Below are positions 1 through 64,000 of a DNA stretch of 64,000 nucleotides, piece after piece. The stretch's first letter is position 1. Each line of letters begins with the position of its first letter. Below the pieces are notes generated by a model. That model ran no database searches. It had not been told where the DNA came from and saw only the letters and a program-made list of their open reading frames with translations. The stretch comes from Isoetes taiwanensis. Lineage: Eukaryota > Streptophyta > Lycopodiopsida > Isoetales > Isoetaceae. Position numbers and translations under genes: made by a program. The DNA lies in the NCBI GenBank assembly GCA_021234155.1, contig JAJEKV010000009.1:8872546-8936545 (forward strand), given 5' to 3'.

Positions 1-21
1 ATGTTGCCATATTAACACAAC

Positions 22-547
22 ATAACAACCAACACATAACTACCATTAACATTAATTAACACAAACCATTGGGTCCAACATATTTAAATTAAAAGCCCCC
101 TTAAACCCCCTTTGGTTTGGGTGCATACCATTGGGTCCAACACACTTAAATTAAAATCCCCCTTAAACCCCCCTTTGGTTTGGGTGCATATTCACACGGG
201 GGGTGACTCCGGGCAACGAGAGCTGTTGGATAAGCATATTCACCCCTTGTTCCTTAATCTACACCGTACACAAAGTTCCTCGTTTGTGGGGTATGGATGT
301 ACAAAATTTGTTATACTGTATAACAAGATTTACAAAATACTATAAGATTTCAGGCAATATACTATATAGTTTTGATTTTGTACGCAAAAAAAACATAATT
401 ATAAGGGCTCTCACGCCTTCCCTCGCCACCCCCTGTGTGAATATGCACCCAAACCAAAGGGGGTTTAAGGGGGATTTTAATTTAAATGTGTTGGACCCAA
501 TGGTTTGTGTTAATTAATGTTAATGGTAGTTATGTGTTGGTTGTTAT
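22..547. mobile_element. MITE-like element with long terminal inverted repeats, copy 1
   Basis: The two ends are inverted copies of each other. The left end from 22 (ATAACAACCAACACATAAC) reappears in reverse complement ending at 547, and the match continues through the CCTTAAACCCCC and GGTTTGGGTGCATATTCACA blocks, giving arms of over 100 bp. The interior has no credible gene. Part of the left arm is duplicated (the CATTGGGTCCAACA block occurs at 68 and 129). The left half recurs at 12534 and 41957, so this is a dispersed family. No target site duplication could be fixed. Confidence 0.8.
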
Positions 548-577
548 ACTAAAAAACATTTTGGGCCCTTCGGGCCC

Positions 578-943
578 TAACAAAAGCAAACATAGGTAAA
601 CTTTAAGGACCTATACATTAATTACTAAGAAGCTTGGATAATCTAGTTGAACACATGTACAAGAGGGTATGGTTCATGCTAGAACATGGATTAGTTTCAA
701 GAGGAACATGCAATTTGTCCAGATATAAAGATAGCAATAATATATTTAACATTGAGCTATGAGTGTATGACAAAATATTAGTTAACATATCTTTTGAAAA
801 GCCTCCAAATGTTCTCTATAGTGGCAACTAGATCTATTTGAAAACTCCTATGATCTTCTTTCTAAAAGCATGAAATAATCTGTGCCTTTGCAACGTGCAA
901 ATACGTGACCTTCACTTTCTAATGTCCATGCATATGTTCTTAG
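578..943. other. No gene seen
   Basis: AT-rich sequence between the MITE and the first exon-like segment. Just before it, at 563-577, lies a short GGGCCC-TTC-GGGCCC palindrome. No long reading frame or RNA gene is recognisable. Confidence 0.5.
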
Positions 944-1371
944 AGCCTCTTCATCAGATCTGCGACTTTGAGAAGTTCTCCGGAATTTGTTGATGAAATC
1001 AAGGCACTCTCAACAATGCGGCAGGCACTGGTAGAAGGCATTTTTTATTTAAGTCTACCTAGGGATAAGCTCCTAGATGAATGGGCTCTATGTTCTTCAA
1101 AATTTCTTATCAGTGCAGTGCAGAGCTAGGGATCTTGTACTGCAAAGCAAGGCTGCCTCATCATTGCATCAACAGATTTTGGGTTCCTTTTGTTATTCAG
1201 GTTATTTCTTTGATAAGTTTCATTTCGTGAGCCAGTTGGCTTCTTTGGATCATCATTTAGACGCTGGTTATGATGCGGACGGACTACTATGAGCTTTCAA
1301 GGTTAGCAGCTACCAGAGCATCTAATAAGTTTCTGCAAGAACAGAATGAAGAAGTTGAGACTCTCCTATAG
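944..1371 (+). pseudogene. Exon-like segments of an unidentified gene, probably its 3' end
   Basis: After an acceptor-like TTCTTAG, a frame opens at 944 and reads about 61 codons, including EFVDEIKALSTMRQALVEG, to a TAG at about 1127-1129. A second frame continues as RARDLVLQSKAASSLHQQ, which suggests a 5-bp CAGTG duplication or a frameshift. A last segment after a CATTTAG acceptor runs 1261-1371 and ends NEEVETLL-stop, followed by an AT-rich 3'UTR-like stretch. The residue composition looks like a real protein, but I do not recognise the family. It may be a decayed or captured gene fragment. The segments share a strand and plausible splice signals; joining them is an inference. Confidence 0.4.
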
Positions 1372-1442
1372 TAATTCTGTTTTTGTTTTGAAACATTGTA
1401 CCGTCTATTATATATTTAATATAAAAATGCACTCGTTCCCTC

Positions 1443-2006
<564 letters not shown>

Positions 2007-2165
2007 CAACAGGCAATTGGGTGAATCACTGCTATACTCAAGAATATCTTCAGGAATGTATGGCACCCAATCCATTTTTATCTCTTTCATTGGAACAATC
2101 ATCTCTCTTTCCATTTGCACGGGCTTTATGCCAACCTTATCTGATGGCGAAAATCGCGATGTTAC
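2007..2165 (-). pseudogene. Exon-like segment, unidentified protein
   Basis: On the minus strand a TTCTTGTAG acceptor is followed by 159 bp (53 codons, phase 0 at both ends) and then a GTAAGAG donor. The translation is fully open, contains VGIKPVQMEREMIVPMKEIK and then MDWVPYIPEDILEYSSDS, and looks like protein. I cannot name the family. It lies on the same strand as, and downstream of, the uL14-like piece at 2577-2969, but nothing shows the two belong to one gene. Confidence 0.45.
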
Positions 2166-2576
2166 CTACAAGAACAGAAAGCACACGTGCTTAAATTACT
2201 GTTAATTGGCATTTTTTCCACTTACAGCCACAACCGCTGGAATATATATGAATTGCATTGCATTTTGGAAATCCATGAATTGGGATGCAGATGTCATTTG
2301 GAAACAAGCATATGGATGTATCAGACATGCATAATCAAAGAACATTCTTGATCAGAAAGCTTGACTTACGTTCAGTGCAGCCTAAATTCTCAGAACATAT
2401 CTAAATGAAATGGATTGTAATGGATAGAGATCAAAAACCTTCATGGCCGAAGATGTGCCCAGAACAGGTTGAAACCAAATAGTCTATGGCAAAGAATAGA
2501 TGCACCAGCTGAAATGGCCAAAAAAGATAAGACTCAAGGAAACCTCTGATTCATAAGTGAAACCAATCTGCAGCTA

Positions 2577-2969
2577 TTAGACCTGCAGTTTTCGTTCGCA
2601 TAGCTCGGCTGCAACAGGACCAAAAATACGAGTTCCGATTGGTTCGCCCTGCTTATTTATTAGCACAACTGCATTCTCCTCGAACTTAATTTGACTGCCA
2701 TCATTTCTTTTGGCAATAAACTCCTTGATCTTCTGTCTAGCCCTTGCATCATCGAAATTACCTATCATGGATTGTATCTGAGGTTCTAGCTCTTCTGAAA
2801 GGAAGCCTGTGTATGAGTTTGCATGCAAACATTTGCCTAGCGAGAACCAAATGGAAAAAATGATACCCACCAGCGGAAGAATAGTGTAGCTCTTCTTCAC
2901 CGAATCATTTTCACATAAACCAGAAGCAAGCCCTATGTTTGATTTATCTCTGAAGCCGTGTTGTGCCAT
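2577..2969 (-). pseudogene. Ribosomal protein uL14-like (mitochondrial type) fragment
   Basis: The last ~40 residues ([18 protein letters not shown] followed by [12 protein letters not shown]) match the conserved C-terminal core of uL14, especially the plant mitochondrial form, which has DGS-hydrophobic-KF before [12 protein letters not shown]. The expected tail (E/L-R-x-K-x-hydrophobic-K-I-L-x-L-A) is missing: the frame ends ELCERKLQV-stop, with a possible GT donor after CTGCAG. The first ~90 residues do not resemble uL14 and may be intron or another exon. The adjacent + strand LINE begins within tens of bases of the 5' end of this frame, which may have broken the gene. Best read as a gene fragment. 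Confidence 0.5.
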
Positions 2970-4738
2970 TGGAAAACTCTTCCGAGAGTGTCACACCTCC
3001 AACGCACGTTGGAGGTTCCTCGGACCAGGTGGTGCGCTCTGGCCAATTAGTGCCTCCAACACTCGTTGGAGGTTCTGGGGTTCAGGCAAGACCCTCTTTA
3101 TCTGCCGAAGTTGCTGCTGGGCTACTAGCTCCTCCGACATAGGTTGGAAGTCCCTCATATCAGTTCAGACCTCATGTGCCTGTAGAGTGCTCCTCTGGAC
3201 AGGCTGCACCTAATAGTGTTGCACGGGCGGCACCTCCAACACAGGTTGGAAGTTCCTTGGTGCGAACTACTTCTACAGGTAGTGCTCGGGTGGTGGTGCA
3301 ACCTCCACAAACTGGTGTACGTCCAACTCAGGGCAGGAGGAGTTTCCCCCTCTTCCCCCTCGGCAGCCTGGGGCGACATCCTCTTCCATCCCCCGAGCTG
3401 CATCGACCACACCTTAGAGATCATCCGTCTGCTTGCTCGAAAGTTACGTGTGTCTGGTTCTCTGAGTGGCTTTGCAAGGGCCTGGCGGCTCCCGCCACCT
3501 CGGCTCGTGTCTCAGAGGCCATGGTGGATAATAACAGGAAGGAAGTTGTGTCCTATCTCCAGCAATTGCAAGCCAAGCAAGACTCTATGGATGTCCAGCT
3601 CCCATCAGACGAAATTTTTTATGAGGTTCAGGAGTGCAGGGCAACCTTTGAGCGTTTTGGGGCTCCAGTGGTGCAGATTAGCCATGAGGATCATCGACGA
3701 CATGTGGAGTAGTTGGTTGCGTGTTCCGTGGTCTGCCACTTCACTGGCCCTTTCCTGGATCTGAAGCGCGTGGGATCTTGGCTGTCTGGACACCTTCACA
3801 AGCTAGGGCTCCCTGCTTATCAATCTATCAAGCTTGTGGCAAAAGATCAACGTTGTTTTCTTTTGATGGTTGAATCTCCTGAACCGGCTGCTCAACTCAT
3901 AGAACGAGGTGTTGATCCTCTCTGGAAACACTTCTTGCTCTATCAACAGTATGTTTAAGCCAGATGCCTTACGTGCCCCCTTCTGGTTTGCTATCGAAGA
4001 TTTTCCTCGAGTTACAGGATTCCAAGTTCATTTCTGCCATTGCTAATGAGATTGGACTCCATTTGCAACACTCCATAACCAACGGCATCACCAAGGTTTG
4101 CGTGGCAAGGCCCATTCATCGTGATTTGCCTCAAAATTGTTGTCCAAAGCGGGCCCATGTTCTTTCCATTTAAGCTGTCCTTGTTGAATGGTCCTGAGCT
4201 AGCTCTCATGTTTCCTGAAGCCCCTCTCTTTGCTCAATATCGTAGGGTTCACCAACAGGATTCTCCATCTGCTCCTCCGGCACTCCATGCTCCTAGGTCA
4301 GCTCCCACCTCAGTGGATATCTCACAAGTCCCTGTGCCTGTGATTGCCCCCCCTGCTCTTCCAGTTGCAGCTCCTCCACCTCAGTCTCTAGATCACCAAA
4401 TGCTGAGACTGGCTGAAATCCAGAAATCGCAAGAGCAAATTGAAGAGGCTCGTGGGCAGTATATGGACATTGATCGGCGTGGCATCCACCCACCACCTAA
4501 ACATCCACTGGCTCTTCGTCAACCACGAAAGTCTGCTAAGGGATCTAATTCCTCTGCGTCCCAGCCCTCAGTTCCTGCTTCAGGTGGCACTGCCCCTCCC
4601 ATTGCATCCCATGGTGGTCGCTTTGATCCACTTCAGTGGGCTGATTTGGTTGATGAGGTTGCTGCCATGCCAGGTGCCCAGGAAACATCCTCAAGTTCCC
4701 TACTTGTGGTCTCATCTGAATTGGCCCCATCACAAGAT
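2953..4738 (+). pseudogene. LINE ORF1 (RNA-binding, DUF4283-like), broken
   Basis: One frame runs from about 2953 to 3958 with TAG stops at 3140 and 3710. It starts with a proline-rich region in which the peptide PPTxVG recurs four times. A middle segment (residues such as FFLLMVESPEPAAQLIERG around 3850-3920, read loosely) resembles the DUF4283 N-terminal part. After a frameshift near 4010-4025, SKFISAIANEIGLHLQHS and KVCVARPIHRDLPQN match the usual xxAIAxxIG...RVCVxxD pattern of plant LINE ORF1. The final third (4200-4738) is Pro/Ser-rich. ORF1 proteins coat the element RNA. The four PPTxVG repeats are encoded by near-palindromic DNA (see repeat 2996-3252). Confidence 0.65.
2996..3252 (+). 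repeat. Four palindromic repeats encoding PPTxVG
   Basis: CCTCCAAC-n4-GTTGGAGG or close variants occur at 2996-3015, 3053-3072, 3131-3150 and 3233-3252. Each is a short inverted repeat and all four lie in one reading frame, giving PPTHVGGS, PPTLVGGS, PPT-stop-VGS and PPTQVGSS. Confidence 0.8.
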
Positions 4739-4740
4739 CA

Positions 4741-7700
4741 ATGCGGTTAGTCTCATGGAATGTTCAGGGGGTAGCCTCATCCCCCCTCAAGCGAAGTCGT
4801 ATTTCTTTTTACTTATCTAGATTGGATGCTCAGTTTGTATGTCTTCAAGAGCATAAGTGTCGTAAGGGAGAAGTATCAAAGCTTGCAGACATGATTGGTC
4901 GCAGGTTTAATGTCCTTATCGCAGCAGCTGATTCTGCCAGTGCAGGGGTCGTGATAGCATGGCTTCCTTCCTTGCCAGTCATCTTTACTCAGGCTGATCG
5001 CTTTGGTCGTTGGGCCCTGATTGTATGGCAGGAACAAGGGGTTAAATATGGTCTAATTAATGTTTATGCCCACAATAGACCTCATCAGAGAGCTTCACTG
5101 TGGGCCTCTTTGCGAGGGAAGATACTCAGCTTGGGCTGATGGCTTCTTGTTGGGGATCTCAATATGGTGGAAGTGGAGTCTGATCGGTTGGGGGTGACCT
5201 CTACAGTGGTGTCTGGTTTTGAACTCCAGCAGTGGCTTCGTCTACTCCATGACTGCAACCTCTCGGAGATTGATGGTGAAGGTGCCTTCACTTGGTGCAA
5301 TGGTCAAGTTGGTGGGGGTCGCGCAAGCTCTCGGTTGGATAGAGCTTATTGGAATGCAGATACAGAGTTAACTCAGTTTCAGACCACCATCCGCAATTCA
5401 TTTCAGACGAGCCCCTGCAGCAGCGGCGGCCTGGAAGGACGTGTTTTCGCTTGAACGTGAAGTTCTTAAAGGATGCTGACTTTCAAGAAGGTTGCAAGAA
5501 TACTTGGACAACTGCCTTCAATCGACGTCGAGGTATGACTGGCATAGTGGATGCAATTGCGGCAGTCAAGGGTTTTGTCAAAGAGTGGGGTCGAGAGTCT
5601 GTAGCAGCAGGTCGTGTTTTACTGGACACTTTGTATCAGGACCTGCTCCATTCTCGACAGGGATGTCTTCCAGGTGTTCATGATCGTGATATTTTGGCAC
5701 AGATCCAAGCATTGGAGGAGGAGCAAATTCAGCAAGCAAAGATGAAGGCAGGTCTGCAGTGGTTTCGTGACGGGGACCATTGTACGGGCTTCTTTTTTCG
5801 TGCAGCTAAGAGGCGTCGCATGACGTCAACCATGTCCTCATTGCTTTTGCCGAATGGTTCGATGCTAACAGAGTCGACTGAACTCAGGCAGCATCTGCAT
5901 AACCACTTCCAGACGTTTTTTGCTGAGAAACATCTTCCCTTCAATCAGAAATGCAAGATGCTGTTTTATCTAGGATTTCCCCCATCATCTCTGGTGAGCA
6001 GCGAGAGTCAATAGAGGCGGCTATGACAGCTGACGATTTAAAATCGGCAGTCTTTAACTGAAAAGAGGCAAATGCCCAGGTTTGGATGGTTTGCCAATTG
6101 AGTTCTTCCAGGAGTATTGGGAATGGCTGGAGCCAGATGTGTACGATGCTTTCTGTGACGTTCTGCGGTCCACTGCTTTGGATAGAATTCTAAACACAGG
6201 TGCCATCTCACTCATCCCCAAAGTCAAGGATCCTTAGACTATTTCAGATTGGCGGCCCATCACCTTATTGTCATCCGTATATAAGATCTTCGCCAAGGTT
6301 TTTGCAGAACGGGTAAAGGACATCTTGGCAGAGTCCATCTCAACAACCCAGTCAGGTTTTCTTCCAAAACGGTGCATTTTGAATAATGTTGTTGCTGCTT
6401 ACGAGGGAATTTATTGGGCACGTAGGCAAAACCTTCCAATTGTATACCTTAAGCTTGATTTTTCAAAAGCTTATGACAGTGTCAGCTGGGAATTCATGCG
6501 TCGTTGTATGCTAAGACTGGGATTTGGGGAACAATTCACATCAGATATCATGAAGCTGCATATCTCTGTTCGGGCGACTATTCTGTTCCATGGTAAGCCA
6601 TCACATGCCTTTTCACTCGGTCGTGGTATTCGCCAGGGATGCCTTTTAGCACCATTGCTTTTCACAATTGTTGCAGAGGCTTTGTCACAGTTATTCACCA
6701 TTGCAACGACAGACGGCACACAAGAGGTTTGTAATCAATATGCAGACGACACGTTCCTCTTCCTAGTCGCTAATGATGAGAACCTGCTTTTAGACACTTT
6801 TTCACTGGCTTCCGGTGTTCTTATGGGGTGGCAGAAGTGTACAGCTTTGTGGACATTGGATAATCCGGCTCCGGCATGTGTTCACGATTATCCATGGAAA
6901 TTACTTGCGCATGGACAGGCCATCAAGTTGTTGGGGATTCCAGTTGGCATCCATGTTATTATGGGAGCTGCATGGGAGGAGATCATTAGGGGTTTGGAGA
7001 AGCACTTGTTCTGGTGGTCCACTGCTAAGTTGTCTCTTGCAGGTCGCATTACAGTGGCCACGTCAGTCCTTAGTAGTACCCATGTTTATATGGCATCCTT
7101 ACTGCTAGCACCACAGATCAAAGTGCGTGAGCTTGTTGCAATAGTTCGGAACTTTATTTGGGCAGGTACTGAGGAAGGTGTTGTGGTTAAGGTGGCTTGG
7201 TCGAAGTGCATCCTTCCAAAATGGGCAGGTGGTCTGGATATAATGGACTTATTACTGCAAAGCAAAGTGCTTGTTTCAAAGTTCATTTGGAGACTCCTGA
7301 ATGGTGAGGATGACTCTCCTGGTTCACGCCTTCTTAGACAAGCTCTTGGTCACTGTATCCCTCTAGGCAAGAAGGCTGTCAAACCAGTCCTACCTTGGGC
7401 TTTATTTCAGACTCTGCAGCCTTTTCCAAGCGCTTCTCCATTTTTGCATGGCTTGTTGGCAGCATGGGAGGCAGTCAAACATCTTTTCTGGCCATGCCCC
7501 TCTATCCACACCCTATTGGAGACTCCATGGTGGTGGGCACCACTGCCTCTAGACCTCTCAGCACCTCCATTGGCAGCCTCAGTTCATCCCGTTACACAGA
7601 GACGATGGGTTCTTGCAGGTGTTGTCTCTATTCAAGCATGGTATGAGGAGGGTCGCTTGCTGTCTTGGCCTGAATTTCAGGCAACATTTCTGCTCTCTCG

Positions 7701-8301
7701 TTGGGATGTATCTCTATGGGAGAAGGTCGCAGAAAATTTGCCTCTCATAGTGCAAGTTGGTGCTGCTGAAAGGGTGCCATGGGACTGTCATGAAAATATT
7801 CACAAAGGCAAGCAATTTGTCAGATCAGTATATCGCCTTCTTTTAGCACCACAACCCCTCCAATTGCCAGATGGGTGGCACCTACATGTTCCACAGCCCA
7901 CTTTAGGTTGCTCCACCCTAAAGTCTATGTACTGTGGTGGCAGGTTATCCACAGGTGCCTGCGGGTTCATGCCTTTCGACATCGCTATGATCCTCGCATA
8001 TCTGCAGTATGCCCGCTCTGCCTCTCGGACGTTGAGACTCTTGAGCATTGTCTCGTTGATTGTCCTGAGGTTCAACCAGCGTGGTCCTGGCTACAAGGTT
8101 TGTTTAACAGTACATTGGACTGCCGATCCATCCTTTTGGCGTCTTATCTCAACGCATGGCCTCCAGCTAAATAAAGGGCATTTCATCTTGGTTCCGGTTG
8201 GCTCCTATGGTCGATATGGGAGCGTCGCAGACACCACATCTTTCAGGGCATTTATTCATCTGCACACAGTGTTATTACAGTGGCCCAAAAAACGATATTG
8301 A
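4741..8301 (+). pseudogene. LINE ORF2: endonuclease, reverse transcriptase, zf-RVT
   Basis: The endonuclease starts MRLVSWNVQGV with the catalytic Glu in LQEHK, then VGDLNMVE and SDHH motifs. There is an in-frame TGA at 5137 and a frameshift near 5400. The linker (5400-6014) is followed by another frame change. The RT runs from GKCPGLDGLPIEFF (6067) through TAG (about 6235), WRPITLLSSVYKI, FSKAYDSVSWEF, GIRQGCLLAPLLF and the catalytic QYADDTFLF, and stays open to about 7920. A frameshift there moves the zf-RVT domain (VLWWQVIHRCLRVH then CPLCLSDVETLEHCLVDCPE) to another frame at about 7925-8174. The RT active site itself is preserved. Confidence 0.85.
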
Positions 8302-8532
8302 CAGCCTACGAGTGTTCTTCCCTTGACTCAGAACTGGTGGAACGCATCTGGATTCAATATCTTCGAATTGATTCTTATCATTAGTCTCCTATGCTGGAGT
8401 AAGTACATTGTGCTCCAGGCTCGTGCTCTTGTGGCATCTCTGTGAGCTTATACAGTTAGATGAGACATGTAAATTTTGTACTTTTTCTCTGATTAATAAA
8501 CTTTTTGGCTTTCGTCCTTCAAAAAAAAAAAA

Positions 8533-9199
8533 TGGCCCTAATCCACACAACTCTAAAAAAAACCCTAAAAATAATGGGAGGATATTCACACCCACCACAA
8601 AAAAAACCTCCACCACAGGATTTGCCCCCTTTTCTAAAATCAACGGCTAACAAAAGTGTGCACTCTAGAAATACTATTTAGTACACCTGGATGAATACGG
8701 CCACCAAATAATATGCAAACCTTAGAGAAAACAGTACAAAACAAAAAAAAAAAACCCATGTTATAATGCTAGATTGTGGTGTTATGGGACAAAATGGGTC
8801 TCAATGGCCTTTGTTAAACATCGATTGTAGATGTAGCCTTGCTGCACGAGCTCTATAACTATTTCACCCTATTATAGTGCGTTCAACTTCTATTGATTTA
8901 ACAGGGGAATAGGAAGCCACAACTAGTGGCGTGGTTTGTTTTGCAGCATTGGTGTTTCTCAAACACATGATCATATATCGATGAATCTATACATTCATTA
9001 TTATTCTTAATACGATTGACAGATAGTATGAATGATCGCATTCCATGTTTCATATTCCATATTCATTTTCTAAGTGGTTCCAATATATCATTTTACTTAC
9101 AATGAAATTCATCTTTTAGAAAATAATCTCTAGGCCTCGAAGGGGCCAAAATTTTTGTTTTACATTCATAACCCATTATATCAGTTATATACAATTATA
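8533..9199. other. No gene seen
   Basis: AT-rich flank 3' of the LINE tail with several short A runs. No repeat or reading frame worth naming. Confidence 0.5.
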
Positions 9200-9299
9200 T
9201 AAGCTGCCCCCTTATAAGTAGAGATTTGGGGCCGTCCAGATCTGAGATTAACGGTCTACGCAGCGACACCCAAATCTCTACTTATAAGGGGGCAGCTTA
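9200..9299. repeat. Perfect 31-bp inverted repeat (100-bp hairpin)
   Basis: TAAGCTGCCCCCTTATAAG and 12 further bases at 9200-9230 are exactly reverse-complemented at 9269-9299, leaving a 38-base loop. It could be a tiny MITE or a young hairpin-RNA locus; the sequence alone does not decide. Confidence 0.9.
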
Positions 9300-9496
9300 A
9301 GCCAAATTGATTTAGGCCGTCGAATGTGCTGGATATATGGCCCAGATGGTGCCATGTGTATTGAATGCATTCAATGCCACATGATGGGGTGGCAGCAATA
9401 TTTAATAACCATTAATGCCACGCGATGCGGTGGCAAGTATTTTTATAACCCATTAGCTACGTGGTACAAAACTTGAAAGGAATGTATTATGTACTA

Positions 9497-9633
9497 GGTA
9501 ATTTTCAGTAGGAGAGCCATTACGCAGTGTAAAGTGCCCGGCGGCTCCGCCAGACGAGGCGGCGCATGAGCGGCGGAGCCGGGAGTGCGCCGCCGGCACT
9601 TTACATGCGTAATACTCTCCTACTGAAAATTAC
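9497..9633. repeat. 137-bp fold-back, ~46-bp arms with nested GC-rich stem
   Basis: GGTAATTTTCAGTAGGAGAG at 9497 pairs with its reverse complement ending at 9633. Pairing continues through ATTACGCA and GTAAAGTGCC(C)GGCGGC with only 1-2 base bulges, and an inner GGCTCCGCC/GGCGGAGCC stem closes the loop. Pairing may extend outward to ATGTATTATGTAC/GTAATACAT. The GC-rich core sits in AT-rich surroundings. Likely a MITE; a microRNA-like precursor is an alternative. Confidence 0.85.
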
Positions 9634-9638
9634 CAGAC

Positions 9639-10241
9639 GTAATACATGGTTGCTTGAAATTCCGTCCATTGACATTTCGCCACGTGTCTTTTGATCTCGG
9701 CTATGGCGGAAGAGCTATGGCGGCAGTGGCAGCGGCAGTGGCTATGGCGGAAGAGCTTCGTTGGGCAGGAGCTATGGTGGTCACAGACCTTCGAAGTATA
9801 AAAAGCATGAATAGGGCTCCAAATACAGATATATAACAGAAAAACGTGAGCTTAATCCGGGTAGGAGGGCATAAAATCCAATTTTTTCTCGGCATGTTGA
9901 AGCTGTGGGTCAGCAAATCTGCTCCAAATCTGAAAACGTAGAAACAAATAGAAACAGAACAAGTGCAAATTCATAAGTCCGGCGGATCTTGTTCTGCTGC
10001 GAGCAGAGGAAACTTGTTGAGGAAACCGCTAAACAAGTGCAGATTCATAAGTCCGGCGGATCTTGTTCTGCTGCGAGCAGAGGAAACTTGTTGAGGAAAC
10101 CGCACAAAGCAGAGGAAACTTGTTGAGGAAACCGCACAAAGCAGAGAAAACTTAGCGGCGCCGCTTCAAAAATATCAGAGAGTTTTTACAGGATATAAAA
10201 GTAGCCAAAAAACCCAGTAATTTCAAGCAACCATGTATTAC
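9639..10241. mobile_element. 603-bp element with 23-bp perfect terminal inverted repeats
   Basis: GTAATACATGGTTGCTTGAA plus three bases (ATT) at 9639-9661 is exactly reverse-complemented at 10219-10241. The interior holds an 18-bp repeat of GGCTATGGCGGAAGAGCT (9699 and 9740), a TATAAAAA-like stretch near 9797, and the tandem array 9958-10140. No protein is encoded. The left terminus lies 6 bp outside the preceding hairpin and shares the GTAATACAT end, so the two may be nested parts of one family. No clear target site duplication. Confidence 0.65.
9958..10147. repeat. Tandem array, 74-bp unit x2 plus 32-bp subunit
   Basis: AACAAGTGCAAATTCATAAG... repeats at a 74-bp period (9958 and 10032), with only single-base differences. 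The 3' part (GCAGAGGAAACTTGTTGAGG) then repeats again at a 32-bp period up to about 10147. Confidence 0.9.
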
Positions 10242-11428
10242 TTTTCTTTTAAAATACTAGAATCATGGTTCTTTACGATTGCTTAATTTCTCTGCCTAAG
10301 ATTGCTTCTGCGTGGAATTCTAAGTAAGATCACGGTCGAGGCACCCAACATCTAATAGAGCCATGCCGGATTTGTTTTGCAACAATCGGTTCTTCTCCCT
10401 CTTGATTGACCTGATTTTCTATGGTCCGTGGTTAGCCGACCTGATCTGCCATTATGGAACTGCTTGTGCTTAAGAACAGCTTCTTCTTCAGTGACTTACA
10501 ACAGGTGTGTTAATCCATCTCTGTGTTTTGTTTGAGTTCATATTTATGGAATTTTTTCCAATATACATAGAGTTGTATCTGACATTTTGCTTCTGATTTT
10601 CATTGAGTGGAATCATTCCTTCTGGAATACTTGTGTGGTGGATATATCAAATGTGATTTTGTGGTGAAGCTTAAGAGGCTCCAGTAATTACGTAGCTGGT
10701 AGGTACCAGTTTATTCTACGTACAATTGTATCTTGTTACCCTTTTTGTTTCGTATCAGATATTTCCGCTCTCCTTTCTCTTACATCGTTAGATTTCTATT
10801 CATTGCAAGCAGATAAGCGACGGTAGTTAACGTATCTGCATGGTTGGGCATTGGTCATGTTGGTTTTAGGAGCTCACAGCTTATTTTGGCTGCATGTTAT
10901 AAAATTCCTTGACAATAGAGTTTTTGTTGGTTTTGCAGGTCGCAGCAATCGGGTAAAAAATAACATGATAATATAGAGTGGAGGTATGATTGGGAAAACC
11001 CTGCCTATTTGATACGAAGAGATCTGATGAGTGTCTTCATTTGCAGTACTGGTGAATCAAGTCATTCCTTTGATGAATCCATAGAGGACAATTATTGTCA
11101 TCTGGCCTGGGGTGGTTGGATATTTTCTTTGCTATTGTATCTTGAATCATGTGACAACTGCTTATCCTTTATGGCTTGCCTTTGTGATATCTGAATTCAT
11201 ATGCTTTCTAAGAACCGTATGCAGATTAGATGCTATTGTGATTTAAGGTTTTGAAGCTCACATATTTTTTGTAGCCTTTCAGCTTATTCTATGGAATAAG
11301 GAAAATGATTACCACAACCTTCTTGCTTTGGCAACATTATCTTGAGAGGTATAAATCAGGTATGTTCTAATTTAAGTTTCAATTTAATTTCTTCTTTTTG
11401 TCGTGTATGTAGAGCACTCTTAATAAAG
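10242..11428. other. No gene seen
   Basis: T-rich sequence with short frames only. It could include untranslated exon or intron of an unknown transcript, but no splice-linked coding segments were found. Confidence 0.4.
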
Positions 11429-12189
11429 GAGGCCTTTGATTTAGAAACATTCTGATTTATTTGACATGTTTACATAATGAATTTGAAAAGATGTACCTAC
11501 CGACTTTCATAGATCATTCTTTGAACTTTTCAATGCATGCTCATGCTTGAGAAGCAGAGCTTGGTTGGTGAAGTTATGGCCATTTTTCTACGCTGCTGTA
11601 AAATTAGAACAACAAATGCATTTTGCCATATTTGGGCCATTTATAGTAGGAATCTGAAAATCGTGTGCCTAACAATATTAGGTCTTCTCTTGATTTTTTC
11701 AACGGATACTCTTGCTGCAAAGATGGAGCTTGCATTTGAAAGTTATGTTAAAGTTCTTATGGCCAGCCAGAAAGGAGGCCTTGGATTTAGTAATATTCTG
11801 CTTTATTTGACATGTTTACGCAATGAATTTCAAAAATATGTATCTAGCAGCTTTTATAGATCATTCTTTGAGCTTTTCAATGCATGCTCATGCTTGAGAA
11901 ACAGAGTTTGCTTGCTGAAGTTACGGCCATCTTTCTACGATGTTGTAAAATTGGAACAACAGATGTATTTTGTCGCAGTTGGACCATTTGCAAAAGTTGT
12001 GTGCTAGCAATATTCTTAGATCTTCCCTTGATCTTTTCAATGGATATTCTTGGTGCGAAGGTGGAGCTTGCATTTGAAAGTTATGTTAAAATTCTTAAGG
12101 CCAGCCAACAAGCTTCAAAACAGTTGAAAGCCAAAGGATTTATTGGGCTACCTTTATATCGCAACCAGAGTTCTTCTGCAGCCCTTTAA
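11429..12189 (+). repeat. Tandem duplication, 347-bp period, each copy carrying an open frame
   Basis: GAGGCCTTTGATTTAG at 11429 recurs at 11776 and TGCATGCTCATGCTTGAGAA at 11533 recurs at 11880, so the period is 347 bp. Copies run 11429-11775 and 11776-about 12110 and differ at roughly one base in eight. Each has an ATG-initiated frame starting MLMLEKQSL (11537 and 11884) with a shared AIFLRCCKI and a shared ELAFESYVK. Because 347 is not a multiple of 3, the two frames are out of register. Both frames stay open for over 75 codons. Function is unknown and the frames may be chance survivors. Confidence 0.75.
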
Positions 12190-12533
12190 TGTAATACTTG
12201 TCCTTAAGAAAAGCAGAATATGGCAAGAGATCGTGTGGGGTTACTTGGTCTGGCTATAGTGCAGCTACTTATTTCGCTGGGTCATCTCTGTGCAGGAATT
12301 TGTGGCCGCCTTCTGAAGTTGAGGTGTGAAGCTTTCAATCTTCAATATTCTGTGTTTCTTCATGTCTCTATATTGGAATATGATGTGTGGGGAGAGCTAC
12401 ACCCATCTTTGTGTAGCTCCTTCCTTTCATCACCAATCACCAGATACTAGCTAGTTAGTTGTGGTAAACTTTTATCTTACTTTTGTCTTGATTCTCAAAC
12501 TTTTGATTTTGAAATGCTAATGATTTTTTCTAA
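12190..12533. other. No gene seen
   Basis: A 76-codon frame at 12220-12450 has no recognisable domain. The sequence becomes AT-rich towards the MITE. Confidence 0.4.
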
Positions 12534-12842
12534 TATAACAACCAACATAACTACTATTAACATTAATTAACACAAACCATTACATTAAACATGTATTAAA
12601 TTCCCCCTTAAACCCCCTTTTGTTTGGGTGCATATTCACACGGGGTGACTCCGGGCAACGAGAGCTGTTGGATAGGCATATTCACCCCTTATTCCTTAAT
12701 CTACACCGTACACAAAGTTCCTCGTTTGTGGGGTATGGATGTATAGAATTTGTTATACTGTATAACAAGATCTGCAAAATACTATAAGATTTCAGGCAAT
12801 ATACTATATGGTGTTGATTTTGTACGTGCAAAACATAATTAT
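12534..12842. mobile_element. MITE-like element, copy 2, right end missing
   Basis: Matches bases 22-390 of copy 1 from ATAACAACCAACATAAC through TGACTCCGGGCAACGAGAGC and TGTACGTGCAAAACATAATT, with an internal deletion in the GGGTCCAACA block. The right inverted repeat is absent; the sequence changes just before the copia LTR region begins. Confidence 0.8.
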
Positions 12843-12874
12843 TTGGCGGTAGTCAGAATCATGGCACTTTAATT

Positions 12875-13610
12875 TGTTGATGTGTGAAACATCACACAGT
12901 TTAAATGGACAAGTTATTTTGCATGCAGACCGATGGTCAGCCTGTGCTTTATGCAGACAGCTTGTGCTTTATGCAGAATTTACAACCTAAGTGTTGTAAT
13001 TATGGAAAACACAGAGATTACAATCTAAGGATTATGATTGTTGAAGGCTAAGCCTATATGTAATGGTTTATATCTAATAGCCTAATAAGCTATATAGAAG
13101 ATGTTCGATGGAGATCTTATGGCAGATATTCGATGGAGACCTTATGGTTCACTATGCAGCAAATATAACCTAAGGGTTATTACATTTAATGGTTCAATGG
13201 TTATCAGATAAGATTGAACCAAATATAGGCTCGAAATTAACAAGGGATTGCGGTGCAATAAGATTCCGGCAACTGCCATGACAAGTTAAGCATGCTCCAA
13301 GATGCAAGGAGAGAAGGTCCACGGCATCCCAGTAGATCGGGATCTGGCCTAATCGGTCGGATCCGATCAAATAAAAACAAGCAGTAATCGATCATATGTA
13401 AGGTGTTGTGAATATGATTGAGTTCGATGAAGCTTGAGGTAAATTTGCAGACCATTGTATACTGACCTTGTGAACAGTGAATTTGATTCATAATAAGCAT
13501 TGTCTCTAAGGTTTGCTTATTATTTGAATACATAAGACGTGTGTAAGAAGATTGAGTTGAAGTGTTTGAACTTGTTGTCTTAGAATAATCATTTTCACAT
13601 AATATCTTCA
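12875..13610 (+). mobile_element. 5' LTR of Ty1/copia element (start approximate)
   Basis: The 3' boundary is set by the PBS: the LTR ends AATATCTTCA at 13610, two bases before TGGTATCAGAGC. The start is placed at the TGTTGATG at 12875, but no 3' LTR is in the window to confirm it. The LTR holds short internal direct repeats (TGTGCTTTATGCAGA twice near 12945; GATGTTCGATGGAGA/GATATTCGATGGAGA near 13100), which may be regulatory. Confidence 0.6.
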
Positions 13611-13612
13611 TT

Positions 13613-13624
13613 TGGTATCAGAGC
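13613..13624 (+). promoter_or_regulatory. Primer binding site (initiator tRNA-Met)
   Basis: TGGTATCAGAGC is the standard plant copia PBS, complementary to the 3' end of initiator tRNA-Met. It lies 2 bp after the LTR and 13 bp before the gag ATG. Confidence 0.95.
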
Positions 13625-13637
13625 CAGAAAGACAGGT

Positions 13638-14441
13638 ATGGCAACAAGATTTGGTGCAGGACTACTTAGTGCAGTTGAAGTATACAATGGTGGACCTGGG
13701 TTTCAAGTATGGAAGGATCAAATCAAACATATATTGGATGTTGAAGATTTATGGGAGATTGTTGATCCTAATTGTCCTGATGTTGTAGCTACTATTGCAG
13801 ATGCAGGTAGCAGTGAAGTTGGTGATGATGCATCATCCTCTACAGTTCAAAAGAGGACTGTTGCAGAGGTAGTTAGTAGAGGAGGTGGTGTGATGTCTGC
13901 AAGTGTACTCTCCACGAAAATTAAAGAGGCAAGGGGAATAATAACAAGCAAAGTTGGGCCAACTATTCTGCTGAAACTTAGAGGTATGTCCCCTAAACAG
14001 ATGTGGAAATACATGCTCATGCATTATGAAAACAAAACCTCATCTCAGATAGACATCTTGGAGAAAGAATTGAGGAATTTAAAATATAATGAGGAAGAGA
14101 ATGTGACAGATTTTTTCAACAAGTTTGACAATCTTGTTGCTGACCTAGATGGAGCAGGAGTGGTGTTAAATGAGCGAGTTTTGGTTCTAGCAATTGCTAG
14201 GTCAGTTAGTGCTAATGCCCAGCTATCATTATTGATTAGAAATGTTGCAAAAACACGAGAGGATGCTGAAAACATGTTGAGAACAGAAATAGAGCAGAAC
14301 AAACTTATGAGAGATGAGGAGAATGCATCTGAAATTCTCTACACAGGGAAAAAGAAAAAATCACAAGGAGAAAAGACAATTTGTTATAATTGTCATGAAC
14401 CAGGTCATATCAAACCAAACTGTCCTAAACTGTGTCATATC
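13638..14441 (+). pseudogene. gag: Copia gag, interrupted by an LTR insertion
   Basis: The ATG at 13638 lies just after the PBS. The N-terminal ~200 residues have the UBN2-type capsid pattern (FQVWKDQIKHIL..LW, later YEN.....ILEKELRNLKYNEEENV and FFNKFDNLVADL). A CCHC zinc knuckle follows (CYNCHEPGHIKPNC), and a second CxxC (LCHICD) is cut by the solo LTR at 14442. Up to that point the frame is intact. Gag forms the virus-like particle around the element RNA. Confidence 0.9.
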
Positions 14442-16078
14442 TGTGACGTCCCCTACTCATATACGATGCACTCGCCATATACAAACAAGAGTTCATCCCC
14501 CATACCAGCTCCAACTGATACAGGGCCCTCCACGTGTCACTGCAACCTTGAGTTCCAGTGGGAAGAATGAAGGGGTCATTTTACCCTGTCTCCCTTCAGG
14601 GCCTACCTAGCTGCGGAAGCGTAAACATACATGTCAGTAGTACATACATCAATATCACATGACCATCACGAAGGATGGTTCACCACATATCTGCATAGAC
14701 AAAGATCAGCACATCACATAGGGAATCCTACCCAAGGCTCAGACACAGGGATGGACTGACAAGCTTGGGTCTCCAGAGTTCATTGCAGACAGAATCATGA
14801 CAATGGATTTGGCTGGCATAAGAACATGGCATGGGGTTGTCCACTCCATCCGCCCCTCTTGTGCACACTTTGCAGAGTAGGTTGAAAAGTGTTGGGACCT
14901 GACTGTAGCCCGCCGGATGCATAGCCAAAGGGGCTATTCCTGGGTTACATCTCCCCAGGTCCGATGGGGCAGGTAGGGATCACTCCCTCCAGAGATCTAC
15001 ATGCTGACTCAAGGAGACTAGAGGGCCACTGCCCTTATTCGACTTGAACCCAATGGAAAGTGAACCCCACTTCACGGGTGTCGAGCCCATGCCCTGCCCA
15101 CACTCAGTGGCAAGCCATTAGGCCTAGTCCCAATGATCCCCGGTAGACATTACACGCCAGAGGGATCGTTCAAGAGTCAGGACACGAACCTCCTTCTTAG
15201 CCAGTCTGGCCCCTTCACCCACAACCAGGTGTGGTTCTTGTACACAGGCCGAAACTATATGGTGCTAGAGAGGCTAATCTAGGAGCATCTACTACCAAGC
15301 TTTAGGTCTCTACCCCCCTTCCCAATACAAGGAGTTCATAGAGATACATCATCCATATACATCACAGAAGAACTAAAGAACAAGATCTAATCTATATCAT
15401 AGAGTTAGGTTCTTTAGTTAGAGTCTGGTATCTAGAGATCTAGAAGGCTGCTATGGGCAATTAAATAGGCTAAACCTACTGATTCTATGGCTAAAAGAGG
15501 GTTTAGGCTATTGAATTGACCCAATACCTGATCCTTGAGTTGCTCCTCCTGACCTGAGTTCGACCATCCTGCTGAAATGCTCGAACCAAGGGAAACTAAT
15601 GGTGCAATTCTCTCAGGCAGAGTCTGGGATGCGGTTTTGGCTCTTGAGGCAGCCAAAACAGAGCTCTAAAACCCTAGGAACGAAAATGGCCAAGTTAGGG
15701 TTCTCCTACTTAAATAGGCAAGGGGTTAGGCTAGGGTTTCCAATTATCCCCTTTAGGCATGTGGGATAATTGGGAATGGGCCCACTTGCCTTTAATGGCT
15801 AGGTGGCCAAATGTGCCCATATGGAAATGTGTGCACCTAAATGTGCCCACATGGAAATGTGTGCACCTAAATGTGCCCACATGGAAATGTGTGCACCTTA
15901 ATAAATGTGCATGTGCACATTAATAAGAAATGCACATACCTAGCAAGTTGCCCCCTAGGGGCTACTAGCCCCGGCTACACGCCGGGCGCATTACCGCCGG
16001 TCCGGGTGGCGGTCCGCTGACGAGGCAAAGCATAGAGATATATGTCCCGGGATCGTGATATCGTGGCCGAACGTCACA
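14442..16078 (-). mobile_element. Solo LTR (1637 bp) with 5-bp target duplication
   Basis: It begins TGTGACGT and ends ACGTCACA, the TG..CA rule with an 8-bp terminal inverted repeat. ATATC flanks it directly at 14437-14441 and 16079-16083. It is strongly similar over its length to 47251-48831, where a PBS on the minus strand shows the LTR's sense direction, so this copy is also minus-sense. No internal region remains, so it is a recombination product. It has four ~27-bp tandem repeats (ATGTGCCCACATGGAAATG...) at about 15808-15900. Confidence 0.92.
15808..15900. repeat. Short tandem repeat inside the solo LTR
   Basis: AAATGTGCCCACATGGAAAT followed by GTGTGCACCT repeats about three times at a ~30-bp period. 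A shorter, diverged version lies at the matching place in the LTR at 48600-48690. Confidence 0.8.
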
Positions 16079-16100
16079 ATATCCTCTTGCCTCTTGCCTG

Positions 16101-17732
16101 TTGGCAGGGGTGCATATTACAAGAGAAAAATCTGAAACTGTTGACAAGGAGGAAGCAAAAGCAAATGATGATGAGGTAAACTGTATTTGCTCATTGAATA
16201 TTCCTAATACAAGGGCTAATAAAAATTCTGTGATTGTAGTTGATAGTGGAGCTGAGAGATCAGTAGTCACATCATCCAGCCTGCTCAAAAATCAAAACCT
16301 TGGTCACTCAAGACATGTAGAAGTGGGAAATGGAGAATTACAGGAAATTGAGGGATGTGGAATGTTACAGTTACATGATCTTGATGGAAATATTGTCAAT
16401 ATTGAAAATGTACTTTGTGTTCCCAGTTTAATAAAAAATCTCGTTTCAGTTTGTCAACTTGTGGACTTGGGTTACAAAGTCTTCTTTGAGAAGAAGTTTT
16501 GTAAAATCTTCATGAATAATGAATTAAAGTTCTTGGCAACTCGAGTTGGCAATTTATTCCAAATGAATAATTGTGCAGTTGATAGCATTAATTCAATGAC
16601 ATTTTCTGATATTGAAACATGGCATAGCAGACTTGGACATACTCATTATAATAATGTGAAGTTCATGGCTAAAAAAGGGCTCATTGACTGCAATATTTCA
16701 GAAACTGATCATTCTATATGTGAAGGTTGCATGAAAGGAAAATTGAGCAGGCTGCCATTTCAAAAATCAAGCAAACGAGCTGAAGGCATACTAGATCTAG
16801 TTCACACTGATCTATGCGGACCTCTAAATGTCAGAGGCAAAACTGGTAAGAGATATTTCATATCATTTATAGATGACTTTAGCAGAAAATGCAAAGGATA
16901 TTGCTTGGCTCGAAAATCTCAAGCACTTGATGCTTTAAAGCTCTATGTATCAGAAATGGAGAGACAAACCAATAGAAAACTCAAATGCATAAGATCTGAT
17001 AGAGGAGGAGAGTATTTGTCACATCATTTCAAATCATTTTGCATGGCAAGAGGAATTAGAAGACAGCTCACGTGTAGATATACACCACAGCAAAATGGCA
17101 CAATAGAAAGAAAGAATAGAACCTTGCTTGATGCAGTTAGATCCATGCTGAAATTTTCAGGTTTGCCTAATTATCTATGGGAGGAAGCTTTGAAGGCAGC
17201 AATCTACATATAAAACAAGTTGCCAACATCGAGCCTTAAAGGTAATGTACCAGAACTTGTATGGTCTAACAATAAACACATTGATTACAATTTTCTTAAG
17301 GCCTATGGTTGTTTGGGTTATATTCACATACCCAGTGAATTAAGACTGAAACTAGATGATAAAGCAGAGATAGGATACCTAGTTGGTTATGATGAACAGA
17401 CTAAGGGATATAGAATGTTTGTACCAGGACTAAATAAGATTGTCATAAGCAGAGACATAGTGTTTGATGAGCAGACATTCTACAAGGACAGAAATAAAGC
17501 TTTGCCTTTTTCAGAAAAAGATATAGCTAAGAAACAAGTCATCAAAAATGCTGGATCTGCGGATGATGAGGATATTGTTAAGAAAGTTTCAGAAAAAGAG
17601 GTTGATGATCAACATGATCAAATAGTCACAAAAGATCAACATGATCCAATAGTAACAGGAACAGCAAATGATGAACAAATTGAGCAAGAAGATAGAATTA
17701 AAAAAAAAGAAAAACACAAGCCGAGAAATTGA
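16101..17732 (+). pseudogene. pol: Copia pol, part 1: protease, pre-integrase, integrase
   Basis: Continues the copia element after the solo LTR. The protease has VVDSGAERSVV. The gag-pre-integrase domain has WHSRLGH and CEGCMKGKLSRLPF. The integrase core has HTDLCGP, FIDDFSRK, DRGGEYLSHHF and TPQQNGTIERKNRTL, supplying the DDE residues. A TAA at about 17211 interrupts the frame after LKAAIYI, and the same frame resumes directly (NKLPTSSLKG). A second break is a frameshift around the A-rich run near 17700. The start given is the first in-frame codon after the insertion, not a true initiation site. Confidence 0.9.
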
Positions 17733-19135
17733 AAGAAGGACTGATGTTTGATGATAAAGAATATGGCAGGTTAGAAAGTGGCAGAAGTAAAAGGCTTGAA
17801 AAGCATGCTGATATCCCTGACACAGAGCAGATTTTGGCAGTATTGAGTAATCATGAGATTCCAATGTCTTATGAAGAGGCAATGAGCAGCAATGAGAAAG
17901 AAAGATGGGTACAAGCAATGGCAGAAGAAATGCAGTCATTTATTGATGCTAAAACTTTTGATATAGTTGCAAAACCAGATTGTACAAACATAGTTGGAAA
18001 CAAGTGGATATATAGAATTAAAACCAATAGTGATGGAACAAAAAGATACAAAGCGAGATTAGTAGCTCAGGGATTCTCACAAGAAAAAGGGAAAGATTAT
18101 AATGAAATATTTTCCTCTGTGGTAAAAGTTACAAGCTTAAGAGTGCTTTTGGCAATAGCAAATGCAATGAATTTTGACTTACATCATATGGATGTGAAAA
18201 CTGCATTTTTAAATGCTGAACTGAAGGAAACCATATTCATGAAACAACCTGCAGGGTATGAAAAAGACAACACATCAATATGGAAGCTTAACAGGGCAGT
18301 TTATGGACTTAGACAATCACCTCGTGAATGGTATCTTTGCATGGATAAGTTCTTAAGAGATCAGAAATTTGAGAGATTACATAATGATGGTAATTTATAT
18401 AGATACAGGGATGGAGAAAATTTTTGTGTGATTGCACTTTATGTGGACGATTGTATTATGATGTCAAATGACCGTGCTTGTTTGGATCATTGCAAAGGTA
18501 TCTTGAAAAATAAGTTTGAGATGACAGACTTGGGCGAGCTGAAGCAATTCTTAGGGATTGAAGTATGGAGAGATAAAGAAAAAGGGATTATTTCACTCAG
18601 CCAAAGTAGGCATGTTGATAACATGCTAAGAAGATTCAATTTGGAAGGAGCAAAAGCAGTAAAAACACCTATTGTACCAGGTCACAAATTGACTGATCAT
18701 GTGCAGGCTGAAAAGGTTATTGAGAATGTTCCATATAGAGAGCTAATAGGATGTTTGCTTTATCTATCCAACAATACACGCCCTGATATAAGCTATGCAG
18801 TAAATGTTTTAAGTAGGTATTGTAACAATCCTACTAAAAAACATTGGGAAGCAGGAAAACATATTCTGAAATATCTCAAAGGAACAAAGTATCATGGCAT
18901 CACATTCAACTCAAAAGATTTAATATTGACTGGTTTCAGTGATGCAGATTGGGCTGGAGATCTGGCCACAAGAAAGTCAACATCTGGATATGTTGTTTTT
19001 CTTGGAGGAGGAGCTGTTGTTTGGAGAAGCAAAAAGCAAAGTTCGATTGCATTATCTTCTGCAGAAGCAGAATACGTATCCAGTTCATTGCTGGCCAAAG
19101 AAATTGTATGGTTAAGGAGACAGATTTGCAGATCT
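17729..19135 (+). pseudogene. pol: Copia pol, part 2: reverse transcriptase and RNase H, 3'-truncated
   Basis: RVT_2 is complete: WVQAMAEEMQSF, NKWIYRIKTNSDG, YKARLVAQGFSQ, HMDVKTAFLNAEL, AVYGLRQSPREW and the catalytic LYVDDCIMM. The RNase H part reaches DADWAGDLATRKSTSGY, SSAEAEYVS and WLRRQICRS. At about 19135 the copia sequence stops; the rest of RNase H, the polypurine tract and the 3' LTR are missing. A Helitron 3' end lies 67 bp further on. The frame stays open past the break by chance. Confidence 0.9.
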
Positions 19136-19201
19136 CAACAAGCATTCTTAAGTTCCCATGTTAGTGTGGCAGCAAGATTAAGAAATCTTATTTTATGCAG
19201 A

Positions 19202-19230
19202 ACTAGTTATGGTGCCTGGCGTTGCCGGGC
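19202..19230 (-). mobile_element. Helitron-like 3' terminus
   Basis: Read on the minus strand: hairpin GCCCGGCAACGCCAGGC, then a 7-9 base spacer and CTAGT at the end, followed by a flanking T. This is the Helitron 3' signature (a 16-20 nt hairpin just before CTRRT, inserted 5' of T). The same motif occurs at 36588 and 48934. The element body would extend to higher coordinates; its 5' TC end was not located. Confidence 0.65.
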
Positions 19231-19235
19231 GCAAT

Positions 19236-19663
19236 TTGAAAGGTGGTTGTTTAAAGCTCAAAAATGTGTTGGGGCATGAAAATATGCATTTGAAGATCGT
19301 AGGAGCAACAATGGAGTACAAAGTTTGCATTCTTGCTACCTGTATTTCATATCCAACAATTTGGGCATTTCCACTACAACTATTGGCGTTGCAGGGCTTA
19401 GCAATATGTTGAGGGGTAAAGTTACAAAACGTAGATGGGCAACAATATCAATCATAAGAAGTTCTTATTGCCAAACGTTTTCCACCACTAAACTCATGCA
19501 CCTAGCATGCACCTAGCAATGACACCAGCATCTACATATGAAGCCAAACTTGTGACAACAAATCTTTAATATGCCATCGAGGTGGTCATATATTTCACAC
19601 CATTTAGCTTTCAATTCATATATTTGTAGTTGGAAAAGTATTTGTAGATCCTTTGTAGTTAGA
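19236..19663. other. No gene seen; probable Helitron interior
   Basis: Sequence with short frames only, between the Helitron end and the microsatellite tail of the next LINE. Confidence 0.4.

Positions 19664-19709
<46 letters not shown>
19664..19709. repeat. (AAT)n microsatellite
   Basis: About 15 AAT units. On the minus strand it lies at the 3' end of the adjacent LINE as an (ATT)n tail. Confidence 0.95.
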
Positions 19710-19760
19710 TATTTAAATCATGCCCCTTTTGGACCTTGAAGATCATGGAGCAAAACAATT

Positions 19761-20878
19761 TTACAACATTTGTCTTGCTTTTAACAAAAAAAGTCTATGA
19801 GTTTCTATCTTTTTCATGTATGCGCCTAAAATATTTGGTGGCATTTCTAGCAATGAATGAAAACTGCTGAAACTAATATTGAAAACATCTCTTAAGTGCT
19901 GGTATGCTGAGCAATGAAGGAAGACATGTGGTTCGTCTTCCACGGCACCGGAGTCACAGAACAAGCATTTTCGGTCCTCCCTTAGTATCTTTGCCCAGCT
20001 GTTTCGACTCCCAAACGGTGAGAACTGGTTCTATATCTAGCAATGATCTGTTTTATAGATCTTGGTACCTTCGATCCCAGATATGCTTGGGTTGTGTACA
20101 CAACCATTGTATTGACATTTTCCCTGTAATACTCCATCCGAGATCCTGACTTGGCCCACATTTTGTTTACTGCTAGCATCTGCACTAAATCTCTCGTTCC
20201 CACATCTGTATCTGGCCAATTATTTGCCGTGATCCCCCATTTCTCTGCCCATTTCATGACATCATTATACCAGCCCAATTCAAATGATTGGTTCATTGCT
20301 TCCTTGGATAGGCGACTATCAGCTTGTTTATGCAGCCTATTCACAATATTTATTGTAAGATTCAAAGCTTCAGCTTCAAGTGGGATTAGCCCTGCCTCTG
20401 CTAGCATTATGGCATATGGAGTTTGCCGTTTGATGCCCAATTCCTCCATCAAAAAAGTCTTTAGAACCACTTCTATTTGGTCCCAATTTTCTATAGCTGG
20501 TCCCCAGATTGGCGCTCCATACAGTATTACGGTCTGTACCAAAGTTTTAAATAACATTTTTTTCAAACCCCAATCCGTGAGATTTAATCTGTGGCATTTC
20601 CTCAGCATGCCATATAGAGCCACTTTTCCTCCAGCAACTCTTTTCTTTATGCACTCTTTCCATCTGTAATTAGAGCAGAACTCTAGACCCAAGTATTTGT
20701 AACAGTCTACTACTTCTAACTTTTCTCCATTGTAGAGCAAATCAGGTCTACTTACAGTCCCACATATCATTGCCTTGGATTTCCCCATATTGACCTGCAT
20801 TTTCTTCTCCTTACAAAAATGTACCAGCACATCAAGATGGCGTTGTAATACTTCAGGTCTGTCCGCTAGAAGAACCAC
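19761..20878 (-). pseudogene. LINE ORF2 C-terminal half (RT thumb to zinc knuckle)
   Basis: Read from 20878: VVLLADRPEVLQRHLDVLVH, CKEKKMQVNMGKSK, YKYLGLEFC, TLVQTVILYGAPIWGP and SSHRLGVETAGQRY, typical of the post-catalytic part of LINE RT. A frameshift at about 19970 precedes DSGAVEDEPHVFLHC, the terminal CxxC-x-H-C knuckle. Just upstream, the expected YADD is destroyed: the bases read L-stop-R-DDVV, so Tyr and Ala are lost. Confidence 0.8.
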
Positions 20879-20937
20879 ATCATCTCGTCAAAGAAAAAGT
20901 TGGACCACGTAATTCCCTAAACGGGTGCCATCTACGC

Positions 20938-21952
20938 CTATGAAGCCAATCTTCGAAGTTCATCAACGTCTGCACTAAATAGGGTAGGTGACAAAGGGCA
21001 GACTTGTCGTACACCTATGGTGCTATATACCGGGCCCGATGCTCCAGTTCCCAACTTGATGATCACTTCCTCATACAAGCAAGCCACTGAGCTCCGCAAC
21101 GAGTCCGGCACACCTAGCTTTTCCATTCGCTTATCGAGGCCATCCCTGGGCATAGTGTCGAAAGCTTTAGAGAAGTCAATAAAGGCCATATATAAAGACT
21201 TCCTGGGTGCCTTAGCTTTCTCTGACAGAACTCGGAGAGTTAGTGCATGATCCAGAGTACTGTGATTCCTCCGGAAACCTGCTTGAGAAAGAGCCCTTTT
21301 ACTGTTTTCATCAGCTCAATTTGAATTCTAGCAAACTGCCTAACAATTTAGAAAACATGTTGCCCACCAAAATTGTACGGTAATTCTTAGCTTCTAGCAT
21401 GCTGCCAGATTTGTGGATCGGAATGATCCTGTTCTCTCGCCAGGCTTGTGGCAGGCCATTAATGACAGCTTCATTTAGTTGGTTCGTGATCACTGTGATC
21501 AGATCATCTCCTCCCCATTTAAACAGTTCAATACACATACCTTGTAGATCCGAGGCCTTGCCGTTTTTCATGTGCGAAAGAGCTTCCTTAACATCATCTT
21601 CATTGAACATGAGTTCGTTAGTGCGGAGTTTCCTCATTGATCCTGCACCTTCTTGATGGTAGAGCGTTTGCATCATCTCCAACATGCCGCTGATGTTCAC
21701 CATATCCTGCACGTTTGTGGCGAGCAATTTGGACCAGAATGTTTTTGGGTATTTTGTAAACCAATGCCCTAATGACTCCTGTCTTTGCTTAAAAAAGGTG
21801 CGCTTTTTACATCTGATTAAATCTTTATACCACTTTGGTTTAATTCTGATACCTTTTTGCAGCGATGCCCAGGCTCTACGACAATCCTGATCCCACCAGA
21901 TGGTGCCCTGGTTTTCTCTGCTTTGTATATCCAAAAATTTTACCTGCAGCAT
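20938..21952 (-). pseudogene. LINE reverse transcriptase N-terminal half
   Basis: Contains KNGKASDLQGMCIELFKWGG, NRIIPIHKSGS and KNYRTILVGNMFSKL in one frame, ending at 21311. It resumes in another frame with FIDFSKAFDTMPRD and RQVCPLSPTLF. The invariant Gly of QGCPLSPTLF is Val here. Stops between the two parts show loss of function. Confidence 0.8.
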
Positions 21953-22913
21953 GGATCATAACTTCTGTTAACATGGCAGCATCCTTGCTTAGGAGCCCTG
22001 ACCATTTGATCTGAGCGAGCTCATCTGACACGGCTTGTTTGAAAGCTGCTTCTTTTGTGTAATCCAGCTTTAGCTTAGGTTGGAAAACCTTGTCAGTTTG
22101 CTGTTTAATGGTAGTTCCTTCTAAGACTACTTTCAAATAGGCATGATCAGATTCTGGTAACTTGGTACCTATTTCAAAGTCTGTGACTAGGTGCGAGTCT
22201 CTGAGGGACATTGCATAGTCTACTGTACTTTCCCCCAAAGGGGTAAAACAAGTAGAGCCTCCCGAGTTTGGAAACCTGCTCATTCCATTCATGATGGAGA
22301 GACCGCATATTGTACCCAATTCAAGCAGATAATCCCCCATTAGATTCTTAACCGCATCATTTGAAGTTCTGAGAGAGCCTGGATCCACATATTCGGGCAA
22401 GCGGACATCTCCTGGCTGCTCAAATATGACGGATTGAGCCCCTTTGGTTCGTGCGTTAAAGTCTCCAACGATTAGTACTTCTCCCAATTCAATGAATTCC
22501 ATGATATCTTTGCAGAGTGCATGTAATGGATTGCTCCTGTCTAGATCTTGCTGCTGGTATATACTCATATTTAATGGTGCATAATAGCATAAAGCCATGT
22601 GAATCACCTTATCCCGCATATTCACCCTTATCCACATATGCTGATTATGTTCTTGTACTCTCACAATTGAGATAGAAGTCGGCAACCCTGGCCTTATATA
22701 AACTGCCAACCCTCCGTTACCTCTACCTACACCAGGTGTTTTTAAATTCCATGCAGAGCCTAACAAAATGAAGTTTGCAATATCTGGTAGAGCTCTGGCT
22801 TGGTGTTCCCAAGTTTCACAAAACAACACCATATCAAAATGCTTAATTTGTTCCGCAACTGCTTCTGCTTTTGCTTGTGTAAGCCCATGTATATTCCAAA
22901 ACATGATCTTCAA
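21876..22913 (-). pseudogene. LINE endonuclease domain, frame intact
   Basis: 345 codons from an ATG at 22913. EEP endonuclease motifs are MFWNIHGLTQ, LFCETWE, LIVGDFNARTKG, STVDYAMS and ESDHAYLKV, so the catalytic Asn, Glu, Asp and His positions are present. The frame is lost at the junction with RT at about 21900. It nicks target DNA to prime reverse transcription. Confidence 0.85.
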
Positions 22914-22989
22914 AGTCCTAAATTCCTAATAATTCTTTCGTTTTGTCAGAACTGCCTTCCCATTCTTATCCAGATATGCTACAAAACCT

Positions 22990-23625
22990 TCAGCCCTTGC
23001 TGCTTTCACTTTTTCCCATTCTATTTTCCTTGCTTCCAGTTGAGCTGGGGTCAAGTCTGGATCTAGATAGCACTTCTGTCCCTTCAAAACAGCAGCCCTG
23101 TTTCAGAATATCCCGGTCTCGTGCTTCCACACTGCGAAATTTAACCAAGACCGGTCTATTATACCCTCCTGGTTTGCCTAGTCTTCTGCCTTGCACAAAT
23201 TGCGGTTCATGCAGATGCATAACATCCCGAAAGAATGTATCAAGCACTTCAGTGAGGTCTTCACCTTCCTGCTCTGCTATGCCTGAAATTTTCAAATTCC
23301 GGGCACGGAATTGTTGATCTGTTTGCTCTGCTAAAATTCTCTCATGATGTATGGTCATCTGCTCCTTGGTTGATTCTGCAACCAAAGATACCATGCTTTG
23401 CACATCAACCATTTGGGTTTCCACAGGTCTGCTTAATGCTTCTTTTAATTCCAGATTTTGAGTCGTTAATGTTTTGTTTTGCTTAATCACTTCTTCAAGT
23501 AAACTTCTGAGCCCTGCAATCTCTGATTTCATTTCAAGTAGCATGGCAAGCATCTGGGCAGAGTCCCCTTCATACTCTGCCGGATCTCCTTTGCGGGGAG
23601 ACCCAGCTTTCTTTGGCCTGGTCAT
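22990..23625 (-). CDS. LINE ORF1 protein (coiled coil plus L1-type RNA-binding core)
   Basis: 211 codons, uninterrupted. A basic N-terminus (RPKKAGSPRKG) is followed by a heptad-rich coiled coil (about residues 25-65, LLEMKSEIAGLRSLLEEV). The RRM/CTD-like core resembles the Transposase_22 family of L1 ORF1p (ARNLKISGIAEQEGED, LDTFFRDVMHL, GRRLGKPGGYNRPVLVKF). It should trimerise and bind element RNA. ORF2 begins 76 bp downstream. It is intact although the partner ORF2 is broken. Confidence 0.75.
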   Translation of the reverse strand: MTRPKKAGSPRKGDPAEYEGDSAQMLAMLLEMKSEIAGLRSLLEEVIKQNKTLTTQNLELKEALSRPVETQMVDVQSMVSLVAESTKEQMTIHHERILAEQTDQQFRARNLKISGIAEQEGEDLTEVLDTFFRDVMHLHEPQFVQGRRLGKPGGYNRPVLVKFRSVEARDRDILKQGCCFEGTEVLSRSRLDPSSTGSKENRMGKSESSKG

Positions 23626-23640
23626 AACGGCCCAGAAACC

Positions 23641-24803
23641 CTAAAATCGAGTATCAGGAGGATAAGCAGAAGTAAGAGTTGCAAATCCGATGCAGAAAAG
23701 ATGTGATCCGGAATCAAAGTGCAAATCAAAGTGATCCGGAACAAATCCGGCAAATACGATTTGTGTTCTTTTTGCTGCCGCCCGAATAAACTAAGCGCCC
23801 AATGTTAATAAGACATGCAATATCGATAGCAATGCCGCATGAATCATTAATATTATACATAGATATTAAGCATCTCATACATCATCTATGGCTCAACATC
23901 TACATATATAATTTGTTAAGAAATACTTAGAGTTAATGACTTGCAAGGAAGTTTTGGGGTAACAAGTGGTAAGTTTGGGGATAGTAGAAAATGATGAAGA
24001 GGAGGCTTCAAAACTGAAAAAGCTGTTTTAAAAGAGGGAAGCACATCTATGTGCAAAGGATTAACATCTTAATGCATGATCTACCTCAAAAATAAAATGC
24101 AGATTTAGTGATGAACTGTTCGACCATGAATTTATGGGTTTCTATGTGCCCAACATTTGAGAATGAAGGATTAGGGCAGACAATAGGGTATTCAGCATGG
24201 CCAATGGCGAGAGAAGCATGGTTTAGATCCCTATATTTATGCAGGAGAGCCCCATTTCCTTAGTTGCATGAAAAAACATCCATGCACGATAAATGATCCA
24301 GCATGTTCTATATTTTAGATGTAATGAGAATCTTGTGGGTTCAGTGTACAGCGAGACATATTGTGCAACAGTCTTGCCTGTTAAAGGCGCAACTAAGCCG
24401 TTGAATAAAATAACATAATTACAACAAATTTAGTATAAGTGACGTTTTAGCTTGTTTGGCTTAGCAATGATTAAACATTTTTGCTAATGTTCTATTGAAA
24501 TACAAATGGAGGATATAGTCAGATTGCTTGGTGTATTTTTTGTGTAAGGATTAAGAGTCATTGCTATTCAACAATACATTATACTAAGTCATATCAACTG
24601 CAATCTACACATACCAGGCTGTATAGGCAGTACCAAACACTTATCAGAAACATAAGCAAACAGAGTACTGAAATAAAATGCAATATCACATGCAACTTTG
24701 GGTTTTCCAAATCTGGTCGAAGATATTGGCATCTTATAAATAAATAGGAAATAATCAGAACATTTAAGGACACTTGGTTCATATTTGTTAATCTGTTATA
24801 GCA
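23641..24803. other. No gene seen
   Basis: The first ~150 bp may be LINE 5'UTR (CCGGAACAAATCCGG-type repeats of GATCCGGAA near 23707-23745). The rest is AT-rich with no coding segment. Confidence 0.45.
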
Positions 24804-24810
24804 AAATGTG

Positions 24811-25003
24811 TAGCATCTTACATGATGGTGTCGCTTTATTTGCCGCCTTGTCTTCCTTGGCTGTGCAAAAAGATTTGGTCCCTAGTTCATATATATTAAT
24901 CTATTATAATAGTTTGCTCCATGTCAATTGTTTGCACGGAAATACCTAGCACCTTACATGATGCAGTGGCTTTATTTGCCGCCTTGCCTTCCCTGACTGT
25001 GCA
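24811..25003. repeat. Direct repeat, 57 bp at a 136-bp spacing
   Basis: TAGCATCTTACATGATGGTG...GGCTGTGCA at 24811-24867 recurs with about 85-90% identity at 24947-25003. The second copy forms the last part of the UTP21-like exon and its GT donor, and UTP21 similarity stops exactly where the repeat starts (25003/25004). Confidence 0.85.
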
Positions 25004-25981
25004 TATTGGTGGAGCACTATGACCACTTCTGAAACATAGTAACCTGCGCTCACCATCAGATGAATCAAATATCCACATCTAAACAACATTGCATAGGTTA
25101 GTAATGTAACATGACCCCAATAAACATGCCTTAATCCCACCTTAAGGGAGTTATCTTTTGCATTACTGAGGAGAACAGGCTCATTTGGAAAAAAAAATGC
25201 AAAGAGGTAATCTCCAGATCATGTGCATATTCTATCACTGTCTTCAGCTTACGATCTTTTAAATTCCAGATGCTTATGATTCCAGATGCATCTCCTGCTG
25301 TTAAAAGTGGTTGCCCATCTTCCAAATTACATATAAAAGGTATAAAAGGCATTGGCAAATCCTACATCATTGTGCTGAAATAAAGTCTTCCTCCCCTCAA
25401 GCTATAATAGAATTGCCTTGTTATCTGAAGAGCGTAATACCTGTCCTAAAAGAAAGTGCAGTTACAGGCCCTCTGTTTGTGTGAGTAAAAGTTACAATCG
25501 TTTCATCATATAGAATATTATGAACACGTATTTTCCCATCCGAACAACCAACAGCAATGACATCCAATGCAGGAGATGAAAGACATGTGTGGATTGAAGT
25601 ATCCCAGCCTTTAAACTCATGAACCAACTGTTGTGATTTTATATTCCTTAGTTGCAATGGTCCTTCATCACTGCAAATAAGCACCTGAGAAGTCCAGTCA
25701 CTTGCATATGCCTCAAAGAGTGACTTGTTTTATGTACAGTGATAAATACTGGGATGAAGAAAATAATAGCATCTACCTTATCAAGGTAAGTGTCTGGATG
25801 AACTATGCATGTTGCTGTAAATGAATTTCGAAGCTGCATCTGAGCTAAAGGCTTCACAACTTCCCTAGAATCTACATCCCCCATTTGCCATATGCAAAGA
25901 TGCCCTGTTGTATCAACACTTAGGAGATGCTGGCCGAACACTAGAAGAAGTTTTACTATTATGCGCCTTCCAGGTAGAAAT
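24958..25981 (-). pseudogene. UTP21: Truncated copy of UTP21/WDR36 (U3 snoRNP WD40 protein), four exons
   Basis: Minus-strand exons with consensus splice sites: 25981-25777, 25684-25441, 25318-25141 and 25078-24958. They read ISTWKAHNSK...LLLVFGQHLLSVDTTGHLCIW, then EGPLQLRNI..EFKGWDTSI and SSPALDVIAVGCSDGKI, then DGQPLLTAGDASGIISIWNL, then MWIFDSSDGERRLLCFRSGH. These match the first beta-propeller of UTP21, which acts in 18S rRNA processing. Lesions are a ~5-base deletion in the first exon, a 9-T run (7 would keep frame) in the third, and replacement of sequence after GHSAPP by a local repeat. N- and C-terminal thirds were not found. Introns are kept, so this is a DNA-level fragment, perhaps Helitron-captured. 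Confidence 0.8.
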
Positions 25982-26466
25982 CTGCAATGACATAACAACA
26001 GTTCGTTGTTATGTGACTATACTTTAGAAGAGCAAATTCCATAGGTGATCGGTCAGTAAGAAAACTTCTAGTAACTACACGTTTCCAGTGAGTCAAGACA
26101 ACTCAAAGAAAGAAAGCAATAATGTATTAACATCACCCTTAGGGCCTGAGACCAAACAAATACATCTGTTCTTTATCATCTGAAAGTGTTGGAGAAAATC
26201 CCTAATCTTACCCTGAGTAACTCATCATGTTTTCCTCTCATTATCCAACAGAATGATGCCAATCTATATATGATTCAATCAACTTAAACTAATGCCGGAC
26301 CTGAAAAGAAATAGAAGAATAACTCCGTCACCTGATTAGATTGAGCTGGAACAACTATTGCTTTGAAAAGACATCGCTTAAAAAACATGAAACCGGCCTC
26401 ATCAGAATGTAAATTGATGGACCAAGTTCTATAAGAATGAAAAAATCGATAATGCAAAGATCTTAC

Positions 26467-26543
26467 CAAATAATGCCCAAACCTTCTGGCCTTCTGCACT
26501 GCTTTTGGAGCAAGTTGCAAACGTCTCAGAATCATGTATACAC
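26467..26543 (-). other. Exon-like segment of unknown identity
   Basis: On the minus strand, TATATGCAG acceptor, 77 bp, then GTAAGATC donor. One open frame reads HDSETFATCSKSSAEGQK. It lies on the same strand and upstream of the UTP21 pieces, but does not match the UTP21 N-terminus as I know it. Confidence 0.3.
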
Positions 26544-27448
26544 CTGCATATACAACCTACACTAAGATGCATATACAAATACCATCTGCCCTAATATGCT
26601 CTATTCCCCCATCCACATCCCTTAGATGTCAAACATGTCCTCTATCCAAATCCATTAGACATGTGAAACATGCGATGCTACTCTTAAATTTTGTTATCGC
26701 CCGCCGTCTTAAATTTTGTTATCGCCCGCCGATAATTTAATACTTTTATTCAAGCTATAGCATGTCCAAATATCTAGGTTCAATAAACTGTTCTTATTAA
26801 TATAAATAAGCTTACTCAATCCTAAAAATATTCCTGCTTATAGGCAGCCTTCTATCCCGCCTTCATAGACATGTTGCAGAGCAAGCTGAATATCAGCTCC
26901 GATTGTAGTTCATGAGAGCGATATTAAAGCTCCTACAATTTGATTTTTATAGGGCCTGCAGTTTGCAAGCTGTTATCCAGTTTTGCAAGCAACGTTTTTG
27001 TCAGCTTCACCTGTCAAACTCATTTGGTGGAATAGACCCATTCATGCTAAGTTTTGTCTCGATGTGTAGCAAGCACAGTTAGGCTTCAAACTTTACTGCT
27101 GTGTTCTACCATAGCCATGGCAAAATCATGTGATACAACAGTTTTCTTCCAAGTATGGTTACAGCAAACTAAAAGTACAGTAAAAATTTGCCCTTCCGGA
27201 GGATAACAATTAAAGCATGATTTCATTAATTGGAGAAAATAACGCAATTTTGAGAATTTTAAGCACACCTAATTTGTTGAAGCACCAATACTTTCACCTA
27301 CTTCTTGAGTCCAAGATACACGAGGTCACAACATACACATATCCATACAAATTATGCGTTATACTTGTACGTGTACGTGATACTTGTACAAGTTCAATAG
27401 TGGCACTACAATCTACACCAATAATTCACATCAATAATTTTACTTCAC
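26544..27448. other. No gene seen
   Basis: AT-rich. A 22-base direct repeat containing TTAAATTTTGTTATCGCCCG occurs at about 26685 and 26711. The last ~150 bp are the upstream region of the small gene at 27491. Confidence 0.5.
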
Positions 27449-27455
27449 TATAAAA
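27449..27455 (+). promoter_or_regulatory. TATA box of small gene A
   Basis: TATAAAA followed by GCAGCTCCATTCGATGGTA, closely matching the TATAAAAGTAGCTCCAATCG of gene B. Upstream ~110 bp also match gene B (CATATCCATACAAA, GTACGTGTA, CAATAGTGGC). Confidence 0.75.
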
Positions 27456-27468
27456 GCAGCTCCATTCG

Positions 27469-27732
27469 ATGGTAAAGGCCATTCTCTCCCATGGCTTCCT
27501 TGCCTCCTCGTCCGGAGACATCCGATCCTTCAAGTGCTACCTGAGCTATAATGATCTGTGTGAATGCATGAGAAATGGTATCAATCTTGATCCATGGTTG
27601 CAGTCCAAAGCAGATGGTCCTGTGAGTGGTTGCAGGAAGCTCACTCGTGTTGTGGTCCACCTTTACTGGCTTCCTGATCAGGAGATGTATGAGCTGAATG
27701 CCATCACCTTAGCAGGTGTTGATGATGAGTGA
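27469..27732 (+). CDS. Small paralogous gene A, unknown function (start probably frameshifted)
   Basis: Up to 87 codons. It aligns along ~70 residues with gene B at 28131 (KCYLSYNDL/KCSMSYNDL, LQSKADG/LQSKANG, VVVHLYWLPDQ/VMIHLIWLPER, acidic end VDDE/GDDD). By alignment with gene B, the start should be the ATG at 27491, 42 bp after the TATA box. That ATG is out of frame because this copy lacks one base in the first ~45 bases. The in-frame ATG at 27469 lies only 14 bp after the TATA box, so it should be upstream of the transcript start. Either transcription starts unusually early or the gene is freshly broken. Family not recognised; no signal peptide, membrane segment or zinc motif. Confidence 0.55.
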   Translation: MVKAILSHGFLASSSGDIRSFKCYLSYNDLCECMRNGINLDPWLQSKADGPVSGCRKLTRVVVHLYWLPDQEMYELNAITLAGVDDE

Positions 27733-28087
27733 ATCGTTCAAGACTTGTGTACCTGTCAAGGATATAATAATGATATGTGAGCACTTCTAAAGTATGTAAG
27801 GATGTAATAAGCGTAATCAATATTATTTGATGTATCGAACCTGATAATTTTGTAAGGGTGTGCTCTTCGACCTCCACTTTATCTGCAGGCAGTCCCTAAT
27901 TTCAATCACACCTAAATTACTCAAGCACAAATACTTTTACTTCAGGAAAATCGAACATACAAAGCATGTTTTCACTTGACACACATATCCATACAAAATA
28001 TGCATTATACTAATGTACGTGTATACACATCACTCTTGTACGCACTCAATAATGGCGATACAGTCTACTCCAATCATTTTTCAACAG

Positions 28088-28094
28088 TATAAAA
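28088..28094 (+). promoter_or_regulatory. TATA box of small gene B
   Basis: TATAAAA 37 bp before the ATG at 28131, a normal plant spacing for a short 5'UTR. The surrounding ~140 bp are conserved with gene A. Confidence 0.8.
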
Positions 28095-28130
28095 GTAGCT
28101 CCAATCGGAGGTAGAGTTCATTCATCTTCC

Positions 28131-28370
28131 ATGGATTATTCGCCTTCTTCTGTTCACAACATCGAGGCGATCAAGTGCTCGATGAGTTACAATGATCTCG
28201 TCGGTTGCCAGTTAAGGAGTATTCTTCTTGATCCCTTGCAATCTAAAGCTAACGGTGCTAAGATTCGTTGCCCCCGGATGCTGCGTGTTATGATCCACCT
28301 TATTTGGCTTCCTGAACGCAGTAGCTATGAGATAAGTGGGATCACCTCAGCAGGTGGTGATGATGATTGA
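28131..28370 (+). CDS. Small paralogous gene B, unknown function
   Basis: 79 codons, single exon, TATA box well placed, start MDYSPSSVHNIEAIKC. The core pattern is K-C-x(2)-SYNDL-x(10)-LDP-LQSKA-x-G, then a basic R/K-C stretch and hydrophobic VMIHLIWLPER, ending in an acidic GGDDD. Conservation with gene A at protein and promoter level suggests a real small gene family duplicated in tandem (662-bp offset between starts). The predicted fold is a compact alpha/beta or beta domain, but I recognise no family. It lies 180 bp from the 3' end of the transposase-like gene, so it might be cargo of that element. Confidence 0.6.
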   Translation: MDYSPSSVHNIEAIKCSMSYNDLVGCQLRSILLDPLQSKANGAKIRCPRMLRVMIHLIWLPERSSYEISGITSAGGDDD

Positions 28371-28390
28371 CTCACCTATTCTGTGTAAGA

Positions 28391-28474
28391 GCTCTTGTAG
28401 TAAGATGAAAAATGCAGAGCGTAATGTAATGTTTAAAGGCTCTTGTGTTAAGATGAAAAATGCAGAGCGTAATG
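28391..28474. repeat. 36-bp direct repeat, 48-bp period
   Basis: GCTCTTGTAGTAAGATGAAA plus AATGCAGAGCGTAATG at 28391 recurs at 28439 with one or two changes. It lies in the 3' region of gene B. Confidence 0.9.
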
Positions 28475-29249
28475 AATAATAACTAGTCTATTGTACCTTG
28501 CATGTTATATATGGTATAGTAATTACATAAAAGAGCATTGCATACCTCATGAGTTCTCATCATCGTCGTTAGATTCTTTAGCCACTAATTCTTGCAACTG
28601 AGCCCCCACACTATTGGGGATCACCACTAACAACGGCCTGGACTCTACCGCCCAACCATAGTGTATTGTTTTCAGATGTTGGTAGCGTGGCAGGTCATTA
28701 GGATTGGGTCTCCACTTCTTGCTCCAGCAATCTCTATACTGCATTGCATATGAGGTTCCCTTTCTGGCAACAGGCTCAAACCAAGACACAAACACCTCTT
28801 CGTAATGAGGGAGATTAGGGTCCTCTATTGGGTCCTCTTCGGCAAAAGCCATCCATGTCGGGCAGTTATCATGTGGCCTGATAAGCAAGAGCATTCCTTT
28901 CTTAACATCTTGGTAGGGGTCGAATATTTCAATTGGGTTCTTGGGTCTACCCGAGAAAGGCCCTACATAGTGAGATGCTTCAATGTGCTCATCCACCAAC
29001 ACGTTTTCGGGTTCTTCCAATGCATTTTGCCTGGTGTTGGGCCAGAAATCCTGAATGACTGCTCTACTGGGCTGAACGTCCCCAAGCACTCGCAACAAGG
29101 TGGACCAGTAGTCAATTACTTCATTCATATATGTGTTGGACCATGAGTTATTGCCAGCTCTAGAAATAGCTGCCCAATGCATCATGTACTTGGCAATAGA
29201 AGATCTCAATGCACCTATATCTTTCAAGCTCGCATATGGCTGCACGACC

Positions 29250-30959
29250 TTAGGTGACCCTGTCGAAATGGTAGGTAAACCCTGGGCATCCTCCTTTCCA
29301 CATCCTGATTCCCTTTTCAGGGAGCCACTCCCTATGTCCTGGCCTCATCTTGTAGAACATTAATGGCCATCCATCTTTCATGCAGAACTTGAAGAGTAGA
29401 GGTTCCAAATGACCACATAAACGGTCCTTCTTATCAGGGATAAAACCTTTCACGAATTTCTTCCAATTAGGAACCTCAGTCACAAGGTAAGGTGAAGAAG
29501 ACTTGGAACTACACTGCCTGAAGAGTTGCATAAGCTCTGGAATAGTCAATACATCTGATCTTCTCATTAGAGTAGAGTAGTTTCCAAAGAGGGCATCTAT
29601 GTCATCGTCGGTGAGTCCAACCATCATGAATCCCAGCTGCACTTGATCAAAGACACCTAACCAAACCAAGTATGACAAGTAAGAGAAAAGATATCTATTC
29701 TTATTTTGACCTGAGCAATTATCTAGCTGCAAGTAAAGCCTCCTAGGCAACTTGTTTGGTACCATAGGGCCCTTGATAGGAGGCATAAAATCATTTCTAC
29801 TGCCATTTACCATTTTTGTCCTAAGGGCATCCGTGTTTAAAATTGCTCCACCCCAGCAGCTTTCAGGACGATTTGTATCTCTCAAATGGCCCCAATTATC
29901 CTCAGATTTATTCTCCAGTGTCTTCAAGGTATGATTCAAGGATCCCACATGAAAATTGGAATCATCGGGCCAGAGGTCCAGTGAGAAGTGGCCCAAGGCA
30001 CCTATACCATGCCCGTGCATGAGAGCACCTGTAACACTCACCTTCAGTCGTTCACCCCTCCACACAGACTTTGCTAGCTTTTCTAGACGAGGAACCATGG
30101 TCTTATTCTGATCCATCTTGTCATGTATAATGGTTAAAGCGTGCTCAGGAGATCTATGAGACAAAGCTCTCCAGGACCAGTAAAGTCTCTTACAAAAAAT
30201 CTGGGCTGTCATATGTGATTTTCTCTCCATTGCAAGTTCCCTTCTTTCATTTGGATCTCTGGTCTTAGCAAGCTTTTCCTTTTTGACAATAGAGGTGTTA
30301 CACTTAGAAAATGCTATCCTCTTAGCTATTGCCACCTCTGAATGATTCTCTTTCCATGCAGACAGAAAGGACGATGGAGAAATATGCTTGTCTGTCATCT
30401 CTATAACGGTAATATCTATTTCTTGGTGTATATCCTTCTTAGTCAAGACTGAAGGTAGCCTCTTAACATTTTGTCTGCTACCCTCGCTCGTAATTTTCGA
30501 GCGGTGTGGCATCGTCTCTGCGTTTTCATCTATGAACATAGATAGCACAGCATTGCCAGCCAAAGTATGAGACCTTGGCTTCTTAGAACCACTATTTCCG
30601 TGCTCAGCAATTCTGTGGCCACCCATGAAGAGCTTCGTCCACTTGTAAAAAGTGGAAATGGGTATGCCATAGGCTTTATGCCATGCTTTCACGCACACCT
30701 GCTTGTTATTCAACATCAACTTGCCCACACTACCATTTTCAGAGCAAAGATCTAGCATGTTATATGCAAAGGTTGTGCGCTCGGAGGACGTCATGTTCCA
30801 GTAAAACGTTCTCATGCAAGCTATCTCCTTGGATGTAAAATTTGCATAGCATCTTTTCATGCAGCACAGTGATGACCTGAAGTCTAAAATAGCCTCAGCA
30901 CTAGTTTTCCTTTCACATTTGGTCTGTGCGGGACGTGTCCTGGGTCTCCGATTGACCAT
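29250..30959 (-). pseudogene. DUF7869-like domain segment of the transposase-like gene
   Basis: 569 codons open without interruption. The signature LQLDNCSGQNKNR...SYLSYLVWLGVF..V..GFMMVG is strong. In family members I recall, the next motif reads VGHTH(E/D)DIDALF; here it reads VGLTDDDIDALF, so two His are replaced. The Asp of LQLDN and the D/E cluster suggest an RNase-H-like DDE fold, but that is an inference. Length and position agree with the usual size of this domain. Confidence 0.75.
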
Positions 30960-31296
30960 GCGGTAAGGTCTCTTTTTTGTGACGCCAATTTCGGGTTTAA
31001 TGGCATAAGGTTCATTTTTGTGACGGCAACCACGAGAGTAGAAACTGGAATGTTATCAACAAGCACGAAGGCTATGGGTCATCTTACAAGGTCATGCAGT
31101 TGGGGCATTTCTGCACAGGCTTGCCAGCGCATAGAGATCTTTTCAGGCATTGGAAATAGGCTCATGATAGTAGCAGCTATCGAGCCTTCTCCTAACTTCA
31201 TGTCAGCAACAGCATGGTTTGGATCGGCAAAAACGATAACACCACACCCGTAAGCCATGTGGCAGCATTCATGCATGAGTGTGCATGCCTTCTCGA

Positions 31297-31656
31297 CTAG
31301 CTCATCTCTAGAGAGCCCTTGCACATGATTTGTCTCATTATTGCCCAACCTCCATTGCCTCCGACCTGCCAATTTATGCGTTTAATCTGTCCTGGTGGCG
31401 TGCAAACTTCTTCATCTCCCACAAACTGAACATCAATGTCCTTTTTGTACCACAAGACAAAACTCCCAACAGCTTCACCAAGTTTTTCTATTTCTTGCTC
31501 AGGACTTGGTAGTGGCAGCTGTCCATCGAAAACATTCACAACTGAAACAACCACCATACTCTCCGGGACATTCGAATTGTGATGTCGCTCAAAGTTGTGG
31601 ACTCTTCCTTCTGCCACCTTCCTCCCCAGCAGATAAAGCGAGATTAGATCCGCCAT
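31297..31656 (-). pseudogene. DUF8039-like N-terminal segment
   Basis: Starts MADLISLYLLGRKVAEG directly after a TTTTGTAG/G acceptor. FDGQLPLPSPEQEIEKLGEA then VGSFVLWYKKDI matches the LP(I/V)P...(I/L)G(D/E)AVG(T/S)F(V/I)xW pattern of DUF8039, known from CACTA-associated proteins in plants. Continuity to the next segment (LSRDELVEKACTLMHECCHM) needs a frameshift within 31300-31372. Confidence 0.6.
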
Positions 31657-31657
31657 C

Positions 31658-31977
31658 CTACAAAAGAGTGATCGTCAACATCGCGGTCGCGATCTTCCTC
31701 AGCTAACAGAGGTCTCTTTTAAGGAGTCAATTACGCAATGACACTTGGGAACTAAAATATAGTCAGCACAATCGCCTCCGCGATCTTATCTAGCATTGAC
31801 AAGATCGCGGTTGCATTTTCTGTAACCATCTATACTTGCTACGACTCCGATACAACTTTGACCAGGACTGGATCACACGCTATTATTAGTTTTGCGTTTC
31901 TAGGGGAGATCGCGGCCGCGATCTCCTTGAGCACAATAGTTAAAAGGTTGACTCTGACACTAAAGCATTACTCTTAC
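31658..31977 (-). other. Predicted intron 1 of the transposase-like gene, carrying four palindromes
   Basis: Minus-strand donor AAG/GTAAGAG at 31978/31977 and acceptor TTTTGTAG at 31658, then G-ATG. The intron contains palindrome cores at 31680, 31771, 31803 and 31908. The upstream exon (31978 upward) appears non-coding. Confidence 0.55.
31674..31940. repeat. Palindromic motif cluster 1 (four copies of GATCGCGGCCGCGATC type)
   Basis: Cores at 31680-31693 (ATCGCGGTCGCGAT), 31771-31784 (ATCGCCTCCGCGAT), 31803-31815 (half-decayed, GATCGCGGTTGCA) and 31908-31923 (perfect GATCGCGGCCGCGATC). Flanks extend the symmetry in some copies as CTCAG..(N)A..core..T(N)..TGAG. Confidence 0.9.
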
Positions 31978-32835
31978 CTTGTAGGTCTCCAAATGGAGCG
32001 TTAGCGTCTCCTCGAAGCCAACAAGTCGTCAGAAGCTGCAGTGCCACCAAAACATTTGTTGTATCATAGAAAGGGAGAAAGAAAACATTTTATAGTAGAC
32101 ACAACAGAGTACACACGGAAGGCAAAATGTTTATATTTCCTAAATTAGCCTAGTGGTTTGCGGAAAACATCTGTTTTTAAATATTCCAATCTGAAATACC
32201 GGCAGGTATCATATAAATGCATATATTAAATAGGGTTCTTTCAGTAGAAACAATTCAATGCCAACATTTGTGAAAGGAAACCTTCTTTAAGGATAAATTA
32301 TGTGGTATTGATCATCAACTATCAGCACAGTCTTAACAGGTAGTAATTATCAGTCACCATTGTTGCAACATTAACTTTCAATTAACTTTACTGAGAAATA
32401 GGCATCAGGATAGCTCTCTTACCTTGCCCGAACGACAAAATTCGATGGAGTGGAAGAAATTGAATTTATTAAAGCGGAATATCAACGCTTCATCAGCGCC
32501 TTCAATTGTTGCTGGAATCTGCAGCAAAGCCTTCTTAGAATATGGCACTGCTTAGGCGCAGCTCGAGTGGCTCCAAGATCTTGCAAAACACACTAATTCG
32601 AATTGGCTTTTCCCGCTTCAACCCCAATTGTTTGTTATAGAATTCAAATTTGCCTGTCACTGTCTGTCCGTAATATAGTGTCTATTTCGGGCATTTATGC
32701 CCACTTTTCATTCTGGTGCAATTAATGAACTGGCTGTATGCATAATATTTGAACGCGGACGTCCAATTCGATAAAGACCTTTAGTACGGAATTACCCGCT
32801 CTAATTTTAGGACACTTTCGCACGGACGAATTCAT
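31978..32835. promoter_or_regulatory. Shared intergenic region of the divergent gene pair
   Basis: No coding frame. On the minus side it should contain the first exon and promoter of the transposase-like gene; on the plus side it leads to the 20-bp tandem array and the TATA box at 33066. No TATA box on the minus side could be fixed. Confidence 0.4.
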
Positions 32836-32960
32836 GGCCGGTAATTAATACAGCCGGCGGGACAGTCATTAATACGTACGATGGGTAATTAATACGTACG
32901 GCGGGTAATTAATACATCCGGCGGGTAATTAATATGGCCAGCGGGTAGTTAATGCACCAG
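32836..32960. repeat. 20-bp tandem repeat (GCGGGTAATTAATACGTACG), about six units
   Basis: Units start at 32836, 32856 (with a 5-bp insert), 32881, 32901, 32921 and 32941. Each has a G-rich half and an AATTAATAC half. The GC-rich part matches the CpG-rich character of the palindromes. The array ends about 105 bp upstream of the TATA-like sequence of the + strand gene. Confidence 0.9.
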
Positions 32961-33050
32961 GCCGTACGGCAATTATGGCGGGCACGGAAAACTAGGCACC
33001 ATTATGGCACGGTATTTATGTCGCCATAATGGCTGGCGGGCATTTAATTT

Positions 33051-33064
33051 TCGCGGCCACGATC
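33051..33064. repeat. Palindrome variant immediately upstream of the TATA-like box
   Basis: TCGCGGCCACGATC, one mismatch from the 14-base core of the palindrome family. It is the only copy found outside a predicted intron. Confidence 0.7.
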
Positions 33065-33065
33065 C

Positions 33066-33073
33066 TCTATATA
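33066..33073 (+). promoter_or_regulatory. TATA-like box of the + strand element gene
   Basis: CTATATATTTAG about 97 bp before the ATG at 33163. This spacing is compatible with a 60-70 bp 5'UTR. Confidence 0.55.
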
Positions 33074-33190
33074 TTTAGTTCCAGCCGCGTCTCAGCAGCG
33101 CCTCAGCAATCAGCGCCTCAGCAACCTCGACCAAACAGCCACTTTTTCGGCGCCCGCGATCCATGGCACCAAAGGACGTCCTCAGAGAAG

Positions 33191-33555
33191 GTAAATCCTA
33201 CCATTTCAGCTCAGCAAGATCGTGGTCGCGATCTTTCTTAGCAGATTGTTTTATAATTTTTGTAGTATAGATGCTCAGTAGGATCGCGGCCGCGAACTTG
33301 TTGAGTATAGCTTTTCTTGTTTTGTCCAGCTTAGCTGCTAGACAACATCGCGGCCGCGATGGTGCCGAGTAGTATTTAGTTTGTTGATTATGTTGTGTAG
33401 GTTTTGTAGTACCTTTGTTGGTACTTTTGTTGCTTGGAAGATGCATTCATCTGTTCTCGAAAGGATCGCGACCACGATCCTTTTGAGTAGTTTATATTTT
33501 CTCTATTAGGCGTTATCCAGCCTATCATGCACTAAACTCATGCTTTTGTTTATAG
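33191..33555 (+). other. Predicted intron 1 of the + strand element gene, carrying four palindromes
   Basis: Donor GAAG/GTAAATCC and acceptor TTTTGTTTATAG. It contains palindrome cores at 33218, 33282, 33347 and 33464, mirroring the four in intron 1 of the divergent gene. Confidence 0.6.
33210..33490. repeat. Palindromic motif cluster 2 (four copies)
   Basis: Cores 33218-33233 (GATCGTGGTCGCGATC), 33282-33297 (GATCGCGGCCGCGAAC), 33347-33360 (ATCGCGGCCGCGAT) and 33464-33479 (GATCGCGACCACGATC). The 33464 core is a perfect inverted repeat apart from its central bases. Flanks share GCTCAG(C/T)A(A/G) before and TT(C/G)TTGAGTA-like after the core. Confidence 0.92.
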
Positions 33556-35103
33556 CCCTCGCGTTGTTTCGTGGACCGGATGTCGAGCCCATCCGTATTA
33601 TCCGTCAAATGAAAGGAAATGGTGTATAGAGATTGCATAGGCTATCCCACACATTGCGACCGGAGAAAGGACCTGTATTTGTTCCTGCGCACTGGAAAGA
33701 AAGCTGAGGACATTGAACAAATAGGTATAGTAGTGGCAATGTGGGAAGGCACCAAGAACAATGTCCAAGATGCTATCATATGCAGCATCGAGGACACACA
33801 ACAGTTGCAATTTCTAGAATACATTTTGAAATGGCGGAATTATGACCCGTCGATGATGTCAGCTAGCAAGATGAACAAGCCAGCCACTGGGAAAAATGTC
33901 CCAACATTAGCTAAGGGTTACGGCTGGGTGTTGCCATCTTATGAATCTCTCTCTTTGTCAGGTATAAAGGGAAATAGAGACATCTTGGTAGGGTTCTCGG
34001 CCTGCAGAAAAGGTTTGTCTACAGACAAGAAGCCATCGAGCAGTGCTTTGAAAGCAGTTCGGGATGAAAAAATGCCCTCAGTGATGGACACCAATTGGCT
34101 AAGAGCCGTGGCCAAGAAAAGAAGTGTGAAGCCAATAGCTACTTTAGGAGAGCCTTCAATAGCAAAGAAACACGTTGAAGAACCACAATCCACCATAAAC
34201 CCCTCCAGTATTGTTAACCCTACTCTTCTTCTTGCTATAAAAGGCCCAGATAGCTCTACTTCTGGTGCCTTCATTCCTAAGAAAAATACTACTTTCAAAA
34301 TAAACCTTCATAATCTGAACACTGAGGAAAGCCCACAGTCCAGCAATTCTCAAACCCCCCCTGCTGTTACAGAAGTCTCTTCTGCTAAGTTATTGACATG
34401 GCCACACCTACCTGCCATCCAATCGAATTGAAGTTCAATCCGGAAGAGGAACGCAAGATGGCAGAGCAGACTACTCAAAAGCTTGAACAGTTTAAACGGT
34501 TCTACCTTTAGGGGTTAACTGGTTTACTAAGATTTCTATTTTTGATTGTGAACCAGCACCGGCAAACCTGACACACCGAATGCGCTCAAATGACCATGTT
34601 CAAACACTGGTTAAAAGCTTCAAGACATACCCAACAGAGGTCCTCACGCCTACTGATGAGCGTACCATTTGACCCCATTATGAGGTGATTGCTTGTTTTT
34701 CTTTTAGACTTTCATTATTTAGGCTTGACTTGATCGTTATCCATTTCTTTAGGAAGAGGGTGACATGGAGCAATCCAGAGGATCTGAAGGGCAAAAATTT
34801 TACATTATATCCGGCAATCACAGTATTTGAGCGGCACAGCTTCTCTGTTCGGTCGTCGGGCAGTTAGAGCAACAATTAGAATTTGCTAAAGTCTATGCTA
34901 GAAGAAGATCGAGAGTGCTCAAAGGAAATCTGACAGACAAAGAATACATAGAGTTGAGCATTCAATGCAACGAAGTGATTGCAAACATCGTCTACAGAGA
35001 GCCTCTAATAGAAAAGCTGCAACAACTTCGTCATCAGCACAAAGCTTATGGCTGTCCTCCTCAAGGACCTATAGGGACTGCAATGAGTTCAGCTTGGAAG
35101 ATA

Positions 35104-35164
35104 GTTATTCATTTTCTACTCACCAACATCGCGGCCGCGATATTGACGACCTTTGTTTCTGCAG
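35104..35164 (+). other. Predicted 61-bp intron with one palindrome
   Basis: GTTATTC donor and TTTCTGCAG acceptor. Removing it joins SAWKI to DSHEIATTT in phase. It contains ATCGCGGCCGCGAT at 35128-35141 in the flank ACTCACCAAC. Confidence 0.6.
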
Positions 35165-35402
35165 GACTCCCATGAAATTGCAACCACCACTTTGAAAGTG
35201 CAGGACCTCAAAGATGAAAAACAATTCATCTTTATGGAGGAAAAAGTTTTCAAGAAAGTAATGGAAGTTGCTGGAATGTGGGTGAATCGTAAGCTCAGTG
35301 ATGACCATAGTGAGTTTCCGGATAAACCAAGCAAGGACTTCTTTAACAAGACCTGGCTACGGTTCCTTCGAGGTATGTCGAATGCAGAGGTGGCATATAT
35401 AG

Positions 35403-36101
35403 CTGCTAGATGAAATTATGGAAGGCAAGACGTATCTAAAGGTGCAGTCATGGTATAGCGGCAGGTTTGATTGCAAGCAACGGGCAACTGACATTAGAAC
35501 TCTAACTTTTATGAGGCGTGAAATATTATCCTATGCCTCTAATTTTCTGCAAAGGGATTTCGATAGCTTCGAGGAATTGCTTTAGTCTTTTCCTGATTTT
35601 ACAGAGCAGAGAACACTAGATATATCAGATACTGATACAGAGTACGTGAAGGCAAATTATAACAAGGACCGTACACTAGGCAACCTGCCTGTGGCCTTCA
35701 TGGAGCCAATCAGAAATATTCTAAAGCCAGAAGAGGCTGGAAAAAGAAAGGAAAAGAAAAACATTGTGCTGGCAGTGATAAAGGATGGCATCCCTACATC
35801 CTCCACAGTTTCCGAGAACGCCACTTTGATATTCATTGACATCCGAGGGATCAACAAGGTATGGGATTGCAAAAAATATACAGACCTTTTTACAAGGATA
35901 GCCACCATGACCACTGCAAAAGTTTATCATTTGGTTGTTATCATGCGCTCTGTGAATTTGCCGAATTGCATGTACAGTCAGAAGCAGATTCAGGGAGGGG
36001 GTCATCTGTCCTTGGGTTCTTATGAAGAAGTAGGGATACTGATGTTGCCCATACATGTTGACGTAGCTTGCTCAATGCTCCTTACAATGACATCTAAGTA
36101 G
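35403..36101 (+). pseudogene. C-terminal segment of the second element gene
   Basis: One frame from LLDEIMEGKTYLKV to the stop at 36101, broken only by TAG at 35583 (EELL-stop-SFPDF). Later parts are NLPVAFMEPIRNILKP, basic GKRKEKKN, then alternating hydrophobic stretches (ENATLIFIDIRGINKVWD, KVYHLVVIMRSVNLPNCM). The last pieces look like a globular alpha/beta domain. I do not recognise it. Confidence 0.5.
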
Positions 36102-36587
36102 ATTCAATACTTAACATTTCCCCAAAACTCAAGCTTACACTAAGGCAATTCCCCCATATGCAACTCCATATTAGTTTCTGTTAAATCTATTAACCATAAC
36201 AACTCACCATACTTCTTACATGTAATTCTCTTGCCAATTCATCCAATACCATGTCGGAGTAGCTAAATAAGTGATGAAGACCTAATGACCCAAATAAATC
36301 AATGTAGCATGCTTAGTACCACTACTCTGATGTAGATGTAGGCTAACTTCACATTGTTATTTAAATAAGATCACTTAGCTATGGTTTTATTTCTTTAATA
36401 TAACTAGCAAAAAAGCACGTCAGGGGTTGTGGCCCAGCAAGATCATGCTAAAAACTATGAAAGGCCAAGCAAGATGGGCAGTTTTTCTCATCTATAATAA
36501 TCTAGAGGAAATGACATTGCAAAATTTAGAAATATAAGATAAGATGCTTTTGTGAGAGTGCATCTTAAAACTTCACATCTTAATACA
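36102..36587. other. No gene seen
   Basis: AT-rich sequence between the element gene and a Helitron end. The right terminus of the two-gene element should lie in or beyond this stretch; no terminal inverted repeat matching the left flank was found by eye. Confidence 0.4.
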
Positions 36588-36617
36588 ACTAGTTATGGTG
36601 CCCGGCGTTGCCGGGCA
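36588..36617 (-). mobile_element. Helitron-like 3' terminus
   Basis: Minus strand: perfect hairpin GCCCGGCAACGCCGGGC, spacer ACCATAA, terminal CTAGT, flanking T. Nearly identical to the one at 19202. The body would extend to higher coordinates. Confidence 0.7.
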
Positions 36618-38990
36618 TATGTACAAATATGAGTTAATGCGAAGCATTTGGTTGGATGGAAGGGTGATTTTAGAGAGAATGCACAAATTTAGCAAGAATA
36701 TGTAAAGCCAAAGAGATACCAAATGACATGGATTTTGATTGAATTGTGTTGTACATGAATCTGAGAAGGTGAACACATAGCGTCTTCAACCCTTGTCAAT
36801 ATTAGTATTTTTTTTTGCTATTCCATCTTATAGTATCTTTTCTTGCTATTTTAGAAAGCTAGGTCCGCTCATAATGCATGAGGTTTGGGTGAGGGTTCAA
36901 CGTCGTCCAAATTGTAGAGGAGATAGACTTTGTGTATGTGGTCTTTGAGATAGGCTTGATTATGCTATCTTGGATTCGATACCAATTTGAACATGCTCAT
37001 TTGATGCAGTGCATGCCCACATCAAATTAAGATATGTCATATAATAGAATGCTTGTTCAAATATTCCTCGTCAAGTATTACTATAGATGACATGTTTAAG
37101 ACAACCTAATAAATAAGATATGTCACATAATAAAAAGCTTGTTCAAATATTCCTTGTTAAGGATTATTATAAATGACATTTTTTTTAGCTACAAATAGCT
37201 TACACAATTGTTTCGTGCCATTCATATATTCCTCAGCAAGAATGACTGTGCATGATATATTTCTAGCTATAAATAGGGTATCAATTGTTTCGTGCAATAT
37301 TGTGAGAGAATTTCAAGGAAAAGCATATAGTGTGTGTCTGCTGGACTAATGGGGCTACACATTCTGCTTTTACAATGAATAAAACTATCCCATTAATTTG
37401 TGCAAAAGTAATACTATTGAGATACTACACTCCCAAGAATGCATGCATTACACTCCAAGCATTTGGATCCCATCCATAGGATAGGTATAGAAGCTGCATA
37501 TGCTGGGGTCATCATAGACAGATAGAGATTTAAAGTTATACAACCTTAAGACTGATGTACATTTATGAACAACATATTAACAAAACATACAGCTAGAAAA
37601 ATCCATAAAGACCACCAGTATGAAATAGAATTTGTAAATCTTCATTGTATAAGAATTCATAATGACAATTAAAGAACCTGTACATGAAAACGAGGTAGAT
37701 CTTCAGTGGGATGCCTGAGAACCTCTACAACAATATAGATAATCTGGAAGCACAAATATAACATAATGTGCAAACAAAAAAGAAATTGGTGGAACTTTTA
37801 GAGTAATTATTGGCAGACCCAAGTTGGTTGCGTCTGGTAAATTATAAACATTAAAAGAAGAAATGATGTATGTGTATTATGTATGTATTGAAAACATTAA
37901 AGTCCGTGGAGACCTGATGCTATTCTAGGAACAGGCAAATCTGGAAGTGCAAAAGGTCATAAGAGTAGAAATAGACCCGATCCGGCAGTAGAAGTATACA
38001 ATATCGTCAATATTCTTCTATGCTTTCCTTGCATGAGTAGCACCATTGTACATGTTAAACCATGTTTGCTCAATAGCATGTTTTAAGCATCTATGGCCGA
38101 ACAATTTAGTATGTTGGCAGCATTAACACTATGTCTAACATCCTCCCAAACAAAGCCAACAATAACAAAGCCTGGCATGCTGCAAAGATTTCCACATGCC
38201 TTGCAATTACTACATTTTGCTATGTGTCCATGTTCAAATATCTATATGACATCTGACTAAACCCTTCTAGCTCAGATACAACTATACAAAATTTGAGAAT
38301 ATAACTCATCTTGAAATGGTACTCACAACCAAGTGTCATAAGGATGGCAAATTTGCCGCTATCTAGTAAAGATATGAAGGTTACCTTGGCACAGCTTTCT
38401 CTGGCCTAGGTAGAGTGCTAAGTATTTTTAGTACTTAAGTCCTGCCAGCCCAGACACTGCTGCAAAATTTGAAGACAAAGATTGACAGAATAATTCTCTT
38501 GCCGTTTAAAATATTAGCATAGTCACCAGAGACAATTTATCAGACATTGCATACCTCCATGCATTTGATACCTAATTTGCTCGATCCATCACAATATTAC
38601 AAGTTCCCAGGTCTTTCGCTTATTGCTTGGCGTGATCGTGGCAAAAGCTGGAGTTGCTTAGAATCTTCATGCATAGTATCCTGATAGAAAACCGAAAAAT
38701 CCAATGCTAAAACCGAAAATCCAATGCTAATTGCTCATATTATGAAGAAACAAATTTCCATGGGCACCTGACTCTGCTGGATTTCGCCATATCTTGGAAG
38801 TGAAAGAGCACAAGTAAGCCGTGATTCCAGTAATGCTTAAGCCTAAGCCCAAGCTTGCTGCAAGAAATAAGAACCGCCCTCCCATTGTATACATTGGGCT
38901 AGAAGCGGCCGCACTGAGACGGCCGGAGTTTCCCCAACGCTGCACCTAAGGCATACCTTATTGAAACCGGATTCCCCATCCTGCACACTG
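36618..38990. other. No gene recognised; probable Helitron interior
   Basis: AT-rich. TATGTCACATAATA(A/G)AA(A/T)GCTTGTTCAAATATTCCT-type sequence is repeated at about 37026 and 37117 (period ~91). Minus-strand frames at 38727-38945 (with a hydrophobic FLFLAASLGLGLSITGITAY) might be a captured exon, but no family is recognised. Confidence 0.4.
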
Positions 38991-39106
38991 CAGAGAAATT
39001 CGTTGAAGTAAAAAGGTCTTTTTGTTTCCCTCTGGATTTGCAGATTAGACCCGCACAATGCAGAGCAGAGAAATTCGTTGAAGGAAAAAGGTTTCTTTCT
39101 TGCTTC
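38991..39106. repeat. ~45-bp direct repeat, ~71-bp period
   Basis: GCAGAGAAATTCGTTGAAG(T/G) followed by AAAAAGGT and a T/C-rich tract occurs at about 38990 and 39062. A related pair, GGAGTTTCCCCAACGCTG, occurs at 38927 and 39373. Confidence 0.8.
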
Positions 39107-41131
39107 CCTCCTTTTTATTTCTTGCTTCCCTTCTTGCATTAAATTTTTGCAGCGGGAAATGGACGAAACTTGTTGGTACAATAACAGGGACGAACTTTAT
39201 TGCTACAGTAACAGGACATATGCTAACTGGTAGTAAGTGCCGGTTCCTATTGAGGTGTCGGCAATATTCCGGAAAGCAGTATTTTTTATGCGGAAGGTGT
39301 TCCGTCACTTTGCCATGCTGGACGGCAAGTTGGCATTTTAAAACGGAACATTTTGCCTCTGCAGCTCTGCCCCGGAGTTTCCCCAACGCTGATCGGAAGT
39401 TTTTTCCGGCATTTAAAACATTCAAAACCATAGGAAATAACCTTAAAAAAAAATACTAAAAAGTTTTCGGAACCCCGGAAAAACCGAATTTAAACAATAG
39501 GATTACTAGAAATGTGTGCCTGTTAATGCCGTGCATTATTAATGGACATATGAAATGGGTTGTGTAATAGGATTTGTAGGTGGAAAAGAATTTTGTAAAT
39601 CTAATCGTATAATAGATATAATGGACCTAATGGACTACCAAATTGTGAAAAGGGTTAGGGATGTCTGATATTAGCCATGAGTGCGTGGAATTGATAGGTA
39701 GGAACAATGAATTTTGTGGAATTGAATTGATAAAGTAATGAACTGCAACCTTAGGCAAAAAAAAAATTACAATGCATAGTTTGTAGGTGTAAAAGAATTT
39801 GTAAATGTGATTGTATTTCTACTGGGCTGCCAAAATGGGTTAGGGATGACAAATATTAGTCATGGTATATGGAATGGGTTGGAATGATGAAATGTATAGT
39901 GGGTTGGATGAATAGACATAATGGATTGCATATAGAATTACATCTTACTGTTTTCTTATTATTTTCCATTTTCCATGGTTGGCATCACTTTTTTGGGACA
40001 TTTATCTTCATGCTAAAATTATTTCTTATTCATATATGTCTCTATAGAAGGTTATTTCCAATGTGCAGAACTACCTTATCGCATGAACATCATAATTCAC
40101 CGAAGATCGAGCATATCTAAGTAAGGTATGCATAGCACAAGACATCTATATCCCAGGCATAAATTTTTAAAATTTATTTTTAATTAGTGATGGAAAAAAC
40201 ATCCTTTAAATTACCATTCTTTTAATATATTGATGACACAGTTCTTCAAAAAAAAAAAAAAAACCTTTAAATTAGTACCTGAGGGGACAAATGGTCACCA
40301 AGTCTAATACATTGATTCGGAATCAACTATGAAGGAAACTATACAAGCCAGGGAGGCTGATAGTCTTAACTGAAAGGGAAATACCAATGCATACCACACA
40401 ACTAAACCCCAACTTGCAAATTGAATCTGACTCGATTCTAATGCTGGAATACAAATAAAAAAGATGGGATGCTGATAAACGCTAATTATGAGAGATGGGG
40501 AACATGACATCGGATCTTAACTACAACATTATTACGAGATAAGTATGGGTGGAAGCTTTTAACTCGTGCAACTAAACATAAGCAACATAACATAACTCAC
40601 CATGAAGTGCAAAATAAATTTGATTCAGACATAAAATCTTTCAAAAGATTACAATGGCATTGCCACAATGACATAGGAAATGCAACAAGTGATCAAGCTT
40701 TATTAGGGTCATTAAGAGGCACTTAAATAATGAATACAACATTTGAAATAGCAAACTGTACAAATAGAGCAAATATTAATCTGAAATAAAATGACAATCT
40801 TGTTCAACATCAAGTTCATAGCCACTTTTTGACATTAAGGCATGGAATAGGATGCGTAAGCTTGTTTCATTATAATGGTTTTCGAAATTTTTGAGACATG
40901 GATCAAGTTGGCATTGGCTAGAGGAACAATTAAAAAATGCTAAGAACTAAAAGAAATAAATCGAACTTTCATGCATCTACTAGCTTTAAAGATGTTGCAT
41001 TCTAATATGTAGCATAATAACAGGGGGTTTTCTTTGTATTTTTGTACGCTTTTCACTAAGGTTTTCCTATGATTTCGTGATGTATTCAAATGGATGTATT
41101 AATGCGTACATCTAGAGTGCACCATTTCTGA
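39107..41131. other. No gene seen
   Basis: AT-rich non-coding sequence. A 119-codon + frame at 39100-39459 has no recognisable domain. Confidence 0.45.
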
Positions 41132-41329
41132 GCCATTGATTTTAGCCTTTTTTTTTTCAATGGTCAACAACCAATGGCTCACAACAAAAGCCCTTTTTTG
41201 TGCGTGTGGTGCATAATGGGCACATGAAGGGCCATTGATTTTAGCCTTTTTTTTCAATGGTCAACAACCAATGGCTCACAACAAAAGCCCTCTTTTTGTG
41301 TGTGTGGTGCATAATGGGCACATGAAGGG
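41132..41329. repeat. Tandem duplication, 99-bp unit
   Basis: GCCATTGATTTTAGCC...GGGCACATGAAGGG at 41132-41230 repeats at 41231-41329. Differences are confined to a T run and a few bases. The unit contains its own inverted repeat (GAGCCATTGATTTT and CCAATGGCTC). Confidence 0.92.
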
Positions 41330-41956
41330 CTTGAAGGGCGCATGTAGTGCAGTTTCCTCGATGGCAACACATTTCTTATTATAATTTTTTATCCAGAGCT
41401 CCGTTTGAGATGATTTTTATTGCGTTGGAAAGCTCTCTCCAAGATCTTTTTGATAGTGTATGATATTGGTTATCTATGCTAAAACATCAATTTTTCTGCC
41501 GGGTTTGGTAGGCTTTCACATCCTACCAGCTGATTAATACAGGATTGCGCTATTGGATATTGTTTTATGGCTCATTCCGAATGAAGCTTGCAAAAAATTA
41601 CCATGCATTTTTAGATTTTGAGGCAGTTATTAAGCAAATTCCAAGGCTTCTAGATCCTTGCGCTAACAAGCATAAAAGTTTCCCACTTTGGTTTCTCACC
41701 ACAAGAATCCATGGAGGCCAAATGCTGCTGTTACATTCCAGTTGAAAAATGTTTGTGTATGGGTGTTGCAAACTTTATGACTTTCAGAATAATGGGATCA
41801 ATTTGCTCTATCTTTATGGTAACTTTTATTTATGTTCTATTTGTTTTATTGTGATCAAATTCAAAAGCTACAGGTGATGAAAGCCTCAAATGAATTCTAG
41901 TTTTTTTGTGGTTTGAATTCTAAAATTTTTGTCACACTGGGGGGGGGGACGTCCCT
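41330..41956. other. No gene seen
   Basis: T-rich sequence ending in a run of ten G at 41939-41948 just before the MITE copy. Confidence 0.45.
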
Positions 41957-42210
41957 AACACAAACCAACCAACACAAACCAACACAAACCATTAACATCC
42001 AACATATAAAAATTAAATCCCCCAACACATAACAATCAACACATAACAACCATTGACATTAACAACCAACACATAACTATCATTGACATTAATTAACACA
42101 ACCATTGGGTCCAACACAGTTAAATTAAAATCCCCCTTAAACCCCCTTTGGTTTGGGTGCATATTCACACGGGGGGTGACTCCGGGCAACGAGAGCTGTT
42201 GGATAGGCAT
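41957..42210. mobile_element. MITE-like element, copy 3, rearranged left half
   Basis: Carries the family's AACAACCAACACATAACTA, CATTGGGTCCAACAC, TTAAATTAAAATCCCCCTT and TGACTCCGGGCAACGAGAGC blocks. The AT-rich outer arm is repeated several times (CACAAACCAACAC, ACATAACAACCATTGACATT). It ends at GTTGGATAGGCAT, the same internal region reached by the other copies; the right half is missing. Confidence 0.8.
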
Positions 42211-43490
42211 GGGTCCTGCATTACCCTTGGAAGTATATCCCTAAGATGCACTTAAGTATATCTGAATTCTATTTTCTATTTATATTTATAAGGACCCCGA
42301 GGTCATATAACTATCCTTGGAAGGAATTGCATCCTTGCGAAGGATTAATTAACATGCTACCTCACATTATCGTTGTCAGTAAACTTATTTCCCTATGATA
42401 CATATACGTACAGCAAATTCTATGCAGTTATTAGGATCTATATTTAACTTGTCAATAAGACACATTAAAGCTTATTATATATGGGCACACCTTACCTAAG
42501 GCTAGGACGCATCCACCCATTGAGCCGGCGTGGAGTAATTTGGAGATGACTTGGTCGTTGCATTGCTCCCATAGTTTTGCTCCACTTCATTGGTGTAGTT
42601 AGCTACTACGTCAGTCTCGCACGTTGAGGCCTCCGGAGCACTAAGGTATCTATCTATTTTACGCTCTATTCGCTTTGGCCATTGCCGGAGTGAACTCTAT
42701 TCTACGGGTCGGTCAATTCGATGCAAGTACGTTCAATCATAAGATTGAGCCCTCCCACTTTCTTCGAAAAGACAATGGTCCTGCACCCCTTCAATGACGT
42801 TGTACACAACGTCATATCTATTCTCTCCCCTTAAGAGGTTATACGCTTCTTACTTAGCGCATTAATTTACTAGCCTTAGCTAGCATATATAACCATCTAA
42901 GATGGATGCACATATTATGTTGTCATTTATTTCAATATAGTTATGGGTTACCTACTTAGTTAGAACGATTCTAAACCACAAGGTTTTATCATCATGACAA
43001 TTCCTTTTGTCTCAAAAGACTATTTGATTACTATAATTCTTATTTTAGATGTACCTTGCATGTACTATTCTTTTATATTCTAGAGATTCCCCCTTTCTTA
43101 GTTATTTAAACTCTTGGAATATTCCTACCAATCGAATTGATGCCATCGTAACAAGTTGGCCGGACTTGCTAGATTACTTCTTTTCTTTCAGTTGGATTAT
43201 TCTTTTGGAGGTACTAGATTTATACATGGTCAACAATTATCCTAGTAATGATTCCTTCTTAGCGAGGTGATCAATCTCACCAAGTGGTTTCAATATGTTG
43301 GATGTCTGTTAACAATCGTGTATAATTTTAGTTACTCCTATGCGTTTCCTTCCCAATACTTGACGCTTAGCTCAATATTGGGGCAATCCTTTCAGCGAGA
43401 ATATCTAAAAATGCCTTCTAATCCCAATATGGATGTTACCATCCCTACATTTAACCTACTAGGCCCCATGGCCTTAGATCCTTGAGCTTG
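42211..43490. other. No gene recognised
   Basis: Probably the 3' internal part of the minus-strand LTR retroelement to the right, but no domain or LTR copy was found here. Confidence 0.4.
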
Positions 43491-45555
43491 CTAGAAGCTC
43501 ATCCACTCGTTGCCTGCTTGAAGCAGCAAGGTAACGTTCTTCCGAAATGCTCGATACTTGGGTCTCCTTGACGGTGGCTCCTCTTTGATGTAGAGGTTGA
43601 CTTTGTTCGTTAGAAGCCTCTCATTGCTGGTGGCTTTGATGGTGTAGTTGGTCACTTGAAATCTTCCATGCCGCTTTTCAAAAGCCTGAAGGTGGCGCCG
43701 TTGAAAGAGATCTTTCATCTTGAACTCTTTGTCTTGGCAGCTAAAGGGCGACTACAGATCCGATATTGTTTCTTCGACTCCATCGACGTCTCATCGTCAA
43801 GTCCTCTTGTCGTTATCGTGTTGCCCAAGAGTGTTGACGATGTTGATTGCTTCACCCCGCAAATTGCCCGACATCTCTTCCTTTGATCCGATTCGCTATG
43901 GGAGGGAAGGAATAACAAGGGAACTATATATGCAAAGCATATAACTTACATAATTACAATTACTACTAGAGCTATTAGGTCCCCCTTGTGCCTCCCTTCG
44001 AGTTGCACACCTACTCCTTGGTAATGTCATCGGTGTTCCTCCCGGTGCAATGGTGTTGACGATCTATATCCTCCTATTTGTACGTCAGCTTGTACTCTGG
44101 GGAAACTTGTTGATATACTTGGGCCCTCCGATGTTTGTCGGCTATGGCACAACACGCTTTGCATCACATTCTAACTAAAGGTGTGCTGGTCGTTGATGCT
44201 TCGACATTTCGGTCTGCTTCCTGATCCTGTTCTCGGGTGGTAATTGTTCCCCCCTTCATGATACTTGAAGCTATTTGGAGGCGTCTCTTGCGGCTGTGCA
44301 CGATTCCTTTGGCTATACTCCTCTGGGGTTGTTCTCTTCTGCAGTTGTTCTTTGAATCGTCCATCCTTGGGTTCACCAAGTTGCATGCAAGTCTGCGTGC
44401 AAGTCATCGGCTCGCCTCGTCTAGTTGCTTCTCCATCGAGCTTCCAATCTTCCTTGTTTGATCCCCTCGATCACATGGCTTGGACGTTGTCACGTTCCTC
44501 AGTGCTATGCCGTCTTCTTGTCTTGAGGTACCTTCCGGTGGCTTTGATTGTGCTCGTCAGTTTTGATCCTCCTGTTGCCTCTAGGGAGCTCGTGGAAGAA
44601 GTCGGTTGCTAGCACTTCTCCAGCTTTCAGTTCCTGACCTTTGTCCCTCTATGCATGTTGGTCTCTCTGTCAAGTAAAGCATCATGTCTCTCCTCCCTGC
44701 TGGCTATATCGTCTGGATGATGGATCCTTATATCTGCGCAGCTTGATCCTTGAGTTGAAAAAGTACCTGCCTTAGATATACTCTTGTCGTTGAATAGCCT
44801 GACTATTATCTTGAACTCTCTTTTTGCCGAAGGTGATCTTGCCCCTAATGCTGATATAGGCCTTCAAGTCGGAGATGTTCCTTCCCTGATATGCGTCTCC
44901 TCCCCCTCATGGTCTCCTACTTTTTGGAACCGATGAAAGTTCTTCTGCTGGTGCAAGGGAGCTGGAAGCTCGTCCTGGTCAGCCTGAGGTGCTTTGTGGT
45001 TGCCTAGCTTGGTTGCTCCTTTTGTTGACGTTGCATGACATTCGCTTGAGCTGCTGGGCTGCAAGGTCATGGTGGTCTTCCCTGCAGTTTCTATACGCTC
45101 CTGCGTCGCCATGACTTCTCTCCTCGACATAAGATTATGCCCTCTGGCCCTAGCTCGTGATGCTAACGTGGCATCGATGTCTAACGTCTTCCTGCACCTG
45201 TATTTTGCTGCCTTGCATTCTTCCATTTGAACTCGTGTGCGTCAAGTTGATGAAGGCGTCGAGATCCTCTTTCTGATGTGAGCTCGTGGACGTGGTAGCC
45301 GGGAGGTTGACATCTAGAAGATTGTTGATGCCGTTGGTTACCAAATATTCTTCCCATTTGATGAAGATTGATGATAGGCCGGTGGTGTCCTGTTCCGTTT
45401 GTCGGTTGAGGTGTTTGTCGTTGTGCTTCCCTCTCTTGGGTCTGCCTTTTGGGTCTCCTCTCCTTATCTGTCTGTACATCGGCTGGGACCTCGATGTCTT
45501 CAAGAAGTTGCGCCTCTAGCTCGTCTGTGGCTCTGGCCCTGTACTTTGAAAGCAA
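43491..45555 (-). pseudogene. Degenerate gag-like coding debris
   Basis: Several overlapping minus-strand frames: 45555-45181 (DELEAQLLEDIEVPADVQTD), 45503-45150 (IKWEEYLVTNGINNLLDVNL), 45226-44864, 44407-44171 (LGEPKDGRFKEQLQKRT) and 43718-43491. All are rich in Lys, Arg, Glu and Gln. Charge, lack of pol motifs and place after the PBS suggest an old gag; no named domain is seen. Confidence 0.35.
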
Positions 45556-46265
45556 CGCTCGTATATCCTAGAGTCTAAGGGTCTACTTGAAGGGCTCTCT
45601 TACAACATTCTGGGCTCTATAAGCAAGCAAGATGGCTCGAGCAGCATTACTGGAGACATATCTATAATCTACAAGTCTATGGACATTAGGACGTGTGGTA
45701 TGGCATGTTTTGCAAAGCCTTCATGATGTTTGAGGCATACTCTAAGGTCCTAGCAAAGTTAGTTTGGGGGAGTCCAATCTCTACACATGGAGTGACTTGG
45801 GCAGCTCTAGACTCTAGCTCCTTTCTAGGTATCCTGGCAATAGGGAGTGTCAATGTGGCAGCTATATAAGTCAAACTTTATTAGAAGGACACAAAATTAG
45901 GTCGAGGTTTATGCCTTTGGCATGAGCAGAGGTGATGTACCAACAGTTGGACTTGGGTTGATGAAGTCTAGATGACTATAACAAAGGGGTGTTCTTGGGC
46001 ACTTCTATCTAGGAGTAAGGCATCAGCTTTGAGCCGAGAGCAATACTTGTGAGGTACTAATGGGGTATGCTTCTATTTACAAACAAACCACAGTTTGGAA
46101 AAACAATTCAAGGGTTTGAGCAATTTTGGTTATTTTGAGCTGGGGTTTGACATTTCTAGCCTAATTTGAGGTCATAAATGGATTCTAGGCTGTCTAACGG
46201 TCCTATTGCAACAAATTTCAGGTGATTTGAAGCTAGCTCAAGTTATGGAGGTTCAAAGTTTGGAG

Positions 46266-46332
46266 GTCTCACACATTGCGCCCAGACCAATAATGAAAGT
46301 TTCATTTTTGCTCCTGGCGCGACGTGTGAGAC
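46266..46332. repeat. 67-bp hairpin repeat, copy 1
   Basis: GTCTCACACATTGCGCCCAG is an inverted partner of CTGGCGCGACGTGTGAGAC about 28 bases later. The loop contains a nested AATGAAA-GTTTCATT inverted repeat. Confidence 0.9.
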
Positions 46333-46465
46333 ATTGACTCTAAATGGGTTAAACTTGTCCAATTTGGGTGATGTAAGGGTCTAGTTCTGCTAGACTCATC
46401 GAGTTAGGCAGAATTGACCCCTTATTTGGTCGATTTGGAGCTGTTTTGTGCACTTTTGGGGCATG

Positions 46466-46533
46466 GTCTCACACGTTGCACCCAGACCAAAAATGAACTT
46501 TTCATTTTCGCTCCTGGCGCGACGTGTGAGACA
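46466..46533. repeat. 67-bp hairpin repeat, copy 2
   Basis: GTCTCACACGTTGCACCCAG pairs with CTGGCGCGACGTGTGAGAC; loop contains AATGAACTTTTCATT. It lies about 200 bp from copy 1. Confidence 0.9.
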
Positions 46534-46674
46534 TCCTCTCAATTTTGTTCAAAATGTCAGTTTTGACTAAAACAAAAGCTGGAACTTACTAACTCAACTT
46601 AATTAAGTAACTTCATACACTTATAATTTACTCTAAAACACTTTGTATTAAACAAAAATTTATCATTTACGAAA

Positions 46675-46875
46675 TTAATAAGGCTCTCCTTTGATATGAC
46701 TGGCTAAGTGCATATCTTTCTTCATTAGAGTTACTCTCTTGGCGTGTACTGTGCAGGCTGTTGAGTCTTCAAAATGTTGGACCAGCTTCTGCTCTGCTGC
46801 TTCTTGAACCTTGGTCTCCTGCTCTCGTTCTGCCCTCTCCTCTTCTTGTATCTCTCGCTCTATCTGCTCGTACAC
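46675..46875 (-). other. Charged 66-codon frame in the retroelement interior
   Basis: QIEREIQEEERAEREQETKV is a strongly charged, coiled-coil-like stretch. It starts about 360 bp after the PBS on the same strand. It could be a remnant gag N-terminus; low support. Confidence 0.3.
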
Positions 46876-46978
46876 TTCTTGGGTCTAATATACAAATCTA
46901 ACTAATCCTTACCTTAAAACTCGATCTAGCGTGTTACCTTTTTGAAATTCATCAAGTATTAAGGTGATTATGGCCTAA

Positions 46979-47046
46979 TGTCTCGCACGTTGCGTCCAGG
47001 GCAAGACCTAGAGTCTTAGTTTTTGCTCTGGCGCGACGTGTGAGAC
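46979..47046. repeat. 67-bp hairpin repeat, copy 3 (diverged)
   Basis: GTCTCGCACGTTGCGTCCAG pairs with CTCTGGCGCGACGTGTGAGA. The loop differs from copies 1 and 2, while the arms are conserved. Confidence 0.85.
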
Positions 47047-47237
47047 ATGCTTACCTTTAGAAGGATTTGGCTCAACTTTTTAGTCTTATTATGTTCCAAT
47101 TCACTTAACTGTTACTAGCTTAGCATATACTACAAAAATGAGAAAAACATTTCCCACTTTTCGAGGTTTGAGGATCCTATCAAGTTAGTACTACTGGGAG
47201 CATGGCCAGTGCTTTGCTCTTGGTCTCCAAGAACATT

Positions 47238-47249
47238 GCTCTGATACCA
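47238..47249 (-). promoter_or_regulatory. Primer binding site (initiator tRNA-Met)
   Basis: On the minus strand, TGGTATCAGAGC begins one base after the LTR's terminal CA. This fixes the LTR's sense direction and identity as a 5' LTR. Confidence 0.9.
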
Positions 47250-47250
47250 C

Positions 47251-48831
47251 TGTGACGTCCCCTACTCATATACGGTGCACTCACCGTATACAAACAGGAG
47301 TTCATCCCCCATACCAGCTCCATGCTAATATAGGGCCCTCCACGTATCACTGTAACCTTGAAGAGTTCCAGTGGGAAGAATGAAAGGTCATTTACCCTGT
47401 CTCCCTCAGGGCCTACCTAGCTGCGGAAGCGTAAACATACATGTCAGTATATAACATCAACATCACATAACCATCTCGAAGGATGGTTCATCACATACCT
47501 GCATAGACAAAGATCAACACATCAAAAAGGGGAATCCTACCCATGGCTCAGACTCAATGGGATGACTGACGGCTTGGGTCTCCAGAGTTCATTGCAGACA
47601 GAATTCATGGCAATGGATTTGGCTGGCATAAGAACATGGCTTAGGGTTGTCCACTCCATCCGCCCCTCCACATGCACACTTTGCGGTAGGCTGAAAAGTG
47701 TTGGGACTTTGATAGCCGCCGGATGCATAGCCAAAGGGGCTATTCCTGGGTTGCATCTCCCCAGTTCCGATGGGGCAGGTAGGGATCACTCCCTCCAGAG
47801 ATCTACATGCTGACTCAAGGTGACTAGAGGGCCACTGCCCTTATTCGACTTGAACCCAATGGAGAGTGACGATCACTCCACGGTGTCGAGCCCATGCCCG
47901 CCCACACGCAGCATGGCAAGCCATTAGACCTAATCCACAATGATCCCCGGTAGGCCTTACACACCAGAGGGATCGTTCAAGAGTCAGAACACGAACCTCC
48001 TTATAAGCCAGTCTGGCCCCTTCACCCACAACCAGGTATGGCTCTTGTGCACAGGCCGAATCTACAATGTGCTAGAGAGGCTAACTAGGAGCATCAACTA
48101 CCAGGCTTGAGGTCTCTACCCCCCTTCCCAATACAATGAGTTCACAGAGATACATCATCCATATACATCACAGAAGAACTAAAGAACTAGATCTAATCTA
48201 TATCATAGAGTTAGGTTCTTTAGTTAGAGTCTGGTATCTGAGAATCTAAATGGCTGCTATGGGCAATTTAATAGGCTAAACCTACTGATACAATGACTAG
48301 AAGACGGTTTAGGCTATTAAATTGACTAAATACCTGATCTTTGGCTCGCTCCTCCTGCTCTGAACTCGATCATCCTGCTGAACTGCTAGAAGATGATGCT
48401 AGAAAGGGAAACTAATGAGTCAAATCGCTCAGACAGAGTCTGGGAGGCGGTTTTGACTCTTGGAGCAAGCAAAACAGAGCCCTAAAACCCTATGGACGAA
48501 AATGGCAAGTTAGGGTTTCCTTAACCTATATAGACAAAGGGTTAGGGCTAGGGTTTTCCATTATCCCTTTAAGCATGTGGGATAATTGAGTGTGGCCCAC
48601 TTGCCTTTAATGACTAGGTGGCATAAAGTGTCCACATGGGAAAATGGCACCTAGATAAATGTGCACATGGGTAAATGTGCACATTAATAAATGCACACAC
48701 GTTGCAAGTTGCCCCCTAGGGGCTACCCGCCTGGCTATACGTCGGCGTACATGTCAGTCGGGGTGGCGTGTACGCGTGACGAGGCAGTACAGTATACGTC
48801 CTGGGACCGTATACTGTGCTGGAACGTCACA
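47251..48831 (-). mobile_element. 5' LTR (1581 bp) of the minus-strand retroelement
   Basis: Same family as the solo LTR at 14442-16078, with roughly 90% identity over most of its length by eye. Ends are TGTGACGT..ACGTCACA. The flanking base runs differ (ACCAC at left is the PBS side), as expected for one LTR of a longer element. Confidence 0.9.
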
Positions 48832-48905
48832 GTTTCTATTATATTAGATTTATGAAAAGGAGTCTGAGATGAACAGGTTTCCATCCATACAGGTTTCCAA
48901 CTTAT

Positions 48906-48934
48906 GCCCAGCAACGCTGGGCACCATTACTAGT
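48906..48934 (+). mobile_element. Helitron-like 3' terminus (plus orientation)
   Basis: GCCCAGCAACGCTGGGC hairpin, spacer ACCATTA and terminal CTAGT, matching the termini at 19202 and 36588 in reverse. The next base is A rather than the usual T. The body would lie to the left, with the LTR retroelement inserted inside it. Confidence 0.6.
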
Positions 48935-49401
48935 ACTTTTTATAGTCTTGTGCTGGCGCTCCAAATGAGCCACTCAATCAGCAGCTTTGGGAATATGGCC
49001 AGTATACAAATGTGTTAGATACCATTTCAAATATCTTCTTCCTATGCCTTCTCCTTTTTTGTATCATACAATATTACTTACCATGAAAGATGGCTGCTCA
49101 AATAAGAAAAGATGTCAACCTGCAAGCCCAAATCATAGTAGAAAAGGGAGCATTTGCACTTTAAAAAGTAGAGTAAATAATGTTTTCTAAATTATTATTT
49201 TGCATGCGAGATCAGAGCTCTAGACAAATTAAAAGAGCATGTTATGTAACCTATCGCATGTTAATAAAGGCCACAAAAGCTAAGAAATGATTTAACTTTT
49301 TGTCTAGTTTAAGAAATCTCCACAAAAAAATTCTGTCTTGCTTACTGGAAAGAAAAAGAAAAAGTAACTTGATTAAATTAAACCTTTAATATATAACAGA
49401 A
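48935..49401. other. No gene seen
   Basis: AT-rich sequence between the Helitron end and the truncated copia element. Confidence 0.5.
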
Positions 49402-51013
49402 ATGAGAAAAGATGGCAAATTATCTGCACGAGCTACACCTTGCATGTTTGTGGGATATGGCGATACAACCAAAGGGTATAAATTGTACATACCGGGTACA
49501 AAGAAAATGATTGTGCGGAGGAGCGTAAGCTTCAATGAACATGATTTCAGTTTAGATCGAGACACTCACAATGTCTCCACAGATCCCATGAAAGACTCCC
49601 TAGAGTCTGACTCGGATTCTGATTCTGATATAGAAGGTGCAGCAGATGCCTTTGAAGATAACATGCCCTCTGAGCTCGAGTCTGATGCTGACTTTCCAGA
49701 GGAACCTAAGGTTGAAGTACTTCCTATCAGTAGGTTTCCACGTGTTCCAAAGCTAACCACTAAGATGCAGGAGTATCTTGACAGTTGAAAGTCCCATACA
49801 TCAGCGTACTTGGCCTTGCACAGTCACGTCACTGTAGAAGAACCTGTCACAGACCAGGAGGCCATGCACTATTCTCACAAGGATGCCTGGAGTCAAGCAA
49901 TGCAGGAGAAGTATGGCTCTTTACTGCAGAACGATACATGGGATTTGTGCAAACTCCCTTCAAACTGCAAGGCCATTTCCTGTAAGTGGATCTACAAGCT
50001 CAAGTTTGATGAGTCACGTCACTCGTTATAAAGCTAGATTAGTAGCAGGTGGCTGCTCACAAAAGGCTGGGGTAGATTATAATGAAAATGCGTCTGTGGC
50101 ACGACTTACCTCAGTCAGAACTGTCATAGCAGTAGCTGCTCATCTACACCTCAATTTGCAGCAGATGGATGTGAAATCTGGCTTCCTCAATGATAAGATC
50201 CATGATGAGGTCTATATGAAACAGCCTTTAGGCTTTGCAATCAAAGGCAAGGAGGATCATGTGTGCAGGCTTAAACGAGCCATCTATGGCCTTAAGCAAT
50301 CCCACAGGTTGTGGTACAAAACTATTCATGATTTCTTTACAGCCCAAGGATTTGTATGGGGACATGCTGATTGGAATGTTTACACCAAATCTTGTGGTGA
50401 GAAACTTGTCATCGTCGTGCTATACATGGATGATTTGATTCTTGCTTGCCTCATGGCTCAGACTAAGAATAGTCTTGCAAGTAGGTTTCGCATGACAGAT
50501 CTTGGAGCACTCAAATATTTTTTCGGCATTCACATGATCAGCAATGTAGCAGCTCAAACCATCACGATTCACCAATCCAAGGTAGTGGACTCTTTGCTCA
50601 CACGCACCAACATGCATTCAGCTCGATTTGTAAGTACTCCTGCAGTTTCTAAGCCTCTTACTTCAGCTGATATGCGGATTTATCACACACTCCATGGACT
50701 TTCTTATCGGAGCATTGTAGGCTTCTTGATGCACTTAATGGTGTGTACCAGGCCTGATATAGCTGAAAGTGTTATCACTGTGAGTCAGTTTATGGAAGCT
50801 CCTACTTTGACACATTGGCAAGATGTGAAACGTATTCTGAAGTACCTTAACTCTACCATGAGCAGCTTTGGCATTACTTACAGGGCTAATTCCGAATTGC
50901 CCCTCACCCTTAAAGGACACGTAGATGCTGATTATGGAGGTGAGATAGCCACCCCCCAAATCTCGTACAGGCTTCTGTTTCTGGCTGCAAGAAGGAGTGG
51001 TCAGTTGGTCTAG
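49402..51013 (+). pseudogene. pol: Second copia element: integrase tail and reverse transcriptase
   Basis: Begins mid-pol: CMFVGYGDTTKGYKLYIPGT is the post-integrase segment; gag, protease and integrase core are absent, so the element is 5'-truncated. An acidic Ser/Asp-rich linker (DSDSDSDIEG) precedes RVT_2: KAISCKWIYKLKFDE, YKARLVAGGCSQKAGVDY, QMDVKSGFLNDKI, AIYGLKQSHRLWY and the catalytic LYMDDLIL. Lesions are TGA at 49786 and a frameshift near 50020. Confidence 0.9.
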
Positions 51014-51344
51014 TAAGAAACAAAAGGCTACAGCTGCTAGTACTTATGAGTCAGAATATATGGCTTTGTGTGCAGCCACAAAAGAAGCCGTTTGGCTTCG
51101 AAGGTTAATGCATGATATCGGATTTACTCAGCATCATCCCACTATGATTTTTAATGACAACAAGCCTGTTGTAAGCCTTGTAAAGAATCCTGGTAACTTC
51201 TCAAAAGCCAAACATATTGAGATACAATTCCATTTTACCAGGGAGAAGGTTGAAGAAAAGAACGTTTGTATCAAACACTTGAAGACACAATTCATGTCTG
51301 CATATGCACTCACCAAGCCTCTTCCAAAAAACAAGGTTTCATGA
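50997..51344 (+). pseudogene. pol: Second copia element: RNase H C-terminus
   Basis: WSSKKQKATAASTYESEYMA, EAVWLRRLMHDIGF, NDNKPVVSLVKNP and KHIEIQFHFTREKV are the standard end of copia RNase H. Joined to the RT only through a frameshift at about 50990. Confidence 0.9.
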
Positions 51345-51384
51345 ATGCCTGCAAGAGATGGGAGTTGGGAAATGCTAGTGTTCT

Positions 51385-51518
51385 GCGGCGGGAGGAGTAT
51401 GATGGTTTATCATACAGTTCTTCATTTCTAACTAATTCTTGCTGAGTCTTTTTCTTGACTTGTCTTTGTGTTTTGTCTTGAAGCATTGGTCTGGTAAATC
51501 ATATTTGAGGAGGAGTAT
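51385..51518 (+). promoter_or_regulatory. Polypurine tract region of the second copia element
   Basis: Two purine tracts: GCGGCGGGAGGAGTATGATG at 51385 and GAGGAGGAG at 51507, the latter directly before the proposed LTR start. Plant copia elements commonly have such repeats before the 3' LTR. Confidence 0.55.
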
Positions 51519-51752
51519 TGGAACTCTGATATTGTAACAAATATGACTTTTAGTCATGTGACGTCTGGTTGTTAGGGTTCACTCAAAATAGAGTTAGCTA
51601 TTTCTGGAATTCCAGAAGTTAAGGAGCTTGCTTTAGCTATTCCATTAATCAAGCAGTGCGGTGAGGTCCCATAAACGGATACACTGCCTGAGATGTATAA
51701 AAGCAGTGTTCCTTGAATAGATCGAAGTATTTCTGGATGGTATTTCTTCTCA
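51519..51752 (+). mobile_element. 3' LTR of the second copia element (234 bp)
   Basis: Begins TGGAACTCTGATATTG after the polypurine tract and ends TTTCTTCTCA. It contains a TATAAAAG box at 51696, as expected for an LTR promoter. No 5' LTR is present to confirm the ends. Confidence 0.6.
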
Positions 51753-51761
51753 GTCTCTAAT

Positions 51762-51889
51762 ACCCTTTACGTAGGAAAATGTTCCCCAAGGAGCATTACA
51801 TGCGGTTCGGACGGGCCCGCCTTGATGGGCTCGCAAGGCCCCTACCCTATGTGACCTTCCCTGGGGAACATTATCCCTAGATAAAGGGT
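51762..51889. repeat. 128-bp fold-back element
   Basis: ACCCTTTACGTAGGAAAATG plus TTCCCCAAGGA at the left pairs with TCCCTGGGGAACATTATCCC plus TAGATAAAGGGT at the right, with a few mismatches. The centre is GC-rich. It starts ~9 bp after the copia LTR. Confidence 0.8.
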
Positions 51890-52359
51890 CGACGCAATCA
51901 TCCCAACTGGACAGTTTTGGCTGATTCTTCTGGCCAACGTAAACAACAGATAGGCGCCATTCTCCCCTCGCGTCCTATCCTATGCCGCCACGTGGCATTT
52001 TGCCCCTCTTTCTTTTCGAAGAAATTTATCTACTAACATTCTGTTCTTTTCCTTGACTTTCTTGCTTTGATCGTTGGATTGACCACGCAGAACGAACGCC
52101 TATTTGTTGTGCACGTAATAGCAAAGTCCATTTACTGGACTTTCCTGACGTGTCGCGTCGGCAGGTTTCCACGCGAGGAAAGTCCATCACCACATCAGGC
52201 TACCATATACTGAGGGCGAACCTATTGGTCAGGTCTGTCTGTTGACCCGTCAAGGGGATGAATGGCCAAGATGAGCAATGAGCGAATATCCTGGAAACAA
52301 TTCTAGTGCATCAATGGCCTAGGTTTAAGCATAGCACATAATGTATTTTGTATTTTGGT
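51890..52359 (+). promoter_or_regulatory. Upstream region of ICMT
   Basis: About 470 bp that should contain the ICMT promoter and 5'UTR. It has repeated GGAAAGTCCAT/AAGTCCATTTACTGGACTT elements at 52121-52189. No TATA box is obvious, typical of a housekeeping gene. Confidence 0.4.
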
Positions 52360-54011
52360 ATGGAAGCGGCTGCTGAGCGACAACTCTTTCAGCTATTTGT
52401 GGCGGTTCTTGTGTTTCATAGCTCGGAATTTTTACTCGCTTGGTTTATTCATGGTCGCGAAAATGTTTCTGTGCGCTGTAAGCCTCTTATTTCTTCTCTG
52501 CTTCTAACTACTTAGGGAGTCATAAATATAAACACTTTTTCTTCAACGTATATGCAGCTTTGCTCATTAGTAAATCATATGCGATTGCCATGCTTTGTGG
52601 AATTTTGGAGCATTTGATCGAAAGCTCATTAGTACCAGGATGGAAGGAAGTTTTATGGATTAGCAATGCTGGAGTGGCCCTAATTCTTTTGGGAGAAACT
52701 ATTAGGAAGCTTGCCATTCTTACAGGGTGGCACGCCTTTACACATGACATCAAAATACGACCTCGAGAAAACCACAGACTTGTAACTCATGGCGTTTATA
52801 GGTAAATGCATCCTCTGTACAGTTGCTGAACTGTCCTTAATCTCACAAGTAAATAATTCATATTAGTCCATTTGAGCTGCTATCAATGCTTGCTAACAGA
52901 GACAAGGTTCCCTGTAAAAATGTAATTTATTGTATTCATGTCGCCATTAGATCCTCAGGTCCATAAGTGGCCTTTCGACGATATGTACATATGGATTCAT
53001 TTAGCTCTAGAGTTTTATCTCTGGCCATTAGTTATCCATATAATAGTTCTCCGGATTTATGGGATTCAAAGACAAGATAGCCAAGCCACATCAACATTTT
53101 CTTGCAACTGTTTAAAATGGAACACTTTATGAAGGCATTCATTACCTGTGTATAGTTCTCACATGTAGTGGTGACTAAGCATCATTTGAGCTTCCAACTT
53201 CACCAATATGGATCTTTGTAAAGGTCACATGTTCCCTTTATTCACGGTAAAATCCTTCGATCAGAGACATGAAATCCGGTCATATCTGTGCATTTTTCCA
53301 GATGTCTTGCCTCACTTGTTAACGTTTCTCTTATCTAACTCATATAATGGCCAATAACATGTTCTTCAATTCATGTTTGTTGTATTGCCTATTAAGTGTC
53401 TGAGCTACTCTGCAACATTGTTATGTTCCTTTAATCTGAAATATTCTAAGGAAATACTAGATAATCCTTACTGTGCCGTACCTTCTATGCTGTATAGCCC
53501 ACGAATTATTTTCTTTTGTATGATGGCTTATTCATTAACTGTTATTGAGAATGATTATGAGATGAAAATTTTTGTGCAATAAATAGAAGTATGGACAGTT
53601 GTTGTTATTTGTTTTCTGTTCATATAGTATGGCGACCTATCTGCTGTTATTGTTATGATGTAAAAAGTACTATCTATCTACTATTGAGTTCTAGTTGTGT
53701 TGCTAATGGCAGGTTTGTCCGTCACCCAGGATACACAGGTTTCTTTGTCTGGTCTGTTGGAACTCAAGTAATGCTTTGCAATCCTATTTGCACCATTGCT
53801 TATGCCATAGTTACATGGCGCTTTTTCTCACAGCGAATTGAGTATCCTCTCAAATTTTTGATATACACTTGCACTTTATGCCAAATGGATGTTTTTCTCT
53901 TAAATAAATATCATTATCAGATTTGAAGAAAAGACTTTGCGCATCCTTTTTGGGGTTCAATATAATGAATATGCTCAAAGTGTACCATCAGGAATACCTT
54001 TTGTAAAGTAA
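52360..54011 (+). CDS. ICMT: Protein-S-isoprenylcysteine O-methyltransferase (ICMT), four exons
   Basis: Exons 52360-52477, 52558-52801, 53713-53841 and 53921-54011 join in phase with GT..AG introns to give 193 residues, the usual plant ICMT/STE14 length. The enzyme methylates the C-terminal prenylcysteine of CaaX proteins at the ER membrane using S-adenosylmethionine. Exon 1 has a membrane helix (LFVAVLVFHSSEFLLAWFIH). Exon 2 has LLISKSYAIAMLCGILEHLI, ISNAGVALILLGETIRKLAI and THDIKIRPRENHRLVTHGVY. Exon 3 carries the RHPGYTGFFVWSVGTQVMLC core and WRFFSQRIE. Exon 4 reads FEEKTLRILFG, ending EYAQSVPSGIPFVK. No stop or frameshift was found. It is the only clearly intact host gene in the window. 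Whether it is ICMTA or ICMTB cannot be told. Confidence 0.93.
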
Positions 54012-56169
54012 TTGCCCAAGGTAAGCAGTTTCTTTTATATATTTTCTGTGTTCTCGCAATCTGATTAGAATGTTATAGGTAGCAAAGTTAGAAAGGATAA
54101 ACATGCAGAGAGTCAGCAATTAAGGTTGCCTTATTCAACGGCCTAGTCAGTGCAGATTGTGTGGGAACAACCGTCCAATCAAGGAAGACAGTGAATGCGT
54201 TCTAAAGTTCTATTACAGCCCAAAAATCTTGGTGTGGTAATACATTCTGGATATATGACACGTCTATTGACAAGATATCTTAGCTAAACTGTGATTAGAA
54301 ACTTGTTTGGCGCACAGACACAAGAAATACTTAAGTTACAAAAGCAAAAAGACCAAACCCTTATTTTCTAGGTACCGGAGCATGTATGATTAATAAATTG
54401 TCCTTAAATAAAATAGAATGGGCAAACAGAGAAACGAATTATACAGTCTGCTATTTTGGAAGAATCCAATGTTTGTTTGCATTGGTCTGTAACTATAGAA
54501 TAAAGAGATCACTACGGGTCTACAAATGTAAATCTATGTCCTAAAATGGACTCTCAAGGACTTGTTTTCCTGCTGCTGTGGGCAAAGAAGTTATAGCAAG
54601 ATAGCAAAGTTTGAGGTTGTAAATATTTGACCTCGGTTTCTTCTCTTGCTTTGTTTTCTTTTCCCTTGGCGACACAGAGGATAAGGGACTAAAATTAATA
54701 CGATATATACAAGATGGTGGAGAGTCTTTAGAGCACATGGGTAGACCTTGCACTCATCACACATATATAAAATTATGTGTGGCGGGCGGGGGCTTAAACG
54801 ATGTCACGTGGTGGACAGAGGGAAAAAAGTACACAACAGCCCCATGCAACAACAGCCCCTATGCTTTTGATGCTTGAATTTTTTTATTTTTTTTTTAGCG
54901 TAATAGATCAACCTCGAGTGGCACCTTATCTCGAAGCCTAGGTTATCCACGTGCCTAAAAAATGAGGTGGAGATATTCATCCCATTGGATTTCAATCTAA
55001 ACTAATGAACGATGGAGAAAAATAAGCCTGCATCGTTTGGAGAAAGACATCCATTTCTCAAACGTCCAAGCTATGCTTGGAGGTCACGGAGAATGACTTC
55101 TCAGGTGGAGCCTGTGCTTTCTAATTTCATGTTTTCATTCGATCCCTAAAAAAAAGCCACCGAGATTGATCCTCTCTGGTCCCCTTCCTTTCATTTTACT
55201 TTCTCATTCTTTTCAATTTGCGATATGGCCATGGCCAAAGCCCTTATCCTCCCTATCTATTTTGACTACATAAGCACTTGCCTTATCCCTTCCCCATAGC
55301 TAGAAGCTCCATGTCGAACTTCTTTCTGTCCAGTTTCAATTCTAGCTCGCCCTCCCCCCCTCCCTTATTTTTTCATTCTTCTCCCTTACGATTCAGTTTT
55401 GTGGCTCGCCCACAACATGATATCTTCACAATTTCTAGCGACAGCATCAATGGCCACATCAGAAGCATGGACAAGTTGCAAATTGGGTATGGATTTTATG
55501 CCAGAGTCACTGATGCACACCAATGGCAGCATAGATTTTCCCGTCGATCCATTAATTCCAAAAAGAGTTAGGTGTCGCCAAGAATTCTATCACCATCTTT
55601 AAGGCTCTAGGTGGATATGAGAGTTCTGGGTAATGTGAGCAAGATTTTTTTGCTATTCCTGTTTTGCTCTAATGTTCTTATCATGTCTCTTTTGCAAATG
55701 TAACATAAATAAATTGTTCTTAGGAAATATGACCTTCCAAGCAACCATTTATAGATATATGGCAACATTCATTTTCCAACCACCAATGCTATTTGTTGAA
55801 CATTGTCGTGATGCATTTTGCAGTTCAAGTTCCTCTATGGATTTCTTGTAATCAGAATTATTATAGCAGAGATTGCTTCCCAATTCTGTAGCAACAGATT
55901 GTGAGGGTGAATCTAAACAGAGGAAGAAAGGGTGGTTCTCTTTATCTTGTCTGATTGAACGTAAAAAAAAAAAAAAAAATCTTGGTAGTAGCATTCCTCA
56001 ATTCCCTCAGCTCCATTTCTCTCAATTCTCAACATGTTAAGAGCTTGTTTTGGAAGGGAAGATCTCTGCATGAGCTTCAAGAGTTCCAGTAACTTCAAAC
56101 CTGAGTCTACTGTTCTAGTAGGATCACCAAGTGTAGTGTCTGATAAGACTAAACTAATGCCTTATAGAC
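54012..56169. other. No gene recognised
   Basis: The first few hundred bases include the ICMT 3'UTR. Frames at 55278-55571 (Ser/Pro-rich) and 56034-56270 have no recognisable domain. A16 run at about 55962-55979. The 3' part may hold the lost 5' exons of the dynein light chain pseudogene. Confidence 0.4.
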
Positions 56170-56810
56170 TTGCTCAAAAAGCCTGCAGCAGAGAGGCCTG
56201 CTCTTGGGATTGTCATAGAAAGGGCACAGCTTTATGTACCACAAAAAAGAAATGCAAGGTTGGATGTTAGGAAATCTGATGATACCAATTCTGAAGTGCC
56301 TAAAAACTGCATGTGGAAGAGAAGCAAGCAATCATCAGCTCAGCTATTTCTAAGCCAGTAGTTGCAAATTTAAAGTAGATATGATTTATCTATGCAGAAT
56401 CATCCAGTGCAATGTGCTCAACAAGCTATTGAGAGTAATGATTGTAGCAAGCTGAACTACAAAAGAGGTGCTATTCATATACCCTCTCTTTTCCCTCTTT
56501 TATTTTAAACCTTTGCAACTTCTAAAACCTATTCGTCTTTTTTCTTTTTAGATTAATTTTTTAGGTTGAACTTTAAGAACTAGTATATGGCGGTGTCTAC
56601 TATTAAGAAAATGTTGTTTTATGATTCTTCATTATTTTGCAGGATTTTGATAAGGATTATGGTCCTGCTTGGCATTGCATCATTGGCATAAGTTTTGGGT
56701 CATATGTAACCCATTCTATTGGATAGTAAAAATACTATCTATCTATCTATTGGAGGATTTATATATTTTCCATTGGAAATGTTTTAGTGCTTCTCTTTAA
56801 AACATCGATA
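56170..56810 (+). pseudogene. Dynein light chain (LC8 family, plant long type) pseudogene
   Basis: A first exon in one frame (56170-56467, with TAG and TAA around 56360-56373) ends MQNHPVQCAQQAIESNDCSK. After an intron (acceptor at 56642) comes [20 protein letters not shown] then YVTHSIG and GGFIYFPLEMF-stop. This matches the [34 protein letters not shown] core of LC8 light chains. It is broken by a 31-bp insertion at 56723-56753 that duplicates TCTATTGG, by a phase mismatch at the intron, and by TAG replacing the end of the last strand. LC8 proteins are dimeric hub proteins. Confidence 0.8.
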
Positions 56811-58319
56811 GAAGTGATGTAACTGTACTGAATCTTGCAGCTTCTAAATCTGTGGCCAAACCATCTTGCTCTATTTTTCAAGTATAATCTATCAACACAA
56901 GTCACGGTGGCCACTTCTAACAAATATCAGATAATTTTGTTCTAACATCCTATAGATGGTCTAACAGTTTTTTATTCTCTTGTTTTAGCAAGTTATATGT
57001 GTATCTTACAGAGTAGTGATCAATATTTCTAGAAATTAGGCAAAGATACCTTGTCTTTCTTCTTTTTGTAGTTTGTTTTCCTTTGTCCGATGAGACCAGA
57101 AAATATGAAGATAGATTCTAGGTACTTTCTGTTCGAGCTGTATTAGATTTTTGAAGGATGTGCATGCTTGAGTTACAAGAAGCCGTGAAATTCATTGTTT
57201 TTCATTAAGGTTGTTTTCAAATCGTTTATCTCTAACCATTTCTGTTGCTAATCTCTAACATCGACTTAGTCAAGAAGAGACGATATTGTACTCATCCAAT
57301 GTGATGGAATTTGACCAGACCACTAAACTGGAAATGTTACTACTATTACTGAAAGTAGGAAAGAATGTATTGTACAGATTATGTGACTTAATAGTACTGT
57401 TTTTAAGTTAGACAATGCTGATAATGAGGTGGACGGTGATAAGAAATTGGCATAGATTCAAATGCCATCTGAATAGAAAGTATATATGGCTACCTTTGAA
57501 AGAAAGGGATAATTTAAAAAATCAAAGAAAAATGTTTATTAGATGTTACACACGTTTGTTATTCCTTACCTTTTCAGTTTATGGAAAATATAGTTCAAAG
57601 CATTTCTTCTAATTTGGTGCTTGGTCCATTCTGGCATGAACATTCATTTAAGTTGGCATCAAGATTTAGAAATTTGCTTACCAAAAAGAAGCATCGGGCT
57701 TGTATTCATTGCTATGTATGACTCTACCTTCTTATCTTCTATCCTATACTAGAGAAAAATACCATTCAATCAAGCCTTGGTATTTTTTCATCTTTGGCAT
57801 GCTCTAAGAGATCATTTAATGAAACTATTGTCTCTTCGAACATTTCTCATTTAGTGAAACCTGTCAATCTACGGCCCAATAGTCGATTATAATAACTCTT
57901 CTTTCTTTGTATTAGACCTCAATGGAATTCTTTGTATTGTCCGAAGCTCCACCTATTAAATGATGAGATGGCAATCTACATAGCAAACTAATAGTCAGTC
58001 TCATGCGAGCAACTATCAAAATTTATTCTTGTTTCTTTATATGTACTTCAAATACCAAAGCACTAGTCAATAGTGCAACGAAAGTTTTTGAATCAAACAA
58101 AGTTCCCACAATCGAACGTGTTAACATAACAGCAACAGACGGTATCATTTCCATAATTGATGCACTAGTTAATATCTTAATACATCTTATATAGTATGGT
58201 TTGACAAGTCCTTCTATGAGATCAGATATGGTATGCTGTTGAATTGTCTCCGTACTTCAATCATAGCCAAGCCAACCCATCCAAATAAAAATACTAGTAT
58301 CTTAAAGGAAGCAGCAACA
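56811..58319. other. No gene seen
   Basis: AT-rich non-coding DNA. Short frames only (57415-57612, 58003-58194), none with a recognisable motif. Confidence 0.45.
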
Positions 58320-58366
58320 TCAGCAACAACAACAACAACAACCACCACAACCAACAACAACAACGC
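58320..58366. repeat. (CAA)n imperfect microsatellite
   Basis: CAGCAACAACAACAACAACA followed by CCACCACAACCAACAACAAC. Confidence 0.9.
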
Positions 58367-58877
58367 TTTTCACTTGCATATTCAAAATGCATAATCTAGT
58401 TTATGGCCAATATATTTTTTTGCATATTTTATGGCCGACATTTTGCTTTTCATGGTGCAGCCTTTAATATATAGATGTTTATCTTAAATATTCTTTCGAC
58501 TAATATTTGCCTGGTAAATTGTTTTAATCAACAATCTAACCTAATCAAATGCAATATTGAATCCAAGCCAAAAATTGCCCAAGCCTAATTTAGGTTTGCT
58601 TTGTTTGGGGGGAATCAAAATCTTTAAAATGAAAAATGGAAAAGTTATTGAATTTTTGTGCATTATATCTCAAAATTTTGGCCTCGATCCAAGCTTGTGG
58701 GATAATTGAAACCAAAGAAAAGCAAAGAAACTGATCCTAATGACCTAGCTGCCTCTACAACGATGCAAATTAGAAATCCAACCAAATGATCCCAGATTTG
58801 AACCCACACGATGCCAAGCACTAGCTGAGACTAGGGATGTGACATTTCACATATTTATACGCTATACGTATAACTAC
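58367..58877. other. No gene seen
   Basis: AT-rich spacer before the LTR at 58878. Confidence 0.5.
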
Positions 58878-60327
58878 TGTGACGTCACCAGGTACGTTGA
58901 TTCATAAAGGGGGAATATGGGTTAACATTAAAAGTGGTTTATGTTAGATGTACTAAATAATTATAGATTAGTTAATCTAATTAACCTAATTAAGCTAATT
59001 AATAATATTAATTAGCTAATAAGGGGCACCTGACTCAAATTGATTGGGCCAGAAGAGACTTGCTATTCCAAGGAAGCAAGCTGGGCCTCCACACTCAATC
59101 CTGCCCCGTTTTCGATTTGGGATGGGTTGGAGAAGGGAGGAGCAGCTTGAGCATAGCAACTAACCTTGAACCATGGATCATCTTCATGATAATGGGTCTA
59201 GCCAAGACAAAGTCAATCTTTAGGTAGTTGTGTTCTAATATAACCCTTGTATGAGTAGGTGAATGATTAAACTCTCTTTTATGCTCTGATTGAGATTATG
59301 ATGGATGGTTTCTGTGTGTTTGGGGCTAAAGGGGAGTAGAGACCTAAAAGCTACCTAGGAATAGAGATGCTCCTAGCTAGAACCCTTTAAAACCCATTAA
59401 ATGCGTCTTGTGCACAAGAACCCACCTGGCTGTGGATGCTATGATGTGATTCAGCACCAAATAACGAGTATGACGGTGAATCGGGGGTGGGGTCTTGCCT
59501 AGCGCGGCTACATGACTCCTATAGTATGCTAGACTTATAGCCGGTCACTGAGAGGGTCGGGTATGGGTCTGACACTCCCTGATCGCAGGAGACATGCCTA
59601 CATGGACGTCTTGGACTCAAACGGGCAGGTGAGCCAACCTTTAGATTTAGGGGAGTAAGTCGGGTATGGATGCGGAGGTCACTGATGTGGCACGTGTTCT
59701 CTAGCACACCCAGGGATCCTTAATGCTAGGGGAGGGGACGCCTCTCTGACCTGCCTCATCGGACCGGGGAGATGTAACTCGGAATAGTCTCACAGGGTGA
59801 TTCCATGAGATTGCATCTTTGGAGGGCTACAATCACGCCATAGCATGTTTTAGCCTATCTGCAAAGTGTGCACTGGAGGGGCGGATAGAGTGGACTACCC
59901 TAGCCATTGTCCTATGCCAGCCAAAACCATGTTATACTTCTGTCTGCTGTTATCCGGAGGCCTTGACTGTCAATCGACCTCCATGAGTCTGAGCCTGAGG
60001 TAGAGCCTTATTCTTGGTGCATTTCCCTGTTATGTTGGTATTTTGTTGTATACATATGGATGACGATGGGCCACCCTTCGTGGTGGTATATTATTTATTT
60101 GTATTGTTGCTAGGTGCTAACTTGTATGTACACTTTCGCTATATAGGATTCCCATGGAAGGCATGGGACGAATGACACCTCCGCATCCTTCACCTGGACA
60201 CTTGGCCATCACAAGTGGTCCGAGTCAGACGGAGGGCCTTTCTATAGTGATGAGGTCGCCATGGGAGGGGAATTTCGCGTATGTACGTATACGATGGGAA
60301 CATTGTATAGGCACGGGGAGCGTCACA
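58878..60327 (+). mobile_element. Diverged 5' LTR (1450 bp) of the large-LTR family, plus sense
   Basis: Starts TGTGACGTCACC and ends GAGCGTCACA. Blocks shared with the minus-sense LTRs include GAGACCTAAA.GCT, GATGCTCCTAG, TTGTGCACAAGAACC, ACCTGGTTGTGG-like, ATCGGACC.GGGGAGATGTAA, GCAAAGTGTGCAC and GGGGCGGAT.GAGTGGAC. Order is the same, so it is the same family at lower identity. A PBS-like site follows directly. Confidence 0.85.
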
Positions 60328-60328
60328 A

Positions 60329-60340
60329 TGATATCTGAGC
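60329..60340 (+). promoter_or_regulatory. PBS-like site, two mismatches from the tRNA-Met type
   Basis: TGATATCTGAGC versus TGGTATCAGAGC, one base after the LTR's CA end. Confidence 0.7.
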
Positions 60341-60805
60341 ATGATTCTGGTAGAATAAGTCATTGCATTAGCCATATTCTAACTCGCTAGACCGTTTAGT
60401 GGTAAGGGAGAGTCTTTTCTCTAGTATAGGGGTACTTAGATACCTTTAGAGAGGAAGTGTCTGACTGATTGATTAGGAACAGGTCAAGTAGAGTAAATTT
60501 TTTATGAAGTATTAGGGTAAAAATAGGTTGAGTTTCTGTCAGCATAGGGTTCCTCAATTCTTAGGGTCATAACTTTCTCTAGGAGGCTCGAATTGGGCTG
60601 GTTTTTGTTCCATTGTAACGGGGACCCCTTAATTAGCTTAGGGCGACTCTCAGACTTGCTGGCAGCATTAAAAATTTGGCTAAAAATCAAAATCGGTGCC
60701 GACAGGGTTTTGACGTTTAAAATTTGATTTGGGGCGTCCAAGTACGCCTCGGCGCCGAAAAATACATGTGTGCCGTATTTATACGTACGATAAAAAAAAT
60801 TCATT
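60341..60805. other. Internal region of the plus-sense LTR element, no gene seen
   Basis: About 465 bp between the PBS-like site and the tail of the inserted LINE. No gag start recognised. Confidence 0.45.
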
Positions 60806-60844
60806 AGAGAGAGAGAGAGAAGTGAAGTGAAGTGAAGTGAAGTG
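60806..60844. repeat. (AG)n and (AAGTG)n simple repeats at a LINE 3' end
   Basis: GAGAGAGAGAGAGA then about five AAGTG units. On the minus strand this is a (CACTT)n(CT)n tail after the LINE's last bases. Confidence 0.9.
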
Positions 60845-60875
60845 TTTATTACGTCTATTGAGACCATCAGGTCTA

Positions 60876-63386
60876 TTAGACGTTTACAGTAATTACATAA
60901 TCCTCATACAAGGCATCTGTATCAGATGGGCCTTCATCAAGGTCCCCATCATCCCTCTCCTCTATCTCGTCATCACTACATTCTAAAGTATTTCTACTGA
61001 TACATGCATCTCTTATTTTTAATAGTTGTATCAAAAAGCTACCAGTAATAGAAGCATCAAGCTCAAAAAACTGCCAAAGCGTTTGTGATTGAATGCCATA
61101 TCTATCTCGGAGCGTTTGATATGCTGGGCACTGTAGGATCGAATGTGTCTCATCTTCTACCTCATCTGTTCCACACGCTCTGCAAGTCCTGTATTCTCTT
61201 TGAATATTGTACCATCTACCTACTTCAACCCCAAGATGGTGCGCACTTAGCCTCATCCTACATATAGTGTGGCGCTTATTTAGGGTAACATCTGCATTCA
61301 AATATGGCATCTCTTGCAGATTTGGGTTCATAATTATTCTGTAATGCTGCATTTTCGTGCGGGGGTTAGACCATATTCTTCCCAGCATAGACTCTTTTAC
61401 CCATTCTCGGATTCTATCTTTATTTCTCATCAAATCATCAATCTGCATCCCCCACTTGTGTAACCAAGCTATGCCCTCTGCATACCACCCTTTGTCAAAC
61501 GTGGCCTTTAAAGCTAACCTGGGGTAACTATCTTCCCTCAAACCTCCAACCTTAGTTAGGTATGTGAGGAAGCGACAAAGTGCTTCACCCTCCAAATGCA
61601 ACATTCCACATTCAGCCATCATCATTTCATAGGGGGTTTGCGTCTTTACCCCTAGTTCTATATGAAGAAATTTCTTCTGAATTCTTTCTATCTTTTTCCA
61701 CATCCTGAGAGATAGGCCTGGCCCCCATACCTCACATCCGTATAACACAACTGACTGCACTAAAGTTTTATACAACATTTTCTTAAGCCCAAACCTAAAA
61801 ACTTTGGACTTTAAACACTTCTTCTGCATTGCATATAGGGCCTTAATACCCGCGTTTACTCTTTGTTCCACTGTTTCATTCCAGGTAAAATGCTTATCCA
61901 CAACTAGGCCGAGATACTTATAAGTGGGTGATATCTCCACACTTACCCCCTTATACATAAATGAGTAATTATCTTCCACATTTGTGCCAAAGATCATAAT
62001 TTTAGTCTTTTGCAGATTGACTTGCATACCTGTTATCACGCAAAAAGCTTCCAATATGGTTAGGTGTCTCTGCATCCCTTCTTTACTACGAGAGAGCAAT
62101 ACTACATCATCAGCGTATAATAGCAAAGATTATAGCGTGCCAACCAATTGCATTCCATCTCCTCCAAGCCCAACTATCCAATTTTCCAGGTCATCAATGA
62201 AGAGGCCGAACAATGTGGGCGAAAGAGGGCAGCCCTGCTTAACCCCAATATTACTCATCACCTTTTCTCCACATTCCTCTACATATGGAGATGATAGTTG
62301 TATAACTACCTTCTCATAAAGTACTTTCACAGCATCTCTCAAATGTCTAGGCACATTGATCCTTTCCATTGCCTCCCACAGGTTTCCTCTACTTACCATG
62401 TCAAATGCCTTTGCAAAGTCTACAAAGCATGCAAACATGGGTTTTCTGATCCCCTTGACCATATCCATCATAGCTCTGAGTGTCACTAAGTGATCAATTG
62501 TGCTCTTCCTTGGCCTAAAACCCGCCTGCCCTTTGGCCCTTACATTGTGGTCTTCTGCCCAACTGCTTATTTTACGCTCTATCATAGTGGCATACAGTTT
62601 TGCAAATATATTGCCAACCATTATCATACGATAATTTCCTGGATCTTTTACATCTCCTGATTTATATATTGGTACTACCCTGTTGGACTTCCAACTCTCA
62701 GGAAAACCTTCCTTATTTGCTGCGTTAAACATTTCTACTAACTGCTCCAGTATTACACCCTCAGCCCATTTCAACATCTCTGCTGCTAAGCCCATATTAT
62801 CTCTAGCTTTCCCATTTGATAATTTCTTCAAACCTTCAATTACATCTTCAGATGTAAAACATAGTTCTGAACCTGTCACCACTATATTTTCCTCAACACC
62901 TTCTACTTCGTACAGTTTCCTAACCTGTCTGATAAGACTATTTACTGGTAACGGTGGGGTTTCCACTCTGCCTCCTTTCATTTTGCTCCAAAATTTTCTT
63001 GGATTCTCTAGCAAAGAGATCACTAGCTCATCTTGTTTCTGCTTAAGATACGCTCTCTTTTTTCGTCTGACCAGCTTTTTAAATTCTTTAATGTATTGAG
63101 TGCGTACTTCACCCACAGCTTGCTTATATTGTTTCTGCTTGGATTTACAATCCGCATCGAACCACCCATTACATGGAAGCCCTTTGAGTCGGCGTTTAGA
63201 CATGAAGCATTCTTGCGCAGCCTTTAGCAACAAGGAGGTCATAACCTCACTTTTGCCATTAACATTATCTGGCCATTCAATGTCTACACTGTATTCTTCA
63301 CATTTTTCAAAATACATGTCAGCCTTTTTATAGTTCAAGTTCATGCCACATCTGTGCATTTTATCAACCCGAGCACCTTTTGCCAA
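60876..63386 (-). pseudogene. LINE ORF2: reverse transcriptase and C-terminal knuckle, one in-frame stop
   Basis: A continuous frame of about 836 codons with a single TAA at 62130-62132, just before LLLYADDVVLLSRS. RT motifs are LSNGKARDNMGLAAEMLKWA, NRVVPIYKSGDVKDPGNYR, GQAGFRPRKSTIDHL, CFVDFAKAFDMVSR, IGVKQGCPLSPTLFGLFIDD and the intact YADD. The C-terminus has RLSAHHLGVEVGRWYN and CRACGTDEVEDETHSILQC, a CxxC..H..C knuckle, then an acidic tail. The upstream endonuclease frame joins only by a frameshift. Confidence 0.88.
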
Positions 63387-64000
63387 ATTAAGATACTCAT
63401 CAATAATGGTACATGGTCCGATTCAGCCTGTATATCTTTGATTTCAAAACTTTTGACATTTTTACTAAAAGATGCAGAAGCCAAAAAATAATCTACAACA
63501 CTTTTCCCTCTACAGGTACATCTTGCAGTATTGGGAAAATGTTCGGTACCGTTGTATATTACCATATTTGTTCCAATACACATATCCAAAACATGCTGTC
63601 CCATAGCCGTTACCCATTTGCTGACATCGTGAGATTGTCTCCTCCATCCTACTGCTTGCAATTCAGATTCGTCCATGTTCTCTGCCCATAATGGATCTCC
63701 ACCCTCACTTGCCAATGCTGCCTGTTTACCTGCTGTACGACCATTAAAATCTCCTAGCAATACTACATCCCACGCTCCCTAACAAATAAGACAGTCGCCT
63801 CCAAACTTTTGTAATGGATCACCCATGTCTAAATTGTATTGCTTATAGGTTTCCCTTTTTAACGGTGGAAAGTAACATCCAGCAACAAATACCTTTCTTT
63901 CTGTGCCTGCTAACTCAATCCATACATATTGTTTACTGTCCTGGTTACTTACAAGGCTTATTAGGTGTTCAAATTCCTTCCGTACATAACACGCTATCCC
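63341..64000 (-). pseudogene. LINE endonuclease domain (partial, runs off window)
   Basis: Read on the minus strand: VFVAGCYFPPL, then an in-frame TAG at about 63780, then DVVLLGDFNGRTAGKQ, CTCRGKSVVDYFLAS and AESDHVPLL. These are EEP endonuclease motifs with the catalytic Asp-Phe-Asn and Ser-Asp-His present. The start lies outside the window. Confidence 0.85.

Follow-up and report, generated by a model that had tools for sequence, protein, structure and literature searches.

The locus considered here, which lies in a window of 64,000 nucleotides (the whole stretch of DNA analysed) of the Isoetes taiwanensis genome, raises the question of what unit two divergent genes with palindromes in their first introns belong to, and what the palindromes may do. 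The initial annotation took positions 28547–36101 to be a mobile element. Based on searches of the 1.66-Gb I. taiwanensis genome, the part of the window from 27213 to about 36034 belongs to a DNA transposon of high copy number, of which it is a decayed copy truncated on the right. The mobile element is thus upheld, with its start shifted to 27213 and with position 36101 given up as the end of the plus-strand gene, since 15 of the 15 other copies listed diverge from the window at query positions 518–535, corresponding to window positions 36017–36034. Where other copies keep their right end intact, it is found about 1.6 kb beyond this break, and copies that can be followed from end to end are about 9.4–10.5 kb in size. 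The termini are inverted repeats of ~26 bp starting with AAGCA, a pattern that occurs genome-wide at 901 + 964 = 1,865 sites at ≤2 mismatches and at 0 sites for the reversed control. Alignment of the flanks, which the initial annotation had proposed as a check, gave these repeats together with exact 4-bp target duplications in 9/9 end pairs (8 independent sites), 4 bp being also the length of the Sola1 target duplication. By its terminal inverted repeats and its fixed-length 4-bp target duplication the element is a DNA transposon (class II). In the window copy neither gene keeps a single open frame, each being split into several, and Rfam and tRNA scans gave nothing in the window. The features are collected in the table.

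Table. Features of the element copy in the window (positions are those of the window)
Feature	Position	Strand	Basis
Left terminal inverted repeat AAGCATGATTTCATTAATTGGAGAAA, element's first bases	27213..27238	+	copy comparison, genome pattern count
Small ORF A, 87 aa; TATAAAAG at 27449	27469..27732	+	ORF; other copies
Small ORF B, 79 aa, acidic tail; TATAAAAG at 28088	28131..28370	+	ORF; transposase loci
Putative transposase coding region, frameshifted in window copy	28547..31656	−	ORFs, Pfam, genome matches
DUF7869 (PF25273) match	29346..29756	−	residues 433-569 of window ORF 29250-31052
320-bp intron directly upstream of transposase start codon	31658..31977	−	sequence; palindromes inside
Palindromes, first intron of minus gene	31680, 31771, 31909; degenerate at about 31804	− gene	site search
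Shared divergent 5' region, limits approximate	31985..33160	.	sequence
Partner exon 1 (MAPKDVLRE)	33163..33190	+	sequence; found in copies
Partner intron 1, 365 bp, four palindromes	33191..33555	+	sequence; copies
Palindromes, first intron of plus gene	33219, 33283, 33347, 33465	+ gene	site search
Further palindromes	33050 (shared region), 35128 (third intron of plus gene)		site search
Partner exon 2, without Pfam match	33556..34684	+	ORF, genome matches
Partner exon 3; splice donor mutated in window copy	34753..35100	+	other copies
Partner intron 3, palindrome at 35128	35101..35164	+	site search, copies
Partner exon 4 up to truncation; probable motif-IV position (FIDIRG) inside	35165..36034	+	ORF, copies

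On the minus strand, a 600-aa ORF matches DUF7869 in Pfam with E 1.8e-39. The protein had been labelled DUF8039/DUF7869-like; the second half of the label holds, while DUF8039 (which we take to be PF26133) was not matched even with E allowed to reach 10, in a Pfam copy that may lack the model. We infer that the DUF7869 protein is the element's transposase. Read by eye, the pattern D...D...GHTHDDID in it is a candidate catalytic core. The DUF7869 protein has no match among the PDB sequences and none confirmed in viral contigs, and a literature search on DUF7869 and DUF8039 found no paper. VANDAL elements are Mutator-like, with a Mutator-type transposase and 9-bp duplications; by contrast, the element here has 4-bp duplications, and for those of its transposase ORFs that were searched Pfam gave no Mutator family.

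The plus-strand gene, which we call the partner, has splice phases that were checked by joining its exons in other copies, and its full length is estimated as about 1,160 aa from pieces of two copies. The short first exon and the lengths of the two first introns, as annotated initially, were recovered on rechecking the sequence. The shared 5' region contains 20-bp tandem repeats at 32868–32953 and a palindrome-like site at 33050; a TATA-like sequence is seen by eye upstream of the partner. With at least 143 genome matches of the exon-2 ORF (142 scored of 2,985 candidates), the partner is not an ordinary single-copy host gene, the finding that had been named as speaking against an element. To judge from the comparison of its exon between subfamilies, where dN is 0.30 and 0.26 and pS is 0.87 and 0.86 (synonymous sites saturated), the gene is under purifying selection. 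A single-sequence AlphaFold2 model of the window ORF was uninformative (pLDDT 34.7).

The proposed pairing of the two genes is borne out by other copies. Among the listed matches, a partner lies within 12 kb of 19 of the 73 transposase places, one of which is the window itself, where 0.15 would be expected by chance, and the orientation is divergent in 19/19 of these listed pairs. Since the lists for both genes give a limited number of matches, the remaining 54 places speak neither for nor against the pairing. The count of two genes, by contrast, proved too low, because a further small protein of ~80 aa is conserved: small ORF B has a match in 28/30 transposase loci, and small ORF A is its paralogue at 47% identity.

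The palindrome is a 36-bp symmetric site, TGCTC-N6-ATCGC-N4-GCGAT-N6-GAGCA, that is enriched genome-wide, sites with the GGCC centre alone numbering 961. In the window, ATCGCGGCCGCGAT gives 9 sites at ≤3 mismatches, all within 31680–35141, against 0.36 expected and with 0/100 shuffles reaching 9. Each arm is present (≤1 mismatch) in 125 of 222 distinct sites; when the position is shifted, by five different offsets, the count is 0 to 7 of 277. All 9 window sites lie outside coding DNA, for which P is about 4e-5 to 1e-4 if uniform placement and approximate exon limits are taken. The element thus does carry palindromes of its own, arrayed in introns and other non-coding DNA, as had been suggested; the four per first intron then reported are seen in the plus gene, and the minus gene has three clear sites and one degenerate. 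In a BLAST comparison of the upstream non-coding DNA of one copy (L018) with three others (L004, L001, L002), it is mainly the palindromes that can be aligned between subfamilies, and their central bases differ among subfamilies.

Two parts of the partner bear on what it may do. In exon 3 of other copies the motif F[YF]IISGNHS resembles ParB, a resemblance seen by eye only. This segment has no match in Pfam or NCBIfam, and its matches in PHROGs and PDB are at chance level or to families of unknown function only; against the PDB sequences one search gave a chance kinase match (E 1.6) and a second search none, and hhalign against N15/P1 ParB gave 1.3%, with poor seeds that themselves have no PF02195 match. 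The C-terminus, with the candidate methyltransferase motif I DFFSGGTASRVALMQGKRSIAFE, is lost in the window copy and found in other copies, and by weak but consistent matches it appears to resemble beta-class N4/N6 DNA methyltransferases at their SAM-binding end. The matches come from a divergent copy (L089): E 0.0056 for a segment against PF01555 and E 5e-4 for a 62-aa fragment cut around the motif, neither of which reaches the gathering score; E 0.0035 against a PHROG DNA methyltransferase; E 3e-5 against the best phage methyltransferase; and, with hhalign, 89.8% versus 0.3% for the control profile. The L089 reading has no match among plasmids. For the family-1 partner, a Pfam search with the C-terminus found no methyltransferase (the best match being the unrelated CENP-Q, 0.086), PHROGs gave unknown-function families only (0.025), and pieces gave no methyltransferase match in NCBIfam and no match among phages. 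The catalytic motif IV, DPPY, was found neither in one divergent copy nor in a few close ones, some of them frameshifted; the likely position, assigned by eye, reads FVDMRS or FIDIRG, so that catalysis looks lost.

Since a partner resembling a DNA-modifying enzyme occurs together with arrays of a palindromic tag, the element may recognise and protect its own copies. We propose that the partner, via the ParB-like or a neighbouring segment, would bind the palindromes as a dimer, and that this self-recognition by sequence would mark or unsilence copies of the same element, in the way VANC proteins act on VANDAL elements in Arabidopsis, whereby expression of the transposase would be shielded from host silencing. 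To this reading, with the DUF7869 protein as the transposase, we give a probability of about 0.5. Counted against self-recognition is that in close copies the palindrome (0.931) shows no better conservation than the remaining sequence of intron 3 (0.923; 25/30 loci gave the intron). Its more specific form, a self-recognition system of the parS/ParB type in which a retooled, catalytically dead ParB-methyltransferase binds the intron arrays of the 36-bp palindrome, with the 4-bp centre and the arms drifting by subfamily so that each subfamily would recognise its own copies alone, and keeps these unsilenced, we put forward only tentatively.

The binder of the palindromes could also be the transposase rather than the partner, the sites then being binding or regulatory sites of the DUF7869 protein, in parallel with the TNPA sites of En/Spm, and the partner doing something else. 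This is rather unlikely in our view: arrays in the first introns of both genes, one or two sites in the 3' region of 3/4 right-side stretches (L065, L066, L067), and a DNA-binding domain of the partner that is only putative agree with it, but the sites cluster in the introns and the middle and are not symmetric at the ends, and the left 4.4 kb of the window copy (27213–31679), left end included, has no site. Somewhat less likely still is that the partner is an active methyltransferase that marks its own element by writing N4-methylcytosine or N6-methyladenine; motif I and the same proposal published for algal relatives (available text of PMC12477816) favour this, against which stands that no DPPY-like motif IV was seen in the few copies read, at a position assigned by eye. 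A further reading, that the palindromes are kept for the element's transcription, as enhancer or promoter elements, as splicing elements or as host-factor sites, with no dedicated binder encoded by the element, would suit their place in the first intron of each gene and in the 5' region that the genes share, and the TATA-like sequence seen by eye upstream of the partner; we consider it improbable, as the centre varies between subfamilies, which fits an element-encoded binder drifting with its sites. Host genes with chance repeats are ruled out by the copy number (thousands of first-look candidates, with 142 places for the plus gene and 73 for the transposase scored as matches) and by the terminal inverted repeats and duplications in 9/9 pairs.

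It is useful to compare the element with known systems, here as far as the available text of each account goes. In brown algae (Ectocarpus), the Sola1-1_Ec32 transposon carries a ParB-methyltransferase gene on the opposite strand, and for the algal accessory ParB-methyltransferases it was proposed that they bind the element encoding them and modify it (PMC12477816). The kind is therefore already known, and it is the variant here that is new. Both are large DNA transposons with an accessory gene opposite the transposase, as in all 19 listed pairs here, and the accessory protein, which has a methyltransferase domain in Sola1-1_Ec32, is 1,104 aa long there and about 1,160 aa here. Unlike the 21.5-kb algal element, the one here is about 10 kb, belongs to a land plant, has shown no DPPY, and carries arrays of a 36-bp palindrome and an extra ~80-aa protein; the available text mentions neither palindrome arrays nor a DNA target for Sola1-1_Ec32 (PMC12477816). 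VANDAL/VANC is likewise a plant DNA transposon with a transposase, a second gene and element-specific repeats of a non-coding motif (PMC5735166, PMC10398659), and VANC21 binds its motifs in introns and intergenic DNA (PMC5735166). The VANC21 motif, however, is of 9 bp with no long palindrome (PMC5735166), and the text seen of the two accounts mentions no methyltransferase-like domain for VANC (PMC5735166, PMC10398659). Sola2 elements share AT-rich 4-bp target duplications, short inverted repeats and a second protein, which is a Fanzor1 passenger there and the divergent partner here (PMC3627910). Retrotransposons carrying C5 cytosine methyltransferases are also mobile elements that acquired a DNA methyltransferase domain (PMC5890265), with the difference that those are retroelements with the C5 class and this is a DNA transposon with likeness to the N4/N6 class.

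Finally, we note that the land-plant element offers a concrete candidate target, the 36-bp palindrome, where the algal accounts, in their available text, name none (PMC12477816). Self-recognition by a transposon accessory protein thus becomes open to direct test, with binding assays and with methylome data.

Judged by eye, the window has the intron-bearing genes and the retroelements of a plant. A search of the genome (1.66 Gb, 1,110 contigs) gave at least 143 matches to the partner ORF at 33613-34431 (142 scored of 2,985 candidates) and at least 76 to the transposase ORF (73 scored of 15,837 candidates). Among the matches listed, the window included, 19 of the 73 transposase places have a partner place within 12 kb, where 0.15 would be expected, and in all 19 of these pairs the two genes are divergent, at a distance of 1.3 to 4.7 kb. 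The remaining 54 listed transposase places are without a partner among the matches listed, which is not evidence of absence.

On the left side, a DNA search with window 23500-28600 gave 28 of 29 element-side matches starting at query 3708-3716, i.e., window 27207-27215. On the right side, with window 35500-41000 as the query, 15 of 15 other plus-gene matches ended at query 518-535, i.e., window 36017-36034, and since the other copies part from the window there, the window copy is cut off at this position. The missing right part was recovered in four stretches fetched beyond the truncation point: it is common to two of them (L066 and L067) up to a joint end about 1.6 kb further, a third (L065) diverges from these about 16 bp before their common end, and in the fourth (L068) it is interrupted after about 0.8 kb. 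With L066 as the query, 32 of 41 matches finished at query 1658-1673, L066's own inverted repeat ending at 1660; two others (one being the query's own place) reached the query end and seven stopped earlier.

Terminal inverted repeats and target duplications, which it had been proposed to seek by aligning copies, were both found. The repeat, AAGCA[AT]GA[AT]TT[AC]ATTAATT[AG]GAGAAA, has 901+964 genome sites at up to 2 mismatches (control 0). The duplication sample consisted of nine convergent end pairs, selected for having both ends in the match lists, and two single ends; in all nine pairs an exact 4-bp duplication lies immediately outside the repeats (TATA, ATTC, AGAA, TATA, TTCT, ATAT, TGTA, ATTT and CATT). 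Because the pairs on contigs C51 and C712 have identical flanks, the nine pairs represent eight independent sites. The insertions on these two contigs (L069/L070 and L075/L076) have the same flanks in opposite orientation, marking a duplicated or redundantly assembled segment. The span between ends is 9.4 to 10.5 kb on C51, C712, C218 and C911, 4.2 kb on C394 and 7.9 kb on C907, while three pairs, 16 to 36 kb apart, either contain additional insertions or do not represent one element each. Two element-free paralogous flanks follow the window to 27211 and then differ; the duplicate at the window copy would be ATTA, where these flanks have ATTT, and their right flank is absent from the window except for one 75% match at 60255. 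Note also that another copy (L100) has its left end inside a gene that by eye resembles a LINE reverse transcriptase.

The minus-strand protein had been described as DUF8039/DUF7869-like. The DUF7869 part of this description stands, with E 1.8e-39 in the window and 1.4e-43 in copy L064, but nothing matches DUF8039 even with E allowed up to 10. In codon comparisons between transposase copies, L038 versus L046 gives dN 0.164 and dS 1.73 and L038 versus L040 gives dN/dS 0.28, with synonymous sites saturated in the pairs involving L064. To the left of the transposase a protein of about 80 residues with an acidic tail is encoded, with TATAAAAG upstream of the ORF in the window. This small protein (second small ORF in the table) is matched in 28 of 30 transposase loci, the exceptions being L037 and L045, with stops or gaps in some copies, and its dN/dS values are higher and widely spread, with a median of 0.55 and extremes of 0.03 and 0.94 (in the 41 of 66 pairs from 12 intact copies that have dS above 0.1). 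Neither small ORF figured in the initial annotation. In copy L036 the transposase is 92% identical to that of the window, yet the small ORF is near-identical to the distant L064 type, which suggests that subfamilies may have recombined.

Coordinates of further features in the window
Feature	Position	Remarks
LINE and Copia polyprotein-like ORFs	4720-8298, 13584-19276, 19985-23640, 49390-51341, 60879-63778	by eye
First small ORF	27469-27732	87 aa; inside element; paralogous to the second; with TATAAAAG boxes
Second small ORF	28131-28370	79 aa; inside element; paralogous to the first; with TATAAAAG boxes
20-bp tandem repeat, four copies (ATTAATACGTACGGCGGGTA)	32868-32953	in the 5' region shared by the two divergent genes; ATTATGGC-type repeats nearby

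The palindromes reported earlier are real: with at most 3 mismatches to ATCGCGGCCGCGAT allowed, the window has 9 sites where 0.36 are expected. All fall within 31680-35141 and all nine are outside coding DNA (P about 4e-5 to 1e-4 if sites are taken to be uniformly placed). Genome-wide, the exact 14-mer occurs 961 times (reversed control 0), and at up to 3 mismatches at least one palindrome is present in 57 of the 60 loci L005-L064 (none in L020, L054 and L058), those at partner loci often being arrayed with a spacing of 46 or 64 bp. The half-sites ATCGC and GCGAT are common to the subfamilies, the outer arms TGCTC and GAGCA are shared less strictly, and the four central bases vary between subfamilies, with 31 different centres. 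Each arm, at up to 1 mismatch and in fixed orientation, is found in 125 of 222 distinct sites and both arms in 62; at five control positions, shifted from the true one, the count is 0 to 7 of 277. The form ATCGC-N4-GCGAT-N6-GAGCA has 697+672 exact matches in the genome, a site with two perfect arms being scored twice, and the reversed control has 0. When upstream non-coding DNA of copy L018 was compared by BLAST (E up to 1) with the L004, L001 and L002 subfamilies, the palindromes dominated, the further matches being exon 1, a repeat of the ATTATGAC type and a single weak match in AT-rich sequence. By contrast, among close copies (25 of 30 partner loci) conservation of the 36-mer in intron 3 does not exceed that of the remainder of this intron (0.931 versus 0.923), and thus short-term selection on single sites is unsupported.

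The partner gene has a first exon of 9 residues, an intron of 365 bp and then two more short introns. Exon joining at 12 loci was carried through only if all five junctions could be located, the others missing a junction or having more stops; exons 2 to 4 of L018, when joined, give 747 residues with one stop. Between subfamilies dN is 0.30 and 0.26 for exon 2 and 0.31 for exon 4, with synonymous sites saturated, values that mark the partner, on codon evidence, as an old gene under purifying selection. Partner pieces of family 1 have no convincing match in Pfam or NCBIfam, and their PHROGs matches are of unknown function only. The divergent partner copy L089, whose pieces are 38-61% identical to family 1, matches PF01555 N6_N4_Mtase with E 0.0056 as a segment and with 5e-4 when 62 aa around the motif are excised; neither match reaches the gathering score. 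It also matches a PHROG DNA methyltransferase with E 0.0035. With E allowed up to 10, 24 phage records match, a methyltransferase (3e-5) ranking first, and the two PDB sequences matched are both of RsrI methylase (E 1.9). A profile-level alignment against eight phage methyltransferases reached 89.8%, across 53 columns at motif I; the control, the ParB-like segment, reached 0.3%. The expected place of motif IV, assigned by eye, reads FVDMRS or FIDIRG, and thus no DPPY is seen there. The segment with F[YF]IISGNHS is ParB-like by eye, with database and profile tests (Pfam, NCBIfam, PHROGs, PDB, hhalign versus ParB) negative or at chance level. It is noted that in the L002 partner (46-48% identity) the N-terminal part is directly followed by the C-terminal segment, without the central ParB-like and methyltransferase-like parts.

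We propose a mechanism to which, as a whole and beyond the sequence facts, we give a probability of about one half. The palindromes, being long with fixed half-sites and a variable centre, suggest that a dimeric protein would bind them. The best candidate for this binder would be the partner protein, because the element itself encodes it, it is divergent in all the listed pairs, and it is similar to a class of proteins for which binding to the own element has been proposed. That motif IV seems to be lost speaks for a partner that binds rather than methylates. The arrays are placed, in introns and in intergenic DNA, much as the motifs of VANC21 in the VANDAL elements (PMC5735166), where, in the available text of the reports, this placement is used for sequence-specific removal of methylation (PMC5735166; PMC10398659).

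The combination of a Sola1 transposon with a methyltransferase-like accessory gene on the other strand is already published: for Sola1-1_Ec32 of Ectocarpus, the available text describes an opposite-strand protein of 1,104 aa with ParB-like and N4/N6 methyltransferase domains (PMC12477816). The present element resembles this published one and is left unassigned to Sola1. As far as the literature was searched, with terms that named neither the palindrome nor the small protein as such, what is apparently new is the 36-bp palindrome system and the conserved small protein, together with the land-plant host and a catalytic motif that seems to be lost.
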